A stretch of 58,023 bases of DNA from Thermofilaceae archaeon (lineage in GTDB: Archaea; Thermoproteota; Thermoprotei; Thermofilales; Thermofilaceae): assembly GCA_038731975.1 (NCBI GenBank), contig JAVYQJ010000002.1, forward strand, positions 1-58,023. The letters are read 5' to 3'. Position numbers and translations under genes: made by a program. The notes beneath the pieces were generated by a model. That model was given only the letters and a program-made list of their open reading frames with translations. It was not told the DNA's origin and ran no database searches. Below are positions 1 to 58,023 of this stretch, one piece after another (within the stretch, counting starts at the first letter, position 1; each line of letters starts with the position of its first letter).

Positions 1-1
1 G

Positions 2-1798
2 ACCGGCTTCAACAATGGTTGGGGCCGATACTCGTTCTACAGGTGGGGTGACGGTTCAACGGAGAACCCGAGGAGCGTCTACCTGAGCGATAGCGTGCAG
101 CTGCTCGCCTACGTCTGGGATGAGAGGCTGCTCAAGGTCACCTACACAGCAGGTGGTGTTGTAAGGGTGAACGGGACCCAGGTCTCGAGCGGCTGGAGCA
201 GCTGGTACAGGTACGGCTCCACAGTAGTGCTAGAGGCGGTGCCCAACTCTGGCTACTACTTCCAGAAGTGGCAGAGGGGAGTTGACAGCGACTCCCTGAG
301 CGATTACTCTACCAGCAACCCCATCATCGTTACCGTGGACAACGGCTACCGGTTCCACGCCGTCTTTGACGCCTTGAAGTGGCTGACTGTGCAGGTCTAC
401 CGGGTGGATAAGGCAGGGAGCAGCCTGGGTGGTGCTGGGGGCGTGCAAGTGAGGATCGATGGCAACAGCTACACCGCCGACTCCAACGGCGTCGTCAAGG
501 TGCAGGTGGTTCCCGGTACGCACACGGTCGAGATCGTTCAGACGAGCTTCAACGACGGCTGGGGGAGGTACACCTTCTGGAGGTGGTGGGACGGCAGCAC
601 AGCGAACCCGAGGACCTTCACCGTCACTGCGGACTCGACGGTCACAGCGTACGCTTGGGATGAAAGGCTCCTTAAGATTACTTACACCAGCGGTGGAGCT
701 GTGAAAGTGAACGGTACGCAGGTCTCGAGCGGTTACACAACGTGGTGCAGGTACGGCAGCGTTGCGACCCTAGAGGCTGTACCGAGCTCCGGCTACCAGT
801 TCGTCAAGTGGCAGAGGGGAGTGAACAGCGACTCCTTAAGCGATTATTCTACGTCTAACCCCATCACCGTTACCTTGGATAACGGCTACAGGTTCCACGC
901 GGTCTTCGGCACCACCTACACGTTCACTGTCGAGGTGAGGAGGGTCGATTACGCGGGCACCGACATCGGCCCAGCCGTTGCAGCCGTCGTTGTCGTGAAC
1001 GGGCAGAGCTACACGACGGACAGCAGCGGTAGAGTAACCTTCACCAACGTTGCACCGGGAGCGAGCTTCACTGTGCAGTTCAACCAGCAGACCTTCAACA
1101 GCGGCTGGGGGAGGTACACCTTCTGGAAGTGGTGGGACGGCAGCACGAGCAACCCGAGGACTTTCACGGTCACTGGGGATACGACTGCCACAATGTACGT
1201 CTACGATGAGAGGCTGCTGAAGGTGAGCTACGGCAGTAGCGGGGTCGTGAGGGTGAACGGTACGCAGGTCTCCAGCGGCTGGAGCAACTGGTACAGGTTC
1301 GGGGTTAGAGTGGTACTGGAGGCTGTGCCCAACTCGGGCTACGCGCTCCAGAAGTGGCAGCGCGGAGTAAACACGGATACGCTGAGCGACTACGACGTGA
1401 GGCTGAAGGAGACAGTGACGGCGAGCGGGAGCAGCGAAGTAGTGGCGGTTGTCACTAGCAACGCTTACACCGGGTACATTGAGGCAACAATGAGCTACAC
1501 ATCACCGGGCGGAAGAATGGGCATCTGGATGGCCCGAATCGAGGCGTGCCCCACCTCCGCGTGTTACACGTTCGATCTACTCAACTCGACGGGTTGGATG
1601 ACTGGCAGCGGGAGCGGCACGCTCACCTACAGAGGCACGCTGCAGGCGAGCAGGTACATACGTTTCACGCTAACCGCTCCAATGGGCTTCACCAGCACCG
1701 CCTCCTTAACCGGAACCGTTTTGAGACCGGCAACCAACCCACTGTTAGTAACCGTGGACAACGGCTACCACTATCGAGCGGAGTTCGGAGCTCCGTGA
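2..1798 (+). CDS. Secreted repeat protein, 5' partial (InlB B-repeat-like)
   Basis: The frame is open from base 2 and continues the same repeat found downstream, so the gene starts before the window; the GTG at 95 is only an internal codon. It is built from units of about 180 residues, each with a GWGRYTFWRWWDGST segment, a DERLLKV(T/S)Y...VNGTQVSSG segment and a LEAVPxSGYxxxKWQRG...VTVDNGY segment ending in AVF. The last segment resembles the divergent InlB B-repeat seen in bacterial and archaeal surface proteins. The sequence is rich in Trp, Tyr, Ser and Thr and has no membrane segment in the visible part. It ends in a plain repeat with no C-terminal anchor, so it is probably secreted or anchored at its unseen N-terminus. 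The last unit is interrupted by about 114 residues of different sequence. It may be an adhesin or S-layer-associated protein; the function is inferred only. Confidence 0.85.
   Translation, partial: TGFNNGWGRYSFYRWGDGSTENPRSVYLSDSVQLLAYVWDERLLKVTYTAGGVVRVNGTQVSSGWSSWYRYGSTVVLEAVPNSGYYFQKWQRGVDSDSLSDYSTSNPIIVTVDNGYRFHAVFDALKWLTVQVYRVDKAGSSLGGAGGVQVRIDGNSYTADSNGVVKVQVVPGTHTVEIVQTSFNDGWGRYTFWRWWDGSTANPRTFTVTADSTVTAYAWDERLLKITYTSGGAVKVNGTQVSSGYTTWCRYGSVATLEAVPSSGYQFVKWQRGVNSDSLSDYSTSNPITVTLDNGYRFHAVFGTTYTFTVEVRRVDYAGTDIGPAVAAVVVVNGQSYTTDSSGRVTFTNVAPGASFTVQFNQQTFNSGWGRYTFWKWWDGSTSNPRTFTVTGDTTATMYVYDERLLKVSYGSSGVVRVNGTQVSSGWSNWYRFGVRVVLEAVPNSGYALQKWQRGVNTDTLSDYDVRLKETVTASGSSEVVAVVTSNAYTGYIEATMSYTSPGGRMGIWMARIEACPTSACYTFDLLNSTGWMTGSGSGTLTYRGTLQASRYIRFTLTAPMGFTSTASLTGTVLRPATNPLLVTVDNGYHYRAEFGAP
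119..1393 (+). repeat. In-gene tandem repeats of about 540-546 bp
   Basis: The segment encoding DERLLK recurs at 119, 659 and 1205, giving periods of 540 and 546 bp. The bases following it are also close to identical between copies (for example the stretches coding VNGTQVSSG and KWQRGV). The high DNA-level identity suggests recent duplication or ongoing homogenisation inside the gene. Confidence 0.8.
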
Positions 1799-2420
1799 AA
1801 AACCCACTATCTTCTTCCCATCGTATTACAGAGTACTACGTCTCAAAACAGAGTTTCTATTATATTTGGAGATTTAGATCGCTGCATTACGTAGTCATAC
1901 GCTACATCTACATAGTACCCGATCGCGATACGCGATATTTGCAGCCTATTCCAATTGTAGACGCGACATAGTTACATTCGCTGAACAGAGACTTTTACCG
2001 TTAAGCGCAGCTATACAACTACGCCGGAGCAAAACTCAGGAAGAGCCAACGAAAGAAAGGTAGAGTAATGCCGCACAACTATCCTTCCCACCACCTCCGG
2101 TGCCGCAGAGACCTCTTCTACTATTTCTTGATGACCCAAAGGACCCCTCCGCACAAGCGTGTTTCACCTTGTAGTTTTTTAGATGGCGTTATGCGGGTTC
2201 GGTTTTCAGCTTGATGGTCGAGAGTTAGGAGGGGAGAGGTGTAGGGGAAGGTCAAAACCTCCCCCCCCACTTTAAAGACACGCGGCTTACCTTTCATTAT
2301 CGTGAAGGGGTAATGCTTTAATCTCCTGTATCGGTCCCTCTGCTCGGTGTACGCATTGTTGCTGAGAATGCAGACATCGAGCACAAGCATTCTAATTTCG
2401 CTTATTAATTACTAATGCAG
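1799..2420. other. Gene-poor 620-bp gap
   Basis: This stretch between the rightward repeat protein and the leftward pilus locus is more AT-rich than its surroundings and holds no gene I can support. A leftward 89-codon frame at 2121-2390 has unconvincing composition and no recognisable motif. No tRNA-like or CRISPR structure was seen. It may hold the terminator of the repeat protein gene or degraded sequence. Confidence 0.5.
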
Positions 2421-2738
2421 CTAGCCTTTCGCCTCGACCAGCAGCAGCGTGCCGTTCACGCTCACCAGGGTGTAGGCGTAGCAGCGCCCCCTGCTGCCTC
2501 CCCTGGAGAGCACTCTGCCGTCCGGGTAGCGGAGGACAATGGTGAAGCCTGAGGGGGGTCTCACGCCGCTCCAGCCCGCCAGAGTGATGTTCTGCGCGGC
2601 CTGCCCTGCTACCTCCAGCGCTCTAGCGTAGCAGTCGAACGCGAGCGTGTAGGCTCTGGACCCCCTAGCGTAGAAGTGGAGCAGTAACGCAGCTGCTAGC
2701 ACGGTTGCAGCGACAGTGAGCAGGGCGTCAACCCTCAC
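2421..2738 (-). CDS. Small membrane-anchored protein of the pilus locus
   Basis: A 105-residue protein with one hydrophobic N-terminal segment (about residues 5-24) starting almost at the N-terminus, followed by a soluble domain of about 75 residues with two cysteines. The layout, short basic start then one hydrophobic helix then a globular domain, is that of minor pilins or TadE/TadF-like pseudopilins, but it has no clear class III cleavage motif. Its start overlaps the preceding gene by 11 bp, so it is probably translated with the two membrane genes upstream as the last gene of the leftward pilus operon. The family is not recognised. Confidence 0.6.
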   Translation of the reverse strand: MRVDALLTVAATVLAAALLLHFYARGSRAYTLAFDCYARALEVAGQAAQNITLAGWSGVRPPSGFTIVLRYPDGRVLSRGGSRGRCYAYTLVSVNGTLLLVEAKG

Positions 2739-2964
2739 GCCTCCACCACCTCGAGAACCTTAAGGCGAGCCCCACAAGCGCGGAGTAGGTTACGCCCAGC
2801 GCCGCCAGGATGGAGGTGAGAAGGGCCAGCGCGGATAGAGGCCAAACGGCGCTGAAGGGCACATCAAAGGATAGGAGTAAGCAGGTGGCTGCGAGGCAGG
2901 CTAGGAACACCATCGCGAGGAACGTGAGGTCCCCTGAACCCGCTCCCACACTCTCACCCTGCAA
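2728..2964 (-). CDS. Small two-helix membrane protein
   Basis: A 78-residue protein with two hydrophobic segments (about residues 13-33 and 38-62) and a basic C-terminal tail (RFSRWWRREG). It overlaps the T2SF platform gene by 11 bp and the following small gene by 11 bp, a tight arrangement typical of co-translated subunits. It probably sits in the membrane beside the platform protein; no family is recognised. Confidence 0.6.
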   Translation of the reverse strand: MQGESVGAGSGDLTFLAMVFLACLAATCLLLSFDVPFSAVWPLSALALLTSILAALGVTYSALVGLALRFSRWWRREG

Positions 2965-4219
2965 AGAGGTGGGGCGCGTACATGATCGCTAGCAGCCACG
3001 CGAGCCAGACCGCGCCAGCACATAAGGGTAAGTAAAGTGGCAGGAGGTGTGGTCTACCTTCCCTAGCTCCTGAAGTAGCGGCTGCCAAGGTTAGGGAGAC
3101 GGTGGCGAGGATGGGGTCGATCCACTCCCTCAGCTCGTGCACGCCGGCGCCGCTGATACCCGTCCTAGCGAGCCACTCCCCACCCCCCTCTCCCGCAGCC
3201 AGGATGGCTCCCGAAGAGATGACGACTGCGTATATCGCACCGACGATCGCCGCTTCAACCACCGCGTAAACCAGGAAGACCCTCGTCTTCCCCCTCAACC
3301 TGTTCACGAACTCCAATACCTGTGACATGTACTCCTCCAGCTTCCTCAAGTTCTCGTAACCACCATGTAAGAGAACCTGCCACAAGCCCAGCGTGGCAGC
3401 TCTAGTGAAACCCTTCCACTCCGGGCTCAGCAGGTCCTCGGGATCCTTGATCAACCCCTCCCTAACTAATGCGTAGTAGGGGTTGCCCACAGCCCTAGCC
3501 GCTACCCTCACCATCTCCCTCGCTTTCTCTAACTTTCTTAACTCGGCCCGGGAGTGGTAGAGGTGGAGCACCATCGTTGGAAGAGAGCCCACCGCTAGGG
3601 CTAGCGTCAGAGGCGCCTCAAGCCCAAAATGGGAGAAGAGGAGGAAGAGCGGGAGCACGGCTAGCATGGGCAGGTAGGTGCGCCAGGGCGGCGAGGGTAC
3701 GCCGTACTCCCAGGGGAAGATCACCACGCCAGCGAGGAGCGCCAGCATCAGGCCCACCACAGTCAAGGCGAGAGCGGTTGAAGCCGCTCCGGTGCCGATC
3801 AGGGCCACCGTCGCCACTATCGTGGCGGGCACCGTGCTCGTGAAGGTTGAAACTAGCGAGTAGAGGTTCGAGATGTTGTAGTCAGCCGTTTCTAACGTGG
3901 TCCTCAGCTCCGCTAGCACATCCCTCAGCTTCTCCTCCAACGCTGAACGGCTGCCAGAGCGTTGAGTCTCGACGGCGGCGTTCAGCACCTTCTTCATCTT
4001 GTCGGACAAGCCGTCCAGCTTCGCGTCCCCCGAGTACAGCATCTCCGGCTCCGGTAGGTAGTCGAAGCCGTAGCGGCGCACCTCCTTCAGCGTGGTCAAG
4101 GGCAGCTGGGGCGATGACAGCATCACGAGGGCAAGGGGGACGGCGTCGGCCTCGCTCCTAAACCATGTGGGGAGCGAGAAGCTACCTCCACTCCTTCCGC
4201 TGCTCTTCCGCTTGGCCAC
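2954..4219 (-). CDS. Type II/IV secretion platform protein (T2SF, FlaJ/TadC-like)
   Basis: A 421-residue polytopic membrane protein. The N-terminal third is soluble and contains a helical stretch (about residues 70-125) like the cytoplasmic T2SF domain. Pairs of membrane segments follow at about 130-170 and 180-220, a second cytoplasmic helical region lies at 220-315, and more membrane segments follow at about 320-345 and 390-415. This helix-pair, cytoplasmic, helix-pair layout is that of the membrane platform of archaeal pili and of TadB/TadC. It would form the inner-membrane base on which the ATPase encoded at 8307-9851 acts. It is shorter than archaellar FlaJ (usually about 500 residues or more). 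Assigned from topology and context. Confidence 0.65.
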   Translation of the reverse strand: MAKRKSSGRSGGSFSLPTWFRSEADAVPLALVMLSSPQLPLTTLKEVRRYGFDYLPEPEMLYSGDAKLDGLSDKMKKVLNAAVETQRSGSRSALEEKLRDVLAELRTTLETADYNISNLYSLVSTFTSTVPATIVATVALIGTGAASTALALTVVGLMLALLAGVVIFPWEYGVPSPPWRTYLPMLAVLPLFLLFSHFGLEAPLTLALAVGSLPTMVLHLYHSRAELRKLEKAREMVRVAARAVGNPYYALVREGLIKDPEDLLSPEWKGFTRAATLGLWQVLLHGGYENLRKLEEYMSQVLEFVNRLRGKTRVFLVYAVVEAAIVGAIYAVVISSGAILAAGEGGGEWLARTGISGAGVHELREWIDPILATVSLTLAAATSGAREGRPHLLPLYLPLCAGAVWLAWLLAIMYAPHLFAG

Positions 4220-4264
4220 AGAGAAAGAAAAAGCTGTTAATTATAAGGCTTGCGGGCCACAGGC

Positions 4265-4693
4265 CTAGGGGACTGTGATCTTGGCACCCAAAGGTATGCG
4301 GTGCTGGCTGCCGCTCGGGTCCGTCCCCTGCACCGTCACGACCGCGCTCATCCCGTCGCTCAGCTGTATCGTTGTCGTGGTTCCGGAGCACGTTGCGCTC
4401 TGGCCCTTGCTGAGCGTGTTGGGACTGCAGGATAGCGTGATGGAGCCCGCGGCCACCTCGAGCGTGGCGGCGACGTTTGAGAGGTCCACGCTGCCGACGT
4501 TCCTCAGGTTCACCATGACCCTCCAGCTGGTGCCGCTCCCGACGGCGTAGGCAGCTGTCACCTCCACCAGCGGCTGCTGGACAGCGCTCCGGGCGGCGGC
4601 GTAAAGGAACCAGGAGACGAGGGCCGCCGCGACGATGGACGCTATCGTCACTAGGACGGTGACCATGGGCGGTACTCCACCCTTCCTCCTCAT
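4265..4693 (-). CDS. Archaeal prepilin with class III signal peptide
   Basis: With the start at 4693 the protein has 142 residues. It opens with MRRKGG, then PPMVTVLVTIASIVAAA and a hydrophobic helix: a class III signal peptide expected to be cut after the Gly by a PibD/FlaK-type peptidase. The rest is a beta-rich, Ser/Thr-rich domain with two cysteines (LSCSPN and ATCSGT) that could form a disulfide outside the cell. A longer frame and an alternative ATG at 4708 exist. I prefer 4693 because a TATA-like box lies 22-29 nt upstream, fitting leaderless transcription, and because the signal peptide then has its usual length. It shares the KG(G/A)xPPxVTV start with the prepilin at 7360-7806, so both probably enter the same filament or serve as major and minor pilins. 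Confidence 0.85.
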   Translation of the reverse strand: MRRKGGVPPMVTVLVTIASIVAAALVSWFLYAAARSAVQQPLVEVTAAYAVGSGTSWRVMVNLRNVGSVDLSNVAATLEVAAGSITLSCSPNTLSKGQSATCSGTTTTIQLSDGMSAVVTVQGTDPSGSQHRIPLGAKITVP

Positions 4694-4714
4694 CGGCTGA
4701 AAAAACATTCTATT

Positions 4715-4731
4715 GTTTTTATTCCTTTCGC
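4715..4731 (-). promoter_or_regulatory. TATA/BRE-like promoter of the first prepilin
   Basis: On the minus strand the sequence reads purine-rich GAAAGG followed by AATAAAAA, with the A/T box at 4715-4722. This is 22-29 nt before the ATG at 4693 and fits a leaderless archaeal promoter. It lies just past the 3' end of the frameshifted gene (4735), so the pilin can be transcribed separately from the upstream genes. Confidence 0.55.
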
Positions 4732-4734
4732 CTT

Positions 4735-5075
4735 TCAGGAGCGGGTTAAAGCGTCGAGAAGCTTCTCCTCCAGCTCCCCGATATCTTCCGCCGATACGAG
4801 CCGGACCCTCCCGCGCGGAGGAGGAACGCTTAGCGCTCCGCATAGAACCGCTATCACCACGTCTTCTCCCACGTCGAGGGCTTAGCGAGCTCCGCGAGCA
4901 GGGCTAAAGGTTCGGCGTGCCTCAGGGAGACGTAGACCCTGCGCCCCCCCTCGACGGCAAGGTTGAACTCGTGCAAGTAGCCGCTAAAACCCCTCACCTT
5001 ACCCTCAATAACAGCGAAGCCTGCGGCCTCAAGAGCTGCTTTGACCTCTCCTTTAACCTCCTTCAATACTCCCAC
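4735..5075 (-). pseudogene. Small Mrr-like protein gene split by an apparent frameshift
   Basis: The first part (5075 down to 4854) codes for 73 residues ending in LAKPSTWEKTW. Near 4880 another frame, with a stop codon just before it, continues as ALDVGEDVVIAVLCGAL and so on to a stop at 4735. Joining LLAELAK to ALDVGEDVVIAV gives one smooth 113-residue protein, and the total length of 341 nt is one base short of a whole number of codons. I read this as a one-base deletion near 4878-4884. The joined protein has a GFSGYLHEFNLAV stretch like small archaeal restriction-endonuclease-fold (Mrr-like) proteins, but lacks an obvious catalytic ExK. It could be a real inactivation, a sequencing error or recoding. 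The start overlaps the methyltransferase gene by 23 bp. Confidence 0.6.
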
Positions 5076-6045
5076 CCCTGCTCGCCACGACGATGGGGGC
5101 TGGGAACTCCGTCCTCCGCTCCACCTTCCAGCCCGCCAGCCTCAGCATCTCGTAGAGCCGCCTGCGAGTGGGGTAGGGCCCTGAGCCGAGGAGGTAGGTG
5201 ATGAAGATCGTGGCCAAGTTGACCCTCTTATCCGAGACCCCCTGAGCCAGCAGCAGCCTCGGCGCAACCCTCCCCACAGCCTGAAGGAGGACGAGCGGGT
5301 CCGCGCACCAGCTGAGCACGTTGATAGCGACAGCCCAATCCACCATGTCCACCAGCTTGTCCACCTCCTCACCCCTACCCACCCTGGTCTCAAGCCTGTC
5401 CGCGAGCCCCAGGATCTCTGCATAGAGCTTGGCGGCCTCGAGGTTCTCCCTGTACGGGTCAACGGCAATAACCCTGCTCCCCGGGACCACCCTCAGTATC
5501 GCGATGGAGGAGAGGCCAATGCCAGCCCCAACGTCCAGCACCAGGCTGTTTGGGGGTATGCGGGCCCACCTCACCACGTACTCCCGGAACCAGTTGTAGC
5601 CCATGCTGTCGAGCAGCTTGGCGAAAGCCGCGCGGATCTCGCCGCTCGCGGCTGAGGCGGCGTAGGGGCGCATGCCGGTCAGCAGCGCCTCCGGCAGGGA
5701 TGCGAGCACGCGGTCGACAACGGTCTTGAACTCGCCCACAAACCGGGTTCTCACCGCCGGCGCCTCACCGGCCGGCTTAGTGAAGCGGAGCCTATCTCCA
5801 ACCCAGACCGCGTAGCCGGACTCCACCATGAAGTCGCAAACCATCCTGGCCAGCGTCTGGTCCACGAACTCGTGGAACGGCTTAACTTCAAGCTCCCTGT
5901 CCAGCTTAGACTCTTCGAGCACCTTTCGCATCCTCCAGGCGACGTAGCGCTCAAACTCCCCTTTAGCTCTGACGATCTCCCGCCCCTCCCTCGACCCCAC
6001 CATCCTCAGGGCGAAGCGGATGAGGCTCGGGTCCACCCTAACCAC
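5053..6045 (-). CDS. Class I SAM-dependent methyltransferase, pilus-locus associated
   Basis: A 330-residue protein. The C-terminal half carries class I methyltransferase motifs: motif I VLDVGAGIGLSS (about residue 170), an acidic motif II end (VIAVDPY) and a post-motif NVLSWCADPL. The N-terminal 150 residues form a separate mostly helical region without recognised motifs and may recognise the substrate. The gene lies inside the leftward pilus operon, overlapping the zinc-ribbon gene upstream by 8 bp and the frameshifted gene downstream by 23 bp. It might modify a pilus or surface component, but the sequence does not show the substrate. Confidence 0.75.
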   Translation of the reverse strand: MVRVDPSLIRFALRMVGSREGREIVRAKGEFERYVAWRMRKVLEESKLDRELEVKPFHEFVDQTLARMVCDFMVESGYAVWVGDRLRFTKPAGEAPAVRTRFVGEFKTVVDRVLASLPEALLTGMRPYAASAASGEIRAAFAKLLDSMGYNWFREYVVRWARIPPNSLVLDVGAGIGLSSIAILRVVPGSRVIAVDPYRENLEAAKLYAEILGLADRLETRVGRGEEVDKLVDMVDWAVAINVLSWCADPLVLLQAVGRVAPRLLLAQGVSDKRVNLATIFITYLLGSGPYPTRRRLYEMLRLAGWKVERRTEFPAPIVVASRGGSIEGG

Positions 6046-6463
6046 CCCCTCCCTCCTCCACCTCCAGGACCCCCAGCTCCAGCAGGAGCTTCAGCGCCCT
6101 CTGGACAGCTGGAGTTAGCGATGCGTCGGGGTCGACGCCTTGGATTGCTTTTACAATGTCGCTCTTCAAGTGCTCGAGAGTGCTGGGCCAGAGCTCGGGC
6201 CTCGCCAGCCGCAGCCTGCCTGTGCCGAGGGGCTTCTCCACTTCGATGGGCCGGACGCTTCTCACGTCGTTATGCTCGTCGGCCATCACTAGGAAGTAGC
6301 CCCTGCACGTGCACTTCAGGAGGTTGAGCCCCGGCTTCACCTCCACAACGAGAGGCTCGGAGCAGTGGGGGCAGCGCAACTTAATGATCTTCGCAGCTCT
6401 CCAGGATTCTCCCTCCAGGATCTCCACCACAGGCTCTGTATTAATTCCTAGACTTAAACCCAT
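6038..6463 (-). CDS. Zinc-ribbon protein, uncharacterised
   Basis: A 141-residue protein with a CPHC pair (about residues 31-34) and a CTC motif (about 51-53), consistent with a small zinc ribbon near the N-terminus. The C-terminal half is helical (about residues 85-135) and ends in an acidic, Gly-rich tail. It overlaps the methyltransferase gene by 8 bp, so the two are probably co-translated. It might be an adaptor or nucleic-acid-binding subunit; the family is not recognised. Confidence 0.6.
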   Translation of the reverse strand: MGLSLGINTEPVVEILEGESWRAAKIIKLRCPHCSEPLVVEVKPGLNLLKCTCRGYFLVMADEHNDVRSVRPIEVEKPLGTGRLRLARPELWPSTLEHLKSDIVKAIQGVDPDASLTPAVQRALKLLLELGVLEVEEGGGG

Positions 6464-6475
6464 CTTTTCACCGCT

Positions 6476-6832
6476 TTACGCGAACCTCTGAGCGGGCTTT
6501 GATGCTGCACTTACCGCTGCAGCCTTTCTGCGCCCCCTTTTCCCGGTCTTAGCGAAGACCAGTAGGCTGCGGCTGTGGGGGAGCACCTCGACGCCCTCCA
6601 CCCAGTACCCCCTGCTCTTCCTCCTCGCGTAAACCCTCACCAGCCTATACCCGTTGCCCTCGCACGTCTTCAAAACGAGGTTGAGAATGCGATGCGAGTT
6701 GCTTGGACCCAGGCCGGTCGCCCGCATCAGCTCCGATAGGGGGACGGTGAAGAGGCGGCCCCGGGTCCTCTCAGCCCTCCCCCGCAGGACCGCTTCAACC
6801 GCCCTCTCCGGGTCTACGGGCTTCCTTGCCAC
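6476..6832 (-). CDS. Small basic protein, possible winged-helix DNA binder
   Basis: A 118-residue, very basic protein. Residues about 28-60 (TVPLSELMRATGLGPSNSHR) look like a helix-turn-helix, followed by a beta-hairpin-like stretch and a Lys/Arg-rich tail. The GTG start at 6832 has an A/T-rich box 21-30 nt upstream (6853-6862). This is the first gene of the group running left from 6.8 kb, divergent from the gene at 6907, so it may regulate this shared promoter region. DNA binding is inferred from composition and the HTH-like stretch only. Confidence 0.5.
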   Translation of the reverse strand: MARKPVDPERAVEAVLRGRAERTRGRLFTVPLSELMRATGLGPSNSHRILNLVLKTCEGNGYRLVRVYARRKSRGYWVEGVEVLPHSRSLLVFAKTGKRGRRKAAAVSAASKPAQRFA

Positions 6833-6852
6833 AAAGGTTAGGCTGCAAACTA

Positions 6853-6887
6853 TTATTTATTTCTATCGTCGAGTTGTGCATAATAAG
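6853..6887. promoter_or_regulatory. Divergent promoter region
   Basis: A short AT-rich island between divergent genes. An A/T box at 6853-6862 lies 21-30 nt before the leftward GTG at 6832, and a second box (CATAATAA, 6880-6887) lies 20-27 nt before the rightward GTG at 6907. Both spacings fit leaderless archaeal promoters. Confidence 0.45.
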
Positions 6888-6906
6888 CATCGGGTGAAAA
6901 CCTCTC

Positions 6907-7338
6907 GTGGAAAGCATTCAGGTGAAAGCCTCCCGGCTGCTGAAGGCCATAGAGGAGAGGATCTTAGAGCTAGAGGTGGGACCCCCAGCGGCGAGGATCG
7001 CGGCCATCTGCCTGAGGTACGGCGTTCCACCCCTCTCGCTGAGAAGAGCCCGGATGGAGGGGGTGGTGCTCAGGATAGGTTCCCGCTCCATCCCCTTGAG
7101 CGAGAGGGATGCAGTAGTGCTGAAGCCGTGGGTTGGCAGCCCTCAAGGGTTGAGGACCGTGGCTTACCACACGCACAAGGTGCTGAAAGATTACGGGTTG
7201 AAGGTGTACGACGTCCACCTGCTGAGGAGGATCGCTAAGGGCCAGCCACCCCGCAGAATCCCCCTCAGGCTGCTAAAAGCCCTCGAGCAGCTGGAGCACT
7301 TCAGCGGGGAAGAGGGGGGAGAGAAAAAGAAAGATTGA
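6907..7338 (+). CDS. Uncharacterised basic protein
   Basis: A 143-residue protein, rich in Arg and Leu and mostly helical, ending in a charged GEEGGEKKKD tail. It is the only rightward gene inside the leftward pilus region and lies between the two prepilin-containing groups. Residues about 28-50 (IAAICLRYGVPPLSLRRAR) have the character of a nucleic-acid-binding helix pair, but no family is recognised. The GTG start fits a TATA-like box 20-27 nt upstream. Its 3' end lies 21 bp from the convergent stop of the second prepilin. Confidence 0.5.
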   Translation: MESIQVKASRLLKAIEERILELEVGPPAARIAAICLRYGVPPLSLRRARMEGVVLRIGSRSIPLSERDAVVLKPWVGSPQGLRTVAYHTHKVLKDYGLKVYDVHLLRRIAKGQPPRRIPLRLLKALEQLEHFSGEEGGEKKKD

Positions 7339-7359
7339 ATTGATTTGAACCCTTTGCTT

Positions 7360-7806
7360 TTACGGTTTTGCTACGGCGAAGCTGATCTGGTAGCCGTCCT
7401 TCGTCTGCAGAGTCGCGAGAGCGCCGTCGGGGAACTGGTCGAGGTCCGCGTTTGCGGCTGTGTAGATGACGGAGACGCTGTCACCGGGGGCCAGCTTCAG
7501 GCTAGCTCCCTGTATAGCTGCAGTCGGGCTTCCGAACGTGACGCCCGCCTTAGTCTTGTTCTGCACGATTACGATCGAGCCTGCTAGGTCCACGTCGGCC
7601 GTCCCGTCGTTCTTGAAGGTGACCCTGAGCTCCACACCGGTCGCGGTGGCGTAGAGGGTGGGCTGCCCTATGACCGTCAGGGAGACCTGCCTGACGCCTC
7701 TAGCGGTCGTAGAGTAGATGAAGTAGGCTGCTAGGGCTGCGGCAACGACGGCTGCGATAACGATTATGACGGTCACGATCGGCGGCATCGCACCCTTCCT
7801 CTTCAT
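7360..7806 (-). CDS. Archaeal prepilin with class III signal peptide (second)
   Basis: From the ATG at 7806 (a TTG lies one codon before) the protein has 148 residues. It opens MKRKGAMPPIVTVIIVIAAV, a class III signal peptide with likely cleavage after Gly-Ala, then one hydrophobic helix and a beta-rich domain. It has no cysteines, unlike the prepilin at 4265. A TATA-like box at 7831-7838 lies 25-32 nt upstream. The two prepilins share the start motif and helix but differ in the outer domain, so they may be different subunits of one pilus or of two. Confidence 0.85.
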   Translation of the reverse strand: MKRKGAMPPIVTVIIVIAAVVAAALAAYFIYSTTARGVRQVSLTVIGQPTLYATATGVELRVTFKNDGTADVDLAGSIVIVQNKTKAGVTFGSPTAAIQGASLKLAPGDSVSVIYTAANADLDQFPDGALATLQTKDGYQISFAVAKP

Positions 7807-7828
7807 CAACTCTCACTGCGTACGACCA

Positions 7829-8005
7829 CTATTTATTCTTAACTCGAGTTTCGCTCCTCAATATAAGGAGCTCGATCGCTTCCTCATCGTTGAAGCCGTA
7901 CACGCTGAGGGCGGCGTACACCCCCCTGCGGAGCTCCTCCAGATCCCCGTCATCGAGAGAGGAGCTGCGAGGCTTCTTCCGCGCGAAGAGAGACTTGCTT
8001 AGCAC
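7829..8005 (-). CDS. Small 58-residue protein between pilus ATPase and prepilin
   Basis: A frame from GTG at 8005 to TAG at 7829 encodes 58 residues: a basic start (SKSLFARKKPR) and an acidic helical C-terminal half (LDDGDLEELRRGVYAALSVY). It has the residue mix of real coding sequence and fills an otherwise unexplained gap of about 230 bp in the leftward operon. Its last codons overlap the TATA-like box of the prepilin. No RBS is obvious. The function is unknown. Confidence 0.45.
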   Translation of the reverse strand: MLSKSLFARKKPRSSSLDDGDLEELRRGVYAALSVYGFNDEEAIELLILRSETRVKNK

Positions 8006-8067
8006 AAGGTTGGTGAGAAAAGCTTGAATTTATTCCTTGCTCAACAGCGGAAGAGGGGCGCAAAAAA

Positions 8068-8307
8068 TCAACTAATGTCGATGAAGATGGACTCCATCTC
8101 TTCAACCGCCCTGCTTAACCCTCCTGCTTCGTCCCCTCTCCTCCCCGGCAGAAGGCTCCTAGCCCCTCTCCCGGCTTTCCTCGCCTGCTTCTCCCTCCTC
8201 TCGGCCTCCCTGATGGCAGCTTTCGCGGCCCTCCTCATCTCCTCCACTTCTCTCTTTAGGGGATCCTCCTCTGAGGCGAAACCGAACAGCCTCCTCAGGC
8301 TCTCCAT
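8068..8307 (-). CDS. Small charged coiled-coil protein
   Basis: A 79-residue protein. Residues 17-50 are almost all Arg, Lys, Glu and Ala with a heptad-like pattern (REVEEMRRAAKAAIREAERR), suggesting a coiled coil; the end is acidic. Its start overlaps the stop of the secretion ATPase gene, so it is probably translated with it. It may be an ATPase accessory or adaptor; the family is not recognised. Confidence 0.55.
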   Translation of the reverse strand: MESLRRLFGFASEEDPLKREVEEMRRAAKAAIREAERREKQARKAGRGARSLLPGRRGDEAGGLSRAVEEMESIFIDIS

Positions 8308-9851
8308 CAGGACACCACCTCCTCCGGGACGATAGGTTCCATCTTCTCGAAGCGCACACCGTCCACCCTTGCGTTAAGCCTCTGCTTGATGACCCCGTAC
8401 ACCTTCTCGGCTTCGCTCGCGCCCTCGAGCGAGAGCTGCAGCTCCGGCGGGAGCAGTTGCAGGAAGTCCTCCTCCGGCAAGTACCGCCCAGCCTTGTAGA
8501 CTGGCACGAAGCCCCTCGCATCTACCACATACACCGCCTGCACCCCGCGCTGGATCCCGCCCTCCGACGACACCGTTTTCCCGCAGACCACCCAGACTCT
8601 CACGGCGTCCAGGACGGAGGCCTGGAGCCCCGAGGCCTGTATCAAAGTGTTGAGGCGCTTCAGCGCGTCAGCCAGCTCCTTGCTGTGCGCAGTCGTCAAA
8701 ACGGGAATGCCGCTGCCAGCCGCCTCAAACCAGCTCGGCACCTCCTCGCCCCTCAGCTCCCCCACTACTAGGAGGTCCGGCCTGTCGTAGCGCCGGGTTG
8801 CCCTAATGTTGGCTGTTACGTTCCTGTCGCCGAAGGAAAAGTACGAGACGACGTTCGGCCCCCGAACCTGCGTAGCCACCTCAGGCTCCTCCTCAACGAT
8901 GCTGACCCTCAATCTGGGCCACAGGCTCAGGATCGCGTTCAGCACCCCGATCAGGGCCGTCGTCTTGCCGGAGCCTGGGGGGCCGACGAACGTAATGCTG
9001 TTCGGCGAAGCGGTTAGAGTGACGAGCCTCGCTAGGAGCAATGGCTCGGCCCTGAAGGGTTCAACCCTCACCACGCGGGCTGCGGAGAGCTGCCAGCCAC
9101 CGGCTAGCTGTGGTAGTGCGAGGTTCACTCGCCACCCCCTGAACTCGCCGCTGTCCTGAGGGTTCCTCTCGGACAGCGGGATCCCAGCCTCGATCGCGAT
9201 GCGCTGGACCAGCCTCTCCACCAAGAGCTCCCGGGGCAGCTCGACGGTGTAGCGCCTCCCCTCGATGCCGGCTGTGATGTGGACCTCCCCGTCCAGCTCC
9301 CTAATGAAGATCTCCTGCGTCCCGGAGTACTCCACTAGGGGCTCCAGCGGCCCCCACGCCCCCTCCCTCTCCGCGTAAACCCTCACCACGCCGTCACCTA
9401 TGATCAAGTAACCGGATTGAGTCCGCACGAGCCTGCCGGTAATAGGGGGCAGCGGGACTTCAGCCCCCTCCAGCCTTCCAGCCTCACGGAGCCTTACTCG
9501 CGGAACGCGCCATACCTTTCTGAACGCGGGGGCAAGCCTGGGATGCCTCACCGGTTCCGCTTTCTCTCGCACCACCCCTGGTTGAACCGCTTCAGCTCGC
9601 GCCTTCATCGCTTCGGACTGCAGGCCTGTCAGCGTAGTAGCTGGTGACACGCTTTCAGCGGTACTCAGGGGGGTAGGCTGCGCAGCCTCTGGGGCCTCCT
9701 CTACCCCAAGCATTGATTGAGCAGCGCCACGCTCCCCCCCAACACTGGGTTGAAGGGGTACAGGTTCCGCTCCTCCTTCAGAGGCTTTCCGCAGCTTGCG
9801 CTGGGGAACCTCCTCGAGCTTGATCTTCAGCTTCACTTTGGTTAGCGGCAT
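8307..9851 (-). CDS. Type II/IV secretion ATPase (FlaI/TadA/GspE family)
   Basis: A 514-residue cytoplasmic hexameric ATPase that should power assembly of the pilus or secretion system. The first 110 residues are a Pro/Ala/Glu-rich, probably disordered extension. An N-terminal domain follows, then the C-terminal ATPase domain with Walker A GPPGSGKTT (about residue 290), an acidic Asp-box-like EEEPEV, Walker B-like LLVVGELRGEE and the His-box region TTAHSKELADAL. The prepilins, T2SF protein and MinD-like ATPase around it support the assignment. The long low-complexity N-terminus is unusual for the family and may tether the ATPase to partners, perhaps to the similar Pro/Ala-rich protein next upstream. 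Confidence 0.9.
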   Translation of the reverse strand: MPLTKVKLKIKLEEVPQRKLRKASEGGAEPVPLQPSVGGERGAAQSMLGVEEAPEAAQPTPLSTAESVSPATTLTGLQSEAMKARAEAVQPGVVREKAEPVRHPRLAPAFRKVWRVPRVRLREAGRLEGAEVPLPPITGRLVRTQSGYLIIGDGVVRVYAEREGAWGPLEPLVEYSGTQEIFIRELDGEVHITAGIEGRRYTVELPRELLVERLVQRIAIEAGIPLSERNPQDSGEFRGWRVNLALPQLAGGWQLSAARVVRVEPFRAEPLLLARLVTLTASPNSITFVGPPGSGKTTALIGVLNAILSLWPRLRVSIVEEEPEVATQVRGPNVVSYFSFGDRNVTANIRATRRYDRPDLLVVGELRGEEVPSWFEAAGSGIPVLTTAHSKELADALKRLNTLIQASGLQASVLDAVRVWVVCGKTVSSEGGIQRGVQAVYVVDARGFVPVYKAGRYLPEEDFLQLLPPELQLSLEGASEAEKVYGVIKQRLNARVDGVRFEKMEPIVPEEVVS

Positions 9852-9881
9852 GGCTCCACCCTTCCATCCGCTCTCATTTCG

Positions 9882-10277
9882 CTAGACGCCCAGGGTCTTG
9901 AGAATCCTCCTCGCAGCCCTCACTACCTCTAGGCGCCTCTGCCTCTCCTCTATCTCCTTCACCAGCCTTTGCTCCTCACCGTCCAGCGTCTGTGCATAGA
10001 CTTTGAGCGATTCAAGTGGCCTCACGTCGTAGCCCAGCTCCTTCAACGATTCAACCAGCTGGGCAAACGTGATAAACTCCTGCGGCCTCGCGGCCACGGG
10101 TTGAGAAGGCTGTAGAGAAGCCGGCTGATGGATGGCTGGGGAAGCCGGGAGATTCTGCGGAACAGCTTGAGGGGCAGCTGGCTGAGAAGCGGCTGGGGAA
10201 GCCAAGGGGTTAGTCCCCTTCAGCTTCTTGTGCTCCTCGAGGAAGTCCTTTACCGGAATATCCTTCTTCCCCTGCAC
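9882..10277 (-). CDS. Pro/Ala-rich linker plus coiled-coil protein
   Basis: A 131-residue protein: a short basic N-terminus, a Pro/Ala/Gln-rich stretch (about residues 25-65, with repeated QPA/SPA units), then a helical C-terminal part (70-131) with a likely coiled coil around EEQRLVKEIEERQRRLEVV. It sits between the ParA-like gene and the secretion ATPase. The low-complexity stretch resembles the N-terminal extension of the ATPase, so it could bridge the two ATPases. The GTG start fits an A/T box at 10302-10307. No family is recognised. Confidence 0.6.
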   Translation of the reverse strand: MQGKKDIPVKDFLEEHKKLKGTNPLASPAASQPAAPQAVPQNLPASPAIHQPASLQPSQPVAARPQEFITFAQLVESLKELGYDVRPLESLKVYAQTLDGEEQRLVKEIEERQRRLEVVRAARRILKTLGV

Positions 10278-10301
10278 GAAGTTATTGCAATACTGTAGTA
10301 C

Positions 10302-10985
10302 TTATTTCTTTCGGAGGAGGAGGTGGGCCAGCTTAGCTATGGCGGCGTCGAACTCGCCGCTCGTGTAGTTCAGGACCCTCAGCGTGCTGGGACCAAGCCT
10401 TGATACGGCCGGCTCGTAAGGTACAACGACGTAGTCTGCGCCAGCTTTTTTGCACCAGTAGGCCACGGTCTTCGAGTAGTAGTCGACCACGCTCCTTGGG
10501 TAGGGGCGGGGGCAGTTCAAGGCGACGACAACGCGCTTGCCGGTAAAGGTAAACAGCGCACTCTCGAGTGAAGCTGGGTTCGGCTCTGTGACGACTAGGA
10601 TCGAATCTGCCTCAAGAATCAGGGGAAGGTAGCGATCCACCGCATCAACATCTGTTAAAGCGGGGATGTCCACCAAGACCAGCGTGTAGCGTTGCGACCA
10701 TGTGCGTAAAGAGTTTATTACCTGTTCTGGCGAGCGCAATGGTCCCCTGTTAACCGCGACTGTCAGCCTGAAGGTATCATGCTCCACCTCTCTCAAGGAT
10801 GCATCGGGGTCATCTCTAAGGTAAGGAGGAGGAGTGTCACCCAGCAAGTAGGCTGTGGCACCGCCCTCGCTGCTAGCATCAACGAGCAAAGTGGGAACGC
10901 TAGAGGCTGCAGTTACGGAAAGGGAAACGGCTAGGGTTGTTTTACCCGTACCACCCTTGGACCCGCTAAACGTCGCTATAAGCAC
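10302..10985 (-). CDS. ParA/MinD-type ATPase (TadZ/CpaE-like candidate)
   Basis: A 227-residue SIMIBI-class ATPase. It has the deviant Walker A of the ParA/MinD family (KGGTGKTT, about residues 10-17), a switch-I-like VDASSEGG and a Walker B-like TLVLVDIPAL. It is the first gene of the leftward operon leading to the secretion ATPase, prepilin and platform genes. In bacterial Tad pili a MinD-like protein (TadZ/CpaE) places the pilus machine, so this could play that role here. A plasmid-type ParA is the alternative, because a ParB-like gene lies on the other side of the shared promoter. The GTG start has a TATA-like box (CTTAAAT, about 11008-11015) 23-30 nt upstream. Confidence 0.8.
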   Translation of the reverse strand: MLIATFSGSKGGTGKTTLAVSLSVTAASSVPTLLVDASSEGGATAYLLGDTPPPYLRDDPDASLREVEHDTFRLTVAVNRGPLRSPEQVINSLRTWSQRYTLVLVDIPALTDVDAVDRYLPLILEADSILVVTEPNPASLESALFTFTGKRVVVALNCPRPYPRSVVDYYSKTVAYWCKKAGADYVVVPYEPAVSRLGPSTLRVLNYTSGEFDAAIAKLAHLLLRKK

Positions 10986-11066
10986 GATTTCAAAGGATAT
11001 TATAACTAATTTAAGCTTTACTCGACACGTTCCGGGATGAATACAGCATCGTAGTAAGGATGCTAC

Positions 11067-11077
11067 ACTGTAGTACT
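11067..11077. repeat. 11-bp repeat shared with 10292-10302
   Basis: The 11-mer ACTGTAGTACT lies in the divergent ParA/regulator promoter region and again at 10292-10302, between the ParA-like gene and the next gene. Its core AGTACT is palindromic. It could be a binding site for the regulator or the ParB-like protein, or chance. Confidence 0.3.
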
Positions 11078-11105
11078 GATATCGCTATGTTGTATATGGT
11101 AAACT

Positions 11106-11113
11106 TTATATAT
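11106..11113 (+). promoter_or_regulatory. TATA box of winged-helix regulator
   Basis: TTATATAT lies 21-28 nt before the GTG at 11134, in a strongly AT-rich stretch. It supports a leaderless start at that GTG rather than at the TTG at 11116. Confidence 0.5.
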
Positions 11114-11133
11114 CATTGCTGACTGTTTCGCTT

Positions 11134-11472
11134 GTGAGCGAAAAGAAAGGCTTAAACTCAAATGAGAATACTGTTGATGATGAAATAGTAAAAGAATTAA
11201 TTCTAAATGGGCGACATTCCCAGATAGTTGTGCTTGTATTTTTATATAAGGTTGGTAAAGCCACCCTGTCAGACATACAACGAGCCTTAACAGGAGGTAA
11301 GTATCGGGCTCAGTATAATTGGACTCTAAGTGTTTTAAACGAGTTAAAAAACTTAGATCTTGTATATGAAGATCAAATCTTAATCAAAGAAAAAATAAAA
11401 GTTAGATTATTTGATTTAACAGAAAAGGGTAGAAGGATAGCAAGAAAGCTTAGCGAGATCTTACAGCTGTGA
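11134..11472 (+). CDS. AT-rich winged-helix regulator
   Basis: From the GTG at 11134 the protein has 112 residues. Residues about 35-105 look like a winged helix: a helix after QIVVLVFLYKVGKATLSDI, a recognition-type helix and a wing (ILIKEKIKVRLFDLTEKG). This is the MarR/PadR-like layout of archaeal transcription factors. The gene is much more AT-rich than its neighbours, with many AAA and ATA codons, which suggests recent transfer or a mobile-element origin. It diverges from the ParA/pilus operon and precedes the ParB-like gene, so it may regulate this locus. Confidence 0.7.
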   Translation: MSEKKGLNSNENTVDDEIVKELILNGRHSQIVVLVFLYKVGKATLSDIQRALTGGKYRAQYNWTLSVLNELKNLDLVYEDQILIKEKIKVRLFDLTEKGRRIARKLSEILQL

Positions 11473-11515
11473 CACTATGGGAAATTTTAAAATACTCCCG
11501 CGTCTCTGCCCACTG

Positions 11516-12406
11516 ATGTCGTCGGTGAGCTTAATTCCAATCGAGAAACTATTCCCATCTTCAGCCAACGTGAGGCTATATGTCTCGCCGGAGGCTGTGA
11601 GCAAGCTGGCGGAGGACATAGCCATGAGAGGCCTTCTGCACCCCCTGATCGTAAGGCCAGAAGGAAGCGGCTATGGCGTCGTTTGCGGTCGCATGCGGCT
11701 CGAAGCAATAAGGCTCCTGCAGAAGGAAAAGCCGGAGGTCTTCAAGAAGCTATTTTCTCAGGGTATACCCTGCGTAGTGAAGGAGCTGAGCGACGCGGAG
11801 GCCCTTGAGCTGTCTCTCAGCGAAAACTTGAGGCAGAACACTTTGACACCAGAGGAGCGCGGCAGGGGTTTAGCCAGGCTCTACGAGATGGGCGTTAGTG
11901 AGGAGGAGATCGCGGCCAGGCTACAGGTGGAGCTGGAGGAGATCAAGCGGTTTGTCCGCTTGTACGCGCGGTTGAGGGAGATCGCCCCAGTCGTAGCCGA
12001 GTCGAAACCCGGTAGGCCGCGCGAAACCAAACCTAAAAAGAGAGTGAGTAGGACCGGTATGGTAAAAGTCGTGAGAGCGATTGAGGACCTCGCAGCGCGC
12101 GGCGTATTGAGGGAACCAGAGGAAGTGGTGAGAAAGATAGCGGATTTAGCGGCAGAGAGGGGGCTTAGCACGAGTGAACTGGATATACTGGCTAGAAGGC
12201 TTAGAGAAAAACCCGAGCTTGTGCAAACACCTGAAAAGCTAGTGGAGGAGATATCCGCGGAGGAGATGGTGGAGCGCGTAGTGCTCCTAAAGCGTCATGT
12301 TGTAGAGTACGTAGAAGCCTGGGCGAGCGAGCGAGGTTTAACTTTCAGCGAGGCGCTCAACGAGATCATCAGTGAGTACATCAGCCTGAAAAAGGCGGCA
12401 GCTTAA
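11516..12406 (+). CDS. ParB/Srx-domain protein (ParB-like)
   Basis: From the ATG at 11516 the protein has 296 residues; an upstream ATG at 11477 adds 13. The N-terminal 110 residues match a ParB/Sulfiredoxin domain: IPIEKLFPSSANVR, then ...LAEDIAMRGLLHPLIVR..., CGRMRLEA and a LSENLRQNTLTPEE stretch as in ParB box II. An HTH-like region follows (MGVSEEEIAARLQVELEEI), then a helical C-terminal part with a ribbon-helix-helix-like end (AWASERGLTFSEALNEII). An A/T-rich box (ATTTTAAAATA, about 11484-11494) lies 22-32 nt before 11516, which supports this start. It may bind DNA and partner with the divergent ParA-like ATPase. Confidence 0.8.
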   Translation: MSSVSLIPIEKLFPSSANVRLYVSPEAVSKLAEDIAMRGLLHPLIVRPEGSGYGVVCGRMRLEAIRLLQKEKPEVFKKLFSQGIPCVVKELSDAEALELSLSENLRQNTLTPEERGRGLARLYEMGVSEEEIAARLQVELEEIKRFVRLYARLREIAPVVAESKPGRPRETKPKKRVSRTGMVKVVRAIEDLAARGVLREPEEVVRKIADLAAERGLSTSELDILARRLREKPELVQTPEKLVEEISAEEMVERVVLLKRHVVEYVEAWASERGLTFSEALNEIISEYISLKKAAA

Positions 12407-12422
12407 CTCCGGTGACACATTT

Positions 12423-13241
12423 GTGTCCGCACTGGCTAATTCGATACTCGAGGCTCTCGAGGAGGAGGGGCAAGTAACTGTTATCGGGAGCCATCCCGGG
12501 TTTAGGGAAAAAGTTGTTGCTAATACGATCAGAGCCGCCACTAAAGCTTATGAAGCGATCTCGGTCGTTGATTGGTACGGAGCGTACAACGTAGATGCGA
12601 TACAGACCGTTGAGCCGACTCTACCCTACGCTAGCGCAGCAAAATACCTCCCACTCGCTGTCTCCTCAATGCATGGCCTCTACAGGATTGGAGCACTGGT
12701 AGAAGGGCTTTTACACGAAGCTGTGCAAAGTTCCGATAGTTTCCACCAAGTAGTATCGCGACTCGAAGCTCTTTCTACTCAAAGAGTTTGGGCGCGCACG
12801 ATCCTTTCAAAAATAGCTCCATTGAAAGATTACTTTGTAGAAAACATCACCCTACCGACCAAGTTTCGCGTAAACCTATTCAAGGCGCCGGTTTTGATCA
12901 GACGCCCCCTTTCTCAACTTTGGGTGGCTCTCGTAAGTGAGACAGTAGCAGCACAGAAAGGTTTGCTTGTTGTGAGTGAGGCTGGACGTGTGATTAAGCG
13001 TGGCTGGTGGGTCTGGAGTCTCATCGACGATGCTAGGGTTAGAGGAGCCAGGGTTCTGCTAGCTGACAGTCGTCTCCTTAGAACCTACCTGCTGAACACA
13101 CTTGTATTCACGGATTACAGGCCTGAAGAAGCCCTGGCGGCACAAAGGTACAGGTTGCAAATACTGACCAAAAAGTGGGTGAAGGGAAAAGCCCTGTTGG
13201 TTAAAGATCCTGAAGAACCACGCTTACTCAATATTGAGTAG
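12423..13241 (+). CDS. Uncharacterised protein, possible inactive HerA/VirB4-like ATPase
   Basis: A 272-residue protein 16 bp downstream of the ParB-like gene and probably in its operon. It opens with a strand-like QVTVIGSHPGFREKVV, where a P-loop would be expected but no GxxxxGK is present. Near the C-terminus LLVVSEAGRVI and ARVRGARVLLADSRLL resemble the Walker B and following helix region of HerA/VirB4-type ATPases, but the catalytic acidic residues are not clear. It may be a degenerate ATPase or an unrelated family; the function is unknown. It ends 7 bp before the CCA end of the tRNA-Arg on the other strand. Confidence 0.5.
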   Translation: MSALANSILEALEEEGQVTVIGSHPGFREKVVANTIRAATKAYEAISVVDWYGAYNVDAIQTVEPTLPYASAAKYLPLAVSSMHGLYRIGALVEGLLHEAVQSSDSFHQVVSRLEALSTQRVWARTILSKIAPLKDYFVENITLPTKFRVNLFKAPVLIRRPLSQLWVALVSETVAAQKGLLVVSEAGRVIKRGWWVWSLIDDARVRGARVLLADSRLLRTYLLNTLVFTDYRPEEALAAQRYRLQILTKKWVKGKALLVKDPEEPRLLNIE

Positions 13242-13278
13242 AGAATTTGGCGGGCCCGCCGGGATTCGAACCCGGGAT

Positions 13279-13302
13279 TTCCGTGCGGTTCAGTAGGCCG
13301 CT
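13279..13302 (-). other. tRNA intron 2 (variable loop)
   Basis: About 24 nt inserted in the variable loop. It can fold as a GCGG/CCGC stem with a 9-nt loop, or pair with intron 1 through GGCCTA and CGCA. Exact ends are uncertain by one or two bases. Confidence 0.6.
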
Positions 13303-13318
13303 CTCCGGCTTAGGAGGC

Positions 13319-13337
13319 CTACGCAGCCTTGCGGCTT
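13319..13337 (-). other. tRNA intron 1 (anticodon stem)
   Basis: A 19-nt insertion splitting the 5' strand of the anticodon stem. It contains a GCC-GCAA-GGC mini-hairpin. Its end (TGCGTAG plus the following exon GCC) is complementary to GGCCTA and CGCA in intron 2, so the two introns may pair in the precursor. Confidence 0.65.
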
Positions 13338-13374
13338 CGGCGCCTTTCCAGCTAGGCCACGGGCCCTTTTTAGA

Positions 13375-13423
13375 GGGTCCTCAGCTAGGGGCGCGCATTC
13401 GCGCGCCGATCCTCATCGGACCC
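13375..13423 (-). ncRNA. Structured element directly upstream of tRNA-Arg
   Basis: A two-part hairpin: a perfect outer stem GGGTCC (13375-13380) with GGACCC (13418-13423), and a perfect 7-bp GC stem with a 4-nt loop at 13390-13407. On the minus strand the internal loop carries GATGA on one side and CTGA on the other, as in box C/D kink-turns, but the usual 3-nt bulge is missing. It ends 8 nt before the tRNA 5' end. No TATA box sits between it and the tRNA, while a TATA-like box lies about 20-27 nt before its own 5' end. It may be a leader or small RNA co-transcribed with the tRNA. Confidence 0.4.
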
Positions 13424-13441
13424 ATGTAGGGACGCTAAGCA

Positions 13442-13455
13442 TTTAGATATAAGCC
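13442..13455. promoter_or_regulatory. TATA-like box readable in both directions
   Basis: The stretch TTTAGATATAAGCC lies 25-32 nt before the ATG at 13478, fitting a leaderless promoter for the glycosidase. On the other strand it reads GGCTTATATC and lies about 20-27 nt before the hairpin that precedes the tRNA. One site may therefore serve both directions. Confidence 0.45.
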
Positions 13456-13477
13456 TTGCTCTAACCCTCCGACACGC

Positions 13478-15712
13478 ATGAAATCGAGGCTTCTGGCGGT
13501 GATACTCGCAGCAGTGTTAACCGTGGGAGTAACCGTGTTATATGTCAGGCTTAGCACTCATGGTGTAATGGAGCGGCAACCAGTGCGGGTTGAAGTGGTC
13601 GGGCCTTTGCCTCAAGTAGTAGAGCTATATTCGCCGATAGAAATCATTTTGAATATTACTGCCCACTACGTCAACCCCTTCGATCCGAGCGAGATCGACG
13701 TGGTGATGGTACTGAAAACACCCGAAGGTGAGGTTACCACCGTGCCTGCGTTCTACTACCAGGAGTATAGGAGGAGCTTAGTATCGGGAGTAGAGCAGTT
13801 GATAGCGGAGGGTACGCCGACTTGGAGGATTCGATACACGCCCAGTAAAGTCGGTCGTCACGAGTTTTCCATAGAAGTGAAGACGCGCACGGGAGATAGT
13901 ACCAAAGCTGGGCCGTACTACTTCGATGTGATCCCCTCCGGTAAGAGAGGTTTCGCAAGAGTGGCAGAGGATCGACGGTATTTCATCTTTGATGATGGAA
14001 GCTCGCAGTTTTTCGTAGGGTTGAATGTGTGCTGGTCGGGTAACAGGGGGACCTACGACTATGACGAGTGGTTCAAAGCTCTATCGATGGCGGGGGTGAA
14101 CCTTGTGAGAATATGGATGGCGCCTTGGAGGTTCGGGATAGAGTGGAGGGAGCTGGGCCGCTACGATCTCAGAGAGGCTTGGAGGCTTGACTACGTAGTC
14201 AAGCTAGCGGAGAAGTACGACATCTACATTATCCTATGCCTTATGAATCACGGGCAACTCTCGACTTCGATCAACCCTCAGTGGAGCGAGAATCCGTACA
14301 ATAGAGCTAGGGGAGGCCCTCTTGCTAAGCCGGAGGAGTTCTGGACTAACGAGGAGGCGCGAGAACTCTTCAAGAGGAGGTTGAGGTACATAGTCGCTAG
14401 ATGGGGCTACTCAACCCACATTTTAGCCTGGGAATTGTGGAACGAGGTAGACCTAACCGACAATTACGAGGCCGTAAGAGAAGAGGTGGCACGGTGGCAC
14501 AAAGAGATGGCAGAGTACATCAAGAGCATCGATCCGTACAAGCGGCCTGTCACCACGAGCTTCGCAAACCCCAACCTCGACCCTTTAATCTGGTCGTTGG
14601 AATCGATAGACTTCATCACCGTCCACAAGTACGGCCCAGAGGGGTTCCAGGACGTTCCCGGGACGCTCTACAGCCTAATTGTTAAAAAGTGGGAAATGTA
14701 CAGAAAACCCGTACTGGTTGCAGAGTTCGGCATTGATTGGAGATGGTGGGACACCCCCCTCTACCTCCACGATAGAGAAGGCGTGGGACTTCATGATGGC
14801 CTCTGGGCAGCCATAATGGCCGGATCACCGGCCACAGGGATGTCGTGGTGGTGGGACAATTACATTCATCCATATAACCTTTATTACCACTTCAAGGCGA
14901 TCTCTGAGTTCCTGAAAGGGGTACAACCTGCCGGCTCAGGTCTTAGGACACTTAAAGCGACTGTAACTTCGCTTGCAGCGGAAACCGGCGTAACGGATGT
15001 AACAGTATTCCCATCGCTAGGCTGGGCTAGGCCGGCCTCCAACTACTTCGTTATCAAGCTTGACGGGACGATCGAGGGCGATACAACTCAAATCCCCGCG
15101 TTCATTCAGGGGAGGGCGCACCCCGCGCTAAGGAACAACCCCACCTTCAAAGCTACCTTCCCGCAGGGTGGTCGAGTAGTCGTTAGAGTAAACTCCGTCT
15201 CCAGAGCCGGAGCCCGGCTGGCTATCTACTTGAACAACGAACTCGTCAAGCAGGTGGATCTACCCGACCGCGACGGCAAGAATGATGCTTTCGTGAGGGA
15301 GTACGATATGGACGTCGCAGTCGACGTACCGCCTGGCACTCACGAAATTAGGATAGACAATTTAGGGGCTGATTGGTGCACGATCGATTACGTGCGCTTT
15401 GAAGGAGCGGCGCTTGCTACGGCAAAGGTTAGAGTATTCGGCTTAACCAACGGAACTTTAGCCCTGGCCTGGGTTAAGAACGTCGAGTGGAGCTGGTGGA
15501 ACATCCTGAATAATAAGAGCGTTGAGCCGGCGAGAAACCTAGTAGTAACGATGTATGGGCTGCAGGATGGCCTGTACAAAGTGGAACTCTTCGATACAAG
15601 ATCGGGTTTGGTGGTGCGATCGTGGATGGCCGAAGCCAAGGATGGAGCAATGGAGGTTTACGTAGGCGACGTAACTGACGACATCGCGGTTCGCGCCGTA
15701 AAGGTGGGATGA
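13478..15712 (+). CDS. Secreted clan GH-A glycoside hydrolase (GH5-like)
   Basis: A 744-residue protein with an N-terminal hydrophobic signal/anchor (about residues 5-25). A beta-rich domain of the DUF5060 type follows (about 30-165), then a TIM-barrel domain (about 170-490). This has the two clan GH-A glutamates in LAWELWNEVD (acid/base, about residue 325) and LVAEFGIDW (nucleophile, about 413). A beta-sandwich carbohydrate-binding-like domain (about 550-655) and a final small beta domain complete it. It probably cuts beta-mannan, cellulose-like or related polysaccharides outside the cell; the exact substrate is not visible. The ATG is supported by a TATA-like box 25-32 nt upstream. The next gene begins right after its stop codon. 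Confidence 0.8.
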   Translation: MKSRLLAVILAAVLTVGVTVLYVRLSTHGVMERQPVRVEVVGPLPQVVELYSPIEIILNITAHYVNPFDPSEIDVVMVLKTPEGEVTTVPAFYYQEYRRSLVSGVEQLIAEGTPTWRIRYTPSKVGRHEFSIEVKTRTGDSTKAGPYYFDVIPSGKRGFARVAEDRRYFIFDDGSSQFFVGLNVCWSGNRGTYDYDEWFKALSMAGVNLVRIWMAPWRFGIEWRELGRYDLREAWRLDYVVKLAEKYDIYIILCLMNHGQLSTSINPQWSENPYNRARGGPLAKPEEFWTNEEARELFKRRLRYIVARWGYSTHILAWELWNEVDLTDNYEAVREEVARWHKEMAEYIKSIDPYKRPVTTSFANPNLDPLIWSLESIDFITVHKYGPEGFQDVPGTLYSLIVKKWEMYRKPVLVAEFGIDWRWWDTPLYLHDREGVGLHDGLWAAIMAGSPATGMSWWWDNYIHPYNLYYHFKAISEFLKGVQPAGSGLRTLKATVTSLAAETGVTDVTVFPSLGWARPASNYFVIKLDGTIEGDTTQIPAFIQGRAHPALRNNPTFKATFPQGGRVVVRVNSVSRAGARLAIYLNNELVKQVDLPDRDGKNDAFVREYDMDVAVDVPPGTHEIRIDNLGADWCTIDYVRFEGAALATAKVRVFGLTNGTLALAWVKNVEWSWWNILNNKSVEPARNLVVTMYGLQDGLYKVELFDTRSGLVVRSWMAEAKDGAMEVYVGDVTDDIAVRAVKVG

Positions 15713-16408
15713 TTGTTCTCTAGGTATGCAGCCCTGGTTAAGAACCTAAGAGGCGTTGTACTGCTGAACCCTAATGAGGAAGGTGCTTTAGACACTGTAA
15801 AATGGTTATCTAAAAGATTCAGATATAGAAACCTTGGATTAACTCCTTCGTCCGTGAAAGCCCTCGGCGGTAGGGTCTTCAGACCCTTCAGGGAACTAGC
15901 ATACCCGATAAAGCCGCTAGAGGTGCTGGTATCCCGTTTTACCGGAAAGGGTATGCCCCCAGAGCTGGCTGAGCTGCTGGTTTTCGCCTCAACATACGTT
16001 TCTCCCGCGCTAATCATCGGATCAACGTACTTAAGCTCGCTTGAAGAAATCAAAGTGGACGTGGTCAGAGTTTGCAGGGATCTGAGCGTATTGGATTGGA
16101 AACTGCACTTGCGAGTCGCGGACTACACTGTTCTGGACATGTACGACGTTTGCGTAGAGGAGGCGCTCTCGGTTCTCAAGGACCCCAGCGTACTTCCCAA
16201 AGTAGTCGCAGAAAGGAGGGAGAGGGTAGCCGAGGACAAGAAACGCTACTGGAGAATCGCGTGCGAGAGCGGGCGCCCCTTCATAATCTACATCGACAAC
16301 CTCTCGATAGCGGCGAAGCTGGGAGTGCTTGAGGAAGAGGTTTGCGAGGATTGGGCGGCGGCGCTCAGCGTGGTAGCCGTGGTCTGTGTTCCGGCAGGTC
16401 TCAGGTAG
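15713..16408 (+). CDS. Uncharacterised protein preceding SF2 helicase
   Basis: A 231-residue protein whose TTG start follows directly on the stop of the glycosidase gene (ATGATTG overlap). It is mixed alpha/beta with no signal or membrane segment and no motif I recognise. A conserved-looking core includes VVRVCRDLSVLDW and FIIYIDNLSIAAKLG. It ends about 35 bp before the likely start of the large helicase and is probably its operon partner. It could be a nuclease or recognition subunit, but nothing in the sequence proves that. Confidence 0.55.
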   Translation: MFSRYAALVKNLRGVVLLNPNEEGALDTVKWLSKRFRYRNLGLTPSSVKALGGRVFRPFRELAYPIKPLEVLVSRFTGKGMPPELAELLVFASTYVSPALIIGSTYLSSLEEIKVDVVRVCRDLSVLDWKLHLRVADYTVLDMYDVCVEEALSVLKDPSVLPKVVAERRERVAEDKKRYWRIACESGRPFIIYIDNLSIAAKLGVLEEEVCEDWAAALSVVAVVCVPAGLR

Positions 16409-16443
16409 CGAAAAGTACTTCCCCAACCTCTTCAAGCGAACGT

Positions 16444-19400
16444 GTGGTTCTAGATAGTCGCAAGCTGTTTGAAACTCTCAATCTGGCCTACTATTACAGG
16501 GAGGAGGAAGGGTGTGAACCTACCAGAACCAACGTCAGGTTTGCCGAGTTGCTTCCCGAGTTGAAAGAATCCCATTTGGGTACCGAACTCTTATACCTTC
16601 ACCAACTGCAGGCGGTGGAGGCTCTGGAAGCCGGTAAGAACCTTGTGCTGATCGCTGGAACGGGGAGCGGGAAGACAGAGGCTTGGTTCCTCTACACGGC
16701 GAGACGGAGGATCCCAACTCTCGCCCTCTATCCCACTTTGGCCTTAGCTAACGATCAGGTTCAAAGGCTAAGCAACTATTGCTCGCTGCTCGGCGTGGAA
16801 CTCCTTCAGCTTGACTCGCCGACGCTGCAGTCTGCTGGGACAGCCGGAAGGAGGGTTTTGCGGGAAAAGCTGCGCAGCGCCCTAGTCGTGGCCAGCAACC
16901 CTGCCTTCCTCCTGCAAGACTTGAAGAGGTACGCAGCAGCGCCCCAGAGAGGGTTCATCACACCAACCCTGAACCGATTCGGCCTACTAGTGCTTGACGA
17001 GCTCGACTTCTACAGCCCGCGAGAGCTGGCGATAATCACCGGCATGCTGAGGATTTTCTCGGAAATGGGGTGGCAACCCCAGGTGGCCGTGCTGACCGCA
17101 ACGCTCAGTAACCCTGAAGAGATGGCTGAACTGCTGAAAGAGGTCAATGGACGTGACTCTGCCATCGTTAAGGGGGCTCCCTTCCGCGTCCCCAATCGTA
17201 TGTACGTGGTTCTCGGTAAAGACTTGGAGAAGCTGAGGATGATGATCTTGGAGAAGATCGGTGACGTGAGCAGACTGAGCCTGGGCGAGGACGTTAAGAG
17301 GGCTCTCCTGGATGCTGAGGAGTTCAGGCGGAACGCTTACAAGGTTGTACTAGCATTAAGATCAATTGGCGTTGAAGTAGAATTTCCACACTTCGATCCT
17401 GCGGATCTGCTAGCTAGTTACGTGGAGGATGAGGGCGTCACGTTAGTCTTCACCCGTAGCATAAACACGGCAGAAGAGGTGGCACGTAGAATAAAGCAGA
17501 GTTTAGGCGATAGGTCCAGCGCAGTCGCCGCTCATCACCACTTGGTGTCAAAGGAAGAGCGCAGGATCATCGAAGAGGGGGCTCGCCTCGGAAAAGTTAA
17601 GGTACTGGTAACACCGCGCACCCTGGTTCAAGGAATTGATATAGGGAGCATCGTCAGGGTTGTCCACCTCGGGCTGCCCGATGACGTTAGAGAGTTCTGG
17701 CAGCGGGAGGGTAGAAAGGGGAGGAGGGCGAACATCCCCTTCACGGAGAGCATCATAATTCCCTTTACGAGGTGGGATCGGGAACTCCTCAGTAGGGGGT
17801 TGAGCGCCCTCGACAAGTGGCTCAGACTCCCCCTCGAGAGGACCATAGTTAACAGAGACAACAAGTACGCTGTGCTGTTCACCGGCCTTTTCAAGCTCGC
17901 TGCCTCTCGAAGCTTGAACCTGAAGCCTTCAGAGCCCGAATTACGCCTACTCCAGGAGCTCGGCTTGTCGAGGGGGCTCGAGTTGACTGCTAGGGGTAAG
18001 CGTACCTGGCACAGGCTTAACTTCTACGAGTACGGCCCCCCGTACGGCGTTAAACGAATCAAGATTTCTGAGGACGGAGTGGAGTACATGCAGGAGGCTT
18101 CGCATGTGGATGTTGTGGAGAAACTGCAGCCCGGCTGCTTCGATTACACCTCGGATTTGCTGGTTACAAACCTGAGGGTTACGAAGAGCAGGTGGGTGAC
18201 AGTAGTTGAGGAGGAAAAGATGACTCTCCAGACCATCTACAAGCATGAATTCCTAGCTCAAGCCTACGAAGAGTACAGAAGGATAAAGGCGCGCTGGGGT
18301 GAGAGAGCCGACTTCTGGAAGGATTACAGTAGGGGGTTGCTGCGCTCAGAGGTTATTTGTACGATGCATCCCCCCCTTAACGGTTTCGGCCTCTACTTGG
18401 AGGTGCCCTACAGGGTGATCTGGATTGTAGACGGGGAGGGAGTACGAGCTAGCAACGTGGGCGGCAGGACTTACATCTACAGACCGAGAAGGGTGGTGGA
18501 TGTACCCTCAACAACGATGGGGAGGTACGAGGACTACAGTTACGGTAGGCTCTACGAGCTTGAACCCACGATAAACCTAGACTTGGCGAGGCTGGGGCTC
18601 GTGCTTATGAAGATCGTTCTCAGGAGGGTTTTCTCCATCGGATTGAAGAGGATCAGCTACAGCCTTTCAGCTGTAGGCAGCAGGAAGGTTATGGTGCTCT
18701 TCGAGGATGACGCGGCCGGCCTCATCGAAAAGCTCGACTGGTCGGAAGTTAGGAAAGCGGTTGAAGATTATCAACCCGACGAGCTTGACGAGATACTGAT
18801 AGAAACCGTGGACGATTTGGCGTACGCCAAGTTCGTTGAAATCGGGTTCCGCTGGGATCTTGTTAAGCAACACGCTCTCGCTGTACTTGATACCATCATA
18901 TCATATGAGCGCGTAAAGCTTCACTTCAGTGGGGTAGAAGTTAGTGTTCCGAAGCCCTCAAAATCGCTGAAGCTCCTCTCATTGGATGCTCTAAGGCTAC
19001 CGCTCGTCGAGGATGGTGAGGTCGCTTTAGTGTTCGTCGCCGCGTTCGACGGGGAGGAGGTAAAAACCTTCAAGCTACTTAAGGAGTTCCACCTGACGGA
19101 TCCCGCCTCAGCCCTACTGGTTCAGACGATAGCTGATTACGTAAACAGGGGCTTCAGGGTGATAGCTCACGAAGCTGAGCGTCTACTCGAAGATCTAGCC
19201 GCTAGCAATCTAGCTGGCCTGAAGGCTCTCCTCTCCGGGTTGAAAGAAGGGGGTGAGCTGGTGGATACCGCGGTTCTAGTGCAGACAGCGACAGGCCATA
19301 AGGTGAGCGCGGACGAGCTTGCTACACTCCTTGGCTTGAGTTTAAAGGTTGGGTTCAACGATGTTAGAAGGGAATACGAAGAAACGCTAAGGAGAATTAG

Positions 19401-19539
19401 AACTCTACCTTACTCTAGGTGGTTATCGTTCACCCAATACCTCTCCATGAAGGCTGAGCAATACCTCAGTGAGAGAGTGCGCAACATGTACATGAGCTTC
19501 CTGGCGCTTTCCCAGCTTACAGCAGGGAAAAGGAAATAA
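16444..19539 (+). CDS. Large SF2 DEAD/DEAH-type helicase (Lhr/MrfA-like)
   Basis: About 1031 residues from the GTG at 16444; an open frame upstream to 16342 overlaps the previous gene and has a low-complexity, non-coding look. The first 500 residues hold helicase motifs: motif I AGTGSGKTE (about residue 73), motif Ia ALYPTLALAND, motif II LDELD (a DEAD-box variant), motif III TATLS, motif IV VTLVFTRSINTAEEVA, motif V RTLVQGIDIGS and motif VI REGRKGRRA. The last 500 residues are unlike standard helicase accessory domains that I know. It probably unwinds or remodels DNA or RNA; a repair or defence role is possible from the unknown partners. Confidence 0.8.
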   Translation: MVLDSRKLFETLNLAYYYREEEGCEPTRTNVRFAELLPELKESHLGTELLYLHQLQAVEALEAGKNLVLIAGTGSGKTEAWFLYTARRRIPTLALYPTLALANDQVQRLSNYCSLLGVELLQLDSPTLQSAGTAGRRVLREKLRSALVVASNPAFLLQDLKRYAAAPQRGFITPTLNRFGLLVLDELDFYSPRELAIITGMLRIFSEMGWQPQVAVLTATLSNPEEMAELLKEVNGRDSAIVKGAPFRVPNRMYVVLGKDLEKLRMMILEKIGDVSRLSLGEDVKRALLDAEEFRRNAYKVVLALRSIGVEVEFPHFDPADLLASYVEDEGVTLVFTRSINTAEEVARRIKQSLGDRSSAVAAHHHLVSKEERRIIEEGARLGKVKVLVTPRTLVQGIDIGSIVRVVHLGLPDDVREFWQREGRKGRRANIPFTESIIIPFTRWDRELLSRGLSALDKWLRLPLERTIVNRDNKYAVLFTGLFKLAASRSLNLKPSEPELRLLQELGLSRGLELTARGKRTWHRLNFYEYGPPYGVKRIKISEDGVEYMQEASHVDVVEKLQPGCFDYTSDLLVTNLRVTKSRWVTVVEEEKMTLQTIYKHEFLAQAYEEYRRIKARWGERADFWKDYSRGLLRSEVICTMHPPLNGFGLYLEVPYRVIWIVDGEGVRASNVGGRTYIYRPRRVVDVPSTTMGRYEDYSYGRLYELEPTINLDLARLGLVLMKIVLRRVFSIGLKRISYSLSAVGSRKVMVLFEDDAAGLIEKLDWSEVRKAVEDYQPDELDEILIETVDDLAYAKFVEIGFRWDLVKQHALAVLDTIISYERVKLHFSGVEVSVPKPSKSLKLLSLDALRLPLVEDGEVALVFVAAFDGEEVKTFKLLKEFHLTDPASALLVQTIADYVNRGFRVIAHEAERLLEDLAASNLAGLKALLSGLKEGGELVDTAVLVQTATGHKVSADELATLLGLSLKVGFNDVRREYEETLRRIRTLPYSRWLSFTQYLSMKAEQYLSERVRNMYMSFLALSQLTAGKRK

Positions 19540-19562
19540 GCTCGTAATGATGCAGGACTACA

Positions 19563-19838
19563 ATGGAAGCAGCAGCGAAAAAGATAACCGAGCTTCTGTC
19601 CGAAAGGGGCTACGAAGTTACGGTAAAGCATGGTGAGCAGCCCGAACTCGTCGTGAAGAAAAGTTCGCTGACAGTCTGCGTTCTACTGGCTGGACGTCAC
19701 GCTAAGCTGGAGAAGCTCTACATCAGGCCAGCCTGCGGAAGCGGAGTAACCATCGTAGACTGCGAAGATGTCACCCGAGTGTGCGACTGCGTGGAGAAGC
19801 TGATCAAAGCACTGGAGTCTGAGGAGGGTCGTGCGTGA
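19563..19838 (+). CDS. Small uncharacterised protein after helicase
   Basis: A 91-residue protein with a helix-strand start (AAAKKITELLSERGYEVTVK), a short hydrophobic strand and five cysteines (VCVLL, PACGS, DCEDV, RVCDC). The cysteines in CEDVTRVCDC could bind a metal. It lies 23 bp after the helicase stop and is probably the last gene of that operon. No family is recognised. Confidence 0.55.
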   Translation: MEAAAKKITELLSERGYEVTVKHGEQPELVVKKSSLTVCVLLAGRHAKLEKLYIRPACGSGVTIVDCEDVTRVCDCVEKLIKALESEEGRA

Positions 19839-19873
19839 GCACTTTTTAATCCACCCTATTTGGTTGGGTGTCG

Positions 19874-20695
19874 ATGCAACTGGGCGTCTCGACCTATTCG
19901 TACTGGCATTTCCGCGGGCCAAAGCTGCCGCTTACAGAGTACCTGAAAGCCGCTCACGAGGACGGCTTTCACGGAGTTGAGGTGCTCGTAAACCACGTGG
20001 AATCGAGGGCGCGCAGCTACTTAAAGGAGATCCGGCGTCGCGCCTTCGAATTAGGCCTAGAAATCTATGCGGTAGCCTTGCACAACAACTTCGTCAAGCC
20101 CGACCCCAGCGAGCGGCAGAGGCAGGTTTCCTACGTACTGGAGTGGCTTGAAGTCGCGCACGAGCTTGGGGCCACTATTGTTAGGATCAACTCAGGGCGT
20201 TGGGGGACGATAAGCAGCTTTGACGAGCTAATGAAGGCAAGAGGGGTTGAACCCCCGATCGAAGGCTACACGGAGGACGATGCTATCGGTTGGGTGGTAG
20301 ATTGCATCTATCAGTGCCTTGACAAGGCACAGGACCTTGGCATCATCCTCGGGCTCGAAAACCACTGGGGTTTAACCACGAGAGCTGAAACAATGCTGAA
20401 GATCGTTAAGAGAATCTCTTCGAGGTGGTTTGGAGTCATAATGGACACGGGCAACTTCATCTACGACACTTACAGGGAGCTCGAAATGATAGCCCCTTAC
20501 ACGGTCATGGTTCACGCGAAAACCTACTTCGGGGGCGGAGTGTGGTACACACTCGACCTTGATTACTCGAGGATCTTCGGAATCCTGAAGGAGGTCGGCT
20601 TCACTGGCTGGGTCTCCCTGGAGTACGAGGGTCGGGAAGAGGCGCGAACGGGGGTGCGGAAGAGCAGGGAACTTCTACTCAAGTTTTTGAAGTAG
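19874..20695 (+). CDS. Sugar isomerase/epimerase-like TIM barrel protein
   Basis: A 273-residue protein from the ATG at 19874 (a GTG two codons before also fits). It matches the xylose isomerase-like/AP endonuclease 2 superfamily: GVSTYSYW at strand 1, EDGFHGVEVL, GLENHWGLTT (a metal-ligand Glu), a VIMDTGNF stretch and HAKTYF, ending in WVSLEYEGREE. These Glu, Asp and His positions suit a divalent-metal isomerase or epimerase. A TATA-like box (about 19842-19849) lies 25-32 nt upstream. It could act on a sugar handled by the nearby oxidoreductase or kinase genes. Its stop abuts the convergent livM stop. Confidence 0.75.
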   Translation: MQLGVSTYSYWHFRGPKLPLTEYLKAAHEDGFHGVEVLVNHVESRARSYLKEIRRRAFELGLEIYAVALHNNFVKPDPSERQRQVSYVLEWLEVAHELGATIVRINSGRWGTISSFDELMKARGVEPPIEGYTEDDAIGWVVDCIYQCLDKAQDLGIILGLENHWGLTTRAETMLKIVKRISSRWFGVIMDTGNFIYDTYRELEMIAPYTVMVHAKTYFGGGVWYTLDLDYSRIFGILKEVGFTGWVSLEYEGREEARTGVRKSRELLLKFLK

Positions 20696-21733
20696 CTAGG
20701 TCTCGTCCCCACTCTCGCTGATACTCACCACTTCTTTTTTCACAGTTAGAAGGGGGCGCTCGGGTACGAGACCGCCAGGCCTCTTTATCAGGAGAACGAT
20801 CAGTAGAGCCCCCAGAATCACGTAGGACGCGTAGTTCACGTCGAAGGGGATCGGCAGCAGGTGCTTAACGAAGATCATCGCTCGGTCTACCAGGAGGTAA
20901 ATCCCGGCGCCCACGAGGGGACTGTAGGGGTTGCCGCGCCCACCCATAACCACCATAAGCACGACGATGAAAGTCCTCGAAACCGTGAAGTCGTCTGGGT
21001 TCACAGCACCCATGTAGAACGCGTATAGAACCCCGGCTACGGCAGCCATCGCGGATCCTATGGCGAGCACCCAAGCTCTCACCTTGGCGACATCCAACCC
21101 GTAGGCTTTAGCCGCTATCTCATCGTCGCGTATAGCCCGCAGTATCCTGCCCATAGGGGAGGTTGAGATTTTGAACGTGAGGAACCAGATGCCGAACCCC
21201 ATCGCCAGAGATACGAGGAAGAGGACAAGCTCCCTCCAGGGGCTCCCTAGCCACGCGAATGGGTTAACGACACCGGCGCCGAAGGTCCCCCCGACTAGAG
21301 GTTCGTAATTGCGGGCTAGGACTCTAACGATCTCGCTGAACGCTATGAGCGTTATCGCCAAGTAGTCTTCCCTCAGCCTCAAAGCCGGGTAAGTGACAGC
21401 TGCACCCAGCAGCGCGGCTAGCGGAACCGCTACGGCGAATGGCAGCGCGAATATCACAAGACCGAGCAATGGGTGCGAAGCTATCCGCCTAGTGATCAGC
21501 GTGGCATAGAAATAGCTCGTTAGTTTAAACTCGCCCTCTAGCGCTAGCCCCAGCATCAGCGCGCCAACCCTGACAGAAAGCGCCCCAACGGCGAAGGCGC
21601 CGAGTGCTAGGAAAGCCGCCTTGGCGAAGGAGGGTAAGCCCAGCTCGCCGTACTCCAGCTCCATTGAGGACGCCAAGATTAGGTAGATCGAGTAGAGAGT
21701 CCCGAAGCTGACGAGGAAGCTTAGGATCTCCAC
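20696..21733 (-). CDS. livM: Branched-chain amino acid ABC permease LivM
   Basis: A 345-residue membrane permease with about eight to nine hydrophobic segments and the family loop LRLREDYLAITLIAFSEIVR, followed by RAIRDDEIAAKAYGLDVAKVR (the EAA-like contact loop for the ATPases). It forms the transport channel with LivH and overlaps the livH 3' end by 13 bp. The transporter probably imports branched-chain amino acids or other small organic acids/amides. Its stop directly abuts the stop of the convergent TIM barrel gene. Confidence 0.9.
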   Translation of the reverse strand: MEILSFLVSFGTLYSIYLILASSMELEYGELGLPSFAKAAFLALGAFAVGALSVRVGALMLGLALEGEFKLTSYFYATLITRRIASHPLLGLVIFALPFAVAVPLAALLGAAVTYPALRLREDYLAITLIAFSEIVRVLARNYEPLVGGTFGAGVVNPFAWLGSPWRELVLFLVSLAMGFGIWFLTFKISTSPMGRILRAIRDDEIAAKAYGLDVAKVRAWVLAIGSAMAAVAGVLYAFYMGAVNPDDFTVSRTFIVVLMVVMGGRGNPYSPLVGAGIYLLVDRAMIFVKHLLPIPFDVNYASYVILGALLIVLLIKRPGGLVPERPLLTVKKEVVSISESGDET

Positions 21734-22638
21734 CAGCCTTTCACCCCATTACTCCAGAGTATCGACAACCCCTTCGGTGAGAGCATCAGAGTAGCAACGA
21801 TGGCGGCAAAGACTACGAGGGGCCTGTAAGCGGTGCTTATACCCAATGACGCTAGGAGGTAAGAAAAGAGCAGCTCGGAGAAGCCTATCAGGTACGCTCC
21901 TAAAACGCTACCCAGGAGACTACCCACTCCTCCGACTATGACGGATGCGAACATCGAGAGCAGCATCGACCACCCCGTATCGGGGTTCACGAGGAGACGA
22001 AACGGCAGGAAGACGCCTGCCGTGGCTGCTAAAGCCCCGGAGATAAACCAACCGATCGCGAAAACCCTTCTCACGTTAATGCCCAGCACCATGGCTAGCT
22101 GCTGGTTTTCGATAGCCGCTCTCATTGCGACGCCCAACTTCGTCCTGTAGAGGAGGAGGCACAGTGCCACGAGAAGCACTAGTGTGGTCAAAGATGATCC
22201 GATAAGCACGCCCGGGATGTTCACTCCACCTACCGAGAGCCTCGCGTCATTAAACATGAAGTCTCTGCCGTACACGTTGAAAGTCCGCTGCAAGAGATCA
22301 GCGTAGATGTGGAGGGAGTAGCGGATAACCATGTCGAGGGCTAGAGAAGCAACCATCAGCGTCACGGTACCCGCTCCAGCCCTTCTAAGGGGTTCAAAGA
22401 CCAGGGCGAAGCTTAACAGGGCAACGAAGCCCCCCACCGCGAACGCCGCGGGTAGGCAGAGGTAGGGGGATAACCCCAGCGTGACGCTCAGCGTGTACGC
22501 GGTGTACACGCCCACCATCGCCAAGTCCCCATGGGCGAAGTTGGAAACCCGGCTAGTCAGAATCGTTAGGCATAGTCCGATTGATAGCAACGCTAGGAAA
22601 TTGCTGTACACCATCGCACCGATGATCACATCTAGCAT
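21721..22638 (-). CDS. livH: Branched-chain amino acid ABC permease LivH
   Basis: A 305-residue permease with about eight hydrophobic segments. Family features include TSRVSNFAHGDLAMVGVY near the N-terminus, a MRAAIENQQLAMVLGINVRR contact loop and GGVGSLLGSVLGAYLIG near the C-terminus. It overlaps livF by 7 bp and livM by 13 bp, so the operon is translationally coupled. Confidence 0.92.
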   Translation of the reverse strand: MLDVIIGAMVYSNFLALLSIGLCLTILTSRVSNFAHGDLAMVGVYTAYTLSVTLGLSPYLCLPAAFAVGGFVALLSFALVFEPLRRAGAGTVTLMVASLALDMVIRYSLHIYADLLQRTFNVYGRDFMFNDARLSVGGVNIPGVLIGSSLTTLVLLVALCLLLYRTKLGVAMRAAIENQQLAMVLGINVRRVFAIGWFISGALAATAGVFLPFRLLVNPDTGWSMLLSMFASVIVGGVGSLLGSVLGAYLIGFSELLFSYLLASLGISTAYRPLVVFAAIVATLMLSPKGLSILWSNGVKGWWRS

Positions 22639-23357
22639 CTAGACACCCTCTCCAAACCTAGGTACGTTTTCACGAGCTCCCTATCTTCAAGCAGCTCGCC
22701 GGGGCTTCCCAGGAACTTTACTGTGCCCGAGACCATCAGGAGAGCCCTGTCGCAGACCTCGAGCGCAGCGAGCGCATTCTGCTCCACGAGCAGAACGGAT
22801 ACCCCAAGCTCATCCCTCAGGTTTGAGATCCGCGTGATCACCTGCCTAGCCAGTCTAGGCGCTAGCGCGGCAGTCGGCTCATCAAACATGATCAACATGG
22901 GATCTCGTAACAGGCACATTGCAAGAGCAACCATCTGCCTTTCCCCACCGCTCAATGTTTTTACTTTTCTGTTTAAAAGGGTTTTCAATTCTGGCAGTAA
23001 ATCTAAAACTTCATTAAGTTTTCCATCTAAATTTTGACTTTTATCATATAAAGCTAGCATTATATTTTCCTTTACTGTTAAATTTTCGAATACATTACCA
23101 ACCTGAGGTAAGTACGCTAAACCCATTAGTGATCTTTGGTGAGGAGGGATGCGGGTGATATCAACGCCTCTAAAGGTTATCGTCCCTGAAAAGATGGTAC
23201 ACAAACCGAAGATTGCTTTGAGTAGCGTACTCTTACCGCTGCCATTCGGGCCTACCACAGCTAGCAGTTCACGCTCCTTCACGTTCACTGAGACATCAGA
23301 CAGAACCCTGATCTTGCCATATCCGGCGTGCAGCTCGCGAACCTCCAGCGGGTACAA
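22632..23357 (-). CDS. livF: Branched-chain amino acid ABC ATPase LivF
   Basis: A 241-residue ATPase with Walker A GPNGSGKST (about 36-44), Q-loop LAYLPQ, ABC signature LSGGERQ (about 138-144), Walker B LIMFDEP and a His switch region represented by LVEQNALAAL. Length and motifs are normal for LivF. Residues about 85-138 are encoded by a stretch with only about 25 percent GC (22951-23100) inside an otherwise GC-rich gene, which suggests a recombined or foreign segment, although the reading frame and motifs are intact. Confidence 0.92.
   Translation of the reverse strand: MYPLEVRELHAGYGKIRVLSDVSVNVKERELLAVVGPNGSGKSTLLKAIFGLCTIFSGTITFRGVDITRIPPHQRSLMGLAYLPQVGNVFENLTVKENIMLALYDKSQNLDGKLNEVLDLLPELKTLLNRKVKTLSGGERQMVALAMCLLRDPMLIMFDEPTAALAPRLARQVITRISNLRDELGVSVLLVEQNALAALEVCDRALLMVSGTVKFLGSPGELLEDRELVKTYLGLERVSRC
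22951..23100. other. AT-rich patch inside livF
   Basis: About 150 bp with roughly 25 percent GC by manual count, bordered on both sides by GC-rich livF sequence. The reading frame is unbroken. The borders are abrupt, as expected of a gene-conversion tract or a recombined block from an AT-rich relative. Confidence 0.6.
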
Positions 23358-23359
23358 TC

Positions 23360-24109
23360 TTACTCACCCAGGTAAGCCTTCCTCACTTCAGCGTGCTCGA
23401 GCACTTCCTCCGGTCCCCCCTCTGCGATCACACGTCCGTTGTGCATGACATAAACGAAATCCGCGTGCTTCAATGCCAAGTCGAGCCTGTGCTCAACCAT
23501 CAACACCGTAAGACCAAGCCTCCTTCGAAGCTCTGCAATACGGCCCATAATATCTATGGCTAGCGTGGGGTTCACGCCTGCAAGAGGCTCGTCCAGCAGT
23601 AGCAGCTTGGGTTCACCCATTAGAGCTCTAGCCAGCTCAAGAAGCTTCATCTGCCCACCGCTCAGGGAGGAAGCTGGCTTGTCCCAGGCCCGCTCAAGCG
23701 ATAAGAGCTTGAGGACCTCAAACGCCTTATCTACGAGTCCCCGCTCGTTGCGTCCGAATGCAAGCTTGAAGAAACCGTCTACACCCCTGTGCGATGCTAT
23801 CAGGATGTTCTCCAGAACGCTCAGGGAAGGGAAAAGGCGTGGTATCTGAAAGGTTGTTACGATGCCCAGCTCAAAACGCTTGTGAGGGGGTAGGCGTGTC
23901 ACATCCCTACCTTCGAAGAGGATTCTTCCATCATCAGGCTCAAGAAGCCCGCCAGCAACCTGGATGAACGTGGTCTTGCCACTGCCATTAGGACCTATGA
24001 GCAGAGTTAACGTCTCTCTATCGACGGTTAGCGTCACGCCATCCAAGGCTCTAACCTGGCCGAACCTCTTTGAGATACTATTTGCGAGAAAAAGACCGTT
24101 CGGATTCAT
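23360..24109 (-). CDS. livG: Branched-chain amino acid ABC ATPase LivG
   Basis: A 249-residue ATPase with Walker A GPNGSGKTT (about 37-45), Q-loop TTFQIPRLF, signature LSGGQMKLLELAR (about 148), Walker B LLLLDEPLAGVNP and the His switch MVEHRLDLAL. The LDEPLAGVNP stretch is typical of LivG. It lies 2 bp before livF and 26 bp after livK. Confidence 0.93.
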   Translation of the reverse strand: MNPNGLFLANSISKRFGQVRALDGVTLTVDRETLTLLIGPNGSGKTTFIQVAGGLLEPDDGRILFEGRDVTRLPPHKRFELGIVTTFQIPRLFPSLSVLENILIASHRGVDGFFKLAFGRNERGLVDKAFEVLKLLSLERAWDKPASSLSGGQMKLLELARALMGEPKLLLLDEPLAGVNPTLAIDIMGRIAELRRRLGLTVLMVEHRLDLALKHADFVYVMHNGRVIAEGGPEEVLEHAEVRKAYLGE

Positions 24110-24135
24110 GGTACCTACCCCGTGCAGTTGCGTGT

Positions 24136-25392
24136 CTAACTTCCGGCAGGCTTCACAGCATCAGTATCGATGCTGTATACAGCTACGAGACGCCAGACGT
24201 AATCGTTACCCTCCTTTACTAGCTGGAAGATGCCGTAGTCACCCGCCTTCCTATCACCGTTTTCGTCAAAGCTGATCGTTCCAGTAACACCATAGTACCG
24301 GGTTGCAACCATCGGTAGAACTTGTGCCAACTTCTCCCCATCGTAGTCTCCCGTTAACATGATGGAAAGGGCGATCAGCCACACCGCATCATAGGAGTTC
24401 ATGGAGTAGCTGTCGGGATCCTCGCCGTAGAGCTGGCGGAACCTTGCCTTGAAAGCCTCTTGAACCGGATTGGTCGAGGGAACGTACACCGTGGATGGTA
24501 GGCCTCCTAGCATGAACGCCTCGGGCCCTGCCTCGGAAGCCAGCTTACTGCTACGGGCGAGACCATCGGTTCCAAACCATTTAAGCTGCGAAAGGACGGG
24601 GTTACCTGCTGCCAGCTTGATTATCTGGATACCTTCTTCGAATGATACTAGAAGCACCGCAGTACCTGGACCCAGTTGCTGAGCAAGGGTGGCTGCACGG
24701 GATACTTCGGCTGAAAACTCCTTTGCGCCCACATCGTAAGCTACTTCCTCGACTTTACCTCCCAATGCCTCGAAGTTGGATTTAAAGCTCTCGAACAACC
24801 CTTTCCCCCAAGCATCATTCCTGTAAATGACAATCGCGTTTTTGAAACCTCTGGTATAGATGTACTTCGCCAAAGCCTTGCCCTGGTAGCTGTCGGGCGG
24901 AACTACCCTAAAGACGTAATCTCCCGGTATGGCGAGAGCCACAGCCGTTGACGATTGACTAACAACCAGAAGCTTGTTAGCATCCGCAAACGGCTTAACC
25001 TGGCTCACTTCCCTGCTCGACATCGGGCCAATGAAAGCTTTAACACCCTGGGCCGCGAGAGCCTCCATTCTGGATCTTGCAGCCTCAGGATCAGTACCGG
25101 TATCCTCGAATAGAACTTGAAAACGGAACCTACTACCCACCCCCTCGGCGAAACGATTCACGTCCTCGATGGCTAGCTGGATGGCGTTGCGGTTACGCGC
25201 TCCAAAAGAGGCTAGATCCCCGCTAAGGGGTAGTAGCGCCCCTATCTTAATCGTCGTTACTCCCTGTCCACCGCCTGCAGCTAGAGAACGGGAGAAGTAA
25301 CCTGCCGCAAAGCCTGCCGCCAATGTTGCAATGAGTACAACAACGTAGATAATCCTACCTTTCTTCCATAGCGTCCTGCTACTTTCTGTCAC
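24136..25392 (-). CDS. livK: ABC transporter substrate-binding protein LivK-like
   Basis: A 418-residue protein with an N-terminal membrane anchor (about residues 14-36) and a linker GGGQG. A periplasmic-binding fold (type 1) follows with IKIGALLPLSGDLASFG, AFIGPMSSREVSQVKPFAD and ISFDENGDRKAGDY near the end. There is no lipobox cysteine, so it is probably held by the N-terminal helix. It should bind amino acids or related small molecules outside the cell for LivHMGF. The GTG start is supported by a TATA-like box (about 25417-25424) 25-32 nt upstream, the likely promoter of the whole operon. Confidence 0.9.
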   Translation of the reverse strand: MTESSRTLWKKGRIIYVVVLIATLAAGFAAGYFSRSLAAGGGQGVTTIKIGALLPLSGDLASFGARNRNAIQLAIEDVNRFAEGVGSRFRFQVLFEDTGTDPEAARSRMEALAAQGVKAFIGPMSSREVSQVKPFADANKLLVVSQSSTAVALAIPGDYVFRVVPPDSYQGKALAKYIYTRGFKNAIVIYRNDAWGKGLFESFKSNFEALGGKVEEVAYDVGAKEFSAEVSRAATLAQQLGPGTAVLLVSFEEGIQIIKLAAGNPVLSQLKWFGTDGLARSSKLASEAGPEAFMLGGLPSTVYVPSTNPVQEAFKARFRQLYGEDPDSYSMNSYDAVWLIALSIMLTGDYDGEKLAQVLPMVATRYYGVTGTISFDENGDRKAGDYGIFQLVKEGNDYVWRLVAVYSIDTDAVKPAGS

Positions 25393-25416
25393 AGAGGAAC
25401 TGACTTTCAGTATTCC

Positions 25417-25424
25417 TTAAAAAT
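25417..25424 (-). promoter_or_regulatory. TATA-like promoter of the liv operon
   Basis: ATTTTTAA on the minus strand lies 25-32 nt before the GTG of livK and fits a leaderless transcript. Further TATA-like runs farther upstream (about 25465-25505) are not assigned to a gene. Confidence 0.5.
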
Positions 25425-25686
25425 CTTTTTCTTCTTTTGTTAAATTCGACTCACGCTTAAAGATTTTTTATATATAAACATCGACTAAACGTGTTATATA
25501 TTTTGAAAGTATAGATGTGCATTTTAGTACATTGACGTATGAGCAGTTGCAGCTCTGCTACTAACCTGTACACCCTAGGTTGTTTACCAAGCTTCTTTCC
25601 GTGCCCTAAGTAGAACAACTTGACAGAGACAGCTTACTTAAAAGCGTGGCAAAAAATTGATTAGGAAATGGCTTTGGAGGTTTACT
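25425..25686. other. AT-rich intergenic region between livK and the oxidoreductase
   Basis: This region holds several TATA-like runs (for example near 25469 and 25495) and a likely rightward TATA box (TTAAAAG-type, about 25635-25642). No coding frame or strong hairpin was seen apart from short inverted repeats around 25541-25585. The transcript start for the rightward gene is expected near 25662. Confidence 0.4.
25676..25681 (+). promoter_or_regulatory. Strong Shine-Dalgarno site deciding the oxidoreductase start
   Basis: GGAGGT at 25676-25681 lies 5 nt before the GTG at 25687. This is unusual here, where most first genes look leaderless, and indicates a leadered mRNA. Confidence 0.6.
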
Positions 25687-26931
25687 GTGGAAAAGATCGG
25701 TGTCGCTTTGGTTGGTGCTGGGTTTGCAGCTAAGTTTCACGTGAGAGGCTGGGTGGGCGTAAGGGGGGCAGATATAACGGCGGTTTACAGCAGGACTGAA
25801 GCTCGAGCTAGAGAGTTGGCCGCCTTGGCTGAACAGCTTGGCGTGGGGAAACCAAAAGTCTACACGGATATTTATGAGATGCTCGGCGATAAGAACGTCA
25901 ACGCGGTCTGGATCCTTACACCCAACTACGCGAGGCTTGATGTTGTAAAGGCTGTGGCTGAGGAGGCGAGGCAGGGTAAGGGCAACCTCGTAGGTGTAGC
26001 TTGCGAGAAACCTCTCGCGCGTAACGTCCAAGAGGCGCGGGAAATGGTCAAGCTGGTTGAGAAAGCCGGGCTCCTACACGGCTACCTGGAGAACCAAGTT
26101 TTCATGCCCTCAGTCACGAGGGGGAAGGAGGTTGTCTGGAGGTTTGGTGCCAAGTACAGTGGTAGACCCTACCTGGCTAGAGCAGCGGAGGAGCACGGGG
26201 GACCCCACGCTCCATGGTTCTGGAAGCCCACTCAGTCGGGTGGGGGAGTGCTCCTCGACATGATGTGCCACAGCCTTGAAGCGGCAAGGTACATGCTCTG
26301 GGACCCCGAGCGGGGGAAGGATAGTATCAAGCCGAGGAAGGTTTGGGGCGATATTGCCTCGCTTAAGTGGACTAGGAAAGGCTACGTTGAGAGGCTGAAG
26401 CAGAGCTACGGTGTTGACTACTCCGTTGAACCTGCTGAAGACTACGCGACAGCCGTCGTCGTGTACGAGGATGAGGAGGGGAATGTGGCTTTAACCGAGA
26501 CGCATACCTCCTGGTCATTCATAGGGGCGGGTTTAAGGCTCACCTTCGAAGTGCTCGGGCCTGAATACTCACTCTGGATCAACACGCTTCAGCCGGAGCT
26601 CTTCACCTTCTTCAGCAGACACGTGAAGATCCCGCCCAGCGAGGAGTTTGTTGAAAAACAGAACGCGGATCAAGGCTTAATGCCGGTGATCCCTGATGAG
26701 GCGGTCACGTACGGTTACCAGGCTGAGGATCGCTACATGGTGGAATGCTTCCTGAGGGGCGTGCAGCCGATCGAGAACTGGTACGACGGCCTCCTCATTA
26801 TGCAGTTGATGATGCTCGCCTACCTTAGCGCTGAAAAGGGGCAGAAGCTCAGCTTCGACCCATCTCTCGTCGAGAACTACATACCTCCAGTGCAGAGGGG
26901 GGTCTGGAACCCAAGATCCCCGCTCCTCTGA
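25687..26931 (+). CDS. Gfo/Idh/MocA-family oxidoreductase
   Basis: A 414-residue protein from the GTG at 25687, chosen for the GGAGGT site just upstream; an open frame from 25657 adds ten residues. The N-terminus is a Rossmann fold with VALVGAGFAAKFHVRGW (GxGxxA dinucleotide motif) and AVWILTPNYARLDVV. It is followed by the family CEKPLA motif (Lys of EKP) and, in the C-terminal domain, GGGVLLDMMCHSLEAARYML with the usual D and H of the active site. It probably oxidises or epimerises a sugar or cyclitol with NAD(P). The Idh-type fold and the nearby TIM barrel isomerase and PfkB kinase suggest sugar metabolism. Confidence 0.85.
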   Translation: MEKIGVALVGAGFAAKFHVRGWVGVRGADITAVYSRTEARARELAALAEQLGVGKPKVYTDIYEMLGDKNVNAVWILTPNYARLDVVKAVAEEARQGKGNLVGVACEKPLARNVQEAREMVKLVEKAGLLHGYLENQVFMPSVTRGKEVVWRFGAKYSGRPYLARAAEEHGGPHAPWFWKPTQSGGGVLLDMMCHSLEAARYMLWDPERGKDSIKPRKVWGDIASLKWTRKGYVERLKQSYGVDYSVEPAEDYATAVVVYEDEEGNVALTETHTSWSFIGAGLRLTFEVLGPEYSLWINTLQPELFTFFSRHVKIPPSEEFVEKQNADQGLMPVIPDEAVTYGYQAEDRYMVECFLRGVQPIENWYDGLLIMQLMMLAYLSAEKGQKLSFDPSLVENYIPPVQRGVWNPRSPLL

Positions 26932-26986
26932 ATCTGGGATACCCCTGGATACGCAACAGTCTTTTTCTAAGCCCGACTTTAACCAT

Positions 26987-27814
26987 GTGCGCGCGTGCTT
27001 AGCGTACAGCGTCAATGACCCCGCTGGCTCAGGCATTGCGAAGGCCATACTTACGTTAGTTGAGTTTGAGCCAACGAGGCTTCAGCTGGCTTCAGAAGCT
27101 TATAAAATCCCGCGCTTAAACGCCGTCATAGCTGGCTTCAACGAGGATGTCCTCTACTTCGAGTTTCTCGACGAAGTGTGCCCCGCGGACTTCTACCTGG
27201 TACTCTCGCGCCACTCGAGCGAAGCTGGCGTCAAGTCCTTCACCGTCCACCACCCCGGAAACCCGATGAGAACCGCCGTAGCGGGTGGTAAACCCCTGGA
27301 ATTACCACCTTCCAATCCACTGCTGTCTAGGCGTCTCTTAGTCTCCCTAGCGAGGAGGGTGGGGAAGATGCCAGGTTTCGTTGTTTCATACGAGGTGACC
27401 CATCACGGCCCCTCCTCCCTGCGGAAGCCAGTAACGTTCGTGGAGATAGGCAGCAGTACGAGTGAGTGGGTTCTCCGCGAGGCTCACTCACTTGTGGCGG
27501 AGGCAGTATTGGATGCCCTGACCAGCCCGGAAGAGCTTTGCACCATAGCCGTTGGGGTTGGGGGCAACCATTACGCTCCGATTTTCACTAGGCGTGCGCT
27601 GGAGGGGCGTGAAGCCTACGGCCACATGATAGCTAGCTACGCTCTCAAGGATCTGGACGATCCCGAGCTCGTGCGGAGGGTCGTACGAGAAGCTTGCATA
27701 AAGAGTTCTGTACCAACGAACAAGTTAGTGGTGGAGAAGAAGCTCAAGCGGTCTTGGCGCGACGCTATTGAAGAAGTAGCTGCGGAACTCAACCTTCAGG
27801 TCGAGTACGTCTAG
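26987..27814 (+). CDS. dtdA: D-aminoacyl-tRNA deacylase, archaeal type (DtdA)
   Basis: A 275-residue protein with the conserved motifs of the archaeal/plant deacylase: LSRHSSEAGVKSFTVHHPGN (about residues 73-92), VTHHGPSS and GVGGNHYAPIFT. The clustered His residues are consistent with the metal-dependent active site. It frees D-amino acids from mischarged tRNA, a quality-control step. The GTG start at 26987 is used because the overlapping ATG at 26985 is out of frame. It appears monocistronic, or shares a unit with the next gene 34 bp on. Confidence 0.9.
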   Translation: MRACLAYSVNDPAGSGIAKAILTLVEFEPTRLQLASEAYKIPRLNAVIAGFNEDVLYFEFLDEVCPADFYLVLSRHSSEAGVKSFTVHHPGNPMRTAVAGGKPLELPPSNPLLSRRLLVSLARRVGKMPGFVVSYEVTHHGPSSLRKPVTFVEIGSSTSEWVLREAHSLVAEAVLDALTSPEELCTIAVGVGGNHYAPIFTRRALEGREAYGHMIASYALKDLDDPELVRRVVREACIKSSVPTNKLVVEKKLKRSWRDAIEEVAAELNLQVEYV

Positions 27815-27848
27815 TCACCTTTTTTAAACAAGGTGTAGTGGGAGTATC

Positions 27849-28577
27849 GTGTACATTAAGGTGGACTTTGGGGAGAGGGGGGACGTGGTCATCTGGGTTG
27901 ACAGCGATCTGAAGGGTTTACCCTTCGACAGCGTGGCACGGCGTTGGAAGCACGAGATCTACTTCGAGGTTCCGCTTGACGTGCAGGGAGAGGAGGAGGT
28001 GATTGCGGAAAGAGGCATGTTCGCCTATTGGAGGCAAGGCCGAGCACTCTGCATATTCCACGGCTTTAGTCAGCCTTACGCTCCCATTGTGAAGCTGGGA
28101 TTCGTGGTTGGAAGCCCCGATGTTTTGTACGCTGTCGAGGACGGAACTCCAGTTCGTGTTAGCGAGCACGTGGACTACGGAAGGGAGGGCGAGATCGCTA
28201 GCGCTCTGAGAAGCAGGGGCTTAAAGGCAGCGTCCCATTCCTGGGAAGGCGAGGAGCGGGTGGGCGTTTTGGTTGAAGGCGCAGAAGCTCGTTTAGGGGT
28301 GGAAGTGTTCGTGGAGGATGGAGGGTTCTACGCCGAAACGCAGACGCTCGCCTTCTTCGACCAAAGCCCCTCCACGCTTGCCTTCTACCGGATGCTGAAG
28401 CGCGAGCTAGCACCCACCGGTATTAGACCCGATGTGAACGATGAGGGGTTCATGGTTCTGACCTGCTGCCCGAGCAGTATCGAAGAGCTGGCTAGGGATC
28501 TCAAGCGCCTGCTATCAGCCTACATCTATGCTGAAAAGGCGATGGAGACGTTCTACGCCGTGCGCAGACCGGCATGA
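27849..28577 (+). CDS. Cyclophilin-like-fold protein with extra C-terminal domain
   Basis: A 242-residue protein. The first 110 residues resemble the small cyclophilin-like archaeal family: WKHEIYFEVPLDVQ, then GMFAYWRQGRALCIFHG and a PIVKLGFVVGS strand. The rest is a separate domain of unknown type with a CC pair (LTCCPSSIEEL). The cyclophilin-like fold here does not prove prolyl isomerase activity. The GTG start is supported by a TATA-like box (about 27822-27829). Its 3' end overlaps the convergent regulator by 25 bp. Confidence 0.65.
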   Translation: MYIKVDFGERGDVVIWVDSDLKGLPFDSVARRWKHEIYFEVPLDVQGEEEVIAERGMFAYWRQGRALCIFHGFSQPYAPIVKLGFVVGSPDVLYAVEDGTPVRVSEHVDYGREGEIASALRSRGLKAASHSWEGEERVGVLVEGAEARLGVEVFVEDGGFYAETQTLAFFDQSPSTLAFYRMLKRELAPTGIRPDVNDEGFMVLTCCPSSIEELARDLKRLLSAYIYAEKAMETFYAVRRPA

Positions 28578-29452
28578 ATGATGGCCAACGGAAGCCTAGG
28601 TTTAGAGCTCTCGTCTAGGTCGATATAGCCAATCATTTTCGCTTCAAGTTCCACTTTTCCTTCCTCCCTAGCGATCGTGATCTTTTTAAGGAGGCTATAT
28701 GGGTCGCTAGCGTCAATTAGCGCGTATCCCGTTAAACGGTCAAGCTTCGGCATGAGGAGGTACACCTGGCGGGCTCTCAGCAACGTGGACAACCATTCCT
28801 CAGAGGGGGCCTTAACTTCGGCGAAGAGAAGCGGTTTGACATGAACTTTCTCCGGGTGAAAGTCTACAAGGACCTGTAGGATTTTCCTAACGTGAACCCT
28901 GTAGTGGTAGGATAACCGGCTCTTGCTAACAGTGGGCGTGCTTTCTGTCACGTGGGCGAAAAGATCCTCGTAAAGATTGAGCAGGATCGCGCAGTCCTCG
29001 TAATCGGGTTTCAGTTTGGGTGCTCTCGGCAGAGTGGCACCCCGATTAGGCCGTAGATCGACTATATCGTACCACGGCGCTGCAGTGTAAATGTCAAGGA
29101 GCTCTTCTACCACCGCCCCTCGAAGCCTCATGTAGCCTATGGAAGCACTAAAGTCCTGGGGGATGAGGTAAACGCCCGCTTCGAGCGTACCTCCGCTGAA
29201 GCGGTAAATCCTGAAACGACAGGCTAGAAAACCGTTGTCAGGGAGTTGATGGCTGCAGAATGCGATAAAGACCCTTCCTAGCGAAGAAAGGAAGGGGTAG
29301 CCCCTCAGCCTAACCCCAGCGATCTTCAGCTTCCCTAACACTTCATAGACATACTGCTTCGATACGCCAGCAAGCTTAGCGGCTTCCGACACATCGCCTT
29401 TCGCTTCAACGAGCGCAGCTAGGATTCTCGTCTTGCTCTCCGTCAGCACCAT
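28553..29452 (-). CDS. HTH transcription regulator with ligand-type C-terminal domain
   Basis: A 299-residue protein. The N-terminal 45 residues form a helix-turn-helix (AKGDVSEAAKLAGVSKQYVY, like an HTH with ...GVS...). The remaining 250 residues are mixed alpha/beta with no recognised motif and may sense a ligand. The ATG at 29452 has a TATA-like box about 24 nt upstream. It diverges from the small gene at 29535, which it might control. Target unknown. Confidence 0.6.
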   Translation of the reverse strand: MVLTESKTRILAALVEAKGDVSEAAKLAGVSKQYVYEVLGKLKIAGVRLRGYPFLSSLGRVFIAFCSHQLPDNGFLACRFRIYRFSGGTLEAGVYLIPQDFSASIGYMRLRGAVVEELLDIYTAAPWYDIVDLRPNRGATLPRAPKLKPDYEDCAILLNLYEDLFAHVTESTPTVSKSRLSYHYRVHVRKILQVLVDFHPEKVHVKPLLFAEVKAPSEEWLSTLLRARQVYLLMPKLDRLTGYALIDASDPYSLLKKITIAREEGKVELEAKMIGYIDLDESSKPRLPLAIIHAGLRTA

Positions 29453-29534
29453 CCCGAAAACCTCGACCCCGTGATTAACGTATCGCTTTTCCGCACACGA
29501 AACAGTTTAATACCGTAGATAAGCCCGCATCTTT

Positions 29535-29885
29535 ATGAGCCAGGAGGAGATGTTCGACAAGTACGACAAGTTCGTGCTTGCCGGCATACAGCGAGAGTAC
29601 TTCGGTAGCTTACTCTTCTCACGAGGGGCATTGACTCAGCACGAGTTTGTCGCTCGCATGATTGCTGAACTAACAGGCGCGCCCCAGGGGACGAGAGCTT
29701 ACGAAGAGCTTGTCGCAAGGCTGGCGCAATCTGTAAAGAAACTAGCCGAGTGGGGGCTTCTGGATCTTAAGGAATACGAGGTTAAACTCACGGACTGGGG
29801 CCTTAGCGTTGCAGGCTCGATCAGCAGTGAAGAATACCAGAGGATAAAGGACGATCTGGCGAGGGCGGCTAGCCGCAGGAAATAG
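29535..29885 (+). CDS. Small helical protein, uncharacterised
   Basis: A 116-residue, mostly helical protein with a winged-helix-like feel (SVKKLAEWGLLDLKEYEVKL, then TDWGLSVAGS) that could be a DNA-binding or adaptor module. The ATG at 29535 has a TATA-like box (GTTTAATA, 29507-29514) 21-28 nt upstream. Its TAG stop abuts, without a gap, the stop of the convergent PfkB kinase. No family is recognised. Confidence 0.6.
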   Translation: MSQEEMFDKYDKFVLAGIQREYFGSLLFSRGALTQHEFVARMIAELTGAPQGTRAYEELVARLAQSVKKLAEWGLLDLKEYEVKLTDWGLSVAGSISSEEYQRIKDDLARAASRRK

Positions 29886-30860
29886 CTAGACCTCCAAGCT
29901 TACTCCATGGGCTTTTAGGAATTCTTTTAGCTCAAAACGCCTAGGCATTGCGGTTGTCGCCCCCCTCCTTGTGCACTTCATGGCAGCGACGGCGTTAGCC
30001 AGCAGTACAGCCTCCCTCAAGTCGCGCCCCTCAACCAGCCGGAAAGTTATGAAGCCGGCAGTCCAAGCGTCCCCAGCGCCCGTCGTGTCAACAACGTTGA
30101 CTCTGAAGGCCTCTAACAGTACCTCCTCCCCCTCGCGCGAAACGACATAAGCACCCCTTGACCCCAACCTGACCGCTACATACTCCAAATTTGGTCTCTG
30201 CTCGAGAAGGAAGGAGGAGGCTCGCTTGTAGTCTTCTGTGCCCAGCAGAGGTAGCAGCTCATCAAAGCCGAGCGTGATCAGCGTCGCGTACTCGGCCGCT
30301 TTGAGAAATTCCCGCTTAGCTCGGTCGACTTCGCCTAACCATATATCGCTCCTGAAGTTGGGATCGAGGGATACGTGCGCTCCTCGCCCCCTCAGAACCT
30401 CCATTAGCCTAAGCACCGTTTCCGAGAGAGGGGGTTGAGAGAGGGCTACCCCCGACACGTGTAATACCTTGGCAGCCTTTACAGCCTCCCAATCGACGTC
30501 GCTCTCCTCAAGCAAGCAATCAGCCGTCCTAACCCAAGGTGCTCTGTAGAAGAAGAACTCCCGCTCTCCTTCTGGCTTGGCTATCACGAAGGCCAGGCTC
30601 GTACGAGCTTTTTTGACGGAGAGCCAACCCGTGAAAACCCCCTCCCCACTCAAGTACCTGATGAGCATCTCTCCGAAAGCATCGTCACCAACAGCCCCGA
30701 TGAATGCCGTTGGAACACCGAGCTTAGATAGCCCGACAGCTACGTTGGCAGGTGCTCCACCAAAGTGCACCTCGAGAGTTAAGCCCTCCCTGTAGGCCCC
30801 AACCTCCGTTGGTATGAGATCGACGAGAATCTCCCCCGCACAAACAGCTACCGGTTCCAC
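29886..30860 (-). CDS. PfkB-family sugar kinase (fructokinase/KDG kinase-like)
   Basis: A 324-residue kinase of the PfkB family. The first signature is GGAPANVAVGLSKLG (about residues 31-45), a substrate-contact region lies near HVSGVALSQPP and the second signature is VDTTGAGDAWTAGF (about 250-263), with the catalytic Asp in GAGDAW. It should phosphorylate fructose, 2-keto-3-deoxygluconate or a related ketose/sugar acid with ATP; the sequence alone does not decide. The GTG start has a TATA-like box 26-32 nt upstream. It is monocistronic, and its promoter lies next to the palindrome-bearing region at 30944. Confidence 0.85.
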   Translation of the reverse strand: MEPVAVCAGEILVDLIPTEVGAYREGLTLEVHFGGAPANVAVGLSKLGVPTAFIGAVGDDAFGEMLIRYLSGEGVFTGWLSVKKARTSLAFVIAKPEGEREFFFYRAPWVRTADCLLEESDVDWEAVKAAKVLHVSGVALSQPPLSETVLRLMEVLRGRGAHVSLDPNFRSDIWLGEVDRAKREFLKAAEYATLITLGFDELLPLLGTEDYKRASSFLLEQRPNLEYVAVRLGSRGAYVVSREGEEVLLEAFRVNVVDTTGAGDAWTAGFITFRLVEGRDLREAVLLANAVAAMKCTRRGATTAMPRRFELKEFLKAHGVSLEV

Positions 30861-30943
30861 GGGGATGGAAAACTCCTTGGTAGTGTAATAAGCCTATTCA
30901 AAATCGGCGGTCGCGGCTTTGCGTAAGGTTGATATGTAGTACT

Positions 30944-30961
30944 TTCCAAAGATCTTTGGAA
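30944..30961. promoter_or_regulatory. 18-bp perfect palindrome, likely operator
   Basis: TTCCAAAGATCTTTGGAA is a perfect 18-bp palindrome. It lies 10 bp before the ATG of the regulator at 30971 and about 84 bp before the divergent PfkB start. Its position around the likely transcription start suits autorepression by the dimeric regulator encoded next to it. Confidence 0.6.
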
Positions 30962-30970
30962 GGTGGTTCG

Positions 30971-31399
30971 ATGGTCTCCGCGCCTTGGTACCGACCGGGT
31001 TTTTCCGATGCTGCAGCGCTGCTTTCAATGATGCTCGCGACGCTCGGTATACCGCGAAGTTGTGCCAGAGTACTGGCCGTTCTCTATCTTTCGGAGAAGC
31101 CCCTCACCAGCAGGGAGCTTGCGGAACTCACTGGCTACAGCAGATCGACGATATCGGCGGCCACTAGAATGCTTGCAAGCCGCAGGATGATACGTAAGCT
31201 GAGGCGGGGGAGGCACGACACGTACGTCGCGAACATCGGTTTATCCCAGTTGCTTCTCGAGGCCCAGATCAACCTGCTAGAGCACGTAGTGAAGAAGATC
31301 GGAGAGATCAGGTTGAAAATCAACTCGACACTAGGCAATAAGCTCGCCGCGGTCGAGCGCGAGTTGACTGACCTGATTTCAATATTCAAGGGTGAGTGA
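30971..31399 (+). CDS. TrmB/MarR-like winged-helix regulator
   Basis: From the ATG at 30971 the protein has 142 residues; an open frame upstream to 30929 crosses the palindrome and is unlikely to be translated. The winged helix (about residues 20-85) has CARVLAVLYLSEKPLTSREL, a recognition helix in GYSRSTISAATRML and a basic wing (RKLRRGRHDTYV). A C-terminal helix, perhaps a coiled coil, should make a dimer. The 18-bp palindrome just before it is a natural operator. It overlaps the small downstream gene by a few bases or abuts it, and leads a three-gene operon. Confidence 0.75.
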   Translation: MVSAPWYRPGFSDAAALLSMMLATLGIPRSCARVLAVLYLSEKPLTSRELAELTGYSRSTISAATRMLASRRMIRKLRRGRHDTYVANIGLSQLLLEAQINLLEHVVKKIGEIRLKINSTLGNKLAAVERELTDLISIFKGE

Positions 31400-31403
31400 A
31401 GAT

Positions 31404-31610
31404 ATGAGGGGGGGTGAGACGCTCGAATTTGAAATTTCGGTAGAAGATGCGCCTATAGAGGCCGCACTTGAGAAACTGCTGAAGGCGAGCACCAATAGGA
31501 GAGTAGTTGTCAAAATCAGGGGTGGAGGAGATAGGATCTCCGTAATCGAGCGTTTGAGAGACCTTCTCTCCGCGAACATCAGTAGGACGGTGGTCATCTA
31601 TGTCGAGTAA
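31404..31610 (+). CDS. Small protein coupled to radical SAM gene
   Basis: A 68-residue protein from the ATG at 31404 (a GTG at 31392, overlapping the regulator stop, adds four residues). It is a compact alpha/beta domain (LEFEISVEDAPIEAALEKLL, then RRVVVKIRGG). It overlaps the radical SAM gene by 11 bp, indicating translational coupling. It may be a partner of the radical SAM enzyme. It does not look like a typical cysteine-rich RiPP precursor. No family is recognised. Confidence 0.6.
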   Translation: MRGGETLEFEISVEDAPIEAALEKLLKASTNRRVVVKIRGGGDRISVIERLRDLLSANISRTVVIYVE

Positions 31611-33165
31611 GACAACCCCCACTTTCGATATCCTCATCACATCGGACAGGACAATGATGACGAACCACCACGGTAGGGAGTTTCTCGGTTTCGTGGCAAC
31701 AGGCCCCCCACTCGGGCTTCCAGAGAAGATGTGGATGTGGATGTGCGCGCCCAAGCCGAAGGTCGACGAAGTTGGTAGGCCTGTCGAAGCCCCGTACGGC
31801 CTGAGAAAAGTGGAGGCCGCTCTGCTGGACGCTGGGTTCAGCGCGGCGATCATTGATCCGGACCACTTGGCCAGACATCTACGGCATGCGAAGGTGCTGA
31901 TGATAGGCCATCACGACTACTTCGCTCTCAACTCACCCAGCATCGAGTGGTGGCTCCTGACAGGCAAGGAGCCGGTCAATAGGAGGAGCTTCCTCAGGTT
32001 GATGAGAAGGCCGGAGATACGCGAGGCCAAGAAAAGAGGCCTCAAGATAATCGTGGGAGGGCCAGCGGCGTGGCAGTGGCTGTGGAATACGAACTTCTGG
32101 CGCGAATTCGGGATTGATACCGTCGTGGATGGCGAAGCCGAGAGAGTAATAGTCGAGCTGGCAGAGAAAGCCCTCGCTGATGAGGAGCTGCCTCTGTACG
32201 TTTACGTCGGTCCCCTCGATACCCCTAGCATCGACGAGATCCCCGAGATCAAGGGGGCGAGCGTCAACGGGCTTGTCGAAATAATGAGGGGATGCCCAAG
32301 AAATTGCAGCTTCTGCCCCGTCACTCTAAGGCCTCTGCGCTTCTACCCCCTCGATAAGATCGAGAGGGAAATGCAGGTAAACGCGAGGGCTGGCCTGAGA
32401 GGCTGCATTCTCCACTCCGAGGACGTGCTTCTATACGGCGCAAAGGGTTTAGAACCCAACCCTGACGCTCTGATCAAACTGCACATACTCGCCAAAAAGT
32501 ACTTCAGGACGCTGGCCTGGAGCCACGTCACTCTCGCTGAGGTGAGGTATGCGCAGGAGAAGTACGGACTAATAACGAAGCTTACAGAGGTGGTCTTGGA
32601 TGAAAATCAGGATTACCTGGGGGTACAGATCGGCCTTGAAACCGGTTCCGTGAGACTGGCGAAGAAGATCATGCCCGCTAAGGCGGCGCCGTACCCCGTC
32701 GAAGAGTGGCCGGAAACGGTGGAGAGAGCGATGGCGATCCTCCACGATCACAGAATCATCCCCGCTCTAACTTTGATACTCGGCTTACCCGACGAGACGG
32801 AGGAGGATTTAATTATGACGGCCGAACTGTTAGATAGGTTGAAGGGCTACCGCAGCCTCATTGTCCCGATGTTCTTCGTCCCCCTAGGCCAGCTTAAGAG
32901 TCGCAGCTGGTTCCTCAGAGAGCACATCAAGGATGAGCATATAGAAGTGATGAGGAGGTGTTTATGGCATTCCGTCAGATGGGCCGAAGATATTCTCTCC
33001 AGGTTCTACTTGAAGGGGCCACAGCACGCACCCCTGCGGCTGGCCTTAAAACTCTTTATATCCTACGTCAAGTGGAGAGGACGTCAAATCGAAAAGTGGT
33101 TAAGCGAAATTAGGTCCAAAGGTGTTGATGGGTCTCAAAGTAGCTCAACAACTAAAGTCGGGTAG
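31600..33165 (+). CDS. Radical SAM protein with B12-binding-like N-terminal domain
   Basis: A 521-residue protein. The N-terminal 220 residues look like a Rossmann-type, cobalamin-binding-like domain (VLMIGHHDYFAL, LKIIVGGPAAW) without a clear DxHxxG motif. The radical SAM domain follows with the 4Fe-4S motif CPRNCSFC (CxxxCxxC, about residue 232), then VGQ-type strands such as LGVQIGLETGS and ALTLILGLPDETEEDL. Related proteins occur widely in archaea with functions mostly unknown; methylthiolation- or methylation-type chemistry is possible. It is the last gene of the regulator-small protein-radical SAM operon. Its 3' end overlaps the convergent nuoN-like gene by 31 bp. Confidence 0.8.
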   Translation: MSSKTTPTFDILITSDRTMMTNHHGREFLGFVATGPPLGLPEKMWMWMCAPKPKVDEVGRPVEAPYGLRKVEAALLDAGFSAAIIDPDHLARHLRHAKVLMIGHHDYFALNSPSIEWWLLTGKEPVNRRSFLRLMRRPEIREAKKRGLKIIVGGPAAWQWLWNTNFWREFGIDTVVDGEAERVIVELAEKALADEELPLYVYVGPLDTPSIDEIPEIKGASVNGLVEIMRGCPRNCSFCPVTLRPLRFYPLDKIEREMQVNARAGLRGCILHSEDVLLYGAKGLEPNPDALIKLHILAKKYFRTLAWSHVTLAEVRYAQEKYGLITKLTEVVLDENQDYLGVQIGLETGSVRLAKKIMPAKAAPYPVEEWPETVERAMAILHDHRIIPALTLILGLPDETEEDLIMTAELLDRLKGYRSLIVPMFFVPLGQLKSRSWFLREHIKDEHIEVMRRCLWHSVRWAEDILSRFYLKGPQHAPLRLALKLFISYVKWRGRQIEKWLSEIRSKGVDGSQSSSTTKVG

Positions 33166-34553
33166 ACGCCGAGCGCGACCAACAGTAATGAGAATAGAAG
33201 CGATGCCGCTGTTGCGCAATGCCATTCCTCCTTTAACATAACCTTCGGCTTTCCGAAGAAAACCCTCTTGAAGAACCAGATGCTGCAAGCGGCGAATAGC
33301 ACGAATGCCAGAGCGATGACCAGCATTAACACGATCCCCTCGGGGCCAGTGCCGATCGATGAAGCTACGCTAGCTAGAATCGTTACGTCGGCCCAGAACC
33401 CCACTGTAGGCGGCATTCCCGCGAGAGAGAGGGCTGCAATTAGAGCTCCCACAGCCGATCGGGGCGCTGACGAGGCTAAACCTCCCAGCTGGACCACCGA
33501 TCTCGCTTCAAGCTCCTCTTCAAAGTACCCGAACGTGAAAAGGAGTGCGTTTTTCGCTAAAACATGCTCGAGTGAAAGAAAAGCTACACCCGCTAGACTG
33601 GATCTGCTGCAAGCGGCTGCTACGAGCAGAAGCCCACCTCCACCGATAGAGGTGTAGGCTAACAACTTCCTATAGTCTAGCTGAGCCAGCGCGATTAAAC
33701 CACCGTAAATCGCCGTAAGAGTTCCCAGTACTACGAGAGGGGGGAACAGGCCCGACGCATCAAGAGCATGTGGCCATACGAGCAACAATCTCGCTACACT
33801 CCAACCTGCCACGCTCTCGGCAGCTACCATGATCCCAATCAGCGATGGAGGGGCGACCGAGTAGACGTCCGGCAGCCAGATGTGAAGAGGAAAGATGCAC
33901 ATCTTGACAAGGGGGGCGGCTAGGAGCAGCGCTAGTAGACCTGCAGCTTCTTGGGGTGCGGTGACCACAGAACTTAGTCGATCGAACCTGAAGGTGCCGA
34001 ACCTATCGTACACCAACACCAGTCCGAGAAGAGTTACGAGGGCTCCAGCTTCCGTGAACAAAAGGTACTTGTTAGCAACCCCTCCAGCTCTGTGGCCGCC
34101 GGTCAACATGAGGAGCAACCACGTTGACAGGAGGTAAGCCTCGAATAGCAGGAAGAAGCTCGTTAGAGAGCCGGATAAGGGTGTCGCGAGCATTGCAGCC
34201 GAGGAAATCATGAGTAGAGCGTAGTAAAGTCTGGGGTCAACGCCCCTAGCCTTGCGTTGCATGAAGTACGGTGAGACCGCTGCCTGCGCAGCGCATATCA
34301 CGGAGGCTAGTATGGCAAAGAGTAAATTGAAGCCGCTACCGTCGAGAATTATGAGGTCTAAAGCTGGCTCAACAGGGTACTCTTCAAGGGGCCGTTGATT
34401 AGTGGCTAAGAGCAGGAGAAAGAAGCTGAGGAGCAAGGCCCCCGTTGCGACGATTGCTGAAACTCTCCAGCTCTTAAACACCAGTACAAGTACTGTAGCA
34501 GCGAGGGGTGCCAGCAGGGCTAAGAGGAGCACCGATTCACCACCCCACCACAA
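33135..34553 (-). CDS. nuoN: Complex I-like antiporter subunit (NuoN-like)
   Basis: A 472-residue protein with about 13-14 membrane helices. It has the antiporter-family features: a helix Glu in FFLLFEAYLLSTW and a Lys/Glu-bearing helix NKYLLFTEAGALVT. It is the last gene of the complex I-like operon and the third antiporter-like subunit. The recorded start is TTG at 34553 and overlaps the nuoL-like gene by 17 bp; a GTG eight codons later is also possible. It should take part in ion pumping. The N label is by size and operon position. Confidence 0.8.
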   Translation of the reverse strand: MWWGGESVLLLALLAPLAATVLVLVFKSWRVSAIVATGALLLSFFLLLLATNQRPLEEYPVEPALDLIILDGSGFNLLFAILASVICAAQAAVSPYFMQRKARGVDPRLYYALLMISSAAMLATPLSGSLTSFFLLFEAYLLSTWLLLMLTGGHRAGGVANKYLLFTEAGALVTLLGLVLVYDRFGTFRFDRLSSVVTAPQEAAGLLALLLAAPLVKMCIFPLHIWLPDVYSVAPPSLIGIMVAAESVAGWSVARLLLVWPHALDASGLFPPLVVLGTLTAIYGGLIALAQLDYRKLLAYTSIGGGGLLLVAAACSRSSLAGVAFLSLEHVLAKNALLFTFGYFEEELEARSVVQLGGLASSAPRSAVGALIAALSLAGMPPTVGFWADVTILASVASSIGTGPEGIVLMLVIALAFVLFAACSIWFFKRVFFGKPKVMLKEEWHCATAASLLFSLLLVALGVYPTLVVELL

Positions 34554-36381
34554 GCAAAAGGAGCATCACTAAGAGTGCTAGAACCCACAGAACCTCCCTC
34601 ACGTTGATAACACCCACCTGTACCCTAGCCACCTTACCAAGATCCTCCACGACGTAGCGAGCACCGAGCTTTATCACCCGGCTGTAGTAGTCCTCCAAAG
34701 CCATCATGCCCCCAGCTAAGGATAGGACGTAATCCGCTATGCGGTAGTAAAGAGCATTGATGTAGAGCCTCCTCCTCAGGACTTTCAAGGTTATGCCAGG
34801 TATACGCATGGTTACGCGCCAGCCGTAGACTAGGAAGCCTACGACAGCCCCAAGCGCTGCAGAGGCAAGCCCCAACACGCTGGCAAAGACCGCCTGTTCC
34901 TCAACTCTCCCCCCGACCAGCAGAATTTGTAAAACTCCCAGTAGCAGGCCCGTCAGCGCTAGCATTAAGCAGGGGTAGACTTCCAGGGCTGGATCAATGC
35001 TGTTCTCGCGTTCATCGCTCCCAGAAAGCAGGATTAGCATTCTAACAATGTAGAATGCCGTAACAGATGACGCTAGAAGGACGGAAGCGAGCAGAATGGG
35101 GCTTTGGATAAGGGACATTATCACTTGTTCCTTGCTCCAGTAACCGGCAAAGGGTGGGATTCCTAACAGGGACAGCGCGGATAAGAGCATCGCCGCGTAA
35201 ACTAGTCTGTGTTTGCTGCTTGCACCGGAAAGATCCCTGTAGAATCTCGAGGCCTCTGCATGTATTATCACTCCAGCCGCAAGGAAGAGTGACGATTTGG
35301 AGAAGGCGTGACTGATCGCATGCATTACAGCCGCCGAAACTGCTCTCCCCCCGTAGTACCAGCTTGCTCCCAGAGCGGCCATCATGTACCCAAGCTGGCT
35401 AGCCGTGGAGTAAGCTAGCGTTTTCTTCAATTCACTTGTCGTAGCCGCCTGAAGCGAAGCTATCAGGGAAGTGATAGCTCCACTCCACATCACGAGGTAA
35501 AAGAACAGCCGAACATCCATAGTCGTACTCCAGGCTAGCGCAAGATGGGAAAATCGAGCTACAAGGTACACGCCCGCTTTCACCATTGTTGCTGCATGTA
35601 TCAACGCGCTCACGCCGCTGGGCCCCGCCATCGCGTCTGGTAACCACTCAAGGAATGGAACCTGTGCACTCTTACCCATTGCTCCGATGGCCATCAGCAG
35701 TAGGGATAGGGACAGCACGCTTCCAGTAGCTGAAGGCACCCTAGAGCCAAGTTCTACAATTGATGACGTCCCGGTGGCCGTCACCAACATGATCGCGCCA
35801 ACAATCATGAACGCATCGGCGAACCTCGTTACAAGGAAAGCCTTAAGCCCGCAGTGAGAGGGAGGGTACTCCTCTGGAGGTTCTCCAACCCACTGCGTTG
35901 AACGTAGAGTCTCGCTGTCATGGTACCAGTAGCTTATGAGGAGGAAGCTGCAGATGCTCACAATTTCCCAGCAGAAGAGGAGGAGCAAAACGTCTCCTGA
36001 TAGCACTAAGAGCTCCATAGCACCCTCGAAGAGCAGGAGTAGCATCGAATACCTCGTAACTCCCGGGTCCCCACGCATGTAACTGATCGAGTACACAAAA
36101 ACGGCCAGCGATACCCATGAAACGATGTTCATGAAGGTTAAGCTCAAACCATCTACTAGTACGCTTAAGCTGACGTTGCCAAGCCCAGGGACCCTCATCC
36201 ACTCAATGGATAACGAACCAGCCAAGCCGGAAAACGCCAGAATACTGGTTAGAACTGCAACGGTGACGCCTGTAGCTACCATTAACGCGTCCCTGAGCCT
36301 ACTATCCACCTTTGAAAGAAGCGGAGTTAAGATGGAAGCTAGTATGGGAAGGGCCCAGACCGCGTTAACGAGTGCGAGCAC
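34537..36381 (-). CDS. nuoL: Complex I-like antiporter subunit (NuoL-like)
   Basis: A 614-residue protein with about 16 membrane helices. The helix Glu is in LLLFCWEIVSICSFLLISYW, and the region KAFLVTRFADAFMIVGAI carries the conserved Lys/Arg. The C-terminal 140 residues with extra helices and RIADYVLSLAGGM match the lateral extension of NuoL that braces the membrane arm. Complex I membrane arms with this subunit pump protons or sodium. Confidence 0.85.
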   Translation of the reverse strand: MLALVNAVWALPILASILTPLLSKVDSRLRDALMVATGVTVAVLTSILAFSGLAGSLSIEWMRVPGLGNVSLSVLVDGLSLTFMNIVSWVSLAVFVYSISYMRGDPGVTRYSMLLLLFEGAMELLVLSGDVLLLLFCWEIVSICSFLLISYWYHDSETLRSTQWVGEPPEEYPPSHCGLKAFLVTRFADAFMIVGAIMLVTATGTSSIVELGSRVPSATGSVLSLSLLLMAIGAMGKSAQVPFLEWLPDAMAGPSGVSALIHAATMVKAGVYLVARFSHLALAWSTTMDVRLFFYLVMWSGAITSLIASLQAATTSELKKTLAYSTASQLGYMMAALGASWYYGGRAVSAAVMHAISHAFSKSSLFLAAGVIIHAEASRFYRDLSGASSKHRLVYAAMLLSALSLLGIPPFAGYWSKEQVIMSLIQSPILLASVLLASSVTAFYIVRMLILLSGSDERENSIDPALEVYPCLMLALTGLLLGVLQILLVGGRVEEQAVFASVLGLASAALGAVVGFLVYGWRVTMRIPGITLKVLRRRLYINALYYRIADYVLSLAGGMMALEDYYSRVIKLGARYVVEDLGKVARVQVGVINVREVLWVLALLVMLLLLVVGW

Positions 36382-36387
36382 TGGAAT

Positions 36388-37860
36388 TCACCCGATGATT
36401 CTTCTTACTGCCGCTTGCACCCCCTCGATGAGGGGGCTCGGGTAAATGCTCAGCGCAAGAATACCTGCAGCTATTGAGAGCTCGGCCGCTAGCATCGGTA
36501 GAGGGGCTTCGTGAAGAGAAGGGGCACGTTTACGGAAGATCCTGAAAGCAAGGTAAGCGTAGACGCCTATCGCTATGGCGTAGCTGACCATGTACACGGC
36601 GAGAGCCACCATTATTGCTGGATCGGATAGCTTGTAGGCTAAACCCGCAATTATGAATGTTTTACCGTAGTAGCTGACCATGGGGGGTATTCCGAGTAGA
36701 TTTGCTAGTGCCACAAGCGAGGAGGCTCCAGTAAGGGGCATGCTGCGGCCAAAACCTTCCAGACTTGCCAGATGCCTACTCCCTGTTGCTTCAATAGCGT
36801 AACCCACGCTCATGAAGAGGAGGCTCTTGCTCAGCGCGTGCGCCACCATTTGGATAAAAGCACCTGTCGCAGCCACGAGAGCCAATTCCTGAGAGCCGAG
36901 AACGCTGGCTCTGTAACTTGTACCCAAGCCCAGCATTACGTAGCCCAAGTTAGCGATAGTCGAGTAGGCCAGTAGCCTCTTTACATCCAACTGGGCCAAC
37001 GCAGCCGCACTACCAACTAGACCCGAAATTGCTCCAAGGGTTATCAAGACGTACCCCAGCTCGGACAATCGCGGCATGACGTTGAAGAGGATTTTGGCCA
37101 GCATAACCAGTGGAATATTAACGATAACCCCCGATAGCATCGAGCTGACAGGGCTTGGCGCTGCTGCGTGAGCATCAGGGAGCCACATGTGGAAGGGGAC
37201 TATCGCTGCTGTTGTACCTAACCCAACGATGAACAGAAGGGATGCCGAAGCCACTACTAATCTTGGAGGCTGGTTCGTTCCGATAATCACGCTTATCTCG
37301 TCCAAGTTCGTTGTGCCGCAGAGACCGTAAATCATAGCCGTAGCGTAGAGAGTCGTAAGCGCTCCGAGCGTGCAGGCGACAAGGTACTTGAAAGCCGCTT
37401 CAACCGGCTCCCAGTACCACCATCTGTAACCCACAAGAGAATACGCAGAAGCAGCAGCCAGCTCCCAAAAGCAGAAAAAAGTGAAAAGATCGTTCGAGAA
37501 CAGGGCTCCCGTGAGACCCGCCATCAGTAGTAGGTAAAGGGTGTAGTAAGCTGCCCTACGCTCCTCCCTAATGTAGGGTAACGAGTAGAGAGCAGCCGAT
37601 AAACCGATTGCGGTGAAGATTAGAGCTAACGTGCGTGAAAGAGTATCGACTTTGAACTCGGAGGGAGGAAGTTCGCTACTAGATAACGGCTTATAGACCC
37701 CCTCCTGCAGGAAGGGTAGAGCAACTAGAACGACACCTAACCCAAGCACGGTGAAGATCCCCATGATGTTGTACCGTCGGATGCGCTCCTCGATCCTGTT
37801 GAAAATTACAGTTAGGAGGGCTACGAGAAAGTAAATCGCCAGGATCTCTTGGGGCCCCAC
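36388..37860 (-). CDS. nuoM: Complex I-like antiporter subunit (NuoM-like)
   Basis: A 490-residue protein with about 14 membrane helices. Conserved features include the Glu in FFCFWELAAASAYSLVGY and a Lys in AFKYLVACTLGALTT. It lies between the nuoK-like and nuoL-like genes, only 1 bp from nuoK. With the L- and N-like subunits it gives three antiporter-like ion channels, as in a full complex I membrane arm rather than the one or two found in simpler membrane-bound hydrogenases. Confidence 0.85.
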   Translation of the reverse strand: MGPQEILAIYFLVALLTVIFNRIEERIRRYNIMGIFTVLGLGVVLVALPFLQEGVYKPLSSSELPPSEFKVDTLSRTLALIFTAIGLSAALYSLPYIREERRAAYYTLYLLLMAGLTGALFSNDLFTFFCFWELAAASAYSLVGYRWWYWEPVEAAFKYLVACTLGALTTLYATAMIYGLCGTTNLDEISVIIGTNQPPRLVVASASLLFIVGLGTTAAIVPFHMWLPDAHAAAPSPVSSMLSGVIVNIPLVMLAKILFNVMPRLSELGYVLITLGAISGLVGSAAALAQLDVKRLLAYSTIANLGYVMLGLGTSYRASVLGSQELALVAATGAFIQMVAHALSKSLLFMSVGYAIEATGSRHLASLEGFGRSMPLTGASSLVALANLLGIPPMVSYYGKTFIIAGLAYKLSDPAIMVALAVYMVSYAIAIGVYAYLAFRIFRKRAPSLHEAPLPMLAAELSIAAGILALSIYPSPLIEGVQAAVRRIIG

Positions 37861-37861
37861 G

Positions 37862-38170
37862 CTACCACCTCAACCTAGCGATCTTCGAAGAATCGAGGGT
37901 GCCGTAGTGCCTGTAGAGAACTACCACTAGGCTTAGTGCAAGGGCAAGCAGTGCCGCGCTCACCGCCATGTTTAATGCAACGTAGATTTGCGCCAGCGAA
38001 TCCAAGCCGTTCTCCTTCATTCCCATCCCCAGGAAGTTTACGTTAACAGCGGTTGCTACTATCTCAAGCCCCATGACGATTTTTATCAGGTTACGCTTCG
38101 CTGCTATGCAGTACAAACCCACCGCCATCAGTGCCGCTGCGGTTACCGTGTAGGCGTTGATGACCGCCAT
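37862..38170 (-). CDS. nuoK: Complex I-like subunit NuoK
   Basis: A 102-residue protein with three membrane helices (about residues 5-25, 28-48 and 60-85). The first conserved Glu of NuoK appears in VMGLEIVATAVN. The second conserved Glu on the third helix is not seen in its place (LNMAVSAALLALAL). Its loss, if correct, is unusual for complex I and more like MrpC/MbhG-type homologues. It overlaps the split-J gene by 28 bp. Confidence 0.8.
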   Translation of the reverse strand: MAVINAYTVTAAALMAVGLYCIAAKRNLIKIVMGLEIVATAVNVNFLGMGMKENGLDSLAQIYVALNMAVSAALLALALSLVVVLYRHYGTLDSSKIARLRW

Positions 38171-38400
38171 CTCTCTCCCACCTCGGATAGCAGGTGTAGG
38201 AGGGCTACTACAACGGCAACGAGAAGCAGAAGCTGCGCGAACATGTCAGCCCACCTCGCCGTCCATAGAAGCGCAAGTGGTTGCTCCCTAGCTACAAACC
38301 ACGCAGGCCTCAGCTCATGCTCTACCGCCAGCAAAATGAGCGCCACAGCAGTTGTGACGACGGCCATGGCGAGCGAGACGAGCCTACTCACCACTCTCAC
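38143..38400 (-). CDS. Complex I-like J subunit, C-terminal part
   Basis: An 85-residue protein with two membrane helices (about residues 5-25 and 50-70). It follows the N-terminal J part and precedes K, the position of the second half of NuoJ/FpoJ when the subunit is encoded by two genes. The sequence is too short to prove homology; order and topology support it. It overlaps the J-N gene by 17 bp. Confidence 0.6.
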   Translation of the reverse strand: MRVVSRLVSLAMAVVTTAVALILLAVEHELRPAWFVAREQPLALLWTARWADMFAQLLLLVAVVVALLHLLSEVGERWRSSTPTR

Positions 38401-38620
38401 CTCCCGTGTGTAACACGGATAGCATTAGAGCAGTCATCGCTCCGCCGTAAACGCTTAGCTGAAAAACGGCCAGCAACCACGCCCCCGCTAGGTAATGGGC
38501 AATAGCCACCATCACGCTCATAGCTGCCAGCGCAAGCACTGCCCTCACAAGGTTCTTCGCTTCCACAGCAATAACGGCCGCTGCAACGCCCGCCGCTAAC
38601 ACCAACCAGATTACGCTCAT
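38384..38620 (-). CDS. nuoJ: Complex I-like J subunit, N-terminal part
   Basis: A 78-residue protein with three membrane segments. The stretch NLVRAVLALAAMSVMVAIAH followed by YLAGAWLLAVFQLSVYGGAM matches the first half of NuoJ, including the QLxVYGGA motif at its third helix. It overlaps the I subunit gene by 4 bp (ATGA type) and the next gene by 17 bp. Confidence 0.75.
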   Translation of the reverse strand: MSVIWLVLAAGVAAAVIAVEAKNLVRAVLALAAMSVMVAIAHYLAGAWLLAVFQLSVYGGAMTALMLSVLHTGGESGE

Positions 38621-38946
38621 TTCACCACCAGCTCAGATCTATTGGAAACCACTGGCGCTTGTTCACTGCTACCCTTAATTGCCTTTCGCGGGCAAACCTC
38701 AACGCAAAGGTAGCAGAAGGTGCACCTATCGATGTAAAACACCGGCCTCAATCCCCTTTCGTCCTTAACGGGTTCAATAGCCGCAGAGGGGCATGCTCTC
38801 CAGCAAAGCCCGCACCCGACACAGAGGTCCCTGACGAATATCAGCCTACCTCTGCTGGATTCGGGTAGCGTCCTTCTCTCGCTGGGGTACATGATAGTTG
38901 CTCTTCTCCTCAACAGGTTTTTCAACAGTTCAAGGGAGATCGCCAT
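38617..38946 (-). CDS. nuoI: Ferredoxin-type subunit (NuoI-like, two 4Fe-4S)
   Basis: A 109-residue protein from the ATG at 38946; an upstream start would overlap the H gene. Two classic 4Fe-4S motifs are present, CVGCGLCWRACP and CTFCYLCVEVCP, with 24 residues between them. It transfers electrons from ferredoxin or another small carrier to the D/B catalytic part. It lies next to the H-like gene, as in Nuo and Fpo operons. Confidence 0.9.
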   Translation of the reverse strand: MAISLELLKNLLRRRATIMYPSERRTLPESSRGRLIFVRDLCVGCGLCWRACPSAAIEPVKDERGLRPVFYIDRCTFCYLCVEVCPRKAIKGSSEQAPVVSNRSELVVK

Positions 38947-38947
38947 G

Positions 38948-39910
38948 CTAAGCCACCAGAGCTGCGATGACAAGGTATAGGAATGAAGCCGGTATTAGCA
39001 CGCGCCATCCCACCCCTATGAACTGGTCAATCCTCAGCCTGCCGAAGGAGGCGCGGATTAGCGATAGGATAAAGACCACAAAGAGCTGTTTAATGAGGAA
39101 AGCCAGCGTTGCGACGGCTAGCTCGAGGCCCTGCAGTGGGATTCTGGGCCCACCCCCCATGAAGAGCGCCACAGCTAAACCTGTTAGTAGAACCAACTCT
39201 ACATCCTTCGAGAGCCGGAAAAGGGCTAGCCTCCAGCCTGAGTACTCGACGAGCCACCCTGAAACAATTTCGGTCTCAGCCTCTGGGATATCGAAAGGTT
39301 GCCTATCAAGCTCCGCCTGCGCTGCCACGAGATACATGATGAAGCCTAGGGCGTGAATCCCGAGTAAGCGCGGCTGAGTCTGGGTAGCGATCTCGCTGAT
39401 CCTAAAGCTCCCCGAAGAAGCTGCAACGCTGAGGCACGACAGCATCAGAGGTATCTCGAAGCCGAGGAGCATGAGCGCTGCTCGTGTGGCACCAATCAGC
39501 GAGAACCTGCTCGATGAAGATGCTCCCGCCGTGTAGATGACCAGTAGGTAAAGGGTGAGGAGGGCAAGCACGAGGATGACGTCTCCTTCTAGCGAGGCGA
39601 GTCCCGTGTAGCCCAGCAAGGGTACGAAAGCGGTCGCAGTGCAGATTATCGTGAAAGCCAGCAGGGGGGATAGCGTGAACATTAGCCTATCAGTACCCTC
39701 CGGCACTACGCTCTCCTTCGATAGGAGCTTAAGAACGTCTGCGAGGGGTTGGAGAATGCCGGCGGGGCCTGTGTAGTGTGGTCCTACCCTATTCTGGAAC
39801 TTTGCTATCAGTTTTCTGTCAAACCACTCGAGGAGCAGTGCCAGCAGCAGGGTGTAGAGCAGGTACGCCAACGCTTGAACGAACCTTAAGAGAGGCTCTA
39901 GCACAATCAC
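38948..39910 (-). CDS. nuoH: Complex I-like subunit NuoH
   Basis: A 320-residue protein with about eight membrane helices. Family motifs include RKLIAKFQNRVGPHYTGPAG, QPLADVLKLLSKE (acidic/basic charges near the Q-cavity) and ELDRQPFDIPEAETEIVSGW. H anchors the soluble arm to the pump module. It overlaps the D-like gene by 4 bp. Confidence 0.92.
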   Translation of the reverse strand: MIVLEPLLRFVQALAYLLYTLLLALLLEWFDRKLIAKFQNRVGPHYTGPAGILQPLADVLKLLSKESVVPEGTDRLMFTLSPLLAFTIICTATAFVPLLGYTGLASLEGDVILVLALLTLYLLVIYTAGASSSSRFSLIGATRAALMLLGFEIPLMLSCLSVAASSGSFRISEIATQTQPRLLGIHALGFIMYLVAAQAELDRQPFDIPEAETEIVSGWLVEYSGWRLALFRLSKDVELVLLTGLAVALFMGGGPRIPLQGLELAVATLAFLIKQLFVVFILSLIRASFGRLRIDQFIGVGWRVLIPASFLYLVIAALVA

Positions 39911-41088
39911 TCACCCCTAACGACTTCATCCATTCCGACCTCCTTGACGGAGCCTCGCTTCTCGTCGATGAGCAACACCCTAGCTGCGCAACAAATGCAA
40001 GGGTCTATGCTTGCGAAGATCACTGGAACATCGGCCACGTAGACCGGCCTATCTTTCCTCCCCGTCTTAAGCATTTCGACAAGGGCAGCCAAGTTGGCCA
40101 GGGTGGGAGTTCTGACCTTGTACCTGACCGGTTTCTCCGAACCATCGGATCTAACGTAGTGGATTAGCTCGCCCCTCGGAGCCTCAACGCGCGCCACACT
40201 CTCCCCGGGGGGTGGCTTAATCAAGAGGGGGACTTTCGCCCTGACGTCGCCCTCCGGTAGCCGCTCGAGAGCGTAGCGAATCATTTCAATCGACTCCAGC
40301 ACTTCATCGATTCTCACCATGGCTCTCCCCCAGACGTCGCAAGTATCGTAGACTACCACGTTGAACGGCACTTCGTCGTGAATTAGATAGGGGTCGCACT
40401 CTCTAACGTCGTACGGCACACCTGAAGCCCTGGCCACAGGTCCCACCGCGGAAAGTTCAACGGCTTTACTGCTGCTCAGGTATCCCACATCCTCTGTTCT
40501 AGCCCTTAGGATGGCGTCCTCTTCGAGCAACCGCTTGTACTCGAGGACTCGCTTCCTTAATCCATCCAGTGTACTAATTATTTTTTGGGCTAAAGCTGCG
40601 TCAACATTTCTCCTCACTCCGCCTATCACGTTGTAGCTGGTGATGACCCTTCCTCCTGTGATCTCTTCAATCAGATCTAATACAAGCTCCCTATCGCGTT
40701 GAACCAGCATGAAAAGAGAGTCAAACCCTATAACGTGTGCCAAGAGGCTTAGCCACAGCATATGCGAGTGCATCCTGGCTAATTCCTCCACCACTAAGCG
40801 CAGGTACAAAGCCCTTCGTGGAACCTCCACTCCAGCCAATCGCTCAACATTTATCGCGTAGCATGTGGTGTGGGCAACGTTACAGATCCCGCAGATCCTT
40901 TCGGCCAGGAATAGCCCCTGTACGTACGTTTTAGTTTCCAGCACTTTCTCTATGCCTCGATGGACGAAGCTAACGTCGACATCGGCGTCTACAACCTCTT
41001 CGCCCTCGACCTTGAGTTTTAATTGCACAGCCTCAGGATGCACGGGGTGCTGGGGTCCTATTGGCAGGTAAATGCTCAACAACCTCAC
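39907..41088 (-). CDS. [NiFe] hydrogenase-type catalytic subunit in the NuoD position
   Basis: A 393-residue protein from the GTG at 41088, which overlaps the NuoC stop (GTGA). It is homologous to NuoD but carries both CxxC pairs that bind the Ni-Fe centre: RICGICNVAH with Cys66/Cys69 near the N-terminus and DPCICCAAR with Cys364/Cys367 near the C-terminus. Complex I NuoD normally lacks these. The C-terminal 23 residues after Arg370 could be a propeptide cut by the maturation protease family encoded at 56800-57303. I therefore read it as the large subunit of a group 4 membrane-bound [NiFe] hydrogenase with a full complex I-like membrane arm. Confidence 0.9.
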   Translation of the reverse strand: MRLLSIYLPIGPQHPVHPEAVQLKLKVEGEEVVDADVDVSFVHRGIEKVLETKTYVQGLFLAERICGICNVAHTTCYAINVERLAGVEVPRRALYLRLVVEELARMHSHMLWLSLLAHVIGFDSLFMLVQRDRELVLDLIEEITGGRVITSYNVIGGVRRNVDAALAQKIISTLDGLRKRVLEYKRLLEEDAILRARTEDVGYLSSSKAVELSAVGPVARASGVPYDVRECDPYLIHDEVPFNVVVYDTCDVWGRAMVRIDEVLESIEMIRYALERLPEGDVRAKVPLLIKPPPGESVARVEAPRGELIHYVRSDGSEKPVRYKVRTPTLANLAALVEMLKTGRKDRPVYVADVPVIFASIDPCICCAARVLLIDEKRGSVKEVGMDEVVRGE

Positions 41089-41552
41089 CCTCTTTCGCTT
41101 CCTTGCCTGTAGTCCTTCCGAAGTGGGTATACTCCAGGCGGCCAACTCTCAGGGAGAAAGGTTCGCTCCAGCTTAGGATGACCCTCAAAGTGTATACCAA
41201 GCATCTCCCAGGCCTCACGCTCGTAGAAGAACGCTGCCGGGTACACGTCTACTATGCTTGCGATTCTTGCGTCATCCTTAGGTACGAGAGCCTTAACCGC
41301 CACAGATACCCTTCTACCCACATGCGCTATAACCTCAAACCTGTCGCCCGCGTCAACGCCGGTAACAGCGGACAGGAAGTCGAAACCCATCTCTTTTAGA
41401 GCAACAATCGCCGTGCGGTAATGCTCTCGATCAACCGTAACGAACACCCTGCGTTTGCCTGCTATACGGGCATCGAGCAGCGCTTCCCCTAACGCTTCCT
41501 TCAACCTTTGCAGCACTTCTTCCTCGCTTACCGGCTCCTCGATCCCGCTCAA
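41085..41552 (-). CDS. nuoC: Complex I-like subunit NuoC (30 kDa type)
   Basis: A 155-residue protein of the NuoC/HycE N-terminal type with GFDFLSAVTGVDAGDRFEVI and the family stretch YEREAWEMLGIHFEGHPKLERTFLP (read in pieces: EREAWEMLGIHFEGHP). It is fused to D in some hydrogenases but is separate here. It overlaps the downstream D gene by 4 bp and the B gene by 4 bp. Confidence 0.9.
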   Translation of the reverse strand: MSGIEEPVSEEEVLQRLKEALGEALLDARIAGKRRVFVTVDREHYRTAIVALKEMGFDFLSAVTGVDAGDRFEVIAHVGRRVSVAVKALVPKDDARIASIVDVYPAAFFYEREAWEMLGIHFEGHPKLERTFLPESWPPGVYPLRKDYRQGSERG

Positions 41553-41986
41553 CCTAGCTCACCCCGTTCTATCTTCTCCGCTAAAACTCTCAGAGCATCT
41601 AGCACAGCCTCCGGCCTCACGGGGCATCCAGGCACGTAGGCGTGAACCGGAAGAACCTCGCTCAACCCTCTATGAACGCTGTAGCTTCCCACGTAGATCC
41701 CCCCGCTCGATGCGCACGAGCCGACCGCCACCACAAACTTTGGCCTCGCCATCTGCTCGTATATTCTGCGCAGTCTGCTCTCAACCTGGCGAGTTACGGC
41801 TCCTGTCACCAACAGCACATCAGCGTGCCTTGGGCTTCCTTTCAGTAGAACCCCGAAGCGCTCTGCATCGAAGCGGGGGTTTAGAGCTGCTAGGACCTCA
41901 AGGTCGCACGCGTTGCAAGCTCCTGTGTTGAATAGCAGCACCCACAGGCTTCTCGAGCGCGCCCACCTAGCCAGCCTGCTTAGCAT
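41549..41986 (-). CDS. nuoB: NuoB-like small subunit (N2-type 4Fe-4S)
   Basis: A 145-residue protein from the ATG at 41986; the open frame extends to 42013. It has the CNACD cysteine pair, GSCASSGG and VPGCPVRPE, which together supply the four ligands of the proximal 4Fe-4S cluster shared by NuoB and group 4 hydrogenase small subunits. This cluster would pass electrons to the Ni-Fe site of the D-like subunit. Confidence 0.92.
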   Translation of the reverse strand: MLSRLARWARSRSLWVLLFNTGACNACDLEVLAALNPRFDAERFGVLLKGSPRHADVLLVTGAVTRQVESRLRRIYEQMARPKFVVAVGSCASSGGIYVGSYSVHRGLSEVLPVHAYVPGCPVRPEAVLDALRVLAEKIERGELG

Positions 41987-42314
41987 CCCAGCCCACCGTT
42001 GATAGTAGAACAATGACGAGCGTGAGACAGTACGTGAGAACCGCGTACTGCAGCGTGGCGTTCCTGAGTGAGGGCGCCGCCGAAAAGGCGAAAGCCAGCA
42101 GCATGGCGACCACGTCCGTCACAGTGAATAAACACACGTACTTGTAGAACACCACTGTGAAGGGGACTCTCTCAGGCGGTAAATCTTCGCCGCAGGCGTA
42201 GGGCGCTCTACCCCCCTCACCCCCTCGCGACTGTGGGGCGAGCAGTCTGTGTACGGCGTAGAACGTTGCTAGCACGGCAAGTGTGCTGATGAGTAGGTAC
42301 GCTATCTCTTCCAC
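41967..42314 (-). CDS. nuoA: Complex I-like subunit NuoA
   Basis: A 115-residue protein with three membrane helices. The loop after the first helix carries the NuoA-type segment YACGEDLPPERVPFTVVFYKY, in part, with a Cys near the Q-module interface. It is the first gene of the complex I-like operon. The GTG start at 42314 has a TATA-like box (ATATATTT, about 42336-42343) 22-29 nt upstream. It overlaps nuoB by 20 bp. Confidence 0.88.
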   Translation of the reverse strand: MEEIAYLLISTLAVLATFYAVHRLLAPQSRGGEGGRAPYACGEDLPPERVPFTVVFYKYVCLFTVTDVVAMLLAFAFSAAPSLRNATLQYAVLTYCLTLVIVLLSTVGWDAKQAG

Positions 42315-42354
42315 GCGCGGCTCTGCGATCCCGCCTATATATTTTGAACTCGAG

Positions 42355-42855
42355 CTATAGCTCCCTTAACAGCTCCTCCAGCCTCTTTTTAACCTGAGCT
42401 AGCCTATCGCGTTCAGCCTCGAGAGCTCTGGCCAATCGATCGCGCTCTGCTTCGAGCTCCTTAATCTTTGCTTCATACTCCGCTTTCAACTCGCTTTCGG
42501 GTACGAACTTGTCGATCTTCGGCTCTCCGAAGATCAGCTTCTGCCCCTCCTCATCGTAAGCTACATCAACGACTATTCTCACAAGATCTCCCTTCGCGCA
42601 GCCCATCTTGTTGACAATGACTTCGTAAAGCTTCTTATTAAACTCGGAAACATCCCTGATGATCACATCGCGAGGAGCGTAGCCTTTGAACGCCGCTAAC
42701 GCAACGCGGCGGATCTTATCGGCAAAGCGGGCAGCCGGTATAATTCCCGTCCTTAGCTCAACGGTTCTGGCGGCCTTTAGCGCAACCGTGCTGTAAAGTT
42801 GCCTGTACTCCTCCACCCGCGCTTCATCACGGGTAATCTCCTCCTCGCCTCCCAC
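42355..42855 (-). CDS. Small archaeal protein with C-terminal coiled coil (DUF2258-like)
   Basis: A 166-residue protein. The N-terminal 120 residues form a compact domain (TGIIPAARFADKIRRVALAA, then RIVVDVAYDEEG), and the last 45 residues are a likely coiled coil (KIKELEAERDRLARALEAER). The general shape recalls the crenarchaeal DUF2258 family, but I am unsure. It lies 40 bp upstream of the nuoA start in the same direction and could be transcribed before the operon. Function unknown. Confidence 0.5.
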   Translation of the reverse strand: MGGEEEITRDEARVEEYRQLYSTVALKAARTVELRTGIIPAARFADKIRRVALAAFKGYAPRDVIIRDVSEFNKKLYEVIVNKMGCAKGDLVRIVVDVAYDEEGQKLIFGEPKIDKFVPESELKAEYEAKIKELEAERDRLARALEAERDRLAQVKKRLEELLREL

Positions 42856-42916
42856 GCGCTCTAATAACGTTTACTGACTTAAAAAGTTTACTGATACATT
42901 AAATTATCCACTGACT

Positions 42917-44167
42917 TCACAGAGGCTCCTCTCTCGCACCTTCATCGATTTCAACAAGCCAAGCCCTCCTAGCGCCAGCGCGAAGAGCTGCCTTCGCGAT
43001 TTCAGCGCCGCGCTCTTCGTCGGTCAAGGCAATCAACGCGCCACCAAGCCCGGCCCCACTGATCTTGACACCATAAGCTCCTGCGTGAAGCATGGCATCG
43101 CGTATCCTCTCGAGCTCGGGCAGGCTTACCTCGTAGAGGTCGCGAAGGAGCTCGTGCTGCCTATTCAGTATGGCTCCTAGAGCTTCTAAGAAACCGCCCG
43201 CAGCTGGCTTCACGCCTGCGCGCTCGAGGTCTTCAGCGCTCAGGGCCCCACGTTCGATCAATCTAAGGGCCAAAAGGGTTGATTCGTGCATGAGTATGGT
43301 GAATCTGATCCTGTCGGCCGCCTTGGGATCGATCTTCCTCAAGTAGGGTTCCAGCCTCTGCAGATCCAAGTTCTCCCAGAGAGGCTCCCAGTACCTTTTA
43401 CCAAGTGATCTCCTAAGGTCGTCGGGTAGCTCGGTGAACGAGAGGAGCTGTGCCAGTCCGCGCTCGATCTCGGCTTGCCTGACCGGGTGTATCGCTGCCA
43501 CGCGGTGCTTTATGCCGGAATCGGCTACGACCATCTTAATGCCCTGTAGCGGGAGTTCCTTAACCTCGTAGGGCGGCCTTGTGTTTAACAGTATTGCGCG
43601 CCCGTACGAGGACCCGTACTGATCCAGCCTTCCGCAGGGTATTCCCATAATCTCGTTCTCCGCCTTAAACGCCAATTCGGCAAGCTCCTTTCTGCTCAAG
43701 CCGAAGCCGAAGAAAGCGTCGAGGAGCTTCAGGAAAGCGACTTCCAGGGCAGCGCTGCTCCCCAAACCTCCGCCAGCGGGGACGTCGCTGTCTATGACAA
43801 CGCTCAAGCCCCTATCTATGCCAAACCCCGCTCGCCTCAGTGCTATGACGCAAGCCCTCAGGTAATCGCCAAACCAGCCTCCACCCCTCAGCTGAGGATT
43901 CAAGGGGAACCTATCGAGATGGGGGCGTCCATCGCGCTTCAGGTTCAAGCTTACGACTTCAAAGTGGTCAGGCAACTCGCGCAAGGCAACTGCATACGTT
44001 CTGAGATTCACGGCAATCGGTACGACGGGAAGCCCTTTGTAGTCCTGGTGTGTATTTAAGAAGTCCGCTCTACCGGGTGCCGAGGCTGCTTTTATTGGCC
44101 TTCCGAATGTTTCTGCAATCCCGTTCAACACTTCGGATCGACTTCGGGCAGAGCCTAGCCCTTCCAC
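42917..44167 (-). CDS. galK: Galactokinase-type GHMP kinase
   Basis: A 416-residue protein from the GTG at 44167; the open frame starts at 44245, but a TATA-like box (GTTTATAT, 44189-44196) lies 22-29 nt before 44167. It has the sugar-binding signature GRADFLNTHQDYKG (about residues 34-47), the GHMP phosphate loop VPAGGGLGSSAALEVAF and the C-terminal VKISGAGLGGALIAL. Canonical galactokinases read GEHTDY in the signature; here it is NTHQDY, so the sugar may be galactose or another sugar. It could feed hexose phosphates to the pathways of the other sugar genes. Confidence 0.8.
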   Translation of the reverse strand: MEGLGSARSRSEVLNGIAETFGRPIKAASAPGRADFLNTHQDYKGLPVVPIAVNLRTYAVALRELPDHFEVVSLNLKRDGRPHLDRFPLNPQLRGGGWFGDYLRACVIALRRAGFGIDRGLSVVIDSDVPAGGGLGSSAALEVAFLKLLDAFFGFGLSRKELAELAFKAENEIMGIPCGRLDQYGSSYGRAILLNTRPPYEVKELPLQGIKMVVADSGIKHRVAAIHPVRQAEIERGLAQLLSFTELPDDLRRSLGKRYWEPLWENLDLQRLEPYLRKIDPKAADRIRFTILMHESTLLALRLIERGALSAEDLERAGVKPAAGGFLEALGAILNRQHELLRDLYEVSLPELERIRDAMLHAGAYGVKISGAGLGGALIALTDEERGAEIAKAALRAGARRAWLVEIDEGAREEPL

Positions 44168-44308
44168 GGATCTCTCAACGGGATACCGGTTTATATCTTG
44201 CTCAAGTGATGCGCTACGTAGGACGCCGGGTCGGTCACTAAACAATTACTTCCTGTCATTAAAGAGCGGGTGTACGAGGATACATTGTGAACGCTCAGTA
44301 GGTGCGAT

Positions 44309-44929
44309 ATGATTCATCTAGATACAAGAGCTGTATCCGCTGGGATTCCAGGCATAAGACCGCAATTGAGAGACAACTCGCTTGAAACGGAGAGGATCGC
44401 AGCTAAGGGTTGTATGAATAATTTTTTGCCCAAGGTTCGAGAGGACGAAGTGGTGGATCAATTGCCTTCGTGGCGCGTTCATCGCTTATACGCACGACGG
44501 TTTCTGAGTGAAAGAGGGATATGCGTGGATCAGGGGGGCTTTATGATCGATTATCTGGTCGACCTTCTTGTGGACGCGCCAATGGAGGCTGTAAAGCTGT
44601 TCAAAGAAGGGCTGCTCAGACATAATAAGATTCTCGCACTAATGCTCATGGATGACAAACTGAGGCCTTCCGAGCCGATTGGGCAGCACGATTGGGGGGC
44701 GTGGCGAGGCTGCCTACCTTCGATCGAGGCTGCGAGAAGAGTGGGGGAGATGATCGCAGGACGAGCTGGGAGGCTACTGGTGGATCTCCACCTATCGCTG
44801 GACTACGCCTGGAAGAGGAGGAGTGCTGATGCCTACCTTCAGTGGGCCGCGGAACTGGATATAGACCGCGAGGTGGTCGACTTCGTCCTTAGAACGATCT
44901 TCAAGGATTCAGATGAGAGAGGCAAGTGA
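44309..44929 (+). CDS. Uncharacterised protein
   Basis: A 206-residue, mainly helical protein with a Trp-rich stretch (QHDWGAWRGCLPS) and three cysteines. No family is recognised and no membrane segment is present. It diverges from galK and precedes the nuclease-like gene by 34 bp in the same direction, so the two may form an operon. The start choice (ATG at 44309) is uncertain because the first 30 residues look poorly conserved. Confidence 0.45.
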   Translation: MIHLDTRAVSAGIPGIRPQLRDNSLETERIAAKGCMNNFLPKVREDEVVDQLPSWRVHRLYARRFLSERGICVDQGGFMIDYLVDLLVDAPMEAVKLFKEGLLRHNKILALMLMDDKLRPSEPIGQHDWGAWRGCLPSIEAARRVGEMIAGRAGRLLVDLHLSLDYAWKRRSADAYLQWAAELDIDREVVDFVLRTIFKDSDERGK

Positions 44930-44963
44930 GGTTTATGTGGCACATCGCACATACGATTTCTGA

Positions 44964-46223
44964 ATGCAGGAGGACTGGTTATCGCTCTACGAGAAGCTCA
45001 GAGCTGGAAAGGGGGCTGACACAACCGATCTACTTGAGAAGCTGAAGGAGCGCTTCGTCGCGCAGGTCGCAGGCCACGACCTGGAGAAGATAAGAGCATG
45101 GATACTCGAGCTTGAGGCAGCAGTGGAGGCGGCCTGCAAGGCTTTGGGAGCGAGGGGGGTAGTGTACCCCAAGGAGTTTAAATCCTTCATCGAGGAACCA
45201 GAAGCGCACCTCAGGAAGAAGCTGTTCATCTACGCGCACGACCTGGTCCGCGGCAGGCTATCGCCTGAGGAGTTCCGCGAGAAGGCTTCTGCCGCCGTTA
45301 AGACGTCGATCCTCACGAACGGTAGATCGCTGTACCAGTCCTGGGTGTACGTGGTGTTGGTCTACCACTTGGCCAAGAACGGCTACAGGCTCATCTACCC
45401 CGACGACCTCTACCTGCACCTTGAGCGCACGGGGAGGCAGCGCACCGGCGGGATACCGCCGAACGCCGTGCTCTCGGACGGCGTCAAGGCTCTGAGCCTC
45501 TTCATCGAAGCGCCGCGGCCCGTGGGTTGGGAGGATAGCAAAGATCTCTCGAGGGCGTGGAAGCTCTACACGGCTCTAAGGCCTGACATATTAGCCTACG
45601 GCGGGAGGGTTCTGAACATCGTTACCCTCGGTGAGGAACCCCCTGTACTGAGGCCGGATGTCATCATCGAGTGTAAGGAGCTTGACGATTGGTATAAGAG
45701 GGCTAGGGAGCTTAAGGGGCCCATTGCCGCACCCTTGAGCGCTGAGGAGTGGAGGGAGAGGTGGATCTCAGGTCTCTACATCGGCTTGGCCGACGTCCTG
45801 AACGTGAGGCTATCGGACGTTATCTCAAGGCTGAAGGAGAGGAAGGGTTTAAGGCTGCGAGACCCTCAGATCGTGCTCCTCTATAAGCGCTTCTACGAGC
45901 CGAAGAGAATGTTCCTCGTTTCGAGGGCCGTTGTGCCAGCCGACGTTAAAAGGATGCTGGAGGACGAGGGCGTGGAGCTCGTCGAGGGCGTCGGTTTTTC
46001 AAAGGAGTGCCTCGCACCGGTAGCCGAGGCCCTCGAAGAGGTTTCGGCTACCGAAGTCTTTAGAGCGGACTTCGTTGAGCTTACCCCACGTGCTAAAGAG
46101 CTGTTGAAAATCGCGATTGAACGGATGGCCGGCAGGGGGCTAGCCCCGCCTCAACTCGTTGAGCAAGCCCTAGAGGAGTACGTACTAAGGCTGAGAGGCG
46201 CTGAGCAACCGGAACAGGATTGA
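44964..46223 (+). CDS. Uncharacterised protein with PD-(D/E)XK-like nuclease motif
   Basis: A 419-residue protein. Around residue 233 it reads RPDVIIECKEL: a D followed by ExK, the core of PD-(D/E)XK nucleases, preceded by strand-like DILAYGGRVLNIVTL. The N-terminal 170 residues are helical and the C-terminal 100 helical with LTPRAKELLKIAIERMAGRG. It could process DNA or RNA, for example in repair or restriction. The first 100 residues contain a coiled-coil-like stretch. It overlaps the 3' end of pheT by 39 bp on the opposite strand. Confidence 0.5.
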   Translation: MQEDWLSLYEKLRAGKGADTTDLLEKLKERFVAQVAGHDLEKIRAWILELEAAVEAACKALGARGVVYPKEFKSFIEEPEAHLRKKLFIYAHDLVRGRLSPEEFREKASAAVKTSILTNGRSLYQSWVYVVLVYHLAKNGYRLIYPDDLYLHLERTGRQRTGGIPPNAVLSDGVKALSLFIEAPRPVGWEDSKDLSRAWKLYTALRPDILAYGGRVLNIVTLGEEPPVLRPDVIIECKELDDWYKRARELKGPIAAPLSAEEWRERWISGLYIGLADVLNVRLSDVISRLKERKGLRLRDPQIVLLYKRFYEPKRMFLVSRAVVPADVKRMLEDEGVELVEGVGFSKECLAPVAEALEEVSATEVFRADFVELTPRAKELLKIAIERMAGRGLAPPQLVEQALEEYVLRLRGAEQPEQD

Positions 46224-47855
46224 TAAGTTGAGCTCAGCTACCGCTACCGGCTTCTCCAGGCCCCAGTTCACGAGCACCTTGGGGTGAACTTCGCCTGCGA
46301 AGCCGACTTGTTCGCCATCGACAACGATCAGAGCGTACCTGCCTTTGATGAACGACGGGTGCTCCTCGCGCTTGAACGTGCACTCGAGGCGGAGGAGGCG
46401 CATCAGCTCCTTTACGACCGCTAACACTTCGGTTAATGTTGCCCTGCTGTCTGAGAATGCAAAGGCCAGCCTCCTCTCCTCCCTCACCCTGTTCTCGGCC
46501 TCCTCGTCCGGCAGAACCACATCCCCGCATTCGAAGATCCTCTGGGGGTAGTCAGCGTGCTTGCTTCTTGACAGAACCTGCAGCAGGAGAGGCGTCAACC
46601 ACGTCCTCAGGCACGAGAACTGGGCTTGCTTCGGGTTCTCCACTTCCACTGTGGGTAGCTCGGGGGCCTCCATTAGAGTGTAGAGGACCTCCTTGCAGGT
46701 GAGCATGTAGTTCTGAACCTCTTGGAAGCCGAAGCCCACCATGAGCTCCCTCAGCCTTCTGCTGAAGACCTCGATGGGGGCCTCGCCGCCCGCGTGCTGC
46801 GGGGGCATAAGCTCGGGCGTCAACCGGTCGAAGCCGTAGCCCATGACCACCTCCTCGACTAGGTCGACTGGATGCAGTATGTCGATCCTGTAGGCTGGGA
46901 TTCGCACGGCGATCGACTGGCCCCTAACCTCAGCGTCGAAGCGCATCAAGCGTAGGCACTCCACGATCTCGCCGAGCTGCAGCTTCAAACCTGCCACCCG
47001 CTCGAGCAGCTCCGGCTCGAGGAGCATTTCGCTAGGTTCGAGGCTTAACTCGTGCACCCCATCCCGGGAATGGACCGATACCAACCCGATCTTCTCCCCC
47101 CGCTCGGCTATCGATGTCACCATCACCGCTAGAACATCCTTCGCGGCCTTCAGGTCTGTAGCTGTGACATCCACCAGGACCTCCACGGTTTTCTCGGTGA
47201 CCTTTGAGTCCTCGCTGTTCACTATCGGGGGCATCGATAGCACCTTGCCTTCACCGTCGACCAGGATCGGGAACCTGGCTTTACCGGCTAGCAAGTGTCC
47301 GTACTGAACGCCCTTGGGGTGGTGCTTGAGTATCTCGCGGAGGCTCAGCTCCCTCCCAAACTCGAGCGGGGTAAAGGCAACAGCGTCCGGATCGGCTTCC
47401 AAGTACCGGATGGGGAACTTCACGCGGGATAGGTCGTAAACACCGATGGACACCTTCCTCCGATCCCTACCGTAGGTCGCGTGCAGCTTCTCCTGGAGCT
47501 GCATGATCTGGCTGATCGCTTCATCGTCCAGCTCCAGGCCGTGGACCGTCGCCAGGAGAACGTACGGCCGGTAAGCAGGACCCTCGTTAATAGCCTCGCC
47601 CACCTTCTCGGTCCTGAACGCTCTGAGACCCTCCTCGATCCTGAGCAACCCCCTTAGGGCTCGCGAGAGACCTTCAGCGGAGAAGAGGTCCGGTCTATCG
47701 TGCGTAGCCTCGTACACCACGTAGCCGCCTTCAACGGCTTCGAACTCGCACTTCAACCGCGGCAGCAGGTTCTCCAACTCCTCTTGCCCCACCTCTCGCC
47801 CTACGAGCCTGCTGAGGTCGAAGAGAGCCACCCTGCACACCGGCACGGCTACCAC
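46185..47855 (-). CDS. pheT: Phenylalanyl-tRNA synthetase beta subunit
   Basis: A 556-residue protein of the archaeal PheT type. B3/B4-like editing-domain features are present (for example HPVDLVEEVVMGYGFDRLTPE, a PheT core motif, in part), and the C-terminus carries FAGEVHPKVLVNWGL. The start overlaps the pheS end by 7 bp. With PheS it charges tRNA-Phe. Its 3' end overlaps the opposite-strand nuclease-like gene. Confidence 0.92.
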   Translation of the reverse strand: MVAVPVCRVALFDLSRLVGREVGQEELENLLPRLKCEFEAVEGGYVVYEATHDRPDLFSAEGLSRALRGLLRIEEGLRAFRTEKVGEAINEGPAYRPYVLLATVHGLELDDEAISQIMQLQEKLHATYGRDRRKVSIGVYDLSRVKFPIRYLEADPDAVAFTPLEFGRELSLREILKHHPKGVQYGHLLAGKARFPILVDGEGKVLSMPPIVNSEDSKVTEKTVEVLVDVTATDLKAAKDVLAVMVTSIAERGEKIGLVSVHSRDGVHELSLEPSEMLLEPELLERVAGLKLQLGEIVECLRLMRFDAEVRGQSIAVRIPAYRIDILHPVDLVEEVVMGYGFDRLTPELMPPQHAGGEAPIEVFSRRLRELMVGFGFQEVQNYMLTCKEVLYTLMEAPELPTVEVENPKQAQFSCLRTWLTPLLLQVLSRSKHADYPQRIFECGDVVLPDEEAENRVREERRLAFAFSDSRATLTEVLAVVKELMRLLRLECTFKREEHPSFIKGRYALIVVDGEQVGFAGEVHPKVLVNWGLEKPVAVAELNLSILFRLLSASQP

Positions 47856-49387
47856 CTGATGGGGGGTTCCCAGTTCCTGAGGAACTCGAGGTCCTGCGTG
47901 AAGAGAAGCCTGATGTCATCGACTCCCAGCACGGTCATCGCAATCCTGTCAATCCCGATCCCCCACGCCGCCACGTTAGCCCCCTTCACACCCAGCGGCT
48001 CCAGGACCTCCGGCCTGAACATCCCGCCCGGGAAAACCTCGATCCAGCCCAGCTTGGGGTGCTTGATGAAGCCCTCAACGCTGGGCTCGGTGAACGGGAA
48101 GTATGCGGGCTTGATCTTCACGGGCCCCAAGCCGAGCCTCCTGGCCAACTCCTCGAAGAACCCGATTAAGTGCCTGAGAGTTACTCGCTTGCTCACGATG
48201 ATACCCTCGAGCTGGTAGAACTCCATGCTGTGCTTCGCGTCGAGGTTCTCGGGTCTGAAGACCCTGTCGAGGGCGAAGCACCGGTACTCCCCCTCACCCT
48301 TCGAGTAGAGGGTTCTCACCGACACGGCCGTCGTCTGAGTCCTCAGGATCAGCCGAGTGGCTCTGAGGGGATCCCACCTGTAGCCCCAACCCTTTGAGCC
48401 GGTTCCGCCGCCGTGCTCGTGGACCGCTTTCACCCTTTCCAGCAGCCCCGCGTCCCTTACGAAGCCGTGCGTGGGGTACTTGACGAAGAAGGTATCGTGG
48501 ATCTCCCTGGCGGGGTGATCTTGGGCCTGGAAGAGGGCATCAAAGTTCCAGAGCTCCAGCTCGACGTGAGGCCCTTTCATCTCCTCGAACCCCATCGCCA
48601 CCAGCGTCTCCCTCACCTCATCGAGGAACTCGAGGTAGGGATGCTTCCGACCCGGGTATACGCGGGGCGGCGGCAGGCTTAAATCGTACTCCTTGAAAAC
48701 CGCGCTCCTCCACTCCCCGCTGATTATCATCTCCGGAGTCAGGGCGGTTACGACTCTGGCCGCGCGCAGCGCCCCCGACTCCAGCAGCCTCCTCGCCTCC
48801 TCCGTCAGCGCGAGGTACAGCTCTGAAACCCTCCTCACGGAGACCAGCCTGCGCCGCCTCAGCTGCTCCAGGAGCTCGGGCGCGACGGGGGCTCCCGCAC
48901 CCACCCTCACCAGCGCCTCCCTAAGCCCGCGAGCCTCGCCTACAGCCCTCTTCAGGGCTTCAGCATCCTCGAGAATGACTGTGGTGTCCCTCACCCTCAC
49001 AGCACCGAACCTGGCCAGGTGCTGCAAACCGATTCTAACCTCCTCATCGGTCAAACTCAAGCCCAACCGCTCGGCCAGGGAGCTGAGCTCGCCCAGCTGC
49101 GCACCACCGCACCTCTCAAGGATCAAACCCAGCTTCTCCTCCGGCATCAGTGAGCGAGCGTACCTTCTCCCCTCCTCGGTGAGCTCGATTCTCTCCACAG
49201 ATCTCTTCTCCACGCTCAGCAACCCCCTAACCCTCAGCTCCTCGACGAAACGCATCAAATCCTCGCGCCTCTGCCCAAGCTGCGAAGCCACCTCGTCGAG
49301 GCTCTTCACACCGGCAGAAATCGCTTCGAGAATACCCTTCAACCTCTCATCTAGAACCAAAATTGGCGCTCCATCACCCACCGCCAC
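47849..49387 (-). CDS. pheS: Phenylalanyl-tRNA synthetase alpha subunit
   Basis: A 512-residue protein from the GTG at 49387; the open frame reaches 49489, but a TATA-like box (49408-49415) lies 21-28 nt before 49387. The N-terminal part holds winged-helix tRNA-binding modules. The catalytic domain has class II motifs: FLDEVRETLVAMGFEEMKGP (motif 1 region), TTAVSVRTLY...CFALDRVFRPENLDA (motif 2) and NVAAWGIGIDRIAMTVLGV (motif 3). It is the archaeal type. Confidence 0.93.
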   Translation of the reverse strand: MAVGDGAPILVLDERLKGILEAISAGVKSLDEVASQLGQRREDLMRFVEELRVRGLLSVEKRSVERIELTEEGRRYARSLMPEEKLGLILERCGGAQLGELSSLAERLGLSLTDEEVRIGLQHLARFGAVRVRDTTVILEDAEALKRAVGEARGLREALVRVGAGAPVAPELLEQLRRRRLVSVRRVSELYLALTEEARRLLESGALRAARVVTALTPEMIISGEWRSAVFKEYDLSLPPPRVYPGRKHPYLEFLDEVRETLVAMGFEEMKGPHVELELWNFDALFQAQDHPAREIHDTFFVKYPTHGFVRDAGLLERVKAVHEHGGGTGSKGWGYRWDPLRATRLILRTQTTAVSVRTLYSKGEGEYRCFALDRVFRPENLDAKHSMEFYQLEGIIVSKRVTLRHLIGFFEELARRLGLGPVKIKPAYFPFTEPSVEGFIKHPKLGWIEVFPGGMFRPEVLEPLGVKGANVAAWGIGIDRIAMTVLGVDDIRLLFTQDLEFLRNWEPPIRW

Positions 49388-49407
49388 TCCAACCCCAGCA
49401 TCGCACG

Positions 49408-49415
49408 TTTTTAAA
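49408..49415 (-). promoter_or_regulatory. TATA box of pheST
   Basis: TTTAAAAA on the minus strand lies 21-28 nt before the GTG at 49387 and fixes the leaderless start of pheS. Confidence 0.5.
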
Positions 49416-49585
49416 CCTTTAATCACCGAGTAGGCGGTGATGAATGTCACCCTTTGCCGAGCGATGAGCGGAGTGGCCAGGTCTGACATTCCCTAAACCC
49501 TCTAAATAACCTTCCGCCAACAACCTCCCCCCAAAACAACACCCCACGATTTAACAGCTGAACAAACCAGATTTCGTGAGTAACC

Positions 49586-49711
49586 ATGCGCTCCCTCGAG
49601 GAGGTTCGCGAGAGAATAATTAGGGCTTTAAGCATCACGAAAAGTGATGGAACGTGCACACTCAGCGCAGCTAGATACCTCAAGATAAGCGCGACCCGTG
49701 CCCACAAGTAG
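49586..49711 (+). CDS. Possible 41-residue protein before XPD-like helicase
   Basis: From the ATG at 49586 to TAG at 49709-49711, 41 residues with an HTH-like content (LEEVRERIIRALSITKSDG, then TLSAARYLKISATRAHK). It overlaps the helicase start by 14 bp and fills the gap between pheS and the helicase. It may be a leader peptide or small regulator, or a non-coding frame; no RBS is clear. Confidence 0.3.
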   Translation: MRSLEEVRERIIRALSITKSDGTCTLSAARYLKISATRAHK

Positions 49712-51131
49712 CTGGCCGGTTGAGCCCCGGCCAGGGCAGCTGGAGCGAGCGAGAGAAATTGCATACCTGCTAGCTGAAGGTAGGCGAGTTCTTTTCTCTG
49801 CTCCAACGGGTTGGGGTAAGACGTTAACAGTGATCGCTGCCCTTACTGAGGTGAAGCTCTTCCCGGCTGTCTGGTTTGTTAGGGCTCTCGCCGTGGGCGA
49901 GAGAATCGCTGAAGACGCATCCAAATGGGGCTTGAGTACATTCATTGCCGCTGGGCGCGAACGGACATGCCTGCAACGACGCGTTGCTGACGTTGGCGAT
50001 TTCTGCAGGTACTACAAGTACAGGTGTTCCTACTTCCGGCTACCCCCCTACGTACGTGCTAAGAACTTCGCCGAGCTGGTTGAGAGGGGGCGCGCCGAGG
50101 GATGGTGCCCCTACTATGCTCAGGATCTCGTCGAGTGCGATATTTTGATCCAGAATTACCTTAAGTGCACAAGATGGCTCCATTCGCCTAAAGCCTTTAT
50201 CGTGGATGAGGCTCACAACCTCCTGCTGCCCCGCGAGAGGACGTACTCGATATCCCGCATCATTGAAACCATCGCTGCGGCCAAGCAGCTCGGAGCGAGC
50301 GATAGGCTGCTTCGCAACCTAGAATCCGTGTTGAGGTACATGCTGGTTAGAGATGGGGTGATCGATGCGACGCTGTACCTCAACGAGGAGGATGTTAACG
50401 AGCTATGGAGGTTGCACGTGCAAGGACTCGAAGATGGAGTCAGCCTGAGACCGCTGCTAGATCTCACGTCCATTGCTTACGTCGAAGGGGAGCGGGTCAC
50501 AGTTTACACCCCTCAACCCCAGCTGCCGTACCGTCCCGTAATTTTCGTTAGCGCGACAATGCCTCCAGGGGCCGAGCAGCTCCTGGGGGCTGAAGCCGTA
50601 GTACGAGTCCCCTGGCTAACTAAGCCAAAGTGTAAAGTAGTTACTAGTGTTACAACGAGATTCGAGGAATTTGACACAAAGGTGGTGCTCAGCTACAGGA
50701 GGGTTCTCGTAGATATCGCTAGGGATTTCGAACGGGTGCTAGTATTCGTTCCCAGCGAAAGGGTCGCGCGAGAGCTTCGCGGTGTGGCGAACTTTGAAGA
50801 GTGCGTACCTCCCCCCGACTGGCGTGGCATCCTTATGTTGCGCGCTCGCGGCCGATTCAGCGAAGGGGTGGATCTTCCGGCTGATGCAGTTGTAATCGCG
50901 GGTGCACCCTTCCTACCGCCGAGCGTTGGAGAGTGGCTTGCACGACAGCTGAGGAGAATTGGCATCCAGGACCCCGTAAGGGCTGCTATCGATCTCCCCA
51001 TGCTGATAACAACGCTGCAATGCATAGGTAGAGCCTGGAGAGACCCTTCAAAACCCCCCTTGGTAGTATTAGCCGATCATCGCTTCGAAAGGTACACAGC
51101 AGTGCTAAGGGAGTTCCTTGAGATCGAGTAG
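49698..51131 (+). CDS. XPD/DinG-type Fe-S DNA helicase
   Basis: A 477-residue SF2 helicase. Motif I SAPTGWGKT (about residue 34), motif II VDEAH (about 164) and motif VI QCIGRAWR (near the end) are clear. Between motif I and II four cysteines (ERTC, DFC, YRC, GWC) match the 4Fe-4S cluster domain of XPD-family 5'-3' helicases. It is shorter than XPD (about 550 residues in archaea). It likely works in repair or DNA unwinding. It is convergent with nrdG, whose stop lies 1 bp beyond. Confidence 0.8.
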   Translation: MPTSSWPVEPRPGQLERAREIAYLLAEGRRVLFSAPTGWGKTLTVIAALTEVKLFPAVWFVRALAVGERIAEDASKWGLSTFIAAGRERTCLQRRVADVGDFCRYYKYRCSYFRLPPYVRAKNFAELVERGRAEGWCPYYAQDLVECDILIQNYLKCTRWLHSPKAFIVDEAHNLLLPRERTYSISRIIETIAAAKQLGASDRLLRNLESVLRYMLVRDGVIDATLYLNEEDVNELWRLHVQGLEDGVSLRPLLDLTSIAYVEGERVTVYTPQPQLPYRPVIFVSATMPPGAEQLLGAEAVVRVPWLTKPKCKVVTSVTTRFEEFDTKVVLSYRRVLVDIARDFERVLVFVPSERVARELRGVANFEECVPPPDWRGILMLRARGRFSEGVDLPADAVVIAGAPFLPPSVGEWLARQLRRIGIQDPVRAAIDLPMLITTLQCIGRAWRDPSKPPLVVLADHRFERYTAVLREFLEIE

Positions 51132-51132
51132 G

Positions 51133-51906
51133 TTAAGGTTTGCGTGTCCCTTCCTCTAGTGTTCTGTAGTATGTTTCTAGGCTCGTGGTGACAGTGACTC
51201 TTCTCGCGCAGTCAGCTACCTCCTGTGCGGGTGTGGCTGGGCGCCGGGCGAAGTCGCCTTTCACCCCCTCGTAGGGGATGAACTGCTGGACCACGTAGAT
51301 CACCCTGCCGGTCGCTTTTCGCGTGAGCTCCTCCAGCTCCTCTGCTATCCTCACAGCATCGTCGCATGTAAGGAGGCCTGGCACGAGTGTCGTTCTGAGC
51401 TCGAGGAAGGGTACGCTCAATCCGATCCCTATGCTCGCGGCCACGTCCTTCACAACCCTCTCCGCCAACCTCAAGCTGACTCCTGTGACCTTCGCGTAGA
51501 GCTGCGGGTCGCTGAGCGGGGCTTTCACGTCGATCGCCAGGTGGTAGAGGAGGGGGGCGAGGCGCTCAAGGGCCTTCGGGTGCGTCCCGTTCGTGTCGAG
51601 GCTGATAGGCAGGTTGAGCTGGCTGCGGACGCGCTGAAAGAGGTTGAGTAGAGCCCTGTGCTGGAGCAGAGGTTCTCCACCTGTGACGTGGAGCACGTCG
51701 ATAAATGCCTTTGCCTTCTCAAGGGCTTCCAGGATCTCGCTGACCCTCACGTAGCGGGCGCCAACCCCCTTCGCCAGTTCGGCGTTGGAGCACCAGGGGC
51801 ACTTCAGGTTGCACCGGGCGAGCCAGACGGTGAAGGAGACGTGCCCCAGGACGTCTACGAGGCTTACCTCCCTCCAACCCCCGACGAGCAGGACCTCCTC
51901 GCTCAT
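51133..51906 (-). CDS. nrdG: Anaerobic ribonucleotide reductase activating enzyme (NrdG)
   Basis: A 257-residue radical SAM activase. The 4Fe-4S motif is CNLKCPWC (CxxxCxxC, about residue 32), followed by VLHVTGGEPLLQ and ISLDTNGTHP. It generates the glycyl radical on NrdD. It overlaps nrdD by 4 bp (ATGA). It is longer than Escherichia coli NrdG (154 residues), as is common for archaeal activases. Its start is well supported by the overlap. Confidence 0.88.
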   Translation of the reverse strand: MSEEVLLVGGWREVSLVDVLGHVSFTVWLARCNLKCPWCSNAELAKGVGARYVRVSEILEALEKAKAFIDVLHVTGGEPLLQHRALLNLFQRVRSQLNLPISLDTNGTHPKALERLAPLLYHLAIDVKAPLSDPQLYAKVTGVSLRLAERVVKDVAASIGIGLSVPFLELRTTLVPGLLTCDDAVRIAEELEELTRKATGRVIYVVQQFIPYEGVKGDFARRPATPAQEVADCARRVTVTTSLETYYRTLEEGTRKP

Positions 51907-53828
51907 CCGGCTATGCTGGTGTACTGCTTCCGCAGCTTAAACTCGCTCCTTTTGCCCGGGTTCCACTGGCGTACCGGCCTGTAGTAACCCACGATTCGGC
52001 TCCAGACCTCCGCCTGAGCCTCGCACCTGGGGCACGTCCAGTAGGTGCCGACGCTGCTCCAGCCGCAGCTGCGGCAGACGCTGATCGTCGGCGTAATGGA
52101 GAAGTAGACGACCTTAGTGTTCGTGGCGATCCTGTACACCAGCTTCTTCAACGCCTGGGGGTCGGGCTGCTCGTTTAGGAAGAGGTGCATCATTACACCG
52201 CCGGTGAACTCCTGCTGGACTTCGCCCTCCAGCAGCGCCCTCTCGTGGATGGGCAGGTCGGCGTAGTAGGGCACGATGCTGTTGCTGTAGAAGGGCGCGC
52301 TCCCGTCGCTCGGGATGCACACCTCGCCCATCCGCAGCTCCTCCCTGAACAGCTGGCTGTCCGATAGCGCCAGCTTGTAGCCCGTGCTCTCGCCTGGCAC
52401 CTCCTCCACGTTGTACAGGTAGCCGTCTGCCTCTTCGCACTCTCTGGCGAAGTCTCGAACGAGGCTTACGATCCTCCTCTCAACTTCGATCGCCTCTCTA
52501 ATCGCCCTCCTAGACCCTTCAATCCAGAGCTTGGGGTCCCTTAGCATATTGGCGGCAGCCTCCGGAAGCCCGATGAGGCCGAAAGTGTTGAAGTGGTGGT
52601 TGAAGTGCCCGAGGTAGATGCGCGTGATCGGCATTAAACCAGTTCTCAAGCTCCTCTCGTACCTCGCCCTCCAGGTGAGTAGGACCCTCCTCGCCAGCTG
52701 CAAGCGCTCGATCATCAGCTCCTCGAAAACGTCCCACTCCCCCTTGCTGAGCGCGGCTGCTCTGGGCACGTTGATCGTCACGACCCCTATGCTCCCCGTC
52801 GCGTCGGGTAAGGCCCAAACACCGTAGGCTTTGCTCCCCTCCCTCGCCTTGAGGAAGGTCTCGAAGGCGTCCTCCGCGTCGGCGTAGCTCAACTTAAGCT
52901 CGAGTCCGCGGGAGTGGTTCAGCACGTGATTCACATCGATCGTGAGGCGGCAGCACATGCTGTAGAGCGCCTCAACGTTGCTCGCATAGCCGTTCAGGAG
53001 GTAGGCGCTACCCCTCCGAGCCAGGGTTTCAAAGATCAAGTCTGTCAACTCGCCCCACCTCCTCCCCTCCCAGTCGAAGTTCTTGGTGAGCATCAGCGTT
53101 GGGATCGGGAACGTGAAGGGCTGGCCTACCGCATCGCCCTCGCCGTAGAGCTCGAAGAGCGCCTTGTCAACCGTCAGAGCCTCATCCAGGAAGTCGCCCA
53201 GCGAGCCCACCCTCTCCCCACCCACAACCGCGCTTCCCTCGAGCATGTCTCTGCTCGTGTCGAGGACGAGCGTGATGTTCGTGAACGGGGATTGGTAACC
53301 CGCTCTCGCCGGGTAGTTCAGCTCGAATAGCATCGCCTGGAGCGCCTGCTTGACTCGATCGTAGCTGAGACTGTCGTGCGCCGCAAAGGGAGCCGCGTAG
53401 AGGTCGAAGGCGCTCGTCGCTTGAGCGCCAGTGAACTCTTGGGCAGCCATGAAGAAGAAGTTGGTTAGGTGGGAGACCGCCGTATCGAAGTGCCTGGCCG
53501 GTCGGCTTACTACGCTGGGAGTCTTTAACCCGAGCTCGAGTATCCTCCTGTAGCTCCAGCCTATGCAGTAGGGTATCCAGAGCGAGTCGGGCAACTTGTG
53601 AATGTGGATATCACCCCTGTAGTGGGCCTCCACAGCGTCTGAGGGCAGGTAGGACTTCAATACGTCAGGTACTTCGACTAGCTTCTCGAAGAGAAAGTTC
53701 CTAAAGTTGCTGAAACTGAAGTTCGTGTTAGCGTTTTCGAAGACCTCCCAATCCGCACGCTTCATGTACGATTTCTCCAGCTCCTCAACCCTCACACCCC
53801 TTTTCTCCAGGAGAACCCCACCATCCAT
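51903..53828 (-). CDS. nrdD: Anaerobic ribonucleotide reductase, class III (NrdD)
   Basis: A 641-residue enzyme that makes deoxyribonucleotides without oxygen. The C-terminal part has the zinc ribbon CRSCGWSSVGTYWTCPRC, and the glycyl radical region SRIVGYYRPV with WNPGKRSEF near the end. Substrate-site features include HYRGDIHIHKLPDS and ANTNFSFSNFRN. The N-terminus begins directly with the catalytic domain, with no clear ATP-cone, so allosteric control may differ. Together with nrdG it marks a strictly anaerobic lifestyle. Confidence 0.93.
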   Translation of the reverse strand: MDGGVLLEKRGVRVEELEKSYMKRADWEVFENANTNFSFSNFRNFLFEKLVEVPDVLKSYLPSDAVEAHYRGDIHIHKLPDSLWIPYCIGWSYRRILELGLKTPSVVSRPARHFDTAVSHLTNFFFMAAQEFTGAQATSAFDLYAAPFAAHDSLSYDRVKQALQAMLFELNYPARAGYQSPFTNITLVLDTSRDMLEGSAVVGGERVGSLGDFLDEALTVDKALFELYGEGDAVGQPFTFPIPTLMLTKNFDWEGRRWGELTDLIFETLARRGSAYLLNGYASNVEALYSMCCRLTIDVNHVLNHSRGLELKLSYADAEDAFETFLKAREGSKAYGVWALPDATGSIGVVTINVPRAAALSKGEWDVFEELMIERLQLARRVLLTWRARYERSLRTGLMPITRIYLGHFNHHFNTFGLIGLPEAAANMLRDPKLWIEGSRRAIREAIEVERRIVSLVRDFARECEEADGYLYNVEEVPGESTGYKLALSDSQLFREELRMGEVCIPSDGSAPFYSNSIVPYYADLPIHERALLEGEVQQEFTGGVMMHLFLNEQPDPQALKKLVYRIATNTKVVYFSITPTISVCRSCGWSSVGTYWTCPRCEAQAEVWSRIVGYYRPVRQWNPGKRSEFKLRKQYTSIAG

Positions 53829-53927
53829 ACTAAGTACAATTACACTGTCATAGGCGAGAATATAAGGCAGTCCACTAGCTTGCCGAAAGTATTAACCATG
53901 AAGGATCTAAGGGCATTCTCACAGCGT

Positions 53928-54425
53928 TTACACCAAACCTACGTCGATCCTAAACCGGTTACGGGGGATCACCCTTCCGGTGGAAGCGATCAACTCTTCC
54001 ACGAATGTCGAGTAGAAGGGTAGTCCGAGCAGCTCCCTCACAATCTCTCTAGCAAGTTCTCTTACTTCCTCTCCGGGTGGACGACCTCCGTAAAGTCTGA
54101 CCGCTGGGCAATTACGGAGAGCCCAGGGGTGCACGGCAACCCCCTCCTCCGAGTACGCGAATGGGAAAAGCCGGCACACGGCTGGCCGCAGGTCGTATAT
54201 CGTGCACACCCCCTTCCTGTAGAAGTAGCAGGCGTTACCTCTGCGGCGTAGAGTAAAGCAGAGCTCTACGCCCAGACTTCTCAGGCAACCCGATGCTTCA
54301 ACTGCTTCAATAGCTCCTATGACGCGCCAAGCTCCCCTCTTCACCCAATCTTCCAAGTCCGAGAGCACTACTATCGGTGCGAGGCTCCTGCAGCACCTAC
54401 CGCACCTGAGGCATTTGAACTCCAT
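53928..54425 (-). CDS. YkgJ-type cysteine-cluster protein
   Basis: A 165-residue protein with the N-terminal CLRCGRCCR cluster and further cysteines in GVCTIYDLRPAVCRLFPFAY and RNCPA, the pattern of the YkgJ/CxxCxxCC family. The family probably binds Fe-S or zinc; its function is not known. It diverges from the corrinoid protein gene, which begins 55 bp away. Confidence 0.8.
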   Translation of the reverse strand: MEFKCLRCGRCCRSLAPIVVLSDLEDWVKRGAWRVIGAIEAVEASGCLRSLGVELCFTLRRRGNACYFYRKGVCTIYDLRPAVCRLFPFAYSEEGVAVHPWALRNCPAVRLYGGRPPGEEVRELAREIVRELLGLPFYSTFVEELIASTGRVIPRNRFRIDVGLV

Positions 54426-54451
54426 AGACCGTAACCACGTGGAAACAACGC

Positions 54452-54459
54452 ATAAATAC
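54452..54459 (+). promoter_or_regulatory. TATA box of the corrinoid protein gene
   Basis: ATAAATAC lies 22-29 nt before the ATG at 54481, so a leaderless transcript would start at that codon. An open frame extending upstream to 54319 is therefore not the real start. Confidence 0.5.
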
Positions 54460-54480
54460 TCGTCCCAGAGCCGCTCCCCG

Positions 54481-55131
54481 ATGGAAGGGCTCTACGCGAA
54501 AATCAGGGATGCGTTCCTAAGCTTCGATTTCGAAGGGGTAAAGGCCCTCGTTAGAGAGGCGCTCGCTAAGGGCGCTTCCCCTAACGAGGTTATTGAGCGC
54601 GCTCTGAGACCAGCTATGGAGGAAGCGGGGAGGAGGTTTGAGAAAGGAGAGTTCTTCCTGGCGGAGCTCGTCGTAGCGGGCGACCTGTTCAAGGAGGTTA
54701 TGGACGAGATCCTCGTGCCCGAGATCCAGAAGCAGGGTGGCTCGACCAGGAGCCTCGGGACCGTTGTGATCGGCACTGTAAGGGGCGACCTGCACGATAT
54801 TGGGAAGAGCATCGTGGCTACAATGCTCAGGGCCGCGGGGTTCAACGTCATCGATCTCGGCGTCGACGTTCCGCCCGAAAAGTTCGTGCAAGCTGCTATT
54901 GAGCACAAAGCCGACATCGTAGCAATGTCAGCTCTCCTCACAACTACGATGCTGGAGATGAAGAACGTGATCGAGGAGCTGAAGAAGGCCGGCATCCGCG
55001 ATAAGGTTAAAGTGGTGGTCGGGGGGGCTGCGGTCACGGAGGACTTTGCGAGGAGCATCGGAGCTGACGGGTATGGGGAGGACGCGGTCAAGGGAGTGAA
55101 GGTCTGTAAGGAGCTTTTAGGGATAAAGTAG
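54481..55131 (+). CDS. Corrinoid (B12)-binding methyl-carrier protein
   Basis: A 216-residue protein of the MtaC/MtbC/MtsC type. The N-terminal 85 residues form the helical cap (ASPNEVIERALRPAMEEAGR). The B12-binding Rossmann domain has GDLHDIGKSIVATMLRAAGF, the DxHxxG motif with the cobalt-binding His, and VDVPPEKFVQ. Such proteins carry methyl groups from methylamines, methanol or methoxy compounds to a methyltransferase. The next gene is a RACo-like activator that would keep the cobalt reduced. No methyltransferase is visible in the window. Confidence 0.9.
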   Translation: MEGLYAKIRDAFLSFDFEGVKALVREALAKGASPNEVIERALRPAMEEAGRRFEKGEFFLAELVVAGDLFKEVMDEILVPEIQKQGGSTRSLGTVVIGTVRGDLHDIGKSIVATMLRAAGFNVIDLGVDVPPEKFVQAAIEHKADIVAMSALLTTTMLEMKNVIEELKKAGIRDKVKVVVGGAAVTEDFARSIGADGYGEDAVKGVKVCKELLGIK

Positions 55132-55158
55132 TGGTAGGAGCTCCTCGCGAGATACGCC

Positions 55159-56874
55159 ATGCCGATAGTAGAGGTTAGGGGGATAGGTTTTTTCGATGCG
55201 AAAGAGGGCGAAAACCTTCTAGCGCTGATAAGAAGGCATGGCGTAACGCTCCCAGCGGGGTGCGGAGGTTTAGGGCTCTGCGGCATGTGCCGAGTCAGGG
55301 TCGTTAGAGGGGAGCTCACAGCCCCAACGCGGAGGGAAATCGAAATACTCGTCGATCGACTGGAAGAGGGGTGGAGACTCGCCTGCCAGGCTCAGGTGAT
55401 CGGTGATACGACCCTGGAGATCCAAGCGATCAGGCGAGAAACCCCCAAAGCTAGAGTTAGACCACCTGTTCGGATCACACCACCAGCCATCTTCGTACCA
55501 GTGAGAGTGGAGAGGGGGGAGCCTTCGTACGAGGAGGAACTAATATCGTCTCTAAGGACGCTTGGGGTTCACGCTACGAAGCTATCCCTTTCCGCCCTGA
55601 ACTCGCTGGCCCAGAGAAGCTCGGGCGTGGCTGTCATCGTTGAAGATGAAGTCTTGGACGTGAGCGACACCTACTCGGGCTACGGCCTAGCGGTAGACGT
55701 AGGGACGACAAGCGTGGCAGCATCCCTGGTAGACCTGGTGAGTGGAGCAGTAACCGCTGAAAGGGTGAGTCTCAACGCCCAGCTGAAGTACGGTTCAGAT
55801 ATCATCAGCCGGATACGCTACGCGTTGCAGGAGCCCGACGGAACAGCTAGATTGCAGCAAGCCGTAGTAGACACGGTCAACAGGCTCCTCGATGAGATGG
55901 GGGCCCGAGCAGATAAAGTCTACAGGGTTGTTGTGGCGGGAAACTCGGTTATGCTCCACCTGTTCTTCGGTGCGAATCCAAGGACTCTGGGCTTTCTACC
56001 ATTTAGACCCCTCTACCGTAGGCAGATGAGGGCAAGGGGCAGGGATCTCGGTCTCACCGTTCACCCCGACGCCCACGTGGTATCACTCCCGATACTCGGC
56101 GGCTACGTGGGAGGAGACGTAGTGGGAGACATCCTTTCAGCAGATCTGTCTGGATACGACAAGGCCATGCTGATCGACGTGGGAACTAACGGGGAGATCG
56201 TATTGAAGAAAGACGACGCTTACCTCGCCGCTTCCACACCCGCCGGTCCAGCTTTCGAGGGCGTCGGGCTCCACTCGGGGATGATGGCAGTCGAGGGTGC
56301 TATCGAGAAGGTGAGAGTGTTGGGGGCCCGCGAAATCGAGTACTCGACGATAGGGGGCACCGAAGCGAAGGGCATCTGCGGTTCAGGATACGTGGACCTG
56401 CTCGCCGAGTTGCTAAAAGCAGGAATCCTATCGAGGGATGGCAGGCTACTCGACGGCCCCCGCGTGAGGGAGGTTGGGGGTGTAAAAGCGTTCGTTGTAG
56501 ATGAGGAGAGGGGGATTATGCTGACGCAGCTTGACGTGAGGAAGCTCCAGCTTGCTGTGACCGCGGTGAAGTTTACGGCAAAGTACCTCTTGAAGGTTGG
56601 CGGCGTTAACGTCGAGAGCCTGGAAGCGATCGTTGTCGCCGGCGATTTCGGCTATCACTTAGACCCTCGGAACGCGATGGAGATTGGGCTGCTACCCAGG
56701 GTTGATGAAAGTGCGATCAGGTACATAGGCAATGGATCACTGACAGGCGCGGAGATGTACATGCTGTCTGATGAAGCGCGAAAAACGGCGGAGGAGCTGC
56801 TAGCTAAATGTAGGGTTCTCGACGTTCCCCGAGAGGAGAGAGACTTCATCTCCGAGCTTAAGCTCTCGTGGTGA
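55159..56874 (+). CDS. RACo-like reductive activator of corrinoid protein
   Basis: A 571-residue protein. The N-terminal 85 residues form a 2Fe-2S ferredoxin domain with C35, C41, C44 and a fourth Cys in LACQAQ. A linker follows (about 85-165), then an ASKHA ATPase core with VDVGTTSVAASLVDL, LPILGGYVGGDVVGDIL and LIDVGTNGEIVLK. This matches RACo, which uses ATP to bring Co(II) corrinoid back to Co(I). It lies 27 bp after the corrinoid protein gene and is surely its partner. Its end overlaps the convergent maturation protease gene by 75 bp. Confidence 0.88.
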   Translation: MPIVEVRGIGFFDAKEGENLLALIRRHGVTLPAGCGGLGLCGMCRVRVVRGELTAPTRREIEILVDRLEEGWRLACQAQVIGDTTLEIQAIRRETPKARVRPPVRITPPAIFVPVRVERGEPSYEEELISSLRTLGVHATKLSLSALNSLAQRSSGVAVIVEDEVLDVSDTYSGYGLAVDVGTTSVAASLVDLVSGAVTAERVSLNAQLKYGSDIISRIRYALQEPDGTARLQQAVVDTVNRLLDEMGARADKVYRVVVAGNSVMLHLFFGANPRTLGFLPFRPLYRRQMRARGRDLGLTVHPDAHVVSLPILGGYVGGDVVGDILSADLSGYDKAMLIDVGTNGEIVLKKDDAYLAASTPAGPAFEGVGLHSGMMAVEGAIEKVRVLGAREIEYSTIGGTEAKGICGSGYVDLLAELLKAGILSRDGRLLDGPRVREVGGVKAFVVDEERGIMLTQLDVRKLQLAVTAVKFTAKYLLKVGGVNVESLEAIVVAGDFGYHLDPRNAMEIGLLPRVDESAIRYIGNGSLTGAEMYMLSDEARKTAEELLAKCRVLDVPREERDFISELKLSW

Positions 56875-57303
56875 ATTCTGCCGACCTAGAATCCTAGCTA
56901 TGAGGGAGGCAGCTTCGACAGCAAGTCCCCTCACTCTCTCACTCGGTTGGCTGCCTAGGGAGAGATCCATAGCCCCGGCGCCAATCACGAGAATCTTACC
57001 TGGATCAAGCCCGACCGATTCGAATAGCAGCCTCAAAGGTAGCAGGTGCGAGGAGAAAGAGCGAGAGACTAACTCGTCGGAGAGCTTTAAGATAGCGAGC
57101 CCTTCACCAGCCCCAGCCAGCGCATCAACGATTATCACGGTTTCCGGCCTTACCCTCCTCAGAATACGCGTGATGTTTTCCGGGGCCGTTCCTGCGTACA
57201 CTGCGGGGATCCTAATCTTTCGAAGGAGCCGGTAGACGAGTAGACCGAAGGCGTCATCACCCCTGAGGGGGTTGCCGAGACATATCACGAGGGCGTAGCT
57301 CAT
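56800..57303 (-). CDS. Hydrogenase maturation protease (HycI/HyaD family)
   Basis: A 167-residue protein from the ATG at 57303, which overlaps the stop of the preceding gene (ATGA). It has the family start LGNPLRGDDAFG with the metal-binding acid, VIIVDALAGAGEG and SHLLPLRLLF with the His. These enzymes bind nickel in the immature hydrogenase large subunit and cut its C-terminal extension. The likely substrate is the D-like subunit at 39907-41088, which has a short tail after its second CxxC. The C-terminal 25 residues extend past the usual fold and overlap the RACo gene. Confidence 0.85.
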   Translation of the reverse strand: MSYALVICLGNPLRGDDAFGLLVYRLLRKIRIPAVYAGTAPENITRILRRVRPETVIIVDALAGAGEGLAILKLSDELVSRSFSSHLLPLRLLFESVGLDPGKILVIGAGAMDLSLGSQPSERVRGLAVEAASLIARILGRQNSPRELKLGDEVSLLSGNVENPTFS

Positions 57304-57857
57304 CAACCCGACTCCGCCCTTTTTACTCTCCGCTCTATCAAGTAGCCGTAGCACCCCACAGTCAGTAGCGCGATGCCGACCAGCGATGAGACTATAGCCA
57401 CCACGTTCATCACCAGCAGCAGCGTGTAATCTACGCTGTAGTACCTGATCGAGAACGAACCGCGAACGGTGCATCTGCCGCACTGGAGGACTAGGGATAG
57501 CTGCCTGGGGATGCCATCGAGGTATACGACCTCTCTGCGCTGAATACGCAGACCCTCGCCAACTCTGATAGCCTGTAGCCCCTCTACAGTGTCGATGAGA
57601 AGGTAAGAGCTCACGCTCGAAGTCGACTCGATCTGAAGCTCGTAGTACAGCTTCTCCCCTGTAGCACCAGTAAGGGGTAGAGTCACGTTGGCAGTACCCG
57701 TCACATCGATCGTGAAGGCTTTTTCAGACAGCATTCTCGGAGAAGCGTAGTAGGTTGCCCAGAACGATACCAAAATGGCCAGAGTTGAGAGGGTGAAACC
57801 CGCTGCTATGGCGATTAGGTACTTAACCCTTCGCGTAGAGCCAGCATTTGACTGCAT
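57303..57857 (-). CDS. Small membrane protein, uncharacterised
   Basis: A 184-residue protein with an N-terminal membrane helix (about residues 11-34), a beta-rich extracytoplasmic domain of about 110 residues with a CGRC pair, and a C-terminal membrane helix (about 148-172) followed by a basic tail. It overlaps the maturation protease start and the transporter ATPase stop. No family is recognised; a membrane-anchored accessory protein is all that can be said. Confidence 0.6.
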
Positions 57858-58023
57858 GGCCGGGCTTCACTTCAACCGTGGGCGGCTCCTCCCTCCTACA
57901 CACGTCCATCACGTACGGGCACCTCGGGTGGAAACGGCATCCCGGCGGCGGACTAATCAAGCTGGGCGGCTCGCCAGGGGGTACGTTCCTCAGCCTCTTT
58001 CGGTTCTCGGGATCCGGATCCGG
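57823..58023 (-). CDS. Oligopeptide ABC transporter ATPase, C-terminal partial
   Basis: The frame is open to the window edge and ends at TAA (57823). The 66 visible residues carry the oligopeptide/dipeptide transporter C-terminal domain: [32 protein letters not shown] and a final KCWLYAKG, with the cysteine pattern of the OppD/OppF family that can hold an Fe-S cluster. The Walker motifs lie outside the window. It probably belongs to a dipeptide/oligopeptide or sugar-oligomer importer. Confidence 0.85.

Follow-up and report, generated by a model that had tools for sequence, protein, structure and literature searches.

The bacterial Tad pilus uses a MinD-like ATPase, TadZ/CpaE, to place its machine. 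Type IV pili accompanied by FleN/MinD-type ATPases (arCOG00589/arCOG05608) have been described in archaea (Makarova 2016, PMC4858521; Denise 2019, PMC6668835), with the word "ParB" absent from the main text of PMC4858521. The Ups/Ced model of Sulfolobales includes a ParB-domain nuclease, and other Crenarchaea are reported to lack genes for Ups pili (PMC11868833). Ted loci of Thermoproteales carry ParA and HerA (PMC9905601), and in Methanococcus a MinD/ParA ATPase and Epd pili are required for natural transformation (PMC10133366). AspA-ParBA is known from both plasmids and chromosomes of Crenarchaea (PMC5120986).

The window analyzed here, a stretch of 58,023 nucleotides from a member of the order Thermofilales, holds a chromosomal pilus/ParB locus at 2421-12406. 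Every component named in the initial annotation was present and correctly placed, and the gene arrangement is kept across relatives well beyond chance expectation. The features of the locus and its flanks are as follows.

2-1798, plus strand: repeat-containing surface protein of the c9 family (divergent InlB B-repeats), cut by the window edge
2421-2738, minus strand: small one-TM pilin-like protein, beside the platform in seven loci
2728-2964, minus strand: small membrane protein (open reading frame only)
2954-4219, minus strand: pilus platform, divergent TadC/T2SF type (hhalign), kept in 19 loci
4265-4693, minus strand: class III prepilin (MRRKG/GVPPMVTV...; N-terminal motif), family in 19 loci
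5053-6463, minus strand: methyltransferase (5053-6045) and zinc-ribbon-like protein (6038-6463), within the operon
6476-6832, minus strand: small HTH-like protein (very weak HTH match), present in G002 too
7360-7809, minus strand: class III prepilin (MKRKG/AMPPIVTV...; N-terminal motif), conserved
8068-8307, minus strand: 79-aa charged protein after the secretion ATPase, kept in six loci
8307-9851, minus strand: TadA-type secretion ATPase (T2SSE match, orthologues)
9882-10277, minus strand: protein with a Pro-rich linker and coiled coil, between ParA and the secretion ATPase
10302-10985, minus strand: ParA/MinD-superfamily (FleN/MinD-type) pilus ATPase (profiles, alignment, tree)
11046-11083, no strand: possible operator (weak), imperfect palindromes in the AT-rich intergenic region
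11116-11472, plus strand: winged-helix (wHTH) protein, MarR/AspA-like fold, ParB neighbor
11516-12406, plus strand: ParB/Noc-type protein with ParB_N, HTH and RHH-like C-terminal domain (reading frame opens at 11477)
12423-13241, plus strand: HerA/VirB4-fold protein with degenerate Walker A (pseudo-HerA; Foldseek, alignment, motifs)

The wHTH gene between ParA and ParB and the HerA-fold gene went unmentioned in the initial annotation. The protein at 2-1798 matched PF18998 in three stretches (E 9e-12), and its c9 family adjoins pilus genes in 11 loci. Within the operon, the methyltransferase (Methyltransf_25, E 2e-7) and its zinc-ribbon-like partner are found as a pair in G002 too.

The locus encodes what defines an archaeal type IV pilus: a TadA/PilB-type ATPase, a TadC/T2SF platform and class III prepilins. 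The proposed secretion ATPase was confirmed by a T2SSE match (63 bits, E 2e-17) and by TadA-type TIGR03819 as its top NCBIfam match. The platform had been called T2SF, a label that holds for a divergent member only, because PF00482 matched none of 17 platform orthologues, whereas hhalign matched the platform, at 97% probability (E 1e-10, 377 columns), to a two-protein alignment that includes a PF00482-positive sequence. Both prepilins of the initial annotation were borne out by N termini of the form KG/(A/G)xPPxVTV followed by a hydrophobic stretch; the NCBIfam N-terminal prepilin model reached only 13 bits on them, and the start at 4265-4693 was picked by the signal sequence in a reading frame that opens at 4843. 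The description of the pilus as Tad-like is apt for its TadA-type ATPase and for the MinD/ParA ATPase fixed in its operon. The pilus is not strictly Tad, because operons compared across loci have a single platform gene in place of separate TadB and TadC genes, the pilins are long (~140-150 aa, against the very short Flp pilin), and the MinD/ParA ATPase has no AREC domain. With archaeal FleN/MinD-type pili the locus has in common a secretion ATPase, a TadC-like platform, class III prepilins and a MinD/ParA ATPase encoded alongside them; the wHTH-ParB, HerA-fold and Orc-like AAA+/C2H2 neighbors of the Thermofilales locus set it apart from them.

At the head of the operon, as first annotated, ParA has a deviant Walker A (KGGTGKT) and intact catalytic motifs, with a CbiA match (24 bits) slightly below cut-off. 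Archaeal MinD (1g3q) matched its profile over the full length (E 1e-16 over 3-229), whereas ParA/Soj matched the P-loop only. The 227-aa protein begins at the P-loop, without the N-terminal receiver-like (AREC) domain of TadZ/CpaE, and in the alignment it does not continue beyond the last core helix, after which MinD has its membrane-targeting helix. Judged by these profiles and by the tree, ParA belongs to the MinD/FleN group of the ParA superfamily and is not Soj-like. It is the pilus's own MinD/FleN-type ATPase, because it is kept beside the secretion ATPase without ParB (G017, G023, G025, G008 and G024), recurs without ParB in a second pilus-type operon (G009, G011-G013 and G015), falls into one clade with the other pilus ParA sequences, and found no match in a plasmid search. 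TadZ does not figure in the tree because the TadZ_N profile matched nothing in ten bacterial genomes or in the controls. A MinD/ParA-family ATPase as a fixed part of the pilus operon, likened by the initial annotation to TadZ/CpaE in Tad systems, is thus upheld. The coiled-coil family between ParA and the secretion ATPase occurs in 17 loci, in both pilus-type operons, and is probably an adaptor.

Divergent from the pilus operon, the ParB-like gene (11477-12406, plus strand; ParB_N 43 bits against a cut-off of 26) was also correctly recognized, with orthologues suggesting ATG 11516 as its true start and a length of 296 aa. The key residues of its GxxR and EN..PEE boxes are invariant, Spo0J and Noc head its closest folds and profiles with KorB among the nearest, and the C-terminus is RHH-like. 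The protein thus combines a ParB CTPase fold with an HTH and probably acts as a DNA clamp gated by nucleotide, with a tail of the RHH type. The family is nearly confined to Thermofilales; plasmid and phage matches cover its N-terminal half only. Of 15 ParB homologues, 14 lack the ParA-binding motif [LFI]G[KR]G[LFI], and the sole match is internal (L126). Among the order's 17 ParB genes, 16 have a wHTH gene no more than 130 bp away, so that the constant partner of ParB is the wHTH gene and not ParA. Matches of the wHTH profile were weak, with AspA (E 0.025-0.037) ranking below the MarR type. The locus is not ParABS, because its ParA is a pilus ATPase and its ParB has no ParA-binding motif; unlike in ParABS, some loci have ParA but no ParB, and ParB is also found with no ParA next to it.

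Most genomes compared were fragmented MAGs. In nine of ten judgeable genomes the distance between ParB and a pilus core gene is 0-591 bp; the remaining one, G015, has four ParB copies, two of them ~100 bp from pilus accessory genes. The neighborhoods show at least five gene orders and recur across families, so linkage of ParB to pilus genes is conserved and gene order variable. ParA and ParB are neighbors in genus g1 and stand in tandem in G014, the ParB-linked pilus operon of G020 has no adjacent ParA, and several ParB loci, in G015 and the second G003 copy, lie off the pilus core, next to AAA+/HerA/RadA genes. Across the order, most genomes with ParB have the platform, as do many without ParB; this co-occurrence is only suggestive, and the argument therefore rests on linkage. 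Looking for a grouping of ParA and ParB with plasmid or viral proteins, and for their absence beside pilus genes in relatives, we found neither.

A new observation is that the ParB/pilus neighborhood repeatedly carries DNA-handling genes. Foldseek placed the protein at 12423-13241 with HerA (E 7e-8) and VirB4 (TMq 0.68); alignment and motif inspection agreed with the fold comparison and showed a degenerate Walker A, and sequence-based comparison with HerA gave an hhalign probability of 0.4% and no PDB match. This gene directly follows ParB in genus g1 and is degenerate there, while two loci of G015 have an intact TM-anchored HerA in the same position. The single-contig genome G009 has the order TM-anchored HerA/VirB4, RadA paralogue, nuclease-like gene, C2H2, AAA+, wHTH, ParB and pilus, and in the window's own genome, on contig C37, pilus accessory genes are followed by a C2H2/AAA+ pair. 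The AAA+ neighbor is Orc/Cdc6-like, with a C2H2 finger. Extra pairs of RadA paralogue and nuclease adjoin ParB in G009 and, twice, in G015, and a pair lies near ParB in G018; from its motifs, the RadA-linked protein is probably a RecB/Cas4-like nuclease. A RadA/nuclease pair specific to ParB loci was rejected, as most genomes have an ordinary pair at another place.

Like Ups/Ced (PMC11868833), the Thermofilales locus ties a pilus to a ParB-domain protein (a Saci_1498 homologue there), DNA processing and HerA/VirB4-type ATPases. It differs from Ups in having no upsX-E-F-A-B order, and its ParB is a full ParB/Noc-type protein with an RHH-like tail, for which the search for a Saci_1498-type relative gave only short fragments in four distant genomes. 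Ted (PMC9905601), a DNA-transfer pilus, likewise has a MinD/ParA ATPase and HerA at its side; it uses a VirB2-like pilin and T4SS parts where Thermofilales have a type IV pilin/TadA/TadC machine. Methanococcus Epd also joins a type IV-like pilus to a MinD/ParA ATPase; the MinD/ParA gene stands in a separate two-gene operon there, and the sections of PMC10133366 considered here report no wHTH-ParB neighbor.

We tentatively read the locus as a chromosomal type IV pilus with two attached modules, linked to DNA uptake or exchange in analogy to Ups/Ced and the Methanococcus transformation pili, a reading that comes close to an even chance. ParA, the coiled-coil adaptor and the TadA-type ATPase would form a fixed control and motor unit, in which ParA, by analogy with TadZ, FleN and the Methanococcus MinD-like ATPase, may switch or place the machine. 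The wHTH-ParB pair would supply DNA handling, and ParB, HerA/VirB4-type translocases, AAA+/C2H2, RadA paralogue and nuclease may receive, process or recombine DNA that is captured by the pilus or passes between cells held together by it. It is possible, and more tentative still, that Thermofilales have an undescribed DNA uptake or exchange system in which a type IV pilus with a MinD-type ATPase cooperates with a ParB/Noc-type clamp and wHTH, with HerA/VirB4-type translocases, with the Orc/Cdc6-like AAA+ and its C2H2 finger, and with a nuclease and a RadA paralogue dedicated to the system. Against such a role, the window locus encodes no DNA-uptake channel, the HerA-type gene beside its ParB has lost Walker A, and RadA/nuclease genes adjoin the locus in some genomes only. 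Linkage is not function, ParB/Noc-type proteins are regulators too, and the large repeat adhesins of the locus are equally compatible with plain adhesion.

The wHTH-ParB pair might instead be a local pilus regulator that binds the AT-rich control region, spreads as a clamp and silences or activates the genes for pilins and adhesins in the manner of KorB or VirB, the latter a ParB-related CTP-dependent regulator (PMC10770331). The pair occupies the pilus promoter region in genus g1, the folds nearest to ParB include KorB and Noc, and the intergenic region with the wHTH gene has 34% GC against 56% for the window. Imperfect palindromes at 11046-11083 carry TGCTACA/TGTAGTA boxes. The intergenic region also holds one copy of a 23-nt repeat that chance would not be expected to produce, the second copy being at 10286-10308. 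However, these parS-like candidates are imperfect palindromes only and unconserved across the family, and an operator motif search across loci returned AT-rich promoter-like words as shared 8-10-mers, of borderline significance; the palindromes and repeat are a weak lead. Regulation alone would also leave the HerA/VirB4, RadA and nuclease partners, and the ParB loci off the pilus core, unexplained, and we consider this reading rather unlikely.

The initial annotation favored a pilus positioned, perhaps at cell poles, by a ParA/ParB-type system; ParB bound to the chromosome would then tether the machine by way of ParA. The adjacency of the two genes in g1 and G014 and the intact catalytic motifs of ParA are consistent with this, and pNOB8 ParB reaches its ParA through a linker and not an N-terminal tail (PMC5120986). 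Because ParB has no ParA-binding motif, however, the pairing is unsupported; each gene is also found without the other, the constant partner of ParB is wHTH, and ParA is MinD/FleN-like, which makes positioning improbable. More improbable still is the alternative offered there, a plasmid-derived partition module, taken here as a cassette of the AspA-ParB-ParA type from a plasmid or integrated element that landed by the pilus, or as one that segregates the chromosome. As in pNOB8 (PMC5120986), wHTH, ParB and ParA share one neighborhood with wHTH adjoining parB; the wHTH has weak AspA matches, an alignment of pNOB8 ParB-N runs along the ParB model at TMq 0.43, and one of the four G015 copies lies next to a TnpB-like ORF. 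Yet ParA here is a pilus ATPase within the pilus clade, ParB has 296 aa and an RHH-like end against ~470 aa and a histone-like C-domain, and pilus linkage recurs across families in differing orders. A plasmid or phage origin was rejected on the missing plasmid match of ParA and the N-terminal-only matches of ParB.

A 2025 survey attributed archaeal ParA/ParB adjacency to likely contamination (PMC12704722). Contrary to that explanation, the proximity of ParA and ParB is genuine in Thermofilales, where it is seen in a single-contig genome. Neighborhood-based ParABS calls in archaea should allow for a pilus ParA beside ParB. Little is known of the uptake or exchange of chromosomal DNA in archaea other than Sulfolobales, and the conserved neighborhood of pilus and DNA-handling genes in Thermofilales provides named candidate genes for these processes.

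The initial annotation inferred a pilus at 2421-12406 positioned by a ParA/ParB-type pair, and the gene content it gave was borne out by ORFs and family matches at those coordinates.

Genes of the pilus locus and its divergent neighbours
10302-10985, minus strand: ParA, a MinD-type ATPase of 227 aa (ORF and family matches), from 10985 downwards
9882-10277, minus: linker, a Pro-rich/coiled-coil protein of 131 aa
8307-9851, minus: TadA-type secretion ATPase of 514 aa
Below TadA, minus: charged protein of 79 aa
Below the charged protein, minus: first prepilin
Between the two prepilins, minus: HTH, zinc-ribbon and methyltransferase genes
Below this insert, minus: second prepilin
2954-4219, minus: platform
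End of the minus-strand series: two small membrane proteins
11116-11472, plus, divergent from the ParA operon: winged-helix (wHTH) gene
11516-12406, plus: ParB
12423-13241, plus: 272-aa gene, with zero matches in the family search

Though none of 17 platform orthologues had a Pfam match, profile-profile comparison found the platform homologous to an alignment that has a PF00482-positive member; judged by sequence, it is a divergent T2SF member. The methyltransferase and zinc-ribbon pair (5053-6463, minus strand) lies within the pilus operon, and in G002 (locus L126) the same pair is opposite in orientation to the pilus genes.

We assign ParA to the pilus. The ParA profile matched archaeal MinD over the full length, followed by FlhG/FleN, and ParA/Soj at the P-loop only; FleN/MinD ATPases are known from archaeal type IV pilus loci (PMC4858521, PMC6668835). 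In a 62-row tree built without TadZ, pilus-linked ATPases, including those of loci lacking ParB, formed a single clade (96/98), and a supported branch separated this clade, with the window's ATPase, from the plasmid ParA and from many ParA/Mrp-like proteins encoded on chromosomes. The ParA-binding motif, as defined by a 2025 survey, was not found in 14 of 15 ParB homologues, the sole match being internal. Since the ATPase clade also spans loci without ParB, the suggested positioning pair was not upheld. We have high confidence in the anatomy of the locus and in treating ParA and ParB as separate.

Full-length ParB relatives were found in Thermofilales and in a single further genome of its class, G030; across 397 genomes of the phylum, in a search where several top rows were themselves in the query, the next-best ParBs scored about 100 bits or below, mostly over the N-terminal part. 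The distant ParB of G030 (locus L119) is surrounded by numerous short zinc-ribbon ORFs of a recurring 'GWSQK' type, a setting that resembles a mobile element such as a virus. Among solved structures the nearest are Spo0J, ParB and Noc; in fold, the model (pLDDT 85) most resembles Noc, ParB and KorB, with pNOB8 ParB-N aligned along its length. The CTPase boxes have invariant key residues, suggesting nucleotide binding. The C-terminus, which is coil-helix-helix in the monomer model and weakly matches RHH_1, RHH_5 and ParG, reads as a probable ribbon-helix-helix. The wHTH gene is a constant neighbour: 16 of the order's 17 ParB copies have it no more than 130 bp away. This gene and its upstream region (10986-11115) have 34% GC, the window as a whole 56%; the wHTH gene is likewise AT-richer than its own locus in some relatives but not in others. 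Genome G015 carries four ParB copies (loci L105-L108), each with a divergent wHTH gene and one near a TnpB-like ORF.

The core ParA, linker, TadA, prepilin and platform is common to many families of the order by gene-order comparison, the platform occurring in 22 of 61 genomes searched (mainly in the same order) and ParB in 14. Those relatives whose records carry names are Thermofilaceae/Thermofilales MAGs. ParB stays beside the pilus in relatives, 0-591 bp from a core gene in nine genomes (G000, G001, G002, G003, G006, G009, G014, G018 and G020), leaving out G016, G019 and G022, where contigs end. G015 is the exception for core genes, though pilus accessory genes lie about 100 bp from two of its four copies. 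The order varies: ParB either diverges from ParA, precedes it in tandem, lies downstream of the platform, or is convergent with the TadA end or with the pilin-like gene on the platform side. Because the loci share descent, these counts are not independent, and we argue the ParB-pilus link from proximity kept despite repeated rearrangement rather than from the counts.

DNA-handling genes adjoin ParB. In the window's genus the following gene has a HerA/VirB4 fold (HerA E 7e-8, VirB4 TMq 0.68) and keeps a 'DWYGxY' motif (compare HerA 'DFWGEY'); the Walker A lysine-serine is lost, and it is therefore a pseudo-HerA. Two G015 loci have an intact, TM-anchored HerA there. In several genomes ParB is flanked by a C2H2 finger protein and an AAA+ protein with lid matches of Orc/Cdc6 type; the genome to which the window belongs has this pair on contig C37, behind pilus accessory genes. 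A RadA paralogue and a PD-(D/E)XK-like protein, the latter without a Pfam match and assigned by motif inspection, lie beside ParB at one G009 locus and two G015 loci, and in its vicinity in G018; most genomes have an ordinary pair elsewhere. The fullest set, in G009, comprises TM-anchored HerA/VirB4, RadA paralogue, nuclease-like, C2H2, AAA+, wHTH, ParB and pilus genes. By inspection, topoisomerase-VI-like genes adjoin ParB in G003, G014 and G016.

The window comes from a 1.85 Mb genome in 87 contigs, and its remainder looks on inspection like ordinary chromosome, for example in the phenylalanyl-tRNA-synthetase-like genes at 46185-49489. Downstream of ParB, the order of a GH5-type glycoside hydrolase, a 231-aa protein and a DEAD-box helicase (13478-19539) is kept in close relatives. 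A large membrane-bound complex-I-like/NiFe-hydrogenase-type cluster was seen by sequence inspection at 33135-42013 (minus strand).

ParA, linker and TadA recur in a second operon, without ParB or platform, in G009, G011-G013 and G015 (loci L133, L116, L117, L118 and L142), followed by a helicase that is XPD-like on inspection. It adjoins multi-TM genes and a HerA/VirB4-like ATPase, and is a candidate Ced/Ted-like DNA transfer system of Thermofilales. A helicase resembling that of the second operon (family c22, by sequence inspection) lies at 49698-51131 (plus strand), with no second TadA nearby.

The strongest rival reading is that wHTH and ParB regulate the pilus genes, which the AT-rich promoter region favours. 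Precedents cover each half of a mechanism joining pilus and DNA handling: Epd-type pili and a MinD/ParA ATPase are both required for transformation in Methanococcus (PMC10133366), transformation in Micrococcus requires Flp/Tad pili (PMC6370729), and a Ups/Ced model employs a ParB-domain nuclease (PMC11868833). The most economical reading, to which we nonetheless give somewhat less than an even chance, is a pilus whose motor would be controlled by the MinD-type ATPase and which would be tied to a DNA-handling module, where ParB may clamp captured or exchanged DNA or serve as its loading platform.
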